Assembly (NCBI GenBank): GCA_944386385.1
Contig: CALXAV010000015.1
Span: forward strand, 1 to 42,306
Length of the DNA stretch: 42,306 nt
Reading direction: 5' to 3'
Source: an uncultured Clostridia bacterium
Lineage (GTDB): Bacteria > Bacillota > Clostridia > TANB77 > CAG-508
Shown here: positions 1-42,306 of the stretch, piece by piece
Layout of the letters: the number at the start of each line of letters is the position of its first letter
How positions within the stretch are numbered: position 1 is the first letter of the stretch
Position numbers and translations under genes: made by a program
The notes under the pieces: generated by a model
The model's input: the letters and a program-made list of their open reading frames with translations, nothing else
Databases searched by the model: none
What the model was told of the DNA's origin: nothing

Positions 1-85
1 AATTTATTAAAATAAAATAAAAAACTAAGATAAATGAAGATATCGAGAGATAATTAATTCATTTATAGAGATAGGAGGAATAATT

Positions 86-517
86 ATGAGTGAAGAAAAT
101 AAAGAAGAGAAAAAAGAGGAAATAGTAGAGCTAGAAGATGAAATTAAAACAGAAAACGATGGAATAAAAATATCAGATGATGTGGTTGCAGTTATTGCAG
201 GAGTTGCAGTATCAGAGGTTCCAGGTGTTTCTGGAATGGCAGGGGGATTTGCAGGAGGAATTTCAGAGGTATTTAGTGGAAAGAAAAATTTAGCAAAAGG
301 AATAAAAGCAGATATAAATGAAAATGTTGCAAAGATCGATGTAAATATCATAGTTGAATATGGTTCTAGAATACCAGATGTAGCATTTGAAATTCAAAAC
401 AGAGTTAAAAAAGCTGTAGAAAGTATGACTGGATTAAAAGTAGAAGAAGTAAATGTACATGTACAAGGTGTTAATACAGATACAGCTGAGACTCAAAAAT
501 CAGATGAAGAAGAATAA
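86..517 (+). CDS. Asp23/Gls24 family envelope stress protein
   Basis: A 143-residue protein with an acidic, Lys/Glu-rich N-terminal tail (about residues 1-25) followed by an Asp23/Gls24 domain. Recognisable parts are the VVAVIAGVAVSEVPGV stretch, the glycine-rich loop after it and the closing pattern VEEVNVHVQGV. Members of this family are abundant cytosolic proteins that attach to the membrane through AmaP and help cell-envelope homeostasis. The ATG at 86 follows an AGGAGG at 73-78. The next genes encode an AmaP-like protein and a DUF2273 protein, the usual partners, which supports the call. No upstream gene end is visible in the first 85 bases, so the promoter may lie outside the window. 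Confidence 0.9.
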   Translation: MSEENKEEKKEEIVELEDEIKTENDGIKISDDVVAVIAGVAVSEVPGVSGMAGGFAGGISEVFSGKKNLAKGIKADINENVAKIDVNIIVEYGSRIPDVAFEIQNRVKKAVESMTGLKVEEVNVHVQGVNTDTAETQKSDEEE

Positions 518-543
518 AATATAGTAAAAGGAGAATTGAAGAA

Positions 544-1095
544 ATGAAAACTTTAGAAAAAATCACATTAATTATATATTCTAATATAATGTTAATATTA
601 TCAATAGTATTATGTTTATTAATATTTGGTTGGTTAGATATGGATTTAGTTGGAAATATGGTTTATAGACTTATAGTAGGAGAAACATCAAGTAAAATAT
701 TACTTGGACTAGGAATAATATTTATCTTACTTTCTATTAAATGTATATTCTTTGATTCAACATCAAAAGAACAAATAAAAGAAAGACAAGGTGTTTTATT
801 AGAAAACGACAGTGGAAAACTTATGATTTCTAAAGAGACAATAGAAAATCTAGTAAATTCAGTAGCATTAAACTTCCAAAGTGCAGAAGATGTTTCAACA
901 AGAGTTGAATTAGACAAAGACAATAATGTAAAAGTATATGTAAACTTAATAATAAGTTCAGATGCAGTTATTAAAGATTTATCAGCAAATCTTCAAACGA
1001 GAATAAAAGAAAAAGTAAAAAGAGCAACAGATTTAGAAGTAAAAGAAGTAAATATTACAGTAAAAAAAGTTGCAGCAAAGGAGCAACAAGCTTAA
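544..1095 (+). CDS. amaP: AmaP-like alkaline shock response membrane anchor protein
   Basis: A 183-residue protein with two N-terminal transmembrane segments (about residues 8-30 and 53-72) and a cytosolic C-terminal half that resembles a degenerate Asp23 domain, ending in the pattern VKEVNITVKKV. In this family the membrane hairpin anchors Asp23 at the cytoplasmic membrane. Start at 544 with AAAGGAG just upstream. It follows the Asp23-like gene by 26 bases and precedes the DUF2273 gene by 21, so the three look co-transcribed. Symbol assigned by architecture and neighbours rather than close identity. Confidence 0.82.
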   Translation: MKTLEKITLIIYSNIMLILSIVLCLLIFGWLDMDLVGNMVYRLIVGETSSKILLGLGIIFILLSIKCIFFDSTSKEQIKERQGVLLENDSGKLMISKETIENLVNSVALNFQSAEDVSTRVELDKDNNVKVYVNLIISSDAVIKDLSANLQTRIKEKVKRATDLEVKEVNITVKKVAAKEQQA

Positions 1096-1116
1096 AAACA
1101 CGAAAGGAATGATAAT

Positions 1117-1320
1117 ATGAATGGATTTAAAGATTTTTGGGATCATTATAAAGGTGCTATTATCGGAATAGTTATTGCAGTATTAATATTAATAACAAGA
1201 TTACAAGATTTAATCTTAGCAGCTGTTGTAATTATACTCGGAGCTATTATTGGAAATTATGTACAACAAAATAAAGAAGATGTAAAAACTAAATTAAAGA
1301 ATTTTATTGATAAAATGTAG
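1117..1320 (+). CDS. DUF2273 small membrane protein
   Basis: A 67-residue protein with two hydrophobic segments (about residues 13-28 and 31-49) and a basic C-terminal tail. Size, the early WDHYKGAIIG motif and position after asp23/amaP match the DUF2273 family found in this stress operon. Function is not established; an auxiliary membrane partner of Asp23/AmaP is an inference from gene order. RBS AAAGGA at about 1102. Confidence 0.8.
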   Translation: MNGFKDFWDHYKGAIIGIVIAVLILITRLQDLILAAVVIILGAIIGNYVQQNKEDVKTKLKNFIDKM

Positions 1321-1332
1321 GAAGGAATAGAA

Positions 1333-1737
1333 ATGAATCGTTCAGAAATAAGAGAACAGGCTTTTAAATTGATATATAGTTTAGAAATACAAAGAGGAGA
1401 AATAAATCTTGAAGAACAAGTAGAACTTTATTTAGAAAGTAATAGTATAAAAGATAAAAATGCAGTAGAATATATAAAAGATGCAGTATTTGGAATTGAT
1501 AAAAATGAAGAAGAAATCTTAAAAGAAATAGAAAAATACTTGAAATCAGATTGGAAAATTGACCGTATTTCTAAAATAGATTTAAGTATATTAAAATTAG
1601 CTATATATGAAATAAAATATAAGGAATTACCATTTAAAGTGGCAATAAATGAAGCAGTAGAGCTAGCAAAAAAATATGGAGAAGATACATCTAAAAAATT
1701 TGTTAATGGAATACTTGCAAATGTAGTAAAAGAATAG
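1333..1737 (+). CDS. nusB: Transcription antitermination factor NusB
   Basis: A 134-residue all-helical protein of normal NusB length. The start ([13 protein letters not shown]), the middle ([20 protein letters not shown]) and the end ([20 protein letters not shown]) are diagnostic. NusB with NusE (S10) binds boxA RNA and supports antitermination and rRNA maturation. RBS GAAGGA at 1321-1326 sits directly after the stop of the previous gene. The nusB-xseA-xseB order is common in Firmicutes. Confidence 0.96.
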
Positions 1738-1752
1738 AAAAGGATGAATATT

Positions 1753-2946
1753 ATGAGATATAGTGACATGGCAGTTACTGTTTCTGACTTAAACAGATAC
1801 ATAAAAGATAAAATTGCAAATGATGAGAATTTGAGCCAAATTCTAGTTAAAGGGGAAATATCAAATTTCAAAAATCATTACACAGGACATATGTATTTTA
1901 CATTAAAAGATGAAAATTCTTTAATTAAATGTGTATGTTTTAAAACATATGCTGAAAAACTAACTTTCATGCCAAAAGATGGTATGAAAGTTATAGTTTT
2001 GGGAAGTGTTTCTGTTTTTGAAAGAGACGGTATATATCAAATATATGTAAAAATGATGGAAGAGGATGGGCAAGGAGATTTATATACTAAATATAAAGAG
2101 TTGAAAGAAAAGCTAGAAAAAGAAGGTTTATTTGACGAAGCACATAAACAAAAAATTCCTCTTATGCCAAAAGTAATTGGAGTTTTAACTTCACAAACAG
2201 GTTCGGTAATTAGAGATATTATAAATGTTTCAACAAGAAGAAATCCAAATGTATATATAAGATTGCTTCCAGTACCTGTACAAGGAGAAGGAGCTGCTGA
2301 AAAAATAGCTTCTGGAATTAAATTTATGAATGAAAATAAATTAGCAGATGTGCTAATTTTAGCACGTGGCGGAGGTTCGTTAGAAGACTTATGGCCATTT
2401 AATGAGGAAATTGTTGCAAGAGCAATTTATGACTCAGAAATACCGATAATATCTGCAGTAGGACATGAAACAGATTTTTCAATATCAGACTTTGTAGCAG
2501 ATTTAAGGGCACCAACACCATCAGCTGCAGCAGAGCTTGCAGTTCCTGATGTTTATGAAGTAAAAAGAAAGATAGAAAGTTACCAAGATAGACTAAGAAT
2601 GGCTTTACTAAAAAAAGTTGAAGTAATGAAGCTAAGATTCGATAAGTGTATGGCAAGTTCAGCATTTAAAGAACCATTAAGAAAAGTTAATGATAATTAT
2701 TTATTAATAGATAATTTCTTAAAGAGATTAGAAGCTTCTATAAAAATAAAGCAAGAAAAAGAGAAAAACAGATATATAGAATTAGTTTCTAAATTAGATG
2801 CTTTAAGTCCTTTAAAGACACTATCTAGAGGATATTCAATAACAGAAAAAGACGGAAAAATAATAAAATCTAAAGACGAATTAAAAAAGGGCGACAAAAT
2901 TGAACTAAGATTTACGGACGGAAAAAAACAAGCTTTAATTGATTAA
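1753..2946 (+). CDS. xseA: Exodeoxyribonuclease VII large subunit
   Basis: XseA, the catalytic subunit of exonuclease VII, which degrades single-stranded DNA to oligonucleotides. It has an N-terminal OB fold (about residues 8-105, with VKGEISNFKNH and GHMYFTLKD) and a catalytic core (GVLTSQTGSVIRDI, LARGGGSLEDLWPFNEE, SAVGHETDFSISDFVADLRA), then a long helical segment and a C-terminal tail with LSRGYSI. The ATG at 1744 lies against the AAAAGGA, with no spacer; the ATG at 1753 has proper spacing, so I place the start there (397 residues). Confidence 0.96.
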   Translation: MRYSDMAVTVSDLNRYIKDKIANDENLSQILVKGEISNFKNHYTGHMYFTLKDENSLIKCVCFKTYAEKLTFMPKDGMKVIVLGSVSVFERDGIYQIYVKMMEEDGQGDLYTKYKELKEKLEKEGLFDEAHKQKIPLMPKVIGVLTSQTGSVIRDIINVSTRRNPNVYIRLLPVPVQGEGAAEKIASGIKFMNENKLADVLILARGGGSLEDLWPFNEEIVARAIYDSEIPIISAVGHETDFSISDFVADLRAPTPSAAAELAVPDVYEVKRKIESYQDRLRMALLKKVEVMKLRFDKCMASSAFKEPLRKVNDNYLLIDNFLKRLEASIKIKQEKEKNRYIELVSKLDALSPLKTLSRGYSITEKDGKIIKSKDELKKGDKIELRFTDGKKQALID

Positions 2947-2959
2947 AAGGAGAAATATT

Positions 2960-3181
2960 ATGAGTAAGAGTTTTGAAGAACAAATGGAGAACTTAGAAAA
3001 AATTGTTGGAGAATTGGAAAAGGGAGATTTAAATCTTGATGATTCTGTAACAAAATTTGAAGAAGGAATTAAAATTTCAAAAGAATGTAATAAAATATTA
3101 CAAGAAGCAGAAAAGAAAATCACTATGTTAGTAAATGAAAATGGTGAGACCAAAGAAGAAAACTTCGAAACAGAAGAATAG
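2960..3181 (+). CDS. xseB: Exodeoxyribonuclease VII small subunit
   Basis: A 73-residue helical protein with the XseB signature FEEQMENLEKIVGELEKGDL followed by LDDSVTKFEEGIKI. It binds the long helical part of XseA to form the holoenzyme. The frame stays open upstream to a TTG at 2939, but AAAGGAG at 2946-2952 points to the ATG at 2960. That RBS overlaps the xseA stop codon (2944-2946), which suggests coupled translation. Confidence 0.95.
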   Translation: MSKSFEEQMENLEKIVGELEKGDLNLDDSVTKFEEGIKISKECNKILQEAEKKITMLVNENGETKEENFETEE

Positions 3182-3203
3182 TTAAAGGGGAGAATTTAGA
3201 AAA

Positions 3204-3647
3204 ATGGATAATAATTTAATGACATTTATTCAGAACAAATATGTATATGTTCCATTTTTATTATGGTTTGGAATACAATTATTTAAATTAGTTTATGATT
3301 TAGTTACAACTAAAAAATTTAATTTTAAAAGGATATTAGGAGCAGGAGGAATGCCAAGCTCACATTCAGCAGTTGTAACAAGCTTATGCACATTGATAGG
3401 AAGAAATGAAGGAGTAGGAACTCCATTATTTGCTTTATCACTTGCATTTGCATTTGTAGTAATGTATGATGCTTGTGGAGTAAGAAGAGCCGCAGGAAAA
3501 CAAGCAGCTTTATTAAATAAGTTAATAGAAACACCAGGACTTACAGGTGTGCAAGTATCAGAAAAGCTTGTGGAAGTATTAGGACATACTCCGACACAAG
3601 TATTTGTAGGAGCATTAATTGGAATAGCTGTAGGATTTATAGTATAA
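3204..3647 (+). CDS. Divergent PAP2 family (DUF212) membrane protein
   Basis: A 147-residue integral membrane protein related to B. subtilis YuiD. Visible motifs are GGMPSSHSA (residues 50-58), the phosphatase-like SSH motif of the family, and YDACGVRRAAGKQA around residues 92-106. About four hydrophobic segments. Divergent PAP2 proteins resemble acid phosphatases; the substrate is unknown. It lies between xseB and fhs on the same strand. RBS AAAGGGGAG at 3184-3192, a slightly long 11-base spacer. Confidence 0.88.
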   Translation: MDNNLMTFIQNKYVYVPFLLWFGIQLFKLVYDLVTTKKFNFKRILGAGGMPSSHSAVVTSLCTLIGRNEGVGTPLFALSLAFAFVVMYDACGVRRAAGKQAALLNKLIETPGLTGVQVSEKLVEVLGHTPTQVFVGALIGIAVGFIV

Positions 3648-3662
3648 GTAGAGGTGATTTAT

Positions 3663-5324
3663 ATGACAGATATAGAAATCGCAAGAAATACAGAGTTACA
3701 AGAAATAGATAAAATAGCAAATAAAATAGGAATTGAAGAAGATGATTTAGAATTATATGGAAAGTATAAAGCTAAGATTTCTAATTCTGTATATGAAAAG
3801 GTAAAAGATAATAAGAATGGAAAATTAGTTTTAGTTACAGCAATAAGTCCAACACCTCTAGGAGAAGGCAAAACAACTGTATCAATAGCAATTGCAGATG
3901 GATTAAGAAAAATAGGCAAAAATTCTATTTTGGCACTAAGAGAACCTTCACTTGGTCCTGTTTTCGGAATAAAAGGAGGAGCAACAGGAGGAGGAAAAGT
4001 ACAAATAGCACCTATGGAAGATATTAACCTTCATTTTACAGGTGATATACATGCAATGACTGCAGCAAATAATTTGCTTTCAAGTATGATAGATAATCAT
4101 ATTTATTTTGGAAATGAATTAGGATTTAAAAAAGTAGTTTGGAAAAGATGTATGGATTTAAATGATAGACAATTGAGAAAAGTGGAAACAGGTCTATCAG
4201 GTGAAAAGAAAATAGTGCCAAGAGAAGATGGTTTTGATATAACAGTTGCATCTGAAATAATGGCAATTGTATGTCTATCAAAAGATATAAAAGATTTAAA
4301 AGAAAAACTAGGAAATATAATTGTTGGATATAACAATGAAGATAAACCAATATTTGCAAGAGATTTAAAGGTAAATGGAGCAATGGCGGTTCTTTTAAAA
4401 GATGGAATCAAACCTAATCTAGTACAAACATTAGAACATACACCAGCAATTGTTCATGGAGGACCTTTTGCAAATATTGCACATGGATGTAATAGTGTTA
4501 TTGCAACTAAAATGGCAATGAAGCTTTCTGATTATGTAATAACAGAAGCAGGATTTGGTGCAGATTTAGGAGCAGAAAAGTTCTTAGATATAAAATGTAG
4601 AAAAGCAGGACTAAAACCAGATGCTGTAGTTTTAGTTGCAACAATAAAGGCACTTAAATATCATGGTGGAGTTGAGAAAGAAAAGATACAAGAAGAAAAT
4701 ATAGAGGGACTAGAAAAAGGAATAGGTAATCTATATCGTCATATTGATAATCTAAAAAATAAATTTGGATTAAATGTAATAGTTGCATTAAATAGATATA
4801 CATCTGATACTAAGGAAGAAATTAAATGGTTAGAAAATAAATTGAATGAAAGAAGTATACCAGTAAGCATTGTTGAAGGATGGGCAAAAGGAGGAGAAGG
4901 TGCAACAGATATTGCAAAGAAGTTAGTAGATTTAGTAGAAGTACCTGAAAACTTTAATTTTATCTATGAAGATACTAATAGTATAAAAGATAAAATATTA
5001 AAAGTTGCAACTAAGATTTATGGGGCAAAAGATGTAGAATATTCAGATGAAGCAAAAGAAAATATAGAGATGATAGAAAAATTAGGATATGGAAACTTAC
5101 CTGTATGTATTGCAAAAACACAATACTCATTTTCAGATGATCCTAAAAATCTAGAATGTAATAATGAGTATAATATACATGTAAGAGATGTAGAACTAAA
5201 GACTGGGGCTGGATTTATTGTAGTATTGGCAGGAAAGATTATGACAATGCCAGGACTTCCAAAAGTTCCAGCAGCTGAAAGTATTGATATAGATGAAAAT
5301 GGAAATATAGTAGGAATTTTCTAA
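3663..5324 (+). CDS. fhs: Formate-tetrahydrofolate ligase
   Basis: A 553-residue enzyme of usual length that makes 10-formyl-THF from formate, THF and ATP, a one-carbon entry step in Clostridia. The P-loop TPLGEGKTT (residues 64-72), LREPSLGPVFGIKGGATGGG, NNLLSSMIDNHIYFGNELGF and the C-terminal MPGLPKVPAAESID are diagnostic. A GTG at 3654 lies inside the ribosome binding site (GAGGTG 3651-3656), so I use the ATG at 3663. The gene ends an eight-gene plus-strand run and is followed directly by a terminator. Confidence 0.97.
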   Translation: MTDIEIARNTELQEIDKIANKIGIEEDDLELYGKYKAKISNSVYEKVKDNKNGKLVLVTAISPTPLGEGKTTVSIAIADGLRKIGKNSILALREPSLGPVFGIKGGATGGGKVQIAPMEDINLHFTGDIHAMTAANNLLSSMIDNHIYFGNELGFKKVVWKRCMDLNDRQLRKVETGLSGEKKIVPREDGFDITVASEIMAIVCLSKDIKDLKEKLGNIIVGYNNEDKPIFARDLKVNGAMAVLLKDGIKPNLVQTLEHTPAIVHGGPFANIAHGCNSVIATKMAMKLSDYVITEAGFGADLGAEKFLDIKCRKAGLKPDAVVLVATIKALKYHGGVEKEKIQEENIEGLEKGIGNLYRHIDNLKNKFGLNVIVALNRYTSDTKEEIKWLENKLNERSIPVSIVEGWAKGGEGATDIAKKLVDLVEVPENFNFIYEDTNSIKDKILKVATKIYGAKDVEYSDEAKENIEMIEKLGYGNLPVCIAKTQYSFSDDPKNLECNNEYNIHVRDVELKTGAGFIVVLAGKIMTMPGLPKVPAAESIDIDENGNIVGIF

Positions 5325-5337
5325 ATTATGAGGTCTA

Positions 5338-5371
5338 TTAAAGAAGATAGAAATATCTTCTTTAATTTTTT
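5338..5371 (+). terminator. Rho-independent terminator after fhs
   Basis: A 12-bp perfect stem (5338-5349 with 5354-5365), closed by a GAAA tetraloop at 5350-5353 and followed by a run of T. It separates the operon from the island downstream. Confidence 0.9.
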
Positions 5372-5393
5372 ATGTTAAATTTTATTTTTTATA

Positions 5394-5422
5394 TTGCCTG
5401 AATCATGATATGGTGATACAAT
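5394..5422 (+). promoter_or_regulatory. Promoter of the beta-CASP RNase gene
   Basis: TTGCCT (5394-5399), a 17-base spacer and TACAAT (5417-5422), with a TG one base before the -10 (extended -10). It lies about 47 bases upstream of the start at 5469. Confidence 0.65.
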
Positions 5423-5468
5423 GTTTTTGTAGTATAGGAAATCTATCTATTAGAAAAGGAGTTACTTT

Positions 5469-6884
5469 ATGGGTAGAAAAGAGCGGTTTTACGCAGACGT
5501 TATGTCTGTGCATCCAGAAGTTACCGGTTCTTGTAACATTGTAACTGTAAGGCTTCCGAATGGTGAGAAGTTCCATTTTATTGTCGATTGTGGATTGTTC
5601 CAAGGGAGCAAGGAAGAAGAGGAACGTAATAAGGAGCTGATGTTTAATCCATACAATATTGATTTTTGCCTTGTTACTCATGGCCACGCAGACCATATTG
5701 GTCGTTTGCCTTTGTTGATAAAGAAGGGGTATAGAAAGTACATCTATACAACAGACGTTACAAGAAGCATAATGGCGCCAGCATTGAAAGATAGTGCTAG
5801 AATCATACAAAGCAAAGCCAAGCGGCGCAGAGAAAAGGCTATCTACGATGATGACGATGCTGAACATACAATGCAGTATGTCAAGGGATGTGATTACAAT
5901 CAATGGATTCACGTAAGGAATAACGTTGATGTAATGTTCCTTGGAAATAGCCACTTGTATGGCGCAGCTATGGTTCTTGTAAGAATAAGTTATCCCCAAG
6001 AAAGGGATATCAACATACTTTTCACAGGAGATTACAACAACAAGAATCTTTTCTTTGATTCAGAGCCTATACCAGATTGGGTATATGAATTACCACTTAC
6101 AGTCGTGCAAGAGTCTACATATGGATATATGAATTCTCAAGAGATTAAGGAGACTTTTGTAGACAATATTATTAAGTGCGTAAGTAAAGGCGGAACAGTT
6201 GTAATCCCAGCTTTTGCTCTTGGCCGTATGCAAGAAGTTCTGTATAAGCTTAAAGTACTACAGGACTTGGGAACTCTTCCTTTGGAAGTTGCTATATATG
6301 TCGATGGCAAACTTGGAGTTATGTACACAGAAATGTGTAAGAATGGCATGCTTGGTGTCAAGGAAGAGATGAGGGAGTTCCTTCCCAGTAATGTTGTCTT
6401 TGTTGACAAAACGACTAGAGGCATGATTTTACAGGATAATGCTTCTAAGATTATTGTGACAACTTCTGGCATGGGGTCTCATGGTCCGGCTGAAACCTAT
6501 ATTCCTAGTTACATAACTAGGAGGAATGCACTTATTCAGTTTACAGGTTATGTAGCAGAAGGAACATTAGGAAGAGAGCTAAAAGAGGCACCCAAAGGTG
6601 AAAATGTGAAAGTCCGAGGGGTCCTTTACAAGAAGCAGGCAGAAATCGAATATACCAATGAGTTTTCTGCACATGCGAAGGCTGATGAAATGATTAGCTT
6701 CTTGCAAAGGTTTGAAAAACTCAATCTGGTGCTTGTGAATCATGGCGAGACACCTGTTAAGGACCTGTTTGCTAGGCGCATTCTGAGAGAAGTTGATGCA
6801 AAGAATATTGCTATACTTGGTCAATATTTCCATAGAGTTAATCCATATGGCTTAGTCACGAGTAAGTCAACTAAGTTCTTGTAA
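5469..6884 (+). CDS. Beta-CASP metallo-beta-lactamase ribonuclease
   Basis: A 471-residue protein with the complete set of metallo-beta-lactamase/beta-CASP motifs: DCGLFQG (40-46), THGHADH (70-76), a metal-ligand His in NSHLYGAAMV (162), FTGDYN with Asp187, the Glu of VVQESTYG, the beta-CASP motif IPAFALGR (246-253), TTSGMGSHGPA, SAHAKADE (400-407) and VNHGE (423-427). Proteins of this kind (CPSF73-like, YsgH-like) are zinc-dependent endo- or 5'-exoribonucleases. It has its own extended -10 promoter, AAAGGAG 7 bases before ATG, and its own terminator. Codon use (CTT, GGC, AAG, CGC) and base composition differ sharply from fhs and uvrA, which suggests horizontal acquisition. RNA target unknown. 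Confidence 0.88.
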   Translation: MGRKERFYADVMSVHPEVTGSCNIVTVRLPNGEKFHFIVDCGLFQGSKEEEERNKELMFNPYNIDFCLVTHGHADHIGRLPLLIKKGYRKYIYTTDVTRSIMAPALKDSARIIQSKAKRRREKAIYDDDDAEHTMQYVKGCDYNQWIHVRNNVDVMFLGNSHLYGAAMVLVRISYPQERDINILFTGDYNNKNLFFDSEPIPDWVYELPLTVVQESTYGYMNSQEIKETFVDNIIKCVSKGGTVVIPAFALGRMQEVLYKLKVLQDLGTLPLEVAIYVDGKLGVMYTEMCKNGMLGVKEEMREFLPSNVVFVDKTTRGMILQDNASKIIVTTSGMGSHGPAETYIPSYITRRNALIQFTGYVAEGTLGRELKEAPKGENVKVRGVLYKKQAEIEYTNEFSAHAKADEMISFLQRFEKLNLVLVNHGETPVKDLFARRILREVDAKNIAILGQYFHRVNPYGLVTSKSTKFL

Positions 6885-6890
6885 TTCCAT

Positions 6891-6922
6891 AGGAAGCACC
6901 CAAAGTGGGTGCTTCCTTATTT
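6891..6922 (+). terminator. Terminator after the beta-CASP gene
   Basis: A 12-bp inverted repeat (6891-6902 with 6906-6917, GC-rich AGGAAGCACCCA arm) with a short loop and a weak TTATTT tail. The U tract is poor, so efficiency is uncertain. Confidence 0.75.
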
Positions 6923-6929
6923 AACAAAC

Positions 6930-6958
6930 TTAAAAGTTATGTAAATCTGTAGTATAAT
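6930..6958 (+). promoter_or_regulatory. Probable promoter of the first small island gene
   Basis: A perfect TATAAT at 6953-6958 with only a weak TTAAAA at 6930-6935 (17-base spacer). The bases around the -10 (TGTAGTATAATAT) are the same as at the uvrA promoter. Confidence 0.5.
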
Positions 6959-7013
6959 ATTTAAATGGTAGGTTTCTACCGTGCACGTTCAAACGATAGT
7001 CAAAGGAGAAGAC

Positions 7014-7406
7014 ATGAAAGTAACTAAAGTTGGCGTTGAGTTTGTCTCGTCATTTACGAGGCAGCTACTCGGTGACATCAGCCTTGAAAATGAGGAGGTG
7101 TTTCTTCAGGCAGAGTATCTGGCCCATGATAATGGAATCCTGTTCTTGAAGGGACTTGAATCTAACGGTACTCCTAAACAGGTGATCGAGCTCATGGCAG
7201 GTTGCTTTGAGGAAGACTCCGATATGGAGAAACTCCTCAAAGAGGAAGGGATTATCAAGGAGCATGAACATCTCGAAGGCATTGTGATGAGTGTCAATAA
7301 CATTCCTGTTCTTGCAACTCATTACTCGCATGATCTTGAAGAGCTCTACAAGATCTGGGACACACAGCTTCGGGCTGAAGAGATGGAGTGGAGGAGTACT
7401 CTCTAA
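7014..7406 (+). CDS. Small protein of unknown function (paralog of the next gene)
   Basis: A 130-residue soluble acidic protein with no recognised domain, signal peptide or membrane segment. The frame extends up to a GTG at 6981, but AAAGGAG at 7002-7008 points to the ATG at 7014. Its centre and end (IELMAGCFEEDSDMEKLL, then GIVMSVNNIPVLATH) match the next gene (IELLSACFVEGSNFEREM, then GFVMNIYGEPVLVKR) in order and spacing, so the two are diverged paralogs. Codon use is like that of the beta-CASP gene and unlike the surrounding genome. Function not known. Confidence 0.8.
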   Translation: MKVTKVGVEFVSSFTRQLLGDISLENEEVFLQAEYLAHDNGILFLKGLESNGTPKQVIELMAGCFEEDSDMEKLLKEEGIIKEHEHLEGIVMSVNNIPVLATHYSHDLEELYKIWDTQLRAEEMEWRSTL

Positions 7407-7449
7407 GCCTTTGGCTACCTAAGTAAGATATAATTATCTTACAAACAGG

Positions 7450-7480
7450 AAGGGGGCTTGAGAATAGCACCCCTTTTCTA
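7450..7480 (+). terminator. Terminator after the first small island gene
   Basis: A G-rich arm (AAGGGGGC from 7450) pairs with GCACCCCTT (to 7475), with one mismatch, followed by TTCTATT. Plausible rho-independent terminator of moderate quality. Confidence 0.6.
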
Positions 7481-7484
7481 TTAG

Positions 7485-7513
7485 TTGAAAATTATGTTAA
7501 TTGATGATATAAT
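7485..7513 (+). promoter_or_regulatory. Promoter of the second small island gene
   Basis: TTGAAA (7485-7490), a 17-base spacer and TATAAT (7508-7513). It gives a leader of roughly 45-50 bases that contains the right arm of the 12-bp inverted repeat. Confidence 0.7.
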
Positions 7514-7567
7514 ATAAATGTATTGTAAGTAGGTAGCCAAAGAGTATAAAGTTTCTAAGGGAGGAAA

Positions 7568-7930
7568 ATGGAAGCGACGAATGTTTCGATATACTTTTCA
7601 GGCATTGGAAACAAGCCATATATCGGAATCACTTTTTCAAATTCAAGGGCACACCTTGAGACCCAGTGCTTATGCTATGCTGACAATATTTTGAGCTTGA
7701 GAAAAGAATCTGGCTATTATGGAAATAGTAGTTGGATTAGTAAAATAGAAATAATCGAGCTCTTGTCAGCTTGCTTTGTGGAAGGGTCAAATTTTGAAAG
7801 AGAGATGGAAAAGTTCTTTAGAGGAAGGCCATATGAAATGGTTAATGGTTTTGTGATGAACATATATGGTGAGCCAGTTCTTGTAAAGCGTACAAAAAAG
7901 CAATATTTTACAAACAGAAGGGAGCTTTAA
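7568..7930 (+). CDS. Small protein of unknown function (paralog of the previous gene)
   Basis: A 120-residue soluble protein with a strong RBS (AAGGGAGG, 7557-7564). It shares with its upstream neighbour an IEL-x3-CF-x-E-(G/D)-S core followed about 25 residues later by G-(I/F)-VM-(N/S)-(V/I)-x3-PVL. The N-terminal halves differ more. Separate promoters and terminators show the two paralogs are independent transcription units. No enzyme motif, HTH or toxin-antitoxin hallmark is visible. Confidence 0.8.
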   Translation: MEATNVSIYFSGIGNKPYIGITFSNSRAHLETQCLCYADNILSLRKESGYYGNSSWISKIEIIELLSACFVEGSNFEREMEKFFRGRPYEMVNGFVMNIYGEPVLVKRTKKQYFTNRREL

Positions 7931-7966
7931 AAATTTGGCGACAAAGAAGTAGGATAATTCCTAGAA

Positions 7967-8000
7967 GCAGGAAGAAGTCTCGAAAGAGACTTTTTTCTGC
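7967..8000 (+). terminator. Strong terminator closing the island
   Basis: AAGTCTC (7975-7981), a GAAA tetraloop (7982-7985) and GAGACTT (7986-7992), then a T run. An outer GCAG/CTGC pairing extends the stem to 7967 and 8000. Confidence 0.9.
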
Positions 8001-8055
8001 TTTAAAATATATATATAAATTAAAAGAACTAATTAGAAAAAAGTAAACCAAACTC

Positions 8056-8084
8056 TTGTTTTTATTTGGGAGTTGTAGTATAAT
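8056..8084 (+). promoter_or_regulatory. uvrA promoter
   Basis: TTGTTT (8056-8061), a 17-base spacer and TATAAT (8079-8084). Transcription would start near 8091, leaving a very short leader that contains only the RBS (GGGGTG). No clear LexA box was found. Confidence 0.7.
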
Positions 8085-8100
8085 ATCTCGGGGTGAAAAG

Positions 8101-10929
8101 ATGAACGATAAAATAATAATAAAAGGTGCAAAAGAACATAATTTAAAAAATATAAGTTTGGAAATACCAAGAGATAAATTAGTAGTAATAACAGGACTTT
8201 CAGGTTCTGGAAAATCTAGTTTAGCATTTGATACATTATATGCAGAAGGGCAAAGAAGATATGTAGAAAGTTTATCTTCATATGCAAGACAATTTTTAGG
8301 ATTAATGGAGAAACCAGATGTTCAAAGAATAGATGGTTTGTCACCTGCAATATCAATAGACCAAAAAACAACATCTAAAAATCCTCGTTCAACAGTAGGA
8401 ACAGTAACAGAAATATATGATTATATTCGTTTATTATATGCTAGAATTGGTGTTCCTTATTGTCCTAATTGTGGTAAAAAAATAGAAAAGCAAAGTATAG
8501 ATCAAATAATAGATAATATAATGAGCTTACCAGAGGGAACAAAAATACAGGTATTAGCACCAGTAGTTCGTGGACGTAAAGGTGAATATACAAAACAGTT
8601 AGAAGGATATCAAAAAGAAGGTTTTGTAAGAGTTAGAATTGATGGTGAAAACTATGAATTATCTGACGATATAGAATTAGATAGAAAGAAAAAGCATGAT
8701 ATCGAATTAGTGGTAGATAGATTGGTGATAAAGCCAGAAATTATAAGTAGATTAACAGAATCAGTAGAAATAGCACTAAAACATGCAGATAAACTTGTTT
8801 TAATAGATGTAGTGGGTAAAAAACCTATATTATATAGCTGTAATTATGCTTGCCCTGATTGTGGATTTAGTTTCCCAGAACTTACACCTAGAATGTTTTC
8901 ATTTAATAATCCATTTGGTGCATGTCCAGTTTGTACAGGTATTGGATATTTGATGAAAATGGATGAAGATTTAATTGTTCCAGATAAAAATAAAACTCTA
9001 TATGATGGAATAAAGGCTTTTGGTTCTAGTACTATGAAAAAAGGCGACACAATGGCAAAAATGTATTTTGAGGCAATAGGAAAACATTATGGAATAGATA
9101 TAAGAAACAAGAAGATTAAAGATTTGCCACGTTGGTTTATGGAGAAAATACTTTATGGTACAAATGATGAAGAAATAGATTTTGAATATTCATCATATGC
9201 AGGAGTAAGAAAGTTTACAGCACCATTTGAGGGAGTACTTCCTACTTTAGACAGACGTCATAATGAAACAAAATCACAAGGTATGAGAGATTTCTATGAA
9301 ATGTATATGACAAATTCAGAATGTTATGCTTGCCATGGAGCAAGATTGAAACCAGAAATTTTATCAATTAAAGTAGGAGATAAAAATATAAATGAGTTGA
9401 CAGCAATGTCAATAAACAAAATAAAAGAATATTTAAATAATTTGGAATTAAATAAAACAGAAGCAATGATTTCAGAATTGATATTAAAAGAAATAGACCA
9501 AAGATTACAATTTTTGATAGATGTAGGATTAGAGTATTTAACATTATCAAGAAGTGCAGGAACATTATCAGGTGGAGAAGCGCAAAGAATCCGTTTAGCA
9601 ACACAAATAGGTTCTGGATTAACAGGAGTTTTGTATATATTAGATGAGCCAAGTATTGGACTTCACCAAAGAGATAATGATAAGTTATTAGCAACACTTA
9701 AAAAATTAAGAGATTTAGGAAATACTTTAATTGTTGTAGAACATGACGAAGATACTATGTATGCAGCAGACCAGATAATTGATATTGGACCTGGTGCTGG
9801 AAGCCATGGAGGAAGAGTAATGGCTCAAGGTACTGCTGAAGAAGTAAAAAAAGTAGAAGATTCTGTAACTGGACAATATTTAAGTGGAAGGAAGAAAATA
9901 CCAGTACCTAAAAAAAGGAGAAAAGCATTAAAAACAAAAGTAATTGAGGTACAAGGTGCTACAGAGAATAATTTAAAAAATATTAGCGTTAAATTCCCAC
10001 TTGGAGTATTTAATTGTGTTACAGGTGTATCAGGTTCAGGAAAGTCAACACTTATAAACGAAGTTTTATATAAAACAGTAGCAAAAGAATTAAATGGTTC
10101 AAATGAAAAGCCAGGTAAATGTAAAGGTGTTAAAGGATTACAAAATGTAGATAAAATAATAAATATAGACCAATCACCAATAGGAAGGACTCCTAGGTCA
10201 AATCCTGCAACATATACAGGTGTATTTGATTTAATAAGAGATATATTTGCAGCTACAGAGGAGGCAAAACTAAGAGGTTACCAAAAGGGAAGATTTAGTT
10301 TTAATGTAGCTGGAGGTAGATGTGAAAGTTGTAATGGTGACGGTGTTCATAAAATAGAAATGCACTTTTTACCTGATATATATGTACCTTGTGAAGTTTG
10401 TAAGGGAAAACGTTATAATCGTGAAACATTAGAGGTTAGATATAAAGGTAAAAATATTGCAGATATATTAGATATGACAGTAGAAGAAGCATTGCAATTC
10501 TTTGATAAAATACCTAAAATAAAAAATAAAATCCAAACACTTTATGATGTAGGTTTAGGTTATATAAAACTTGGACAACCTTCAACAACATTATCAGGAG
10601 GAGAGGCACAAAGAGTTAAACTTGCAACTGAATTATCAAAAAGAGCAACTGGAAAAACATTATATATATTAGATGAACCAACAACAGGTCTTCATATTGC
10701 AGATGTTCATAAGCTAGTAAATATTTTACAAAGATTAGTTGATACTGGGAATACTATTATAGTAATTGAACATAATTTGGATTTAATTAAAACTTGTGAC
10801 CATATAATTGACCTAGGACCAGAAGGTGGAGATAATGGTGGAGAAGTTATTGCAGTAGGAACTCCAGAACAAATCTGTAAAAATGAAAGAAGTTATACAG
10901 GTAAGTTCTTAAAGAAATATTTAGAATAG
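8101..10929 (+). CDS. uvrA: UvrABC system protein A
   Basis: A 942-residue excinuclease subunit, the damage-sensing ATPase of nucleotide excision repair. It has two ABC modules: Walker [10 protein letters not shown] (32-40) with [11 protein letters not shown] and [12 protein letters not shown], and [15 protein letters not shown] with [11 protein letters not shown] and [11 protein letters not shown]. Zinc motifs CPNCGKK, ACPDCGF with ACPVCTG, and CESCNGDG with CEVCKGKR are all present. The frame is open to a TTG at 8056, but that codon lies in the -35 box, so translation starts at the ATG at 8101. uvrB and uvrC are not in the window. Confidence 0.98.
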
Positions 10930-10934
10930 AAAAT

Positions 10935-10976
10935 AAAAGGTAATTTACTTCAAAAGTAGTTACCTTTTTATTTTTT
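10935..10976 (+). terminator. Terminator after uvrA
   Basis: The AAAAGGTAA arm pairs with TTACCTTTT, with an inner TACTT/AGTA extension, followed by TTTTTATTTTTT. Confidence 0.85.
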
Positions 10977-10977
10977 G

Positions 10978-11006
10978 TTGAAAAATTCAAAAAAATGTGA
11001 TAAAAT
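10978..11006 (+). promoter_or_regulatory. Promoter of poly-HTH gene 1
   Basis: TTGAAA (10978-10983), a 17-base spacer and TAAAAT (11001-11006) with an extended TGA before it, then TTATGTTAA downstream. The same layout recurs in front of poly-HTH gene 2. Confidence 0.75.
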
Positions 11007-11036
11007 AATTATGTTAATTAGAGAGGAGTAATAATT

Positions 11037-11843
11037 ATGAATAGTAGTTTTGAGAAAGGCATGGTATCACAGATGAGTATAAATCAGAGAAGAAATCCAG
11101 GAAAACGTAGAAAAAGACAAGAAGTAATAGAGTTATTTGAAAGTGATATGTATTCTAGTGTAGATGAAATAGCAGAAATGGCAGGAATAGCGAAAAAAAG
11201 CGTGAGAAACTATCTTGGAAAAAGAAGACTAGCAACTATTAAAGATAATGGAAGTGAAGATAGTGAGCAAGAAGAGGAAAAAAGCAAAAATGGAGTTTTA
11301 ACTTCAGAGAAAGTTGATAAAATTGTATCAGAAAGAAATGCAAGAATAAGACAACTATATGATGATGGTGTAAGTATTACAGAGGTTGCAAGAAGAGAAC
11401 ATTTAACAATGGATCAAGCAAAAGAAATCTATTTCTCACTTGGATTAAGTATATATACAGAACAAGAACTTGAACAAATTGAAGAAATGAGAGAAGCAAA
11501 GAGAAAAGCGGAAAGAAAAGAAGCTCAAAGAAGACGAAAAAGAGAATTGGAAAGGAAAAGAAGAGCAAGAATTAGAGCTGAAAAAGAAAGAGAAAAGGAA
11601 GAAGAAAAAATTCCTGAACAAAGCTTTAGAGGTATAGTAAAGAAAATGCAAGAATATGTAAGACAAAGAAATTCCAAGGCTGCAATAGAATATGCTGAAT
11701 CTGTTATTAATGATGCTGACTTTTTAACTAAAAAAGAGAAAGATGAATTGTTTATTATAGTTCAATATATTAAATCAAAACGTAGAGCACATGAAATAGA
11801 TAAAAGTAAATATTCAAAAACTCATGATGGAGAAGATAGATAG
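11037..11843 (+). CDS. Poly-HTH protein 1 (two HTH units, coiled coil, C-terminal helical module)
   Basis: A 268-residue very charged protein. HTH unit 1 covers about residues 25-66 (VDEIAEMAGIAKKSVRNYLG). HTH unit 2 is about residues 99-145 (SITEVARREHLTMDQAKEIY, then FSLGLSIYTEQEL). An Arg/Lys/Glu-rich segment (150-192) is probably a single long helix or coiled coil. The last part, about 196-250, has a pattern (YVRQ, DADFLTKKEKDEL) shared with the two following proteins. Strong RBS GAGAGGAG at 11021-11028. No ligand or enzymatic domain. First member of a five-gene family and separately terminated. I infer DNA binding; the target is unknown. Confidence 0.82.
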   Translation: MNSSFEKGMVSQMSINQRRNPGKRRKRQEVIELFESDMYSSVDEIAEMAGIAKKSVRNYLGKRRLATIKDNGSEDSEQEEEKSKNGVLTSEKVDKIVSERNARIRQLYDDGVSITEVARREHLTMDQAKEIYFSLGLSIYTEQELEQIEEMREAKRKAERKEAQRRRKRELERKRRARIRAEKEREKEEEKIPEQSFRGIVKKMQEYVRQRNSKAAIEYAESVINDADFLTKKEKDELFIIVQYIKSKRRAHEIDKSKYSKTHDGEDR

Positions 11844-11873
11844 AAAATAAATTATAAATAAAATTTTAGAGAT

Positions 11874-11925
11874 AAAAGAAAATATTTTTAATTATTTTTA
11901 AAAGTATTTTCTTTTCTTTTTGTGA
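11874..11925 (+). terminator. Terminator after poly-HTH gene 1
   Basis: An 11-bp stem, AAAAGAAAATA (11874-11884) with TATTTTCTTTT (11905-11915), then a T-rich tail. Arms and loop are almost identical to the terminator after poly-HTH gene 5 at 17962. Confidence 0.85.
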
Positions 11926-11960
11926 AAAAGTGAAATTAGTTAAAGTATTAGCATTTTTTG

Positions 11961-11989
11961 TTGAAAATTTAGTTAAAATATGGTAAAAT
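11961..11989 (+). promoter_or_regulatory. Promoter of the poly-HTH operon (genes 2-5)
   Basis: TTGAAA (11961-11966), a 17-base spacer and TAAAAT (11984-11989), preceded by TGG and followed by TTATGTTAA. It closely copies the gene 1 promoter, including the TTTTTTG before the -35. Confidence 0.75.
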
Positions 11990-12021
11990 ATTTATGTTAA
12001 GTATAGGACGGAGGAATTATA

Positions 12022-12867
12022 ATGAATAATTATTTAATGCAAGATTTGGGTAGAACAGGAAAAAAAGGAAGAATTAGAAGTCTTTCACCTGAAGAGAGAA
12101 GAATAATAAAAGCAAGGGATTTATTTGAGAATAAGCATATAGGAATAGAAGAAATTGCTGAGATATTAGAAGTAGATGTAGATAGAGTAAAAAAATATCT
12201 AGGAAAAAGAAGAATAGAAAGTGTTAAAAATCCTGAGAGTAAAAAAAATAGAAAAACTCTGAAGAGATCCAAAACACCAGTAACAAATGGTAATAATGGT
12301 TCTAAAAAGAGTCATAAACTAACTTCAGGAGAAGTAGACAAAATAACCGCCCAAAGAAATGAAAGAATTATAACATTACATGAAATGGGGGCAACTATTG
12401 CAGAAGTTGCTGAAAGAGAAAATTTGACACTTAGCCAAGCAAAGGAAATATATATGTCACTTGGATTAAGCATTTATACTAAAGAAGAACGCGAAAGAAT
12501 GAGAATGCAAGAAGAAAAAAGAAGACAAGAAGAAGCAGAAGAAGAGAGAAAAATGAAAGTAAAGATGGCAAGAAATAGAAGAAGAGCAAAAATAAAAGCA
12601 GAAAGAGAAAGACAAGAAAGAGAATGCTTACAAGCTGAAAAAAGACAAGTCAAACCAGAAATACAAAGTCTTGACGATATAAAAAGAGAAATATTTGAGT
12701 GTATTAAACAGAAAAACTATAAAGGAATATCAGAATTAGGAGAACAATATTTAGATGCAGATTTCTTAAGTGAAAGTGATAGAGCAAAGCTAAGAAAAGC
12801 AGTAGACATAGTATACGCACTAAAAGGTGAAAGTAGAGGAGACGAACATTCAGACGAATCTAGATAG
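12022..12867 (+). CDS. Poly-HTH protein 2 (two HTH units, coiled coil, C-terminal helical module)
   Basis: A 281-residue paralog of the gene at 11037 with the same plan: HTH unit 1 about residues 27-68 (IGIEEIAEILEVDVDRVKKY), a linker, HTH unit 2 about 110-155 (ATIAEVAERENLTLSQAKEI then YMSLGLSIYTKEE), a Glu/Arg/Lys coiled-coil region (155-210), and the C-terminal module 216-268 (CIKQ, LDADFLSESDRAKL). RBS GGAGG at about 12009. The TAG stop overlaps the SD of the next gene (TAGGAG, 12865-12870), which implies an operon with tight coupling. Confidence 0.82.
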   Translation: MNNYLMQDLGRTGKKGRIRSLSPEERRIIKARDLFENKHIGIEEIAEILEVDVDRVKKYLGKRRIESVKNPESKKNRKTLKRSKTPVTNGNNGSKKSHKLTSGEVDKITAQRNERIITLHEMGATIAEVAERENLTLSQAKEIYMSLGLSIYTKEERERMRMQEEKRRQEEAEEERKMKVKMARNRRRAKIKAERERQERECLQAEKRQVKPEIQSLDDIKREIFECIKQKNYKGISELGEQYLDADFLSESDRAKLRKAVDIVYALKGESRGDEHSDESR

Positions 12868-12878
12868 GAGTTTAAATT

Positions 12879-14582
12879 ATGGAAAGAAATAAAGAGGAAG
12901 AAATAGAAGAAATAGAATCAAGAAGAAAAAAAGTAGCAAGATTATATAATGAAGGGAAAAGCAATAAAGAAATAGAAGAAGAATTAGGACTATCAGATTC
13001 TACAGTATATAGAGATATAAAAGTATTAATAGAAGAAGGAGTAATAGAAGCTAGGACTGAAAAAAGAGATGAGACAAGAAGAAAAGTAGCAAGATTATAT
13101 ATAGAAGGAAAAAGTTACAAAGAAATAGCAGAAGAATTAGGAATGTCAATGGGAACAGTTAAATATGATCTAATGTTTTTAAAAAAGAGTGGAATTTTAG
13201 GAGATAGTTCAAGAAGAAAAAACAAATCAGAAATAAATGCAAGAAGAGAAAAAGTAGCAAGGTTATATAAAGAAGGAAAGAAGCCAAAAAGGATATCAGA
13301 AGAATTAGGTGTGCCAATACAGATAGTTGAATATGACTTGAAGTATTTAAAAAAGAAAGGAGTATTAGAAATGACTTCTAAAAAAGTAGCACAGGAAATA
13401 GCTAGAAGAAGAAAAGAAGTAGCAAGACTATATAATGAAGGAAAAAATGCTAAAGAAATATCAGAAGAATTGGGAATGTCATATTATACAATATCTAGAG
13501 ATATAAAAGAATTAATAAAAAAAGGAATGTTAGAAAAAAGAGATAGAAAAATACATGATATAGACGGAAAGATAGCCGAAAGAAGAGACAAAGTTGCAAG
13601 GTTATATAGAGAAGGAAAAACAAAAAAAGGAATAGCAGAAGAGTTAGGGGTATCAGCTTTTACAATTTACCAAGATATAAAAGCATTAGAAGAACAAGGA
13701 ATAATAGAAGCGAGAACTAAAAAAAGTGATAGAAGAAGAGAAGTAGCAAGATTATATAATGAAGGTAAAAGCTATAAAGAAATAGCAGAAGAATTAGGGC
13801 TATCAATAGGAGCAATTACATATGATGTAACGTGTTTAAAAGAAAATGGAATGTTAAAATATAGTATGAAAAGCAAAAAAGAATCAGAAATAAATGCGAG
13901 AAAAGAAAAAGTAGCAAGATTATATAATGAAGGTAAAAGTACTAAAGAAATAGCGGAAGAATTAAAGGTAGATGTTTCAACAGTTCGTTCATATATAAGA
14001 GATTTAAAAAAAGCAGGAATAATAGTTGACGATGAGCAGCAAAATGGTGAAGATAATGGCTCTAAAATGACTAAAAAGATGGTAAATACACTTGTAGGAG
14101 AAAGAAATGAAAAGATAAAAAAATTGTATGAAGAAGGTTTGACTATGGCGGAGGTTGCCAAAAGAGTAAATTTAACACTTAGTCAAGCAAAAGAGATTTA
14201 TTTGTCACTTGGATTAAGCATATATACAGAAGAAGAACTTGAAAGAATGAGAAGACAAGAAGAGGAACGAGTAAGAAGAAAAGAAAAGAGAAAAAGAAAA
14301 AAACAAGAAGAGGAACAAGCAAAAAAAGTAGCAGAAGAAAGTAGACAAGCAAAAAATGATGAACAAGAAGGACCTGTCTTATCAAGTTTAGTAGATATAG
14401 CAAGGAAAGTTAAGGGATATATTAAAAATGGAGAGTTAGAAGAAGCGGAAAAACTTAGTGAATCTTACATGGGAGCAGATTTTTTGAGTGAGGAAGATAA
14501 AGATAAACTAAATAAATTAGTAGATTTGATAAAATCAGTAAGAAGTAAGAATAAGGAAGGTCACATAGACGAAGCTAGATAG
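12879..14582 (+). CDS. Poly-HTH protein 3 (eight HTH units)
   Basis: A 567-residue protein built mostly of tandem HTH units of about 50-60 residues. Seven similar units start near residues 15, 67, 122, 177, 235, 285 and 341; the consensus is roughly RR-x2-VARLYNEGKS-x-KEIAEELG(V/M/L)S, then a recognition-type helix and a GI(I/L)E turn. Unit 8 (about 408-453, LTMAEVAKRVNLTLSQAKEI) is the SLGLSIYTEEE type also found in proteins 1 and 2. A charged coiled coil (453-495) and the C-terminal module (501-555, YIKN, MGADFLSEEDKDKL) follow. Each unit resembles sigma-region-4-like or DeoR-like HTHs. The stop and next SD overlap (TAGGAG, 14580-14585). Confidence 0.85.
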   Translation: MERNKEEEIEEIESRRKKVARLYNEGKSNKEIEEELGLSDSTVYRDIKVLIEEGVIEARTEKRDETRRKVARLYIEGKSYKEIAEELGMSMGTVKYDLMFLKKSGILGDSSRRKNKSEINARREKVARLYKEGKKPKRISEELGVPIQIVEYDLKYLKKKGVLEMTSKKVAQEIARRRKEVARLYNEGKNAKEISEELGMSYYTISRDIKELIKKGMLEKRDRKIHDIDGKIAERRDKVARLYREGKTKKGIAEELGVSAFTIYQDIKALEEQGIIEARTKKSDRRREVARLYNEGKSYKEIAEELGLSIGAITYDVTCLKENGMLKYSMKSKKESEINARKEKVARLYNEGKSTKEIAEELKVDVSTVRSYIRDLKKAGIIVDDEQQNGEDNGSKMTKKMVNTLVGERNEKIKKLYEEGLTMAEVAKRVNLTLSQAKEIYLSLGLSIYTEEELERMRRQEEERVRRKEKRKRKKQEEEQAKKVAEESRQAKNDEQEGPVLSSLVDIARKVKGYIKNGELEEAEKLSESYMGADFLSEEDKDKLNKLVDLIKSVRSKNKEGHIDEAR

Positions 14583-14593
14583 GAGCTAAAAGT

Positions 14594-17491
14594 ATGGAAG
14601 AAAAACATGAAAGTAAATCAATGGACGTAAAAGAAAGAAGAAAAAAAGTAGAAGGATTACATAATGGAGGTATAAAAGAAAAGAGAATAGCAAAAATTCT
14701 TGGTATTCCAATTCGTGTTGTAGAAAGAGATTTGGATTTCTTAGCAAGGCATAATAGAACTAGAGATGTTGAACTTTCAGTAGAGGTACAAGAGGAAATA
14801 CGAGCAAGAAGACCAAAAAAGAGTGATACAAGTATAGAAATAACTAGAGAGAAGACAAAAAGTGAAAAAATAGCTGAAAGAAGAGAAAAAGTTGCAAGAC
14901 TATATAGTGAAGGAAAAAGTGCTAAAAAGATAGCAGAAGAATTGGGAGTGTCATATGCTACAATATATCAAGATATAAGACTATTAAGAGAAGAAGGAAC
15001 GTTAGAAAAGAGTACTAGAAAAAAACGTGCTACAATTGGAAGAGTAGCTGAAAGAAGAAAAGAACTAGAAAGACTATATAATGAAGGAAAAAGTGTTCTT
15101 GAAATAGCAGAAGAATTAGGAGTATCACGTGATGTAATATATCAAGATATAAGATTATTAATAAAAGAAGGAATGTTAGGAAAAAGAGATAGAAAAAAAC
15201 GTGCTACAAATGCGGAAGTAGCAGAGAGAAGAAAAGAAGCAGCAAGGTTATATAATGAAGGAAAAAGTGTTCCTGAAATAGCAGAAAAATTTGGAGTATC
15301 ACGTGATGTAATATATCAAGATATAAGACTATTAATAAAACAAGGAATAATAGAAAAAACAGAGAAAAGAAGGAAATCAAGAAAAGTAAAAAAAGGAAAA
15401 ATAAGTACTGGTAAAAAAGTTGCTATGACAACTTCAAAAAGAGAGCTTCATAGAAAGATGGAAGAGTTACAAAGTGAAGGAAATAGTTATGGAGAAATAG
15501 CAGATGCATTAAATGTAAGTATTGTTGAAGTTGTTGAATATTTAGAAAGTTTAGTAAGTAAGGTATCAGAAGATAAAAGTGAAAGACAATACCTAGATAG
15601 AAAGACTAGAGTGAAAAAATTATTTGATAGTGGTAAAACAACAAAGGAGATAGCAGAAGAATTAAAAATTCCAGAGAACTTGGTAAGAGAAGACTTGTTA
15701 TTACTAGGAATAATCCCTGGTTTAAGAGTAGTGCCTAGCAAAGAGACAGACAAGGAAAAAGAAAAAAGAAAAAATGAAACAGCTAGAGCTAAAGAATTAA
15801 CTAAACCAGAAGAGACATCACAACCTGATAGAAGTAAAGCAATGAATGTAAAAGAAAGAAGAGCAAAAGTAGGAGAATTATACAGTCAAGGAATTGAAAA
15901 AGAAGAAATAGCTAAAAGACTTGAAATTTCAATTAATGCTGTAAGTAGAGATATAGAATTTTTATTAGCACATAATTTAATTGGTGAAAAAACTGAAAAT
16001 GCAGGTGTACAAGAAGTAAAGCAAATACCAGATGCAAAAGGTGAAGCACCTCAAGTAGAGATTGATGAAGAGGAAGAAAAAAGAAAACAGCAAAGAAAAG
16101 AAAGTTTACAACTAGCAGAGAAAAAGAGAAGAAAAAAACAAGATAGAAGAAGACAACGTATATTAGGTGTGTATAATGCAAACAAAGGAGAGGTAAAACC
16201 AACACAAACTGAGGAAAATGAAGAAATTGAAGTCATAATAAGAGATAGACAGAAAAGAAGAGATGAAATAGGAAGATTATTAGAAGATGGAAAAACTCGA
16301 TATGAAATACAACAAGAATCAGGACATGATATGGAGGATATAGCTGCGGATATAAATTATTATAGATCTGCAAGAGATAATTTTGATAGAAAAAATAATA
16401 CAAATAGAAAAATAGAAAGTAGAAGAAGAAAGATTTTAGCACTTTTAAATGAAAATATGAGCGTAGAAGAAATATCAGAAAGGCTAAATATTCCAATTGC
16501 TGTTGTACGCAGAGATGCAGACTACTTAAACGCAAATGGTAAAGTGGGGAATAAACCTAAAAAAGCAAAACAAGGCAGACCATCTAAAAGAGAGATTGTT
16601 GAAAAGATAAAGACGTTACAAGAAGAAGGAAAAGGTTACGGAGAAATAGCAGATGAATTACACTTGTCAATTTCAGAAGTTATCATAGCTTTACAAGAAA
16701 ACGAAAAAGATGCTAAAGATATTTCTGAAGCTAGAAGAAAGCAAATAGTTGATTTATGGAATGAAGGAAAAACATTAGGTGAAATTTCTAGAAGTCTTGG
16801 AGTTAATGTTAATCTGATAATGGAAGATTTATTAGGTACAGGTGTTTCAAAGGAAAGTATAGAAACAGAAGAAGAAAGAAGAGAACAAGAGGAAAGAGAA
16901 AGAAAAGAGCGAGAAGAAAGAGAAAGAAGGGAGCAAGAAGAGAGAGAAAGAAAAAAACAGAAAATAAGAGAATTAAGAAATAAAGGAGAAGAAGCATATT
17001 ACGTAATGATGTTACAAAAGATAAAAATCTATATTGTAAGGCAAGATTTTGATAAGGTATTAGAGTATATAAAAATGATAGAAAGTGAAGTTAAGTTAAG
17101 CGAAGAAGAAAAGAATTATCTTAATCAAATTAAAATGGCTATGCAAAAAAGAATAAGGATAGAAGCCGAAAAAAAAAGGGCAAGGCTTATTAGTAAAAAA
17201 GAAATTGAAGATGAAGGGCAAAGAAATGAAGCAGAAGAAGCATATTACAAAATGATGTTAAAAGAGATAAAGAATTATATTGTAAGGCAAGATTTTGATA
17301 AGGTATTAGAGTATATAAAAGTGCTAGAAGGTGAAGTTAAATTAAGTGGAGAAGAAAAGAAGAATTTAAATCAAATTAAAAAGGCTATACAAGGAAAAGT
17401 AAAATCTAAAAGAGAAAGTGTACAAATGATGGTAAAGAAGGAAGGTAAAGACAAAAATAGAAGTAAAGGAAGTGAGATATATGAAAACTAA
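14594..17491 (+). CDS. Poly-HTH protein 4 (about eleven HTH units, duplicated C-terminal module)
   Basis: A 965-residue protein. I count HTH-like units at about residues 14-50, 96-139, 153-196, 211-254, 284-322, 335-372, 420-464, 554-594, 609-651, 664-703 and 712-748. Units 3 and 4 are nearly identical, sharing GVSRDVIYQDIRLLIK. Charged linkers separate groups (490-520; 755-790 is an almost pure Glu/Arg stretch, probably a single alpha-helix). The C-terminus holds two copies of an approximately 55-residue helical module (about 800-850 and 882-932), both with YIVRQDFDKVLEYIK. No catalytic motif. It overlaps the next gene by 11 bases. Unit counts are by eye; the weaker units (1, 8) may be degenerate. 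Confidence 0.83.
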   Translation: MEEKHESKSMDVKERRKKVEGLHNGGIKEKRIAKILGIPIRVVERDLDFLARHNRTRDVELSVEVQEEIRARRPKKSDTSIEITREKTKSEKIAERREKVARLYSEGKSAKKIAEELGVSYATIYQDIRLLREEGTLEKSTRKKRATIGRVAERRKELERLYNEGKSVLEIAEELGVSRDVIYQDIRLLIKEGMLGKRDRKKRATNAEVAERRKEAARLYNEGKSVPEIAEKFGVSRDVIYQDIRLLIKQGIIEKTEKRRKSRKVKKGKISTGKKVAMTTSKRELHRKMEELQSEGNSYGEIADALNVSIVEVVEYLESLVSKVSEDKSERQYLDRKTRVKKLFDSGKTTKEIAEELKIPENLVREDLLLLGIIPGLRVVPSKETDKEKEKRKNETARAKELTKPEETSQPDRSKAMNVKERRAKVGELYSQGIEKEEIAKRLEISINAVSRDIEFLLAHNLIGEKTENAGVQEVKQIPDAKGEAPQVEIDEEEEKRKQQRKESLQLAEKKRRKKQDRRRQRILGVYNANKGEVKPTQTEENEEIEVIIRDRQKRRDEIGRLLEDGKTRYEIQQESGHDMEDIAADINYYRSARDNFDRKNNTNRKIESRRRKILALLNENMSVEEISERLNIPIAVVRRDADYLNANGKVGNKPKKAKQGRPSKREIVEKIKTLQEEGKGYGEIADELHLSISEVIIALQENEKDAKDISEARRKQIVDLWNEGKTLGEISRSLGVNVNLIMEDLLGTGVSKESIETEEERREQEERERKEREERERREQEERERKKQKIRELRNKGEEAYYVMMLQKIKIYIVRQDFDKVLEYIKMIESEVKLSEEEKNYLNQIKMAMQKRIRIEAEKKRARLISKKEIEDEGQRNEAEEAYYKMMLKEIKNYIVRQDFDKVLEYIKVLEGEVKLSGEEKKNLNQIKKAIQGKVKSKRESVQMMVKKEGKDKNRSKGSEIYEN
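15083..15354 (+). repeat. Recent internal tandem duplication in poly-HTH gene 4
   Basis: The stretches 15083-15180 and 15257-15354 are near-identical at DNA level, 174 bases (58 codons) apart. The shared core TCACGTGATGTAATATATCA is unchanged. This is one HTH unit plus linker, so units are gained in frame by duplication. Confidence 0.85.
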
Positions 17492-17957
17492 AAGTACTGT
17501 AGGAAATGAAAAAGAAAAAATTAGTCAAATTGAAGGAAAACTAGGAACAGGCATGGCATATTTATATAGAAAATCATTGGCTGTTGAATTGTATGCTGAA
17601 GGACAAGGTATCCAAAAAGATGAAATTGCTGAAATGTTAGGATGTACAAGAGATACTGTAAATAAATACTTAAGGACTGCAAAAGAAGATGACAGAAAAG
17701 GTAAAAGAAAAGGTGAGGATACAAGAAGTAAGTTACAAAAAAGATTGCTAATGTTTGCAAATTTGTATGCAGAAGGAGAAAGCGAAAAAGAGATAGCAGA
17801 AGAACTTGTACTAGATGAAGAAACAGTAAAAGCTTATAGAGATTTTTTACTAAGACAAGAAAAACTAGGACCAATTTTAGAAAAAAGACATAGACAAGGA
17901 GTAGAAGAAAGAGAAAAAATTGAAAGAGAATTAGAAGAGGAAGACGAAGAAAGATAA
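17481..17957 (+). CDS. Poly-HTH protein 5 (two HTH units, no C-terminal module)
   Basis: A 158-residue protein with two HTH units, about residues 32-68 (IQKDEIAEMLGCTRDTVNKY) and 87-126 (SEKEIAEELVLDEETVKAYR), and an acidic, Glu/Arg-rich tail. It lacks the C-terminal module of the others. The frame opens at a GTG at 17472, one base after AAAGGA (17465-17470); the ATG at 17481 has normal spacing, so I start there, giving an 11-base overlap with the previous gene. Confidence 0.8.
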   Translation: MKTKSTVGNEKEKISQIEGKLGTGMAYLYRKSLAVELYAEGQGIQKDEIAEMLGCTRDTVNKYLRTAKEDDRKGKRKGEDTRSKLQKRLLMFANLYAEGESEKEIAEELVLDEETVKAYRDFLLRQEKLGPILEKRHRQGVEEREKIERELEEEDEER

Positions 17958-17961
17958 ACAT

Positions 17962-18008
17962 AAAAGAAAATATTTTTAATTAAATTTAAAAGTATTTTCT
18001 TTTATTTT
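17962..18008 (+). terminator. Terminator after the poly-HTH operon
   Basis: AAAAGAAAATA (17962-17972) pairs with TATTTTCTTTT (17993-18003 region), followed by ATTTTG. Nearly the same sequence as the terminator at 11874. Confidence 0.85.
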
Positions 18009-18060
18009 GTATAAAAAATATAAAATTATTAAAAACTAAAGAAAAAATGGAGGGATTTTA

Positions 18061-18996
18061 ATGTATAATTTTAGAACAGATTTAGCATCTGAAAGAAGAG
18101 ATATTTATCAAAAAGCAAGTAAACAGGAAGGCGAGATTGATGGAATTGAAAGCACGAAAGAAGATATAAATGAAAATATAAAAGTAGAAAGAGTAAAAAT
18201 AACAAATGAAAATGGAGAAAAAGCTATAGGAAAGCCAATAGGAAATTATATCACAATAGATATAAAAAAATTGAAAATAGCACAGGAAGAAGAAATAGAG
18301 CAAGCAGCGAATACTCTATCAAATGAATTAAAGAAAATTTTAGATGAGCATGTAGATAAACAAGGAGAAATTTTAGTAGTAGGACTTGGGAATATATATG
18401 TGACACCAGATAGTTTAGGACCAAAAGTAATTAATGAAATTGATGTAACAAGGCATATTATTAATTATTTACCACAGTATGTAGAAGAAGGAACAAGAAT
18501 GGTAAGTGCTATTGCACCTGGAGTCCTAGGAACAACAGGAATAGAAACTGTAGAGATATTAAAAGGAATAGTAGATAATATTCACCCAAAACTTGTAATT
18601 GTAATAGATGCATTAGCTTCTAGAAGTATAGAAAGAATTAGTAGTACAGTGCAGGTTTCAGATACAGGAATAGTACCAGGAGCAGGAGTTGGAAATACAA
18701 GAAGTGAAATAAGTATAAAAACATTAGGAATACCAGTAATTGCAATTGGAATACCAACAGTGGTAGAAACAGCAGTACTTGTAAATGATAGTTTAGACTT
18801 ATTTATAGAAAAATTACAAGATGAAGCAAAGTCAAATGATTATTTAAATAAATTGAAAGAAGAAGATAATTATGAAGAAATAAAAGAAGCATTAGTTCCA
18901 AAAGATTATAATTTGATAGTAACACCTAAGGAGATAGATGAATTAATAGAAAATATGAAAGATATTGTAGCAATTGGGATAAATAATAGTCTTTAA
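18061..18996 (+). CDS. gpr: Spore germination endopeptidase GPR
   Basis: A 311-residue aspartic endopeptidase of family A25 that degrades small acid-soluble spore proteins at germination. The N-terminal FRTDLASERRD is the usual propeptide/cleavage region. Conserved stretches are VGLGNIYVTPDSLGPKV and VIVIDALASRSIERI, each holding a candidate catalytic Asp of this family, then GIVPGAGVGNTRSEIS. It shows the organism makes spores. RBS GGAGGG is just upstream of the ATG. I could not identify a convincing forespore-sigma promoter. The adjacency to the poly-HTH cluster may be chance, since a strong terminator lies between. Confidence 0.95.
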   Translation: MYNFRTDLASERRDIYQKASKQEGEIDGIESTKEDINENIKVERVKITNENGEKAIGKPIGNYITIDIKKLKIAQEEEIEQAANTLSNELKKILDEHVDKQGEILVVGLGNIYVTPDSLGPKVINEIDVTRHIINYLPQYVEEGTRMVSAIAPGVLGTTGIETVEILKGIVDNIHPKLVIVIDALASRSIERISSTVQVSDTGIVPGAGVGNTRSEISIKTLGIPVIAIGIPTVVETAVLVNDSLDLFIEKLQDEAKSNDYLNKLKEEDNYEEIKEALVPKDYNLIVTPKEIDELIENMKDIVAIGINNSL

Positions 18997-19071
18997 TAAT
19001 TTTTAAATATTATTGATTTTTATAAGAAATATAAATATAATAATAAAAAACGAATAAAAAAGGAAAATAAA

Positions 19072-19530
19072 ATGGGAAAATTAATGGAAGAAATAAGAAG
19101 AGAAAAGAAAGCAGAACAAAAAAGACAAAAAAATATAGAAAATCAAAAAGGAATAGAAGAATTATTAATCGAGTTACGAAAAAAAGAAGGGTTATCTAGA
19201 ATAGAGTTATTAGAAAAGTTAAATGATAGCAATTTAATAGAAAAAGATATAAAGAAATGGGAGATAGGATTAAGTTATCCAGATTTAGATATAATATATA
19301 AATTATCAGAAATATATAAAGTTCCAAGTACAGAATTTGTGAAAGCAAAAAATAATAGCTATGAAAAAGGATTAGTAGGAATAAATAAGAAAATTATAAG
19401 ATGGTTTGTATATACATTAAATGTATCTTTTTATGTGGGTGCAGTGCTTACTATTATTTTGTATGTACTTGCTTTCATATTAGCATTGTGGTTTTTCGTC
19501 TCAGTTGCATATCAAGTAAAAAGACCGTAA
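19072..19530 (+). CDS. XRE-like HTH protein with C-terminal membrane segment
   Basis: A 152-residue protein. Residues about 1-25 are a basic helix; 28-80 look like an XRE-type HTH (ELLIELRKKEGLSRIELLEK, then KKWEIGLSYPDLDIIYKLSE). Residues about 108-145 are strongly hydrophobic, one long or two short transmembrane segments. Membrane-tethered XRE proteins occur in Firmicutes, often of unknown role. RBS AAAAGGA at 19057-19063. The target is unknown. Confidence 0.72.
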   Translation: MGKLMEEIRREKKAEQKRQKNIENQKGIEELLIELRKKEGLSRIELLEKLNDSNLIEKDIKKWEIGLSYPDLDIIYKLSEIYKVPSTEFVKAKNNSYEKGLVGINKKIIRWFVYTLNVSFYVGAVLTIILYVLAFILALWFFVSVAYQVKRP

Positions 19531-19584
19531 ATATAAATTTATAATAAAAAAATTAATTTTAATAAAGAAAAAAGTAAAAAAATA

Positions 19585-19613
19585 TTGAAAAAACAAAATT
19601 CTTAATATATAAT
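19585..19613 (+). promoter_or_regulatory. Promoter of the anchored secreted protein gene
   Basis: TTGAAA (19585-19590), a 17-base spacer and TATAAT (19608-19613), about 37 bases upstream of the start codon at 19651. Confidence 0.7.
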
Positions 19614-19650
19614 TTGATTATAGTAATAGAAGTAATAAGGAGAGGGTATT

Positions 19651-20370
19651 ATGGAAGAAAAAAATAAAGATTTAAAAGAAAACAAAAAGGTAGAGACAAA
19701 AAAAGAAGTTAAAAAAGAAGAACCAAAATTCCAAAAAGTAGAAAAGAAAGAGGTAAAGAAAAAAGAAGATAAAAAAGAAAAGAAACAAGGAAGTAAAAAA
19801 GCTCCATGGATACCAACACTTGTAACTGTAATAGTAGTATTATTAGTTGCAGCATTGTTAACAGTTATGATAGTAACTTCAAGTGCACCTAAAAAATCAT
19901 TAGAAGCATTATTAACAAACTTAAAGGCTGGAGATTTTACAAAAGCACAAGAATACTTAAGTGGAGAAATAAATAATTTAGGATTAGACGAAGAGTCTCA
20001 AAAATTATTATTTGATAAATTAAATTGGAAAGTAAATAAAGTTACAGAAACAGATGAAAATAATGCAACAATCGAAGTAGATATAACAACAAAAGATATT
20101 GAAAGTATAATAAATAATTATGCTAGAAAAGTATTAGACGCAGTAAGAGGAGCAATTTCAGGAAACGATGGTGCTGAAAATGTATCAAGTCAAGATTTTA
20201 AAGATTATTTTGTAGAACAATTGAAAAACGATGACATACAAACTACAACAGTAAACGCAACAATAAATGCTGTTAAAGAAGATGGTAAATGGAAAATAGT
20301 TTCTGATGAATCTTTAGAAAATGCTATATTACCTGGATTAGAAGAAGCAATATCAACATTAGAATCATAA
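19651..20370 (+). CDS. Membrane-anchored extracytoplasmic protein, DUF4878-like
   Basis: A 239-residue protein with a Lys/Glu-rich cytoplasmic N-terminus (1-50), one transmembrane helix (about 54-76) and an extracytoplasmic domain. The domain (KKSLEALLTNLKAGDFTKAQ near the start, INAVKEDGKWKIV near the end) has the NTF2-like pattern of DUF4878 and related lipoprotein domains. There is no lipobox. Strong RBS AAGGAG (19637-19642). Role unknown. Confidence 0.72.
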   Translation: MEEKNKDLKENKKVETKKEVKKEEPKFQKVEKKEVKKKEDKKEKKQGSKKAPWIPTLVTVIVVLLVAALLTVMIVTSSAPKKSLEALLTNLKAGDFTKAQEYLSGEINNLGLDEESQKLLFDKLNWKVNKVTETDENNATIEVDITTKDIESIINNYARKVLDAVRGAISGNDGAENVSSQDFKDYFVEQLKNDDIQTTTVNATINAVKEDGKWKIVSDESLENAILPGLEEAISTLES

Positions 20371-20375
20371 GAATT

Positions 20376-20411
20376 AAATCCCAATATCAAATGGTATTGG
20401 GATTTTTTTCT
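20376..20411. terminator. Terminator between converging genes
   Basis: AAATCCCAATA (20376-20386) pairs with TATTGGGATTT (20395-20405), followed by TTTTTTC on the plus strand. The stop codon of the minus-strand gene lies in its loop (20387), so both transcripts end here; the minus-strand U tract is weaker. Confidence 0.85.
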
Positions 20412-21253
20412 TTATTGGAATTTTTATACAAATTACAAATATTACAGTTAGTACAAATATGAATTCTATTTTCAAAAATAGTCTGGAGAGTATTTATAAA
20501 TTCATCTATATAATTATCAATTAGATGGATGTATATTTTTTTAGGAAGAAGAGTTAATAATGAATTTAGAGTATAATCATTTGAAGAAAAAGAAATATCT
20601 CCCAGGTATTTAGCGTTTAGATTATCCTCTGAAATATCTATAATTTGTTTGTTTTCATCTAATAAAATAGTATTTGAATTAGAATAAACAATATGAACTA
20701 TTTCACAATTAGAATTTTGAGAATTAATATATAGCTTTAAAAGTGAAATGAATTCTAAGTATTCTTTTTCTATAATATAACTATTAACAGCTTTGGTTAC
20801 AATATTATCCAAAATGTTAAAATAATCTTTTAACCTAAAATTAGTAAAGCCTTTTAAATATAGTTTTTTATTTTCTAATAAAAAGTTATAAAAAGAATTA
20901 TAAAGAGCTTTAAATTTCTTATCAAAATTATCAGAAAAATCTTCTGCCATGATATCAAAACATATATCTAAGATATCTCTTCTTTCATTTATATCAAAAT
21001 AAAAGTAATTTTGTATAAGTAATTTATTTATAAATTCTTCTTCTAATTCATCAATAACTAAAAGAGATAAGATGCTTGACATTTTATCTAAGAATATATA
21101 ATTATTATCACCTTTATAGTGAATAATCACATTTTTGAAATGCTTAAATTTTTGTGTTGAAAAACAAATGTGTTCTAATTCTAAATGCTTTAGTTCATTT
21201 AGTAGATATTCTATCAAATCAGAATTATTTGTTTTTATACATAGTGATTTCAT
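20387..21253 (-). CDS. ytxC: YtxC-like sporulation protein
   Basis: A 288-residue soluble protein resembling the YtxC sporulation family. The central YLKGFTNFRLKDYFNIL matches the family's conserved core, and the C-terminal half has the usual alpha/beta pattern (NSLLTLLPKKIYIHLIDNY). It ends in a cysteine cluster, CTNCNICNLY, which may bind metal. The ATG at 21253 has an AAGGAG in front of it. Function in sporulation is not well defined. Confidence 0.8.
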   Translation of the reverse strand: MKSLCIKTNNSDLIEYLLNELKHLELEHICFSTQKFKHFKNVIIHYKGDNNYIFLDKMSSILSLLVIDELEEEFINKLLIQNYFYFDINERRDILDICFDIMAEDFSDNFDKKFKALYNSFYNFLLENKKLYLKGFTNFRLKDYFNILDNIVTKAVNSYIIEKEYLEFISLLKLYINSQNSNCEIVHIVYSNSNTILLDENKQIIDISEDNLNAKYLGDISFSSNDYTLNSLLTLLPKKIYIHLIDNYIDEFINTLQTIFENRIHICTNCNICNLYKNSNKEKNPNTI

Positions 21254-21307
21254 AAATAGAATCTCCTTTCTAAAAAATAGTATCTACTAAATGGTTAAAA
21301 CTTATAC

Positions 21308-21313
21308 ATTATA
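21308..21313 (-). promoter_or_regulatory. Likely -10 of the ytxC gene
   Basis: TATAAT on the minus strand about 55 bases upstream of the start codon. No convincing -35 stands at 16-18 bases, so this is weak. Confidence 0.35.
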
Positions 21314-21343
21314 CTATGCTGACGTAAAAAAAATGTAGCTTGT

Positions 21344-21383
21344 TCAAAAAAATAAGATGAAGGAAAAATCTTCATCTTATTTT
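21344..21383 (-). terminator. Terminator of the GH57 gene
   Basis: A 14-bp perfect stem (21349-21362 with 21370-21383) with a T run on the minus strand (A run at 21346-21352 on plus). Confidence 0.88.
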
Positions 21384-21387
21384 AAAA

Positions 21388-22974
21388 CTATCTATAGATA
21401 TTATAATCAATATCAGGAAATAAACAATCTTTTTCATTAATATCTTTTAAGAAATCTTCATCTATTTTATCATCTTTTATTTGATAATATAATTTAGTAA
21501 AACGACCAATGTGATCTTTAATTCTTTTTTTAGCATAATCAACCATTGTACCATTTGTAATAATAAATAACCAGTCACTACTTTGAGCAAGTAAAAGTTC
21601 TCTTGCACATTGATTTAATGCTTTTTTCTTTAATCCTTTTGCATTTGGATATGTTTTAGCTAGTTCACACATTCTATCACCTGCAACATGAAGGTGCCTA
21701 TGAACATAATCATTTGTTTGATTAAGCCATACTTCACTATAACCATTAGCTCCCCAACTAGAACGGCAAGGTGAAGCTACTTGAATGTCTGGATATTTAT
21801 CAATATATTCTGATGGTGTAATTAATTTAAAACTACAATCATCATAATAAATTTTCTTAAATAAAATATATAACCAATATGGACCTTCATACCACCAATG
21901 TCCATAAAGTTCAGCGTCATAAGGACATAGAATAATAGGAGGCTTGTCCATAAATGAAGCTAAATGATTTATTTGAGAAGTTCTACAATCTAAGAAATGT
22001 CCTGCTTGTTTTTCTGCTGAATCTTTAGCCCACTGTATATTATAATAATCTTTAAATTCAGTTTTACCTGTAATTCTATAATATTTAATACCAGTATGAA
22101 CTCTAACACCATTATGAGCAATATAAGGTTTAATATAATCATAATCAGCATCATAACCAATATCACGATAAAATTCACGGTAGTTAAAGTCACCAGGATA
22201 TCCATCAATAGAACTCCAAACCTGTCTTGAAGATTCTATGTCACGACCAAATGCAACAACTCCTCCTGGAGAAACAATTGGAGCAAAAGTACCATAAATA
22301 GGAGTAGGGTCAGCATATAAAATACCATGTGATTCTGTTATGATATATTCTATACCAAATTCTCTTAAATATTTATCAGCTTCTGGAATATAACCACATT
22401 CAGGAAGCCAAATACCACGAGGCTTTCTTCCAAAATATTTTTCATATGTTTGAACACCAACAGCAATTTGAGCTTTAACAGTTTTTTCATTAACATATAA
22501 AATAGGGAAGTAACCATGTGTTGCACCACATGTAATAATTTCTAATTTTCCAATATCTTGGAAATGTTTAAAAGCTTCAATTAAATTACATTTATAAACA
22601 TCTTTATATAATCTCAAATCATTAGAATATCTATCAAAATAGTAGTGAGAAAGTTTATTTAAACGTTCATCACCAGCAGTTCTTTTAATTTCTTTTCCAG
22701 ATAGTTCTATTTGTCTTTTTAAATAATTAATATATTTCTTTTGTAATAATTTATTATCAAGCATTGAAAGTAGAGGAGGGGTAATAGACATTGTAATTCT
22801 AAAATCAACACCTTCATCTACTAATTTTTGAAAATTTGTAAGTAATGGTATATATGTTTCTGAAATAGCTTCGTAAAGCCAAGACTCTTCTAAATAATCA
22901 TCACTTTCTGGGTGATGAATAAAAGGAAGATGAGCGTGTAGAACAAAACTCACATAACCTTTTTTCTCTTGCAT
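21388..22974 (-). CDS. GH57 1,4-alpha-glucan branching enzyme (DUF1957-type)
   Basis: A 528-residue glycoside hydrolase family 57 protein. The start SFVLHAHLPFIHHPE, the WLPECGY motif with candidate nucleophile Glu192, and CPYDAELYGHWWYEG with candidate acid/base Asp353 place it with GH57 glucan branching enzymes, which make alpha-1,6 branches in glycogen; SSWGANGYSEVWLN is also conserved. Length and catalytic spacing fit this group, with no extra C-terminal domain. RBS AAGGAGA precedes the ATG. The next upstream gene on this strand encodes a DUF4912 protein, a recurrent neighbour in Clostridia. No glgA, glgC or glgP in the window. Confidence 0.9.
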   Translation of the reverse strand: MQEKKGYVSFVLHAHLPFIHHPESDDYLEESWLYEAISETYIPLLTNFQKLVDEGVDFRITMSITPPLLSMLDNKLLQKKYINYLKRQIELSGKEIKRTAGDERLNKLSHYYFDRYSNDLRLYKDVYKCNLIEAFKHFQDIGKLEIITCGATHGYFPILYVNEKTVKAQIAVGVQTYEKYFGRKPRGIWLPECGYIPEADKYLREFGIEYIITESHGILYADPTPIYGTFAPIVSPGGVVAFGRDIESSRQVWSSIDGYPGDFNYREFYRDIGYDADYDYIKPYIAHNGVRVHTGIKYYRITGKTEFKDYYNIQWAKDSAEKQAGHFLDCRTSQINHLASFMDKPPIILCPYDAELYGHWWYEGPYWLYILFKKIYYDDCSFKLITPSEYIDKYPDIQVASPCRSSWGANGYSEVWLNQTNDYVHRHLHVAGDRMCELAKTYPNAKGLKKKALNQCARELLLAQSSDWLFIITNGTMVDYAKKRIKDHIGRFTKLYYQIKDDKIDEDFLKDINEKDCLFPDIDYNIYR

Positions 22975-22991
22975 AATTTATCTCCTTTTTT

Positions 22992-23102
22992 ATGAGACAA
23001 AGAGGGACGGGCCTTTTTTGTCTCAAATTTATTTGTCGGTTTTTGTCTATGGTATAAACAAAAAAGAATGAGACACGTAAGACCCGTCCTGCAGTGTCTC
23101 AT
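22992..23102. repeat. REPIN-like double palindrome with GGGACGGG core
   Basis: Two half-elements of about 37 bases in inverted orientation. The left half (22992-23028) reads ATGAGACA, a GGGACGGG core, then TGTCTC. The reverse complement of the right half (23066-23102) reads ATGAGACA, GGACGGG, then TGTCTCAT. Each half can fold by itself (GAGACA with TGTCTC, the core in the loop), and the two pair with each other. It lies between the GH57 and DUF4912 genes. Confidence 0.8.
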
Positions 23103-23108
23103 ATATTT

Positions 23109-24002
23109 TTATGAAGATGGATGTGAAGAAGGATTTTTTAAATCATAAATATTTTCTACATCTTCATTTTGATATATTTCTTTATATAAATCATAGATAT
23201 CATAAATTTTACCCATATTTGTAATAAATGATAATGTATTTACAGGTTTTTCTGTAACAGTACCTGTTTTTACATTTCTAAAGTATACCATTTTTTGTTC
23301 TTTGTTAAATAGTATTCTATCATTTGGTGATTCCATCTCATTAGATGTTGCAACATATATATAATCATCTTTTAATTTCTCATTTTTTACAATAGGACGT
23401 CTACCAAGTTCTATTCTATAGTCACATTTACTATCAGCAACATGTAAATACCAACTATTTGCAAAGTCATTAATTTCTACTTCAAATTTATAACCCAACG
23501 TGTCATTAAAAACAATCAAGACAGGTTTTGAGTTTTGAAAAAAGTCTTCGCCATATTCTTTTTCATAATTTTTTCTGTCACTATCAGAAATATCCCAATA
23601 AATAAATAGAGTAGTAGGCGTTTGTGCTAAAACTTTTACAACTGTTTGATTATAGCGATAAGGCAAATCGTAATATTCTACAGGTTCTACTTTAGCAACT
23701 TTAGTTGTAACTTTTTTTCTTGTTGTTGTTTTCTTAGTTGTAGATTTTTTTGCTGCCTTTTTAGTAGTAGAGCTAGCTGCTTTTGTAGTTTTCTTTGTGG
23801 TTGTTTTTTTAGAAGCTGAAGAAGTAGTCGCTTTTTTTCTTGTAGTTGTTGTCTTTTTTGTCGTTGCCTTAGTAGTTTTTTTAGCTGGCTTTTCTTCTTT
23901 ACTTTTAGCAGTGGTAACTTTTTTTGTAGAAGTAGATTTAACTTTTTTTGCTTCTTTTTCTTGTTTTTCTAATTCAATTTGTTCTTTTGTTCTTCTTGGC
24001 AT
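23109..24002 (-). CDS. DUF4912 protein with a histone-H1-like tail
   Basis: A 297-residue protein. Residues about 1-105 are a low-complexity Lys/Thr/Ala/Ser tail of KKTT and KKAA repeats, like histone H1 C-termini. The rest is a DUF4912 domain (YDLPYRYNQTVVKVLAQTPT, LFIYWDIS, NSWYLHVADSKCDYRIELGR). The upstream ATG at 24008 touches the AGGAGG with no spacer, so I use the second Met at 24002. Upstream of the GH57 gene on the same strand, with a REPIN-like element between. The tail may bind DNA, RNA or acidic polymer; function unknown. Confidence 0.8.
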   Translation of the reverse strand: MPRRTKEQIELEKQEKEAKKVKSTSTKKVTTAKSKEEKPAKKTTKATTKKTTTTRKKATTSSASKKTTTKKTTKAASSTTKKAAKKSTTKKTTTRKKVTTKVAKVEPVEYYDLPYRYNQTVVKVLAQTPTTLFIYWDISDSDRKNYEKEYGEDFFQNSKPVLIVFNDTLGYKFEVEINDFANSWYLHVADSKCDYRIELGRRPIVKNEKLKDDYIYVATSNEMESPNDRILFNKEQKMVYFRNVKTGTVTEKPVNTLSFITNMGKIYDIYDLYKEIYQNEDVENIYDLKNPSSHPSS

Positions 24003-24041
24003 TTTCATCCTCCTATGTAATTTCTAAACTTTCCTTTATAT

Positions 24042-24047
24042 ATTATA
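24042..24047 (-). promoter_or_regulatory. Likely -10 of the DUF4912 gene
   Basis: TATAAT on the minus strand; a TTGAAT lies upstream of it with a short 15-base spacer. Confidence 0.4.
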
Positions 24048-24130
24048 CTAAATCAAAAATAAATTCAAGACTAAAAAGTAACTTTTTTAAAATATATTAA
24101 ACGAAACAGAAAAAAAGAACAAAAAGATAA

Positions 24131-24165
24131 AAATAAAAAAGTATAGCATTAAAAACTATACTTTT
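24131..24165 (-). terminator. Terminator of the acyltransferase-like gene
   Basis: A 10-bp stem (24137-24146 with 24156-24165) that reaches into the stop codon region, followed on the minus strand by TTTTTTATTT. Confidence 0.82.
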
Positions 24166-25016
24166 AATCAACGTCTTTTTGTGGTATTCCATGTTCTTCT
24201 AAAAGTTCAGGGTGATTTAGATATCTAATAAAAGACCTAAATGATGAAGCATAATAATATCCATCACAAATTCTTTCATCACCAACAAAAGCAATTGTAA
24301 TACATTTTTCCTTTTTTATTTCATCATCTTCATAAATATAGCTTTTTTTCTTTTTACCCATTGCAAAGAACATGCTAGTTGTGCCAAAGTTATAAAGATG
24401 ATGATATATAGTATCTATTCCAAGTGAGCCTACATTAGTAAGAAATGCACTTGTATGAAAAGGACTAGCATTAATTACAGTTCTTGGTAAAAGTCCATGT
24501 TTATCTAAAAATCTAAATAGATTTACAGCAGATTTAACAATAATTGTTGGTGTTTTAGATAATGCTCCTGCCATATTATCTGTATTGTTAGAGGTTTCTG
24601 TATCTTTATTTTGTTTTATTGTAGATTCTAATTTATCTTTTATTTCAAAAATATTTTCAGTACCATCATATCTAATTTTTAAAGTTGTTTCTTGACCATT
24701 ATCTGATAAGCTTTTCTTTATTGCTAGAGAAAGATATATTCCATCTCTTGCATATAATCTACCGGTTCATTGCGAATCTGTTTAAAGAAGGACGTTCTGC
24801 GATTATTCTAACAACAGTTGCATAAATAATATCCATATAAGATAGTTTAATTCCTTCTTTAGCCTTTTTTGAAATATATTCGTCCATTCCATTTAATACA
24901 ATATCTTGTTTAAAATAAACTTGTGAGTCATTTCTAGTAAGCATAATATTTGGTATTACCTTAAAAAACGGTGGAATATTTTTTACTTTTCTTCCATCTG
25001 ATCTGTGTCCAAACAT
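24164..25016 (-). pseudogene. 2-oxoacid dehydrogenase E2 / CAT-like acyltransferase, frameshifted
   Basis: Two reading frames together make one protein of about 283 residues of the chloramphenicol-acetyltransferase/E2 fold. The first (25016 down to 24759) begins MFGHRSDGRKVKNIPPFF and runs to ERPSLNRFAMN, then hits a TAG. Removing one base, the G at plus position 24764 (C on the gene strand), restores the frame as MNGRLYARDGIYLSLAIKKS. The second part continues to the stop at 24164. Its ASPFHTSAFLTNVGSLGI and GDERICDGYYYASS correspond to the catalytic end of E2-type enzymes, where DH-R-x2-DG is usual; here Glu stands at the expected catalytic His. Real mutation or assembly error cannot be told apart. 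RBS GAAGGGG precedes the ATG. Confidence 0.8.
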
Positions 25017-25172
25017 AATAAAACCCCTTCTATTCTATATAAGAATATTATAAATAAAACATTTATATGTATTGATTTATAAATATTCCTATTAAATTTT
25101 AAATACTTTTTTGTAGAAAAGTCAAGAAAAAATATGAAAAATGTCGAAAAAAGTAAGTAAAAGAACAAAATA

Positions 25173-25194
25173 AAAACCTCTATAAAAGAGGCTT
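25173..25194 (-). terminator. Terminator of the XRE gene
   Basis: GCCTC pairs with GAGGT around a TTTTATA loop on the minus strand, followed by TTTTATTTTG. Short but well formed, ending at the XRE stop codon. Confidence 0.7.
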
Positions 25195-25469
25195 TAAACG
25201 ACATTATCATTTTTTAGTTCTGAAATAAAGTCAGAAAGTATATCTTCTATAGAAACATGAAATACTTGAGCTAAACCACAAAGTTCGAAATCTTTTAATA
25301 TTCTTTTTCCTGTTTCTAGTTTATGAAGTGATGGTTTAGATATGTCTATTCCCATTAAAGCGAGCTTAGTAGAAAGTTCAGATAGTGAAAGGTTATTTTT
25401 TATACGTAATTCTTTTATTTTTTTACTAGTAACGTTTAATCTATCATTATATTTGCTGCATTGATACAT
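25194..25469 (-). CDS. XRE-family transcriptional regulator
   Basis: A 91-residue protein that is almost entirely an XRE HTH (KIKELRIKNNLSLSELSTKL, then ISKPSLHKLETGKR) with a short tail ending FHVSIEDILSDF. The frame is open upstream to 25586 through hydrophobic codons, but AAGGAG at 25479-25484 points to the ATG at 25469. It is divergent from the pilin-like gene at 25672 and could regulate it or itself; this is inferred from position only. Confidence 0.85.
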   Translation of the reverse strand: MYQCSKYNDRLNVTSKKIKELRIKNNLSLSELSTKLALMGIDISKPSLHKLETGKRILKDFELCGLAQVFHVSIEDILSDFISELKNDNVV

Positions 25470-25579
25470 TTTATAAAACTCCTTCTTTTTTATTATATGG
25501 ATTTTTATAAATTTTATAAGAAAAATAATGCACTTCGTTACCACTAGAGATACGAATTTGAAAAAATAGAGAATTTTTA

Positions 25580-25608
25580 TTGACAAAATAAAACAAAATA
25601 TATATTAT
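25580..25608 (+). promoter_or_regulatory. Promoter of the first pilin-like gene
   Basis: A perfect TTGACA (25580-25585), a 17-base spacer and TATTAT (25603-25608), about 64 bases upstream of the start codon. Confidence 0.72.
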
Positions 25609-25671
25609 TAAGATAAACGTATCGCCAGTGAATACAAATACAAAATTAAACCAAAGAAAGAAGGTAAAGAA

Positions 25672-27073
25672 ATGAAAGAAATACTAAAAAACAGAAAAGG
25701 TATTACTCTTATTGCATTAATAGTAACAATTATTGTTTTACTTATTTTAGCTGGAATATCAATAGGAGCAATAACAAGTAATAATGGAATTATTAATCAA
25801 GCAAAAAACGCTAAAAATGATACAGAGTATTCTCAATGGGAAGAACAAATTGATGTTGCCATTGTAGATGCAGAAAATAAACATAGAGAGCCAACAATGG
25901 ACGATGTTATTGCTGAATTAATTAATAAAAAAGTAATTAATGATGAAAGTCAAGTAAATAAAAAAGATGGAACAATAACTACAAATGAACCAGTATATGA
26001 TATAGAAGGAAAATTAGATGAATATATAAAAATTAGTCAAGTTGAAAAGGCAAAAAATGAAGGAAAAAAGTTTGATGAAACTACAACTATAGAAGATGTG
26101 ATGGGGAACAAGATTACAATCCCATCTGGTTTTAAAATTGCTGAAGATTCTGGAGATACAGTACAAGAAGGAATAGTAATAGAAGATGTAGATGCCTCAA
26201 GTGATGTTAATGTTCAAGGAAGTCAATTTGTATGGATTCCAGTTGGTACTGTGATAAAAGATGATGGATCAGAAAGCAAAAATATAGAATTAGGTCGTTA
26301 TTCATTCGAAAAAGATGGTACACCTATATTGGAACAAAGTGCAGAAAATTTTCTAGAAGAAGTTGCGATAACAAGTGAAGATTATGATGATTATTATGAA
26401 CTTTCCGATTACAGGGCTGGGGGAGCTGTTGAATATGAATTTGCAGAAAATGCGACAGCTTTAGATTTAGAAGGATTTATTGAGTCAACTAAGAAAAATG
26501 GAGGTTATTATATAGGAAGATTTGAATCAAGTATAGCGTCAAATCCAAAAGGAGAAGCTATTAATTCGGAAACAGATGTGAGTAAAGTTACTTGTGCTTC
26601 AAAAATTTCGTTTGGATGCTCGACATTTTTTAATGATAATACGGGAGATCTCTTTACAATGTGTGAACAATTAAATGCTTCAAAGATTTGCATTAATACA
26701 TATAAGAATGCATCAAATGTAAAAAGCGACTTAATGAACAGTTATTCTTGGGATACAACTTTAGTTTATATTCAAGAAATGGGGCATGAAAATTATGCTA
26801 ATAATTTAAGAAAGACAGAAACTATAAAAAATACAGGGGAAACAGAAGAAGAAGTATGTCATATTTTTGATCTTTCTGGGAATTTAGGAGAGTGGACTAC
26901 GGAATATTGTGATCGTTATGATAAAATAAATGATAAAGAAAGTTGGAGCCCTTGCACTGTAAGAAATGATAAAAGAGAACGGAACAGCGAATAGAAATAA
27001 ATGCTCTATTCCGAGAGGCTCTTTTGAATTTAATGGAAATATTGGATTTAGATTGTTAATTTTTATGAAATAA
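25672..27073 (+). CDS. Pilin-like surface protein with FGE/lectin-like domain, probable frameshift
   Basis: The N-terminus carries a prepilin-type signal: RKGITLIALIVTIIVLLILA (residues 8-27), a Lys-Gly cleavage site and a hydrophobic helix, then QAKNAKNDTEYSQWEEQ as in type IV pilins. Residues about 140-440 look like the formylglycine-generating-enzyme/C-type-lectin fold (ITIPSGFKIAEDSGDTVQEG, FVWIPVG, DLSGNLGEWTTEY). The first frame ends at a TAG at 26994 (440 residues) after an unusual tail. Dropping one A from the AAAA at 26971-26974 continues as ENGTANRNKCSIPRGSFEF and GNIGFRLLIFMK, the expected family end, to a stop at 27071-27073. I annotate the whole span. Probably exported and assembled or anchored by prepilin-type machinery. 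Confidence 0.8.
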
Positions 27074-27186
27074 TCATAGAATGTTTAAAAATTCAAATAT
27101 TATTAATCAAATTGTTTTTTATGTGAATTTATAGTAAAGCAAACAAATAGATTAATAAAAAACTAACTAAATAACATGAAAATAAA

Positions 27187-27215
27187 TACAACCTTGAAAT
27201 ATAGGTTGTTTTTTG
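27187..27215 (+). terminator. Terminator after the pilin-like gene
   Basis: ACAACCT (27188-27194) pairs with AGGTTGT (27203-27209), followed by TTTTT. About 115 bases after the restored stop codon, in front of the accD promoter. Confidence 0.85.
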
Positions 27216-27229
27216 ACCATGTGTTCTAG

Positions 27230-27258
27230 TTGCAAAAATAAAAAATAACATATATAAT
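27230..27258 (+). promoter_or_regulatory. Promoter of accD-accA
   Basis: TTGCAA (27230-27235), a 17-base spacer and TATAAT (27253-27258), about 43 bases before the TTG start. No FapR-like operator recognised. Confidence 0.72.
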
Positions 27259-27300
27259 AGCAATTGTTAAAAACATATTGGTGTGAAGGAGGTAAAACCC

Positions 27301-28158
27301 TTGATAATCGATAAAGTAAAGAAATTAAACGGAGAAGAAAAAGTAAAAACAAAAAATGAACAAGCATCAGACAGAATGATTGGAAAATGGGTTAAATGTG
27401 ATAATTGTAAAGAAATACTTTACAAAGAAGACTTACACAAAAACTTAAGTGTATGTCCTAATTGTGGTAAACACTTTAGATTATCAGCAAGAAGAAGAAT
27501 AAAACAAATAGCAGATGAAGGAACGTTTAAAGAAATAGGTGGAGACATTTTAACAAAAGATCCATTGAACTTTGAAGGATATTTGAAAAAAGTAGACAGT
27601 TTGAAGGAAAAAACCAAAATAGACGAAGCAGTAAAATGTGGTACATGTGAAATTGAAGGACAAAAAGCAGTTTTAGGTGTAATGGACGGAAACTTCCTTA
27701 TGGGAAGTATGGGGTCAGCTGTTGGAGAAAGAATAACACTTGCTATAGAAACAGCGATAAAGAAAAAATTACCACTAGTAATGTTTTGTGTATCAGGTGG
27801 AGCAAGAATGCAAGAAGGAATAGTATCACTAATGCAAATGGCAAAGACATCAGCAGCAATAGCAAAATTGAATGAAAATGGATTACTTTATATATCAGTA
27901 TTTACAGACCCAACAACAGGAGGGGTAACGGCAAGTTTTGCAAGCTTAGGAGATATTATCTTAGCAGAACCAAAAGCATTAATAGGATTTGCAGGCCCAA
28001 GAGTTATAGAACAAACAATAAAACAAAAGTTACCTGAAGGTTTCCAACGTTCAGAATTTTTACTAGAACATGGTTTTATAGATAAAATAGTAGAAAGAAA
28101 AGATATGAAAGAAACACTAGCAAAACTTATTAGATTACATACTAAAGGGGGAAAATAG
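27301..28158 (+). CDS. accD: Acetyl-CoA carboxylase carboxyltransferase subunit beta
   Basis: The beta subunit of the carboxyltransferase that makes malonyl-CoA. It has the N-terminal zinc ribbon CDNCKEILY with CPNCGKHFR and the crotonase-like core ([55 protein letters not shown]). The frame extends up to a GTG at 27283, but AAGGAGG at 27286-27292 implies a TTG start at 27301 (285 residues). accA follows one base after the stop. accB and accC are not in the window. Confidence 0.95.
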
Positions 28159-28159
28159 A

Positions 28160-28948
28160 ATGTCAAGAATAACGGCATGGGATAGAGTAACTCTTGCAAG
28201 AGAATTAGATAGACCAAAAGCTTTAGATTATATAAACTCTTTATTCGAAGATTTTATAGAGCTTCATGGCGATAGAAATTTTGGTGATGATAAGTCTATA
28301 ATTGGAGGAATAGCAACATTAGAAGGTAAACCTGTAACAGTAATAGGAGAGCAAAAAGGTAAAAATGTAAGAGAAAATATGGAAAGAAACTTTGGTATGC
28401 CAGAGCCAGAAGGATATAGAAAAGCATTAAGATTAATGAAGCAAGCAGAAAAGTTTAAAAGACCAATAATAACATTTATAGATACACCAGGAGCTTATCC
28501 AGGAATGGGAGCAGAAGAAAGAGGACAAGGAGAAGCAATAGCAAAGAACTTAATGGAAATGTCAAGAATAAAAGTACCAATAATATGTGTTGTAATTGGT
28601 GAAGGCTCAAGTGGTGGAGCTTTAGCAATAGGAGTTGGAGATAAAGTAGTAATGCTAGAAAATGCGGTATATTCTATTCTTTCACCAGAAGGATTTGCAA
28701 GTATATTATATAAAGATTCAAGTAAAGCAAAAGAAGCAGCAGAAAATATGAAAATGACAGCAAATGATTTGAAAAAATTAGGAATAATTGATAAAATAAT
28801 CAAGGAACCAGAAAATGGTGCACAAAATGATTTTGAAACAGTAGTAAAAGATATAAAGAAATACTTAGTTCAAGATATAAAAAAATTAGAAAAATTAACA
28901 GAAAAAGAGTTAATAGAACAAAGATATGAAAAATTTAGAAATATGTAA
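28160..28948 (+). CDS. accA: Acetyl-CoA carboxylase carboxyltransferase subunit alpha
   Basis: A 262-residue alpha subunit, partner of AccD. Visible stretches: [67 protein letters not shown] and [15 protein letters not shown], which form the carboxybiotin-binding half of the active site. The RBS (GGGGGA) lies in the end of accD, so the two subunits are translated in step. A REP-like palindrome begins just after the stop. Confidence 0.96.
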
Positions 28949-28949
28949 T

Positions 28950-29023
28950 TTCGCGTTGGGGACGTTTCTAATGCGAAAAAAATGTCGCGAAGGAAACGTC
29001 CCCATTTACACCTTTTTTTCGCA
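28950..29023. repeat. REPIN-like double palindrome with GGGGACGTTTC core
   Basis: The left half (28950-28977) folds TTCGC with GCGAA around GGGGACGTTTC. The right half (28985-29023) is inverted and carries GAAACGTCCCC with TCGCGA and TTCGCA ends. Same plan as the element at 22992 but with a different core, between accA and fabI. Confidence 0.75.
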
Positions 29024-29095
29024 AATGGGACACATCTTTAATAAATTTGTTAAAAATTAAATTATATAAATAAAAATTATAAGGAGGATTTAAAA

Positions 29096-29866
29096 ATGAT
29101 TTTAAAAGGAAAAAAAGTAGTAATTATGGGAGTAAGAAATAAATGGAGTATAGCTTGGGGAGCTGCTAAATCAGCTTATGACCAAGGTGCAGAAGTTATT
29201 TGTACTTGTGCAGAAGAAAATTTAGAAAAAGTAAATAAATTATTAGAAGAATTACCAGGTTCAAAAGCCTATGCTTTAGGAGATGTAAGCTATGATGAAA
29301 ATATTGAAAAATGCTTAGATGAAATAAAAGCAAACCATGGTAAAGTAGATGGAGTTTTACATGCAATAGCACATGCTAATTCAGAAGATTTAAGAAATGA
29401 TTTCATTTTAACTTCAAGAGATGGATTTGCTCATGCAAATGATGTAAGTGCATATTCATTAGTAGCAATAGTTAGAATGTTAAAAGAAAAAGATATGTTA
29501 AATGAAGGTGCAAGTATAGTTGCTTATACATATTATGGTTCTGAAAAAGCAATAGAAGGATATAATGTAATGGGTGTTGCAAAAGCAGCATTAGAAGCAA
29601 GTATTAGATATTTAGCAAAAGATTTAGGAAAAGATGGTATGAGAATAAATGGGATTTCAGCAGGACCAATTAAAACTTTATCAGCTAAAGGAATTAAAGA
29701 TTTCAATTCTATATTAGATGTAGTAGAAGAAAGAGCACCATTACATCAAAATGTAACACCATCACAAGTAGGTGATGCAACAGCATTCCTATTTAGTAAT
29801 TTATCAAGTGCTATTACTGGAGAAGTTATCCATGTAGATAATGGATTCTCAATAGTTGGTGTATAA
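29096..29866 (+). CDS. fabI: Enoyl-ACP reductase FabI
   Basis: A 256-residue NADH-type enoyl-ACP reductase of the short-chain dehydrogenase fold, catalysing the last step of the fatty-acid elongation cycle. It has the FabI nucleotide-binding pattern GVRNKWSIAWG (12-22), AIAHAN, and the catalytic Tyr156-x6-Lys163 (YNVMGVAKAALE), then GPIKTLSAKGI and GEVIHVDNGFSIVGV at the end. Strong RBS AAGGAGG at 29081-29087. Placed after accDA. Confidence 0.95.
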   Translation: MILKGKKVVIMGVRNKWSIAWGAAKSAYDQGAEVICTCAEENLEKVNKLLEELPGSKAYALGDVSYDENIEKCLDEIKANHGKVDGVLHAIAHANSEDLRNDFILTSRDGFAHANDVSAYSLVAIVRMLKEKDMLNEGASIVAYTYYGSEKAIEGYNVMGVAKAALEASIRYLAKDLGKDGMRINGISAGPIKTLSAKGIKDFNSILDVVEERAPLHQNVTPSQVGDATAFLFSNLSSAITGEVIHVDNGFSIVGV

Positions 29867-29887
29867 TAAAATAATTTATAGATAACG

Positions 29888-29931
29888 AAAAGTATCAAAC
29901 TTACATTAAATGTATTAGTTTGATACTTTTT
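29888..29931 (+). terminator. Terminator after fabI
   Basis: A 14-bp perfect stem (29888-29901 with 29917-29930), extended by an inner TACAT/ATGTA pairing and followed by T. Confidence 0.9.
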
Positions 29932-30214
29932 GTGCTTTTTGTCGAATTTTGCGATGAAAAGTTAGACAAATTTCAAAAATACTATTGACATAACGAATGT
30001 AAAAGTAGTATTATGTATATGCTTTAATTCAAGTTTTATAAATCTAGGGTAATCTACCCAAATTCCAATTAAAATTTTAATAAGAAATAGAAAAAAGCAG
30101 GAAGAAGCTAAAAAGAAGAGAGAAGCAAAGAAAACTATAGAAAAATCGATGCATTTACTTATCAAGAAAGTTGACTTTAAGAGTAAAAGAAATTAAAATG
30201 AAAGGAGAACAGTA
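29932..30214 (+). promoter_or_regulatory. Leader region of the Rpn-like gene
   Basis: This region has no gene I can support. It holds a promoter, TTGACA (29985-29990) with an 18-base spacer and TATTAT (30009-30014), then a leader of about 190 bases. In the leader are a small hairpin (GGGTA with TACCC, near 30046-30059) and a Lys-rich open frame without a start codon. Just before the gene a six-codon ORF, ATGAAAGGAGAACAGTAG (30198-30215), contains the RBS and shares its last base with the GTG start. Confidence 0.6.
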
Positions 30215-31171
30215 GTGGTAACATTTACAAAAGGAGATTATGAAAAATACAATACATTATATCCACTAAAAAGAGAGAAAGAATTGGATAAAGACATAGA
30301 AACACATCAATATCATGATAAAATTTTTAAAGAACTTTTAGATGATAAAACAGAATTTGTAAACTTTATGAAAAACTTTTTTGGATATAATATAAAGGAA
30401 AAAGACATAGAAAAATATAATAGAAAATTCATAACAGAACTAGGGTTTAAAGTAAGAGAGTCAGATATTATTTATAAAGTAAAAAATAAAGAAACTTTCA
30501 TATTAATTGAAATTCAAAGTACCATAAATTATAAAATGCCGGAAAGAATGACGGAATATTGTATATGCATTATAAACAGTAGACCAAATAAACAAAGTAA
30601 ATTTAGGAAAGCTCCAATTGTGTTTCCAGTAGTATTAAGTGTAGCGAATAAAAAATGGGATGCTTCGCTTACAGTAGCACAAGAACAAGATGAATATTAT
30701 GGCTTTCCACCTTTAGAATATCCAAAATATAATTTAATAGATATTCAAAAATTAACGGATGAAGAATTATTAAAAGATAGAATGGGTATATCATTAGCAC
30801 TGATTATTGAAAAACAAAGTACAGATGAAAATATAATGAAAATATTTGATTTTATAATTAAAAGAGGTCCTGATATGTATGAAAGAAAAGCTATTTTATT
30901 AATGACAAAGCATTCTAAAATAGTAAGAGAACTTTTAGGAGATAAGTTAAAATATTATGAAGAATTAATAATAGAAAAGGATGGTGGTAAAATGTCAAAT
31001 TTTGAAAGAGTTGTATCAAAAGTATTAGAAGATAAAGAGACAGAGGGAGTTATGAAAGTTGCAAAAGAAATGGTAAAAAATAATATGAAAGATGAAGATA
31101 TTTTAAAAGTAACACACATAAGCCAAAAAGAATTGGAAGAATTAAAAAAATTGGAATTTCAAACTATATAG
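30215..31171 (+). CDS. Rpn/PD-(D/E)XK nuclease family protein
   Basis: A 318-residue protein of the Rpn (YhgA-like, transposase_31) group. The N-terminal half carries the nuclease-like fold: HDKIFKELLDDKTEFVNFMK, then ESDIIYKVKNKETFILIEIQ with the Asp and Glu-x-Gln of the active site. The C-terminal part ends in an HTH-like VTHISQKELEELKKLE helix pair. Rpn proteins promote recombination or act as DNA endonucleases. Start is GTG with AAAGGAG 7 bases upstream. The gene is complete and no inverted repeats or target duplications are seen, so it is not annotated as a mobile element. Confidence 0.8.
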   Translation: MVTFTKGDYEKYNTLYPLKREKELDKDIETHQYHDKIFKELLDDKTEFVNFMKNFFGYNIKEKDIEKYNRKFITELGFKVRESDIIYKVKNKETFILIEIQSTINYKMPERMTEYCICIINSRPNKQSKFRKAPIVFPVVLSVANKKWDASLTVAQEQDEYYGFPPLEYPKYNLIDIQKLTDEELLKDRMGISLALIIEKQSTDENIMKIFDFIIKRGPDMYERKAILLMTKHSKIVRELLGDKLKYYEELIIEKDGGKMSNFERVVSKVLEDKETEGVMKVAKEMVKNNMKDEDILKVTHISQKELEELKKLEFQTI

Positions 31172-31381
31172 TAATGTATAAAAGGAATTATGCAAGTTGA
31201 AAAAGAAAATGTTGTAACAAAAATGTAATATTTTATTTTGAATATATTATTTACAAAAAATTTACTTTAATATATATTTATATTATACGTAAAATATAAT
31301 ACAAGAATAAAAAGTGTAAAATAATATTTAAATATAGTTTAAGGAAAACAAAAACAATAAACTAAAGAAGGGAAAGAATAG

Positions 31382-31441
31382 ATGAGTAGAAAACTTGAAA
31401 GCCTTGTGGCTGTACACACACACACACACACACACAAGTAG
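31382..31441 (+). CDS. Possible short leader ORF containing the AC repeat
   Basis: ATG at 31382 with GAAGGGA at about 31367-31373. It encodes 19 residues, MSRKLESLVAV then a His-Thr repeat from the dinucleotide tract, and stops at 31439-31441. Any change in the number of AC units not divisible by three would change frame and stop. Whether it is translated is unknown. Confidence 0.25.
   Translation: MSRKLESLVAVHTHTHTHK
31414..31436. repeat. AC dinucleotide microsatellite
   Basis: Twenty-three bases of uninterrupted (AC)n, about 11.5 units, between a hairpin-like AGCC/GGCT and the second pilin-like gene. Dinucleotide runs of this length are rare in bacteria and prone to slippage. Confidence 0.95.
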
Positions 31442-31568
31442 GTTGTTAGTAAATAATAAAATAGAGTAAATAGATAAAAAGATAGTGATGAAACCTAATA
31501 GAACAGGCTTTATTGCTGTCTTTTTTGTGCTTTTATAATATAAATCTAAAAATAGGAGGAAACTAAGA

Positions 31569-32918
31569 ATGAAAACAAACAAAAACAAAGAAAAAAATAG
31601 TAAAGGAATCACATTAATCGCTTTAGTAATTACTATAATTGTTCTTTTAATTTTAGCTGGAGTAAGCATTGCAATGTTAACAGGGGAAAATGGAATATTA
31701 ACGCAAGCACAAAGAGCAAAGAATGAAACAAAAAATGCACAAGGGGAAGAACAAAATATATTAACAGGTTATGAAAATTATATAAATAATGCAACAAATC
31801 AAGTAATAGATGATGACTTACCAGGTAATGAAGATTTAAAAACCTTTATTACGCAATGGAGTGTAGCTGAAGGAGAGAATATAGTATTACCTATATATGA
31901 AAAACAAGAAACAGATGAAGAAAGAGGAGAAAAGGAAACCTATTTTAATTATAACTTTACTGTTGATTATGGAGATGGAACAGTTGCAGAAATAACAAGT
32001 TTTGATGATGAAGATAAAAATCATACTTACTCAACAGCTGGTACTTATGATGTTAAAATAACAGGAATGTGTGAAGGTTGGAGTTTTTATAATGTAGGAG
32101 ACAGTGCTTCTAATTTAACTCAAATAAAACAATGGGGAGTTACACAAGCTAAACATATTGATTTTGGAAATTGTACTAATTTATCAGGTCAAATACCTAC
32201 TCCTGTAAAAAATAGTTTTACTACTGTAGAGAGTTTTAGATTATTGTTTTATAATTGTACAAACTTAAATTCACAAATACCAGAAAATCTATTTTATAAT
32301 GCTACGAATGTTATAACATTAAGAAATGCTTTTAACATAAATGGGATTACAGGGAGTATACCAGAAAATTTACTTAGTTATTGCACAAAAGTTGAAAATA
32401 TAGATTATTTATTTGACAAATCCAATATTACAGGAAGTATACCAGAAGGCTTATTTAACAATTGTTCTAATCTTAAATATGCTGATGGAGTTTTTAGGAT
32501 GACAGCAGTTACAGGAGAAATACCAGAAAAATTATTTTATAATTGTCATAATCTCATAACTATAAATGCTTTTTTTGAAGATTGCATAAATTTAATTAGA
32601 AACATCCCAGAGAATTTACTTATTAATTGTCCTAATATAACAAGTGTAAAATTTTTGTTCCAAGGATGTACAGCTTTAACTGGAAGCATACCGGAAAATT
32701 TATTTATCAACCAAACACAGTTGGAAGATTTGAATTCTTGTTTTAGATATTGTGAAGGTTTAAGTGATAGTCAGATAAGGCTTACATCAAAAAATATAAG
32801 AGTAACAAATTATCTTTGTGAAGGAGTTAATGCAAAAATAACATTATATATACCAAGAGGAGTAGAAATTCCATATAACACAGATTCAAATGTAACGGTT
32901 GTTGAATATGATATTTAA
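31569..32918 (+). CDS. Pilin-like surface protein with PKD-like and BspA-type repeats
   Basis: A 449-residue protein. It starts with a prepilin-type signal (SKGITLIALVITIIVLLILA, residues 12-31) followed by QAQRAKNETKNAQGEEQ. A PKD-like segment follows (NFTVDYGDGTVAE, HTYSTAGTYDVKITG, about 130-165). The rest is a series of about 25-residue repeats of the BspA/DUF285 leucine-rich type, with ITGSIPENL, LFYNCTNL and similar units. The end (ITLYIPRGVEIPYN) caps the repeats. Such proteins are displayed at the surface and may bind host or other cells. It has the same export signal as the protein at 25672 but a different passenger. RBS AGGAGG 31554-31559. Confidence 0.85.
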   Translation: MKTNKNKEKNSKGITLIALVITIIVLLILAGVSIAMLTGENGILTQAQRAKNETKNAQGEEQNILTGYENYINNATNQVIDDDLPGNEDLKTFITQWSVAEGENIVLPIYEKQETDEERGEKETYFNYNFTVDYGDGTVAEITSFDDEDKNHTYSTAGTYDVKITGMCEGWSFYNVGDSASNLTQIKQWGVTQAKHIDFGNCTNLSGQIPTPVKNSFTTVESFRLLFYNCTNLNSQIPENLFYNATNVITLRNAFNINGITGSIPENLLSYCTKVENIDYLFDKSNITGSIPEGLFNNCSNLKYADGVFRMTAVTGEIPEKLFYNCHNLITINAFFEDCINLIRNIPENLLINCPNITSVKFLFQGCTALTGSIPENLFINQTQLEDLNSCFRYCEGLSDSQIRLTSKNIRVTNYLCEGVNAKITLYIPRGVEIPYNTDSNVTVVEYDI

Positions 32919-32963
32919 TGAAAGTCTAAAATAATAATTTAATATTTAAGTGAAAATAGTAAT

Positions 32964-32993
32964 AAAAAGTATAGAAATTTCTATACTTTTTTT
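32964..32993 (+). terminator. Terminator after the BspA-type gene
   Basis: AAAAAGTATAG (32964-32974) pairs with CTATACTTTTT (32981-32991), loop AAATTT, with a T tail. Confidence 0.88.
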
Positions 32994-33006
32994 GCTGAAT
33001 AGAAGT

Positions 33007-33037
33007 GCTGTTTTTTGAGCCCGTCCCAAAAAACAGC
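33007..33037 (-). repeat. REP-like hairpin, GGGACGGGC in the loop
   Basis: GCTGTTTTTTG (33007-33017) pairs with CAAAAAACAGC (33027-33037). Read on the minus strand, stem end and loop together give GGGACGGGCT. Same sequence type as the element at 37061, in the opposite orientation. Confidence 0.85.
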
Positions 33038-33102
33038 TTTTTGTCTTATTTGTCTTATTTTTTTCATTTTTTTTAGAATAAAGCTTTAAAAAAGTGTAAA
33101 AA

Positions 33103-33113
33103 TGGTATACAAT
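33103..33113 (+). promoter_or_regulatory. Extended -10 of recJ
   Basis: TGGTATACAAT, an extended -10 with no good -35 in front of it. It lies 28 bases before the start codon at 33141. Confidence 0.45.
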
Positions 33114-33140
33114 AGTATAAAATGATTTTAGGAGAGGTAT

Positions 33141-34832
33141 ATGAATAAAAAGTGGCAAATATATGAAATAGATGTAGATAAAGTAGAAGAACTCAAAGAA
33201 AAATATAAACTAAATGATTTACTTGCTACAATATTAGTAAATAGAGGAATAACTAGTGAAGAAAAAATAAGACAGTTTTTAGAACCGACGAGGCAAGATT
33301 TTTATAATCCGTATTTAATGAAAGATATGGAGATTGCAGTAGAAAGAATCGTAAAAGCGATTGAAAATCAAGAAAAAGTTATAATCTATGGCGATTATGA
33401 TGTAGACGGAATAACAAGTACAACGGTTTTGAAAAAATTCTTAAAAGATTTAGGTCTAGAAGTTTCTTATTATATCCCAAACAGATTAAACGAAGGATAT
33501 GGTTTAAATAATACAGCGATTGAAAAAATAGTAAATGAAGGGTATTCACTAATGATAACAGTAGACTGTGGAATATCAGCTATTGAAGAAATTGATTATG
33601 CAAATTCATTAGGACTAGAAACAATAGTAACAGACCATCATGAACCAGGTGAAGTTTTACCAAAGGCTTTGGCGGTAGTAGATAATAAAAGAAAAGATAG
33701 TACATATCCATTTAGAGATTTGGCAGGAGTAGGGGTAGCATTTAAATTGTGTCAAGCAATAGGTATGAAGTTAGAATTAAAGGAAGAAACATACTTAAAA
33801 TACTTGGATATAGTATGTGTAGGGACAATATCAGATATAGTACCATTAGTTGATGAAAATAGAGTAATTACAAAATTAGGGCTATTGTTAGTAAAACAAA
33901 CCAAAAACATGGGACTAAGGTCAATAATAAATTCATCAGGCTATAGTAAAATAGATTCAAATACAATATCATTTGGAGTAGCGCCTAGAATAAATGCCTG
34001 TGGAAGAATGGGGAAAGCAGAAGAAGCTTTAGAGTTGTTATTATCAACTGATATATATAAAGTAAATGAACTAACTAAGAAATTAAACGAACACAATAAA
34101 GAAAGACAAGAAATAGAAAAAAATATATATGAAAGTGCAGTAGAAAAAATAGAAAAAAATCATCTAGATGAAAATAGAACAATAGTAGTAGGAGGAGAAG
34201 ATTGGCATCATGGAGTAATTGGAATAGTTTCATCTAAAATCACGGACATGTATTTTAAGCCAAGTATATTACTTAGTTTTGAAGAAAACGGAACAGGAAA
34301 AGGTTCAGGAAGAAGTATACCAGGATTTGATTTACACCAGGCTTTAACTAAATGCCAAGATACATTAGAAAAATTTGGCGGACATAGTATGGCAGTAGGT
34401 GTTACAATAAAAAAGGAAAATCTTGAGAAATTTCGAAAAGAATTTGAAAAGGTAGCAGAAGAAGAAAAAATAGAAGATATAGTACCAATTCTAAATGTAG
34501 ATGCTAAAATAGAATTAAATTCTGTAGATAAAGATGTAATAGAAAGTCTAAAAGCATTAGAACCATTTGGAGAGGCTAATAAAATGCCAATATTTGCTTT
34601 TAGGAATTTAAGAATAGATTCTATAAGAGCATTATCAGAAGGAAAACATTTAAAACTTACATTAAAAGAGGATAATAGAATAATAAATGCGATTGGATTT
34701 AACATGGGAGAATTAGCAGAAGAATATAGAATTGGAGATAAAATAGATGTAGCAGGAGTATTAGAAATAAATACTTTTAATGGAGTAGATAACTTGCAAA
34801 TAAATATAAAGGATGTAATGAAATCAATATAG
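33141..34832 (+). CDS. recJ: Single-stranded-DNA-specific exonuclease RecJ
   Basis: A 563-residue DHH-family 5'-3' exonuclease used in recombination and mismatch or base-excision repair. Motifs IYGDYDVDGITST, LMITVDCGISA, IVTDHHEPGE, and GVAPRINACGRMGKAEEALE with the DHHA1 part (HHGVIGIVSSKI, GSGRSIPGFDLHQAL, FGGHSMAVG) are all present, then an OB-like C-terminal domain. The length fits the shorter Firmicute RecJ without the extra C-terminal extension. RBS TAGGAGAGG (33129-33137). First gene of a recJ-rel-hydrolase-hisS run; apt and dtd, often between these, are absent. Confidence 0.96.
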   Translation: MNKKWQIYEIDVDKVEELKEKYKLNDLLATILVNRGITSEEKIRQFLEPTRQDFYNPYLMKDMEIAVERIVKAIENQEKVIIYGDYDVDGITSTTVLKKFLKDLGLEVSYYIPNRLNEGYGLNNTAIEKIVNEGYSLMITVDCGISAIEEIDYANSLGLETIVTDHHEPGEVLPKALAVVDNKRKDSTYPFRDLAGVGVAFKLCQAIGMKLELKEETYLKYLDIVCVGTISDIVPLVDENRVITKLGLLLVKQTKNMGLRSIINSSGYSKIDSNTISFGVAPRINACGRMGKAEEALELLLSTDIYKVNELTKKLNEHNKERQEIEKNIYESAVEKIEKNHLDENRTIVVGGEDWHHGVIGIVSSKITDMYFKPSILLSFEENGTGKGSGRSIPGFDLHQALTKCQDTLEKFGGHSMAVGVTIKKENLEKFRKEFEKVAEEEKIEDIVPILNVDAKIELNSVDKDVIESLKALEPFGEANKMPIFAFRNLRIDSIRALSEGKHLKLTLKEDNRIINAIGFNMGELAEEYRIGDKIDVAGVLEINTFNGVDNLQINIKDVMKSI

Positions 34833-34860
34833 AATGGAAAAGAAAAAAGGGGTGATAAAA

Positions 34861-37053
34861 TTGCAAGAACAACAAAATAAAACAATTCAAGATGTAATAG
34901 CAAAAAGAAAACAACATTCAAGAAGAGTAGATAGTAAATTAATAATGAAAGCATATAATTATGCAAAAAGTCATCATGGAGACCAATTAAGAAAATCGGG
35001 AGAACCTTATATAATTCATCCACTCAACGTCGCATATATTTTAGCAGATATAGGATTAGATGATAGTACAATTGCGGCAGCTCTTTTACATGATGTTGTA
35101 GAAGATACTGAAGTAACTGAAAATGATATAACAAAAGAATTTGGACAAGAAATATCAGATATGGTAGCTGGTGTTACAAAACTTGGAAATATTTCTTTTG
35201 CATCAGTGGAAGAACAACAAGTAGAAGATTATAGAAAAATGTTCCTAGCAATGGGAAAAGATATAAGAGTTATCTTAATAAAGCTAGCAGATAGACTTCA
35301 TAATATGAGAACATTAAAATTCTTAAAAAGAGATAGACAAATAGCAATTAGTAAAGAAACTATGGACTTATATGCACCACTTGCAAATAGACTAGGTCTA
35401 TATTCTCTAAAATGGGAATTAGAAGATTTAGCATTTAAGTATCTATACCCAGATGAATACCATGAATTAGTAGAAGGAATTAATAAAAAGAGAGAAGAGA
35501 GATTACAGTTTATAGAAAAAATAATGGCAGATATAAGAGTTGCTTTAAAGAAACATAGAATTGATGCAGAAGTAACAGGAAGAGCAAAACATTTATATAG
35601 TATTTATAGAAAAATGAAAAGAGATAATAAAACATTAGATCAAATATATGATTTATTTGCTCTAAGAATCTTAGTTAATTCTGTAAAAGATTGTTATGCA
35701 GCACTAGGAGTAGTACATGAATTATATAGTCCTATGCCAGGAAGATTTAAAGATTATATAGCAGTTCCAAAACCTAATATGTATCAATCAATACATACAA
35801 CATTATTAGGTGAAAAGGGAACTCCTTTTGAGGTACAAATACGTACTTGGGAAATGCATCATATAGCAGAATATGGTATTGCTGCACACTGGGCATATAA
35901 AGAAGCAAGTTATTTTGGTAAGAAACAAGCTGTAAAGGTTACAGAGGATAAATTATCTTGGCTTCGTGAAACACTAGAATGGCAAAAAGATATGCAAGAT
36001 CCACAAGAATTCTTAGACACACTAAAAACAGAATTATTTGAAGATGAAGTATATGTATTTACACCAAAAGGAAAAATTATAGTATTACCAAGAGGTGCAA
36101 CACCAATAGATTTTGCATATAGCATACATCAAGAAATTGGAAATAAAATGACAGGCTGTAAAATAAACAGTAAAATGATGCCAATAATAACACCTTTAAG
36201 AAATGGTGATATAGTAGATATTATAACATCAGATAATTCTAAAGGACCAAGTAGAGATTGGCTTAAGTTTGTAAAGAGTTCAAGTGCTAAGAATAAAATT
36301 AAATCTTGGTTTAAGAAAGCTCAAAGATCAGAAAATATTGAAAGAGGAAAAGAACTAATAGAAAAAGAATTAAAGAGGATAGGATTTTCACATGCTGATT
36401 TATTTAAAAATCAATATGTAGAACCTATGATGAAAAAATACAATTATAAAAATCTAGATGAAATGTATTTAGCAGTAGGATTTGGAGCAATTTCAGCAGG
36501 AAAGATAATTGCAAGATTATTACAAGAATATAGAAAAGAACATCAAGAAGAAGAAGTTGAAGAAAAAATAAAAGAGCTTGCTAAAGCAAAACAAAGAAAG
36601 CCAAAAGCTTCAAGTTCTGGAATAATAGTAAAAGGAATTGATAATTGTTTAGTAAAACTATCAAAATGTTGTAACCCACTTCCAGGTGATGAAATAGTAG
36701 GTTATATTACAAAAGGAAGAGGCGTATCTGTACATAGAAAAGATTGCCCTAATATTAAGAGTTTAATTTCTGAAGAAAATAGAATGATAGATGTAGAATG
36801 GTATGTAGAAAATAAAGAAAATTACCAAGCAGATATAGAAATTCATTCAAATGATAGAGCTGGATTACTATTAGATATATTAAAAGAAATTGGAACTACA
36901 AAAGCAACAATATTAGGAGTAAAAACTAAGACAACCAAGGAAAGACTCGCAATTATAAATATAACATTAGAAGTAGATGGACTAGATGAGTTAAATAAAG
37001 CAATTAAAGCAATAAGAAAAGTAGACAGTGTATATGATGTAAGACGTGTCTAA
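34861..37053 (+). CDS. rel: Bifunctional (p)ppGpp synthetase/hydrolase Rel
   Basis: A 730-residue long RSH protein of the stringent response. In order: HD hydrolase domain (residues about 30-180, HPLNVAYILADIGLDD, LLHDVVEDT with His77-Asp78), synthetase domain (GRFKDYIAVPKPNMYQSIHT near 293-312), TGS domain (about 395-455, VYVFTPKGKIIVLPRGATPI), helical and cysteine-containing region (LSKCCNPLPGDEIVGYI, HRKDCPN) and a C-terminal ACT domain (about 657-730). An intact HD motif suggests active hydrolase. The frame opens with an ATG at 34834 that lacks an RBS; AAGGGGTG at 34847-34854 points to a TTG start at 34861. Confidence 0.96.
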   Translation: MQEQQNKTIQDVIAKRKQHSRRVDSKLIMKAYNYAKSHHGDQLRKSGEPYIIHPLNVAYILADIGLDDSTIAAALLHDVVEDTEVTENDITKEFGQEISDMVAGVTKLGNISFASVEEQQVEDYRKMFLAMGKDIRVILIKLADRLHNMRTLKFLKRDRQIAISKETMDLYAPLANRLGLYSLKWELEDLAFKYLYPDEYHELVEGINKKREERLQFIEKIMADIRVALKKHRIDAEVTGRAKHLYSIYRKMKRDNKTLDQIYDLFALRILVNSVKDCYAALGVVHELYSPMPGRFKDYIAVPKPNMYQSIHTTLLGEKGTPFEVQIRTWEMHHIAEYGIAAHWAYKEASYFGKKQAVKVTEDKLSWLRETLEWQKDMQDPQEFLDTLKTELFEDEVYVFTPKGKIIVLPRGATPIDFAYSIHQEIGNKMTGCKINSKMMPIITPLRNGDIVDIITSDNSKGPSRDWLKFVKSSSAKNKIKSWFKKAQRSENIERGKELIEKELKRIGFSHADLFKNQYVEPMMKKYNYKNLDEMYLAVGFGAISAGKIIARLLQEYRKEHQEEEVEEKIKELAKAKQRKPKASSSGIIVKGIDNCLVKLSKCCNPLPGDEIVGYITKGRGVSVHRKDCPNIKSLISEENRMIDVEWYVENKENYQADIEIHSNDRAGLLLDILKEIGTTKATILGVKTKTTKERLAIINITLEVDGLDELNKAIKAIRKVDSVYDVRRV

Positions 37054-37060
37054 AAATAGA

Positions 37061-37087
37061 TGTTTTTTGGGACGGGGTCAAAAAACA
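37061..37087 (+). repeat. REP-like hairpin, GGGACGGGGT in the loop
   Basis: TGTTTTTTG (37061-37069) pairs with CAAAAAACA (37079-37087) around GGACGGGGT. Same sequence type as 33007-33037. It lies between rel and the hydrolase gene, inside a presumed operon. Confidence 0.85.
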
Positions 37088-37114
37088 GCATATAAAATTA
37101 GAAAGGAACGAAAA

Positions 37115-37762
37115 ATGATACTAAAAGAACTAAAGATTAATACTTGGGTAGGTGACCCAACAAATTGTTATATTGTTTTTGATGAAGAGTCAAAAGAAAC
37201 TATGGTAATAGACCCAGCAGGTGATGTAGATAAAATAGAAGAGCTAATTAATATATTAGGAGGAAAATTAAAATATATTTATCTAACACATTGCCATGGA
37301 GATCATATAGTTGGTGTACCAGACTTAAAACAAAAATGTGGAGGAAAAATATTAATTCATTTTTATGATGCAGAAGGTTTAAATAATGCAGAAATAAATT
37401 TAACACCATATATTTTAGAAAAACAAATAGAATTAGAAGCAGATTCTAGAATTACAAATGGAGATTTAATACATTTAGGAGACTTAGAGTTTAAAGTAAT
37501 ACATACTCCTGGACATACTAAAGGAGGAACCTCTCTTTATTGTGAAAAAGAGGGGTGCGTATTTACAGGAGATACATTATTTAGAGGTACATGGGGAAGA
37601 ACTGATTGCCCAACAGGAAGCTTGGAGAATATTATGGATTCGATTATAAATAAATTACTTGTTCTTCATGATGATACAATATGTTATCCAGGTCATGGAC
37701 TAAGTACCAAAATAAGAGATGAAAAACCAATTTATTTAGAATTAAAACCAAAATTAATATAA
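37115..37762 (+). CDS. MBL-fold metallohydrolase (glyoxalase II-like)
   Basis: A 215-residue metallo-beta-lactamase-fold hydrolase. The metal motif is THCHGDHI, followed by HTPGHTKGGTSLYCE, FTGDTLFRGTWGRTD and CYPGHGLSTKI, the order found in glyoxalase II-like/YcbL proteins. The frame is open to a GTG at 37046 through the REP hairpin, but AAAGGA at 37102-37107 marks the ATG at 37115. An MBL gene of this type often sits between rel and hisS in Clostridia. Substrate unknown, perhaps a thioester. Confidence 0.88.
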   Translation: MILKELKINTWVGDPTNCYIVFDEESKETMVIDPAGDVDKIEELINILGGKLKYIYLTHCHGDHIVGVPDLKQKCGGKILIHFYDAEGLNNAEINLTPYILEKQIELEADSRITNGDLIHLGDLEFKVIHTPGHTKGGTSLYCEKEGCVFTGDTLFRGTWGRTDCPTGSLENIMDSIINKLLVLHDDTICYPGHGLSTKIRDEKPIYLELKPKLI

Positions 37763-37785
37763 GATATAGAAGGGAGATAATAAAG

Positions 37786-39093
37786 ATGGCAAAAACAGAA
37801 CCAAGAACATTATCTGGTTTTATGGAATTGTTACCTAATGATCAAATTCTATTTAACCAAATGATGAATACTATTGAAGAAACTTACCAAAGATTCGGAT
37901 TTCTACCATTAGATACTCCTATAATAGAATTATCAGAAGTGCTACTTGCAAAAGCAGGAGGAGAGACAGAAAAACAAATATATAGATTTAACAGAGGAGA
38001 TAATGATTTATCATTAAGATTTGATTTAACTGTTCCTCTTGCTAAATATGTAGCAAAAAATTATGGAAATTTAAGTTTTCCTTTTAGAAGATATCAGATA
38101 GGAAAAGTATATCGTGGTGAAAGAACACAAAAAGGAAGATTTAGAGAATTTTATCAATGTGATATAGATATTATAGGTGATGGAGAATTAGATTTAATTA
38201 ATGACGCAGAACTTCCAAGTGTTATTTATATGATTTTTGCTAAACTTGGATTTTCTAATTTCACTATTAGAATTAATAATAGAAAAATATTAAATGGATT
38301 ATTTGAAAGTATTGGTCAAAAAGATAATTCTGTAGAAATTTTAAGAATTATAGATAAGATTGATAAGATCGGAAAAGAAGCAGTTATAGAAGAATTAGAA
38401 AAAATAAATGTAGGGAAAGAACAAATAGATAAGATAATAAGCTTTATAGAAATATCAGGAAGTAATGATGAAAAATTAGAAAAACTAAAAGCTTTGAAAA
38501 TCGAAAATGAGACATTTAATAAGGGACTAGATGAACTTGCATTTGTTGTTAAAAATATGAGATTATTTGGTATTCCTGAGCCAAATATAATGGTAGATTT
38601 AACAATTGCAAGAGGACTTGATTATTATACAGGAACAGTTTATGAAACTTTCTTAAATGATTATAGAGAACTAGGAAGTGTATGTTCAGGTGGAAGATAT
38701 GAAAATCTAGCTGAAAACTATACTGATAAAAAACTACCAGGAGTTGGAATTTCAATTGGATTAACACGCCTTTTCTATAAATTAAGTGAACTTGATCTAA
38801 TAAAAGCAGAAAAGAAATCAATTTCAGATGTATTAATAATTCCAATGGTAGAAGATTTAGGCTTACCAATTAAAGTTGCAAATACTTTAAGAAGTAATGG
38901 AATAAATACAGAAGTGTATTTAAACAACAAAAAATTAAAAGCTAAATTTAAATATGCTGATAAACTAGAAATTCCATATGTTATTGTAATTGGAGAAGAT
39001 GAAATAGAAAAACAAGTTGTTAAATTAAAGAATATGCAAACAGGAGAAGAACAAGAAATTAAAATAGACGATATAGATAGCTTGAAATTTTAA
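37786..39093 (+). CDS. hisS: Histidyl-tRNA synthetase
   Basis: A 435-residue class II synthetase that charges tRNA-His. Motif 1 region (FGFLPLDTPIIE), LRFDLTVPLAKYVA, motif 2 (RYQIGKVYRGERTQKGRFRE), the histidine A motif LARGLDYYTG-like (IARGLDYYTGTVYE), motif 3 (GVGISIGLTRLF) and the anticodon-binding domain (about 340-435) are present, so this is a full synthetase and not the shorter HisZ. RBS AGGGAG at 37771-37776. Last gene of the recJ operon. Confidence 0.94.
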   Translation: MAKTEPRTLSGFMELLPNDQILFNQMMNTIEETYQRFGFLPLDTPIIELSEVLLAKAGGETEKQIYRFNRGDNDLSLRFDLTVPLAKYVAKNYGNLSFPFRRYQIGKVYRGERTQKGRFREFYQCDIDIIGDGELDLINDAELPSVIYMIFAKLGFSNFTIRINNRKILNGLFESIGQKDNSVEILRIIDKIDKIGKEAVIEELEKINVGKEQIDKIISFIEISGSNDEKLEKLKALKIENETFNKGLDELAFVVKNMRLFGIPEPNIMVDLTIARGLDYYTGTVYETFLNDYRELGSVCSGGRYENLAENYTDKKLPGVGISIGLTRLFYKLSELDLIKAEKKSISDVLIIPMVEDLGLPIKVANTLRSNGINTEVYLNNKKLKAKFKYADKLEIPYVIVIGEDEIEKQVVKLKNMQTGEEQEIKIDDIDSLKF

Positions 39094-39099
39094 ACACAA

Positions 39100-39137
39100 A
39101 AATAAGGATAGGTAGTTAATAATACCTGTCCTTATTT
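39100..39137. terminator. Bidirectional terminator between hisS and the Crp/Fnr gene
   Basis: AAATAAGGATAGGTA (39100-39114) pairs with TACCTGTCCTTATTT (39123-39137), one G-T wobble. The stop codon of the minus-strand regulator is inside the right arm. Confidence 0.85.
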
Positions 39138-39764
39138 ATATAATAATGTAATCATTTTACCATTTTTCTTAATAAAGTTTTCTTCTTTTAAAAGTTTTAG
39201 TTCTCTCATCATAGCGCTTCTATCAACACTTAAGTAGTCAGCAAGGTCTGTAAGAGAAAATGGAAGTTTAAAAGTCTTACTTAAATTTCTAGTAGAAAGG
39301 AGATTAAAGTATCCAAGAAGTTTATCTCTAGTAGACCTTTTAGTAAGAAGTTCAACTCTCATATTTAGGCTTGTTACTTTATCAAGGATTAATTCAGGTA
39401 AATACTCAGAAAGTCTTTGGTGAAATTTACAGTTTTGTTTACATTTGTAGTGAATATTTTGATAACTATATATTAATACTTCACATTTTGATCTAGCTTC
39501 TACTAATAATTCATTATTAGTTGTAACATTATAAAAGACCTCTCCAAAAACATCTGTATCTGTAAAGTGGTCAATTATTGTTCTGTTACCATTTAAATCA
39601 TAACGAACTAAATCTGCATTTCCAGTTATAAGAATGCAAAATTGGTTTCTTTTTTGTATATAAGATGTAATTACTTCATTCTTTTCAAAAGTCTTTTTTT
39701 GTACTTTATTACAGCTATTTTCAAACTCTTTTATAAACTCTTCTACGTTAAAACTAAGGTTCAT
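39132..39764 (-). CDS. Crp/Fnr family transcriptional regulator
   Basis: A 210-residue protein with an N-terminal cyclic-nucleotide-binding-type beta roll (about 20-110, with ILITGNADLVRYDLNGNRTI and DVFGEVFYN) and a C-terminal winged HTH (about 140-210, LPFSLTDLADYLSVDRSAMM, RELKLLKEENFIKKNGK). It lacks the Fnr N-terminal four-cysteine cluster; a CKQNC pair around 108-112 could sense redox state. The recognition helix (SVDRSAMMREL) is YeiL/ArcR-like. Divergent from nrdD. Two similar palindromes lie between the two genes, and I infer that it binds both. Confidence 0.88.
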   Translation of the reverse strand: MNLSFNVEEFIKEFENSCNKVQKKTFEKNEVITSYIQKRNQFCILITGNADLVRYDLNGNRTIIDHFTDTDVFGEVFYNVTTNNELLVEARSKCEVLIYSYQNIHYKCKQNCKFHQRLSEYLPELILDKVTSLNMRVELLTKRSTRDKLLGYFNLLSTRNLSKTFKLPFSLTDLADYLSVDRSAMMRELKLLKEENFIKKNGKMITLLYK

Positions 39765-39818
39765 TGTAGGCTCCTTTTAGTTCTTATATTTTCTTTTTAC
39801 TTGTTATTTTATAAAAAG

Positions 39819-39847
39819 ATTATAATATATTATAGTTGCAAATGCAA
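39819..39847 (-). promoter_or_regulatory. Promoter of the Crp/Fnr gene
   Basis: On the minus strand: TTGCAT (39842-39847), a 17-base spacer and TATAAT (39819-39824). The -35 box is part of the palindrome at 39835-39848, so binding there would block or shape expression. Confidence 0.6.
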
Positions 39848-39848
39848 C
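39835..39848. promoter_or_regulatory. TTGCnnnnGCAA operator 1 (over the regulator's -35)
   Basis: Perfect palindrome GTTGCAAATGCAAC. Core TTGC-AAAT-GCAA, the same half sites and spacing as operator 2. Symmetry of this kind (two half sites, four central bases) is typical of Crp/Fnr sites. Confidence 0.7.
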
Positions 39849-39909
39849 AAAAATATTAATTATTTTATAATAAAATCAACATAAAAAATAACAATAAAAG
39901 AAATTTGTT

Positions 39910-39939
39910 TGTAATATTTCTGTAATATAAATGTAATAT
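39910..39939 (+). repeat. Three TGTAATAT direct repeats, 11-bp period
   Basis: TGTAATAT occurs at 39910-39917, 39921-39928 and 39932-39939, each 11 bases from the last, in the regulator-nrdD intergenic region. Near one helical turn, so all lie on the same face. Binding protein unknown. Confidence 0.7.
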
Positions 39940-39989
39940 TTTAGCCAATTCTTAGAACAATGCAAGGTATAAAATTCGACAAACTATTT

Positions 39990-40005
39990 TGTTGCTTTTG
40001 CAACA
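39990..40005. promoter_or_regulatory. TTGCnnnnGCAA operator 2 (upstream of nrdD)
   Basis: Perfect palindrome TGTTGCTTTTGCAACA (39990-40005). Its centre (39997.5) lies about 41 bases upstream of the transcription start predicted from the TATAAT at 40026-40031, the position used by class II Crp/Fnr activators. Confidence 0.75.
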
Positions 40006-40025
40006 GAAAAACAAAAATGTTAGTA

Positions 40026-40031
40026 TATAAT
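40026..40031 (+). promoter_or_regulatory. -10 of nrdD
   Basis: TATAAT with no recognisable -35 (ACAGAA at the right distance), as expected for an activator-dependent promoter. Confidence 0.6.
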
Positions 40032-40065
40032 AAGACCATAAATTTACTTAAGGGGGAAATGTAAA

Positions 40066-42192
40066 ATGAAAGTTATCAAAAGAGACGGAAGAGCTGTAGA
40101 CTTTGACAGAGAGAAGATTAGAGTTGCAATCTCTAAAGCAAACAAAGAGGTAAAGCCTAAAGAAAGAGCTACAAAAGAAGATATGAATGAAATAATTACT
40201 TATATTGAGGATTTAGGCAAAAAAAGAATTTTAGTAGAGGATATTCAAGATATTATTGAACAAAAACTTATGGAATTACAAAAATATGAGTTATCAAAAA
40301 AATATATTGTATATCGTTATACAAGAGCGTTAGTTAGAAAACAAAATACAACTGATGAATCAATACTTGGATTAATTAGAAATGAAAACAAAGAATTAGC
40401 AGAAGAAAATTCAAACAAAAATACAATGCTTGCTTCTACTCAAAGAGATTATATAGCAGGAGAAGTATCAAGAGATTTAACAAAAAGAATGTTATTACCA
40501 GAAAAAATATCAAAAGCACATGAAGAAGGTATTTTACATTTCCATGATGCGGATTATTTTATTCAACCAATATTTAATTGCTGTTTAATAAATATAGCAG
40601 ATATGTTAGATAATGGAACAGTAATGAATGGTAAAATGATAGAAAGTCCAAAAAGCTTCCAAGTTGCATGTACAGTAACAACACAAATAATAGCAGCAGT
40701 TGCAAGTAACCAATATGGTGGACAATCAGTAGATTTAATCCATTTAGGAAAATATTTAAGAAAGAGTTATAATAAATTCAAAAAAGAGATTGAAAGCAAA
40801 TATAAAGGAAAGATACCAGATGATATCATCGAAGGAATAGTACAAGATAGATTAAAAGCAGAATTAAAAGCAGGTGTTCAAACAATTCAATATCAAATAA
40901 ATACTTTAATGACAACAAATGGACAATCACCTTTCGTAACATTATTCTTACACTTAGAAAAAGATGACCCATATATCAAAGAAAATGCTATGATAATCGA
41001 AGAAGTATTAAGACAAAGATATGAAGGAATTAAAAATGAAGCAGGTGTATATGTAACACCAGCATTCCCAAAACTAGTATATGTTCTAGATGATTTTAAC
41101 TGCTTAAAAGGTGGAGAATATGATTATTTAACAAAACTTGCTGTTAAATGTTCTGCAAAAAGAATGTATCCAGATTATATTTCAGCTAAGAAAATGCGTG
41201 AGAACTATGAAGGAAACGTGTTTAGCCCTATGGGTTGTAGAAGTTTCCTATCACCTTGGAAAGATGAAAACGGAAATTATAAATTTGAAGGAAGATTCAA
41301 TCAAGGTGTTGTAAGTATCAACTTACCACAAATAGGAATAATAGCAGATGGTGATGAAGATAAATTCTGGAAATTATTAGATGAAAGACTAGAACTTTGT
41401 AAAGAAGCTTTAATGTGTAGACATTATGCTTTACTTGGAACACATTCAGATATAAGCCCAATCCACTGGCAATATGGAGCTTTAGCAAGACTTAAAAAAG
41501 GTGAAAAAATAGATAAATTACTATATGGAGGATATTCAACAATATCTCTAGGATATATAGGAATATATGAATTAACAAAATTAATGAAAGGTGTTTCACA
41601 TACAGATCCAAAAGGACATGACTTTGCAATAAAAGTTATGAAACATTTAAAAGAAGCTGTTACTAAATGGAAGAAAGAAACAAATATTGGATTTGCTTTA
41701 TATGGTACACCAGCAGAAAGTCTATGTTATAGATTTGCAAGAATAGACAAAGAAAGATTCGGAACAATAAAAGATGTAACAGATAAAGGATATTATACAA
41801 ATTCATACCATGTAGATGTAAGAGAGAAAATAGATGCTTTTGATAAATTAAAATTCGAAAGTGAATTCCAAGGAATTTCAACAGGTGGTTGTATCTCATA
41901 CATAGAAATACCAAATATGGCTAAAAATATAGATGCATTAGAGTCTGTAGTACAATTTATTTATGATAATATCCAATATGCAGAATTTAATACAAAATCA
42001 GATTACTGCCATGTATGTGGATTTGATGGAGAAATCATTATAAATAAAGATAATGAATGGGAATGTCCAAACTGTGGAAACAAAGACCATAGCAAAATGA
42101 CAGTAGTAAGAAGAACATGTGGTTACTTAGGAGAGAATTTCTGGAATGTTGGAAAAACTAAAGAAATAAAACAAAGAGTAATGCACTTATAA
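40066..42192 (+). CDS. nrdD: Anaerobic ribonucleoside-triphosphate reductase
   Basis: A 708-residue class III ribonucleotide reductase that makes dNTPs under anaerobiosis by a glycyl radical. It has an N-terminal ATP-cone (about 1-95, MKVIKRDGRAVDFDREKI), the catalytic barrel (HFHDADYFIQPIFNCCLIN, QYGGQSVDL, SPMGCRSFLSPW) and a C-terminal zinc site (Cys648, 651, 667, 670: CHVCG and CPNCG). The radical loop RRTCGYLGENFW has Gly686. RBS AGGGGG at about 40051. The activase nrdG is not in the window and would be expected just downstream. Confidence 0.97.
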   Translation: MKVIKRDGRAVDFDREKIRVAISKANKEVKPKERATKEDMNEIITYIEDLGKKRILVEDIQDIIEQKLMELQKYELSKKYIVYRYTRALVRKQNTTDESILGLIRNENKELAEENSNKNTMLASTQRDYIAGEVSRDLTKRMLLPEKISKAHEEGILHFHDADYFIQPIFNCCLINIADMLDNGTVMNGKMIESPKSFQVACTVTTQIIAAVASNQYGGQSVDLIHLGKYLRKSYNKFKKEIESKYKGKIPDDIIEGIVQDRLKAELKAGVQTIQYQINTLMTTNGQSPFVTLFLHLEKDDPYIKENAMIIEEVLRQRYEGIKNEAGVYVTPAFPKLVYVLDDFNCLKGGEYDYLTKLAVKCSAKRMYPDYISAKKMRENYEGNVFSPMGCRSFLSPWKDENGNYKFEGRFNQGVVSINLPQIGIIADGDEDKFWKLLDERLELCKEALMCRHYALLGTHSDISPIHWQYGALARLKKGEKIDKLLYGGYSTISLGYIGIYELTKLMKGVSHTDPKGHDFAIKVMKHLKEAVTKWKKETNIGFALYGTPAESLCYRFARIDKERFGTIKDVTDKGYYTNSYHVDVREKIDAFDKLKFESEFQGISTGGCISYIEIPNMAKNIDALESVVQFIYDNIQYAEFNTKSDYCHVCGFDGEIIINKDNEWECPNCGNKDHSKMTVVRRTCGYLGENFWNVGKTKEIKQRVMHL

Positions 42193-42193
42193 T

Positions 42194-42229
42194 AAAAAGA
42201 GGACAAGTTATATAGCTTGTCCCTTTTTG
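42194..42229 (+). terminator. Terminator after nrdD
   Basis: AAAAAG and GGACAAG pair with CTTGTCC and CTTTTT (42216-42228), one bulge, T-rich tail. It separates nrdD from whatever follows. Confidence 0.82.
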
Positions 42230-42258
42230 TTGTATGGCAATCGCTTAAAAATTTATAC

Positions 42259-42294
42259 AGTAATGCCTAGTATTATGAAATGCTAGGTATTACT
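42259..42294. repeat. Inverted repeat near the window edge
   Basis: AGTAATGCCTAG (42259-42270) pairs with CTAGGTATTACT (42283-42294), one G-T wobble, 12-base loop, no T tract. Could be an RNA structure or operator of the next gene. Confidence 0.45.
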
Positions 42295-42306
42295 TCAAAT
42301 ATTAAT

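What the first reader, a model, noticed from the sequence alone, without database searches (positions are those of the whole stretch)
11037..17957. A five-gene family of proteins made of strings of HTH units (2, 2, 8, about 11 and 2)
Seen: five adjacent same-strand genes whose products are almost only helix-turn-helix units, joined by charged linkers, with no ligand, enzymatic or membrane domain. Known: transcription factors normally carry one or two HTHs; long arrays resemble modular or repeat-tracking DNA-binding proteins. Inference: they may coat or bridge DNA, read repeated sites, or act as chromosome organisers, perhaps in spores as they precede gpr. I know no described system with this layout.
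Basis: partly seen in the sequence, partly recalled or inferred. Interest (0 to 1): 0.85.

Follow-up and report, generated by a model that had tools for sequence, protein, structure and literature searches.

The report
Fast-evolving bacterial helix-turn-helix array proteins
Five neighbouring bacterial genes encode proteins built from strings of up to eleven DNA-binding units, and the residues expected to read DNA have changed faster than neutral, as in animal zinc-finger arrays, which suggests a DNA-recognition repertoire that keeps changing its targets.

Summary
In detail: five genes at 11037-17957 carry 2, 2, 8, 11 and 2 helix-turn-helix (HTH) units. Missed: g1-g3 share a C-terminal module with a charged helix and TPR-like hairpin; g4 has two such hairpins.

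In 10 other genomes of the genus such genes sit directly upstream of gpr, 1-4 ORFs each; uvrA and gpr are mostly 86-98% identical, the HTH proteins 29-47%. Arrays occur at other sites in the genus and in three further genera of the family, but a class-wide draw of 341 genomes hit only the own one.

The strongest new result: unit copies within arrays differ most at exposed recognition-helix positions. There dN/dS is 2.4, elsewhere 0.44 (44 spanning-tree pairs, 15 proteins). The module's second HTH is conserved at these positions. This fits selection for new DNA specificities, as in KRAB zinc fingers or PRDM9, and argues against uniform DNA coating. The spore idea is not supported: the genes have their own vegetative-type promoter. 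DNA binding and targets are inferred. The nearest natural solved structure is an archaeal CRISPR-repeat-binding protein.

The parts
10935..10969 (+). hairpin plus T-run after uvrA, terminator-like, upstream of the cluster
   Evidence: kept in the 9 aligned loci (by eye); the consensus terminator scan did not call it
10978..11006 (+). promoter of g1: TTGAAA-17-TAAAAT with TG before the second hexamer
   Evidence: an extended pattern is found once in the own genome
11037..11843 (+). g1, 268 aa, 2 HTH units, charged stretch, TPR-like hairpin
   Evidence: shared module A1
11961..11989 (+). promoter of g2, same pattern as for g1
12022..12867 (+). g2, 281 aa, 2 HTH units, helix 154-208, hairpin helices 217-268
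   Evidence: AlphaFold2 model mean pLDDT 78, pTM 0.33
12879..14582 (+). g3, 567 aa, 7 array units plus the module HTH, charged stretch and hairpin
   Evidence: Pfam HTH_23 E 3.4e-46
14046..14579 (+). C-terminal module of g3 (HTH, SLGLSIYT motif, charged stretch, hairpin); the like in g1 11274-11840 and g2 12292-12864
14594..17491 (+). g4, 965 aa, 11 HTH units; a 174-nt tandem repeat of 2.8 copies at 14871-15363
17012..17419 (+). two copies of the TPR-like hairpin at the end of g4 (17012-17185, 17249-17419)
   Evidence: the profile matches designed consensus TPRs, mostly over short stretches
17472..17957 (+). g5, 161 aa, 2 HTH units, overlaps the end of g4; the ATG at 17481 may be the true start
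17955..18060 (+). gpr leader with a hairpin, separate from the cluster
   Evidence: same leader in seven filled and two empty sites; a third empty site, G109, differs

Best explanation
A lineage-specific family of modular DNA readers. Each HTH unit is expected to contact a short stretch of DNA, and the units of one protein to bind in series along an extended site, so an array of 8-11 units would have a long and specific target. Units are copied within a gene, and the recognition-helix residues of the copies are then driven apart, giving new specificities on a constant scaffold. The conserved C-terminal HTH, charged helix and TPR-like hairpin would be the shared effector or assembly part, as KRAB is in zinc-finger proteins. 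The most likely use is to bind, and probably silence, DNA that changes fast, such as phages, plasmids and other mobile elements. Shown by computation: unit architecture, copying within genes, excess non-synonymous change at the recognition positions, conserved module, own promoter, fixed sites, narrow distribution. Inferred: DNA binding, serial binding, repression, kind of target.
For: Within-protein unit pairs taken as spanning-tree edges built on columns outside the recognition helix: at columns 26, 27, 30, 31 Nd/N = 144/416 and Sd/S = 18/106 (pN/pS 2.05, dN/dS 2.43); at the other columns pN/pS 0.48; of 46,376 four-column sets only this one reaches the observed pN (1 set at distance below 0.2 and 0.3, 2 below 0.4, 3 with all edges); bootstrap over proteins of recognition pN over pooled pS 1.37-2.02. 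Leaving out any one of 18 proteins gives 1.35-1.46 (71 edges); window genes alone 1.5, proteins away from the gpr site 1.25; sliding the set by one column lowers pN from 0.40 to 0.31 or 0.27. Columns 26-31 are the first turns of helix 3 in the model. 72 of 196 units have their nearest unit in the same protein, 4.8 expected. Control: the second HTH of the module proteins has recognition entropy 1.02 bits against 1.36 for its other columns (12 proteins). Precedents, passages read: three Cbp1 HTHs lie in order along a CRISPR repeat (PMC10883916); DNA-contacting residues of KRAB-ZNF duplicates often show positive selection (PMC3126818).
Against: No binding, expression or target data. I named columns 26, 27, 30, 31 after seeing the entropy table, though they are the canonical exposed recognition positions (recalled); the all-subset test removes most of that choice. 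Columns 15 and 35 are also highly variable, and the first HTH of the module proteins is variable at the recognition columns (1.9-2.5 bits). Spanning-tree edges share units, Nei-Gojobori counts are approximate, and about half of the 464 pairs have pS above 0.45. The charged, helical proteins could bind RNA or protein instead. No link to mobile elements was found: viral scans gave none (sensitive only to a few peptide patterns). PADLOC hits are to HTH-bearing profiles, among them the 60-residue mad1 with g1 at E 1.8e-06. Only 26 of 194 genus genomes gave an array hit, so the family is dispensable. Some flanking genes also diverge fast (19651-20370 at 65-71%, 5469-6884 at 61-94%).
Confidence: 0.6

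Rival explanations
1. Ordinary host regulators: multi-HTH transcription factors whose targets are host promoters, and whose specificity shifts as regulatory networks are rewired, with no conflict with mobile DNA.
For: Conserved vegetative-type promoter, fixed chromosomal sites, purifying selection outside the recognition helix.
Against: pN/pS of about 2 at the recognition positions is more than drift or relaxed constraint gives. Presence is patchy, and the proteins are 29-47% identical between genomes whose uvrA and gpr are mostly 86-98% identical.
Confidence: 0.22
2. Architectural proteins that coat, bridge or organise the chromosome, or the spore DNA.
For: Many DNA-binding units joined by charged linkers; gpr, the spore protease gene, is the next gene in the window and in the 10 other genomes with this locus.
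Against: Recognition positions are among the most variable along the arrays. 185 of 194 genus genomes have gpr, 14 of 194 a module hit. Promoter and leaders are separate from gpr.
Confidence: 0.1
3. Parts of, or relics of, mobile elements: transposase-type DNA-binding arrays that mark their own ends or insertion sites.
For: Profile similarity to HTHs of IS630 and IS21 transposases, resolvases, TnsD and terminase small subunits; g3 even passes the IS630 cut-off (112.7 against 100) by six repeated HTH matches; patchy presence; 7 phage records with partial g3 matches (best E 2e-11).
Against: Only the HTH parts of these profiles match; TnsD and IS21 stay below their cut-offs. No transposase or integrase stood out by eye beside the 11 gpr-site clusters, but no family search of those neighbours was run. 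Flanking gene order is kept and the site is empty in relatives.
Confidence: 0.08

Closest known systems
Cbp1/Cbp2, CRISPR-repeat-binding proteins of archaea (2lvs; NF040595)
   Same: Tandem HTH units derived by duplication; 2lvs is the best natural match of the unit profile in the PDB (after the entry 'CAP repeat') and the first Foldseek match of the two-unit model (E 0.033). In Cbp1 three HTHs lie in order along one repeat (PMC10883916, passages read).
   Different: Two or three units against up to 11. g3 scores 97.7 bits against the family cut-off of 140. No charged helix and hairpin module that I know of. Diversifying selection was not tested for Cbp1.
KRAB zinc-finger proteins and PRDM9
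   Same: Clustered, lineage-specific genes with variable numbers of DNA-binding units, DNA-contacting residues under positive selection, and a separate effector part (PMC3126818 and PMC5363842, passages read).
   Different: Different fold (C2H2 zinc finger), eukaryotic, with binding and silencing shown by experiment; none of that is shown here.
TALE and TALE-like repeat proteins
   Same: Bacterial array whose units differ at the positions that set specificity (abstract of PMC5472282).
   Different: Unrelated repeat fold of about 34 residues (recalled). The screen of PMC5472282 for variable repeats of 30-43 residues (abstract, outline and passages read) does not use the words HTH or helix-turn-helix in its main text; units here start mostly about 45-65 residues apart.
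TnsD-type target selectors of Tn7-like transposons
   Different: PF15978 hits are below its cut-off and no TniQ family hit is listed; transposition genes nearby were not searched for by family.

Membership tests
Cbp1 (NF040595) | score above the curated cut-off of 140 bits | tested here: not met
   g3 97.7, g4 59.6 bits
Cbp1 (NF040595) | binds CRISPR repeats | not testable with these tools
   no binding data; CRISPR arrays in the genome were not searched for
KRAB/C2H2 zinc-finger arrays | C2H2 zinc-finger units and KRAB domain | tested here: not met
   no such Pfam family among the hits shown (25 of 98, 25 of 66 and 25 of 33 listed for g3, g4, g5); the modelled g3 units fold as three-helix HTHs
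KRAB/C2H2 zinc-finger arrays (works like) | diversifying selection at the DNA-contacting residues of array units | tested here: met
   dN/dS 2.43 at four recognition columns, 0.44 elsewhere; robust to leaving out any one protein; that these residues contact DNA is recalled and modelled, not measured
Sigma-70 factors | sigma region 2 plus region 4 | tested here: not met
   g3 and g4 pass the region-4 cut-offs (PF08281 119 and 85 bits) through repeated HTH matches; region 2 is not among the hits shown
CARF/Csa3 regulators | CARF domain before the HTH | tested here: not met
   TIGR01884 gives 109.6 bits for g3 (cut-off 60.2), but its best stretch covers only positions 149-194 of 202, the HTH end
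TnsD/TniQ | PF15978 above its cut-off of 32.4 bits | tested here: not met
   16.0 bits for g2, 24.5 for g5
Phage proteins | relatives in phage records or viral contigs | tested here: inconclusive
   g2: none in 50,697 phage records; g3: 7 records with partial matches, best E 2e-11 over 53%; module and array: none by peptide-pattern scans of IMG/VR
Spore DNA proteins | spore-specific expression | tested here: inconclusive
   promoter resembles the vegetative consensus; no expression data

The most novel reading that the evidence does not exclude
A bacterial counterpart of the KRAB zinc-finger system: a protein-coded, inherited repertoire of programmable DNA readers that is renewed by copying HTH units and by positive selection on their base-reading residues, and that silences invading or selfish DNA through a shared effector module. 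The recognition residues would then give a readable HTH code for modular DNA targeting.
Probability: 0.3. Interest if true: 0.95.

Novelty: new variant of a known kind. Interest (0 to 1): 0.82.

Why it matters
Arrays of DNA-binding units that evolve new specificities under positive selection are known from animal zinc fingers and PRDM9. The same signature in bacterial HTH arrays would mean that bacteria too can keep a fast-changing, protein-based DNA-recognition repertoire, and it makes the question testable with single purified proteins. Arrays with natural unit swaps would also be a new source of modular DNA-binding proteins.

Tried and rejected
Rejected readings. Spore chromatin: separate promoter and leaders, patchy presence. 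Uniform coating or tracking of one repeat: variable recognition helices. Membership of Cbp1, TnsD, sigma factors, terminases or CARF/Csa3: only HTH parts match, and where cut-offs are passed (for example IS630, TIGR01884, PF08281 with g3) it is by repeated HTH matches. Relaxed constraint: predicts pN/pS near 1, observed 2.05 at low divergence. Shuffling of diverged blocks: would raise synonymous change at the same columns, but pS is 0.17 there and 0.21 elsewhere.

Led nowhere: g2 alone in genome contigs; viral scans; Rfam and tRNA scans of the window; paper searches for Hin contacts, the entry 8vd6 and HTH contact positions. So the claim that columns 26, 27, 30, 31 face the bases rests on recalled knowledge of HTH complexes and on the model. 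'Not in print' rests, open-access PubMed Central only.

Set aside: module hits in G134 and G191 (single HTH, looked at), in G185 and in the charged part of an array of G165 (not followed); a single-HTH gene in G019; the array hit in G088 (not fetched). Of 220 units in 53 proteins, 211 segments are in the alignment; 5 belong to proteins outside the 53 and were skipped, leaving 206 for the codon tests. ORFs in relatives were called with table 11, so genes broken at CGG (see noticed) appear as two; in G107 6267-8486 and 8425-9030 are probably one gene.

Full report
1. Observation. The five ORFs are at the stated places. An HMM made from seven g3 units and iterated on the window's five proteins plus three proteins of a relative (G028) finds 2, 2, 8, 11 and 2 units; the weakest accepted scores 21 bits, against a maximum of 7.9 in 1,600 shuffled proteins. 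Pfam agrees strongly for g3, g4 and g5 (HTH_23), weakly for g2, and puts no family over its cut-off for g1. Tandem repeats are visible in the DNA: 168 nt x 2.4 in g3 and 174 nt x 2.8 in g4. Searched with g3, the own genome shows no relative outside this cluster.

2. g1, g2 and g3 end in a common module of about 180 residues: an HTH, a conserved SLGLSIYT motif, a charged stretch and a helical hairpin. The hairpin recurs twice in g4 and in three proteins of G028; its profile matches designed consensus TPRs in the PDB, mostly over short stretches. AlphaFold2 of g2 (12 sequences) gives mean pLDDT 78 and pTM 0.33: two HTHs, one helix from 154 to 208, then helices 217-229, 233-242 and 251-268. A two-unit fragment of g3 (57 sequences) gives mean pLDDT 80 and pTM 0.43: two three-helix HTHs with a poorly defined linker, so the placing of units relative to each other is not known. 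No Foldseek match reaches E 0.001; the first is 2lvs, a CRISPR-repeat-binding protein (E 0.033, probability 0.99), and a single unit fits the DNA-bound DeoR domain 7bhy (E 1.0, probability 0.99, 1.3 A over 47 columns). By sequence, the unit profile finds first 8vd6 ('CAP repeat', nature not looked up) and then 2lvs.

3. Distribution. The shared module hits 14 of 194 genus genomes, the own one included, and 5 of 336 genomes drawn from the order, all in the genus. The g3 array hits 26 of 194 genus genomes, 14 of 238 of the order (11 in the genus, 3 in other genera of the same family) and 1 of 341 of the class, the own genome. The array searches scored only the best 5-9 candidates per genome, so divergent arrays can be missed. 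g2 has no match in 50,697 phage records; g3 has partial matches in 7. Pattern scans of IMG/VR found no relative of the module or of the g3 array.

4. Fixed sites, fast change. I fetched the surroundings of 10 other genomes with strong module hits (G028, G145, G107, G174, G202, G159, G165, G096, G212, G279). In 10 of 10 a module gene or its cluster lies directly upstream of gpr on the same strand; in 8 of 10 uvrA is upstream on the same contig (in G028 the contig ends; in G165 another gene is there, and uvrA followed by a 9-unit array is on another contig). ORF numbers there run from 1 to 4, with up to 11 units in one ORF. uvrA and gpr pieces are 86-98% identical to the window's, one gpr fragment 79%; the HTH ORFs are 29-47% identical in local BLAST alignments, and two had no hit. 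Some other flanking proteins diverge more: 61-94% for 5469-6884, 65-71% for 19651-20370, and small proteins even more. Full-length module proteins are 28-43% identical to g2. At 17 further gpr loci (L084-L100) no HTH gene lies upstream of gpr next to it; uvrA is in view in 15 of them, G100's stretch is cut and G198 has another neighbour. One of the 17, G015, has a 5-unit gene just downstream of gpr, and another, G075, a 2-unit gene some kilobases upstream. Elsewhere, arrays recur at a few sites: beside homologues of window 3204-3647 and/or 3654-5324 in 11 genomes (with G075), next to a sigma-factor-like gene (by eye) in 3, and at other places in 5. The window's own 3204/3654 site is empty (6 bases between the two ORFs).

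5. Promoter. Before the first HTH gene, 9 of 9 aligned loci have a hairpin, then TTGAAA, a spacer and a TAAAAT-like hexamer usually preceded by TG (G165 varies), then a conserved downstream stretch; G028 and G096 were not in this alignment. With up to two substitutions the pattern stands before 11 of the 12 module genes; for the twelfth, G174, it is seen. No chance rate was computed for that. In its extended form it occurs once in the own genome and not in the reversed control. The leader of gpr, with its own hairpin, is alike in seven filled and two empty sites; a third empty site, G109, differs. The cluster is thus probably its own transcription unit with a vegetative-type promoter. The scan itself finds no more promoter-like sites than shuffles (20 against 25.5) and no terminator, so the weight lies on conservation.

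6. Selection. From 53 proteins with 220 units, 211 unit segments were aligned over 36 columns; entropy is highest at columns 27, 26, 15, 30, 35 and 31 (3.3-3.8 bits). In the two-unit model helix 3 starts at column 26 and helix 2 at column 15. Among 464 within-protein pairs, those with pS below 0.45 (237) have pN/pS 1.83 at columns 26, 27, 30, 31, 0.75 at exposed helix-1/2 columns and 0.60 at core and turn columns. With spanning-tree edges chosen on columns outside 25-32, at distance below 0.2: recognition pN 0.347, pS 0.169, dN/dS 2.43; other columns pN 0.103, pS 0.215, dN/dS 0.44 (44 edges, 15 proteins). Of 46,376 sets of four columns only the recognition set itself reaches its value; with all 148 edges 3 sets do and dN/dS is 1.65. 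Leaving out any one protein changes little (1.35-1.46), the window's genes alone show it (1.5), proteins away from the gpr site show it less (1.25), and moving the set by one column lowers pN. In G152 ten units are nearly identical in DNA, and the differences cluster in columns 24-27 and 30-35, with others at 13-20. Controls: in the second HTH of the module proteins the recognition columns are more conserved than the rest (1.02 against 1.36 bits; K in 11 of 12 and E in 12 of 12 at columns 30 and 31); the first HTH of the same proteins is variable there (1.9-2.5 bits).

7. Mechanism. The simplest reading is diversification of DNA specificity on a constant scaffold, with a constant effector part. 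Serial binding along DNA has a precedent in Cbp1 (passages of PMC10883916); positive selection on DNA-contacting residues of array units has one in KRAB zinc fingers and PRDM9 (passages of PMC3126818). A conflict with mobile DNA is a usual reason for such selection, but nothing found here ties the arrays to a target. I put the diversified-reader model at 0.6 and the silencing of mobile DNA, its strongest form, at 0.3.

8. Caveats. The four columns were named after the entropy table had been seen. The base-facing role is recalled from known HTH complexes (for example Hin) and was not confirmed from a paper here. The genomes are fragmented; the four named records behind module hits are metagenome assemblies of uncultured Clostridia. 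The own genome is 92% complete with 3% contamination.

Noticed in passing
window 24164-25016 (-); flank genes of many relatives (uvrA, gpr, homologues of 3204-3647 and 3654-5324): CGG seems to act as a +1 frameshift site or four-base codon. 80 of 80 plus-one frame joints recorded in flank genes have an in-frame CGG nearby (some genomes and joints are counted more than once; 5 minus-one joints in uvrA, 4 with CGG), against 82 CGG in 111,435 aligned codons; in the joints read by eye the C is skipped and GGN gives Gly. uvrA has an extra C at one place in 28 of 31 aligned loci, 25 of 28 genomes. The window's gene 24164-25016 is whole only with CGGT read as Gly at codon 85. In-frame CGG is rare: 6 of 12,521 codons in 35 window ORFs. 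The passages read of PMC8629427 describe CGG as reassigned or unassigned in some Firmicutes, not this.
   Followed up: partly
L186 1501-1574 (own genome, contig C13): An odd tRNA-Gly: anticodon TCC followed by G, so that TCCG could pair with CGGN, and an anticodon stem with a mismatch; the two other tRNA-Gly(TCC) genes have A there. No tRNA with anticodon CCG is listed for the 30 loci scanned, of 31 hits. A possible reader of the four-base codon.
   Followed up: partly
window 6981-7406 and 7568-7930: Two small proteins beside uvrA that also diverge fast (about 30-78% identity while uvrA is mostly 86-98%); two copies in G210 and in G005.
   Followed up: no
L018 9228-9656, L101 3456-3728, L102 2239-2667: A small single-HTH gene that recurs near a 326-aa gene and an integrase-like gene (by eye) in three genomes, perhaps a mobile element.
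   Followed up: no
window 10978-11013 and 11961-11989: The promoter of the module genes is conserved beyond the two hexamers (spacer and ATTATG downstream), as if a common regulator, perhaps the conserved module HTH itself, bound there.
   Followed up: partly
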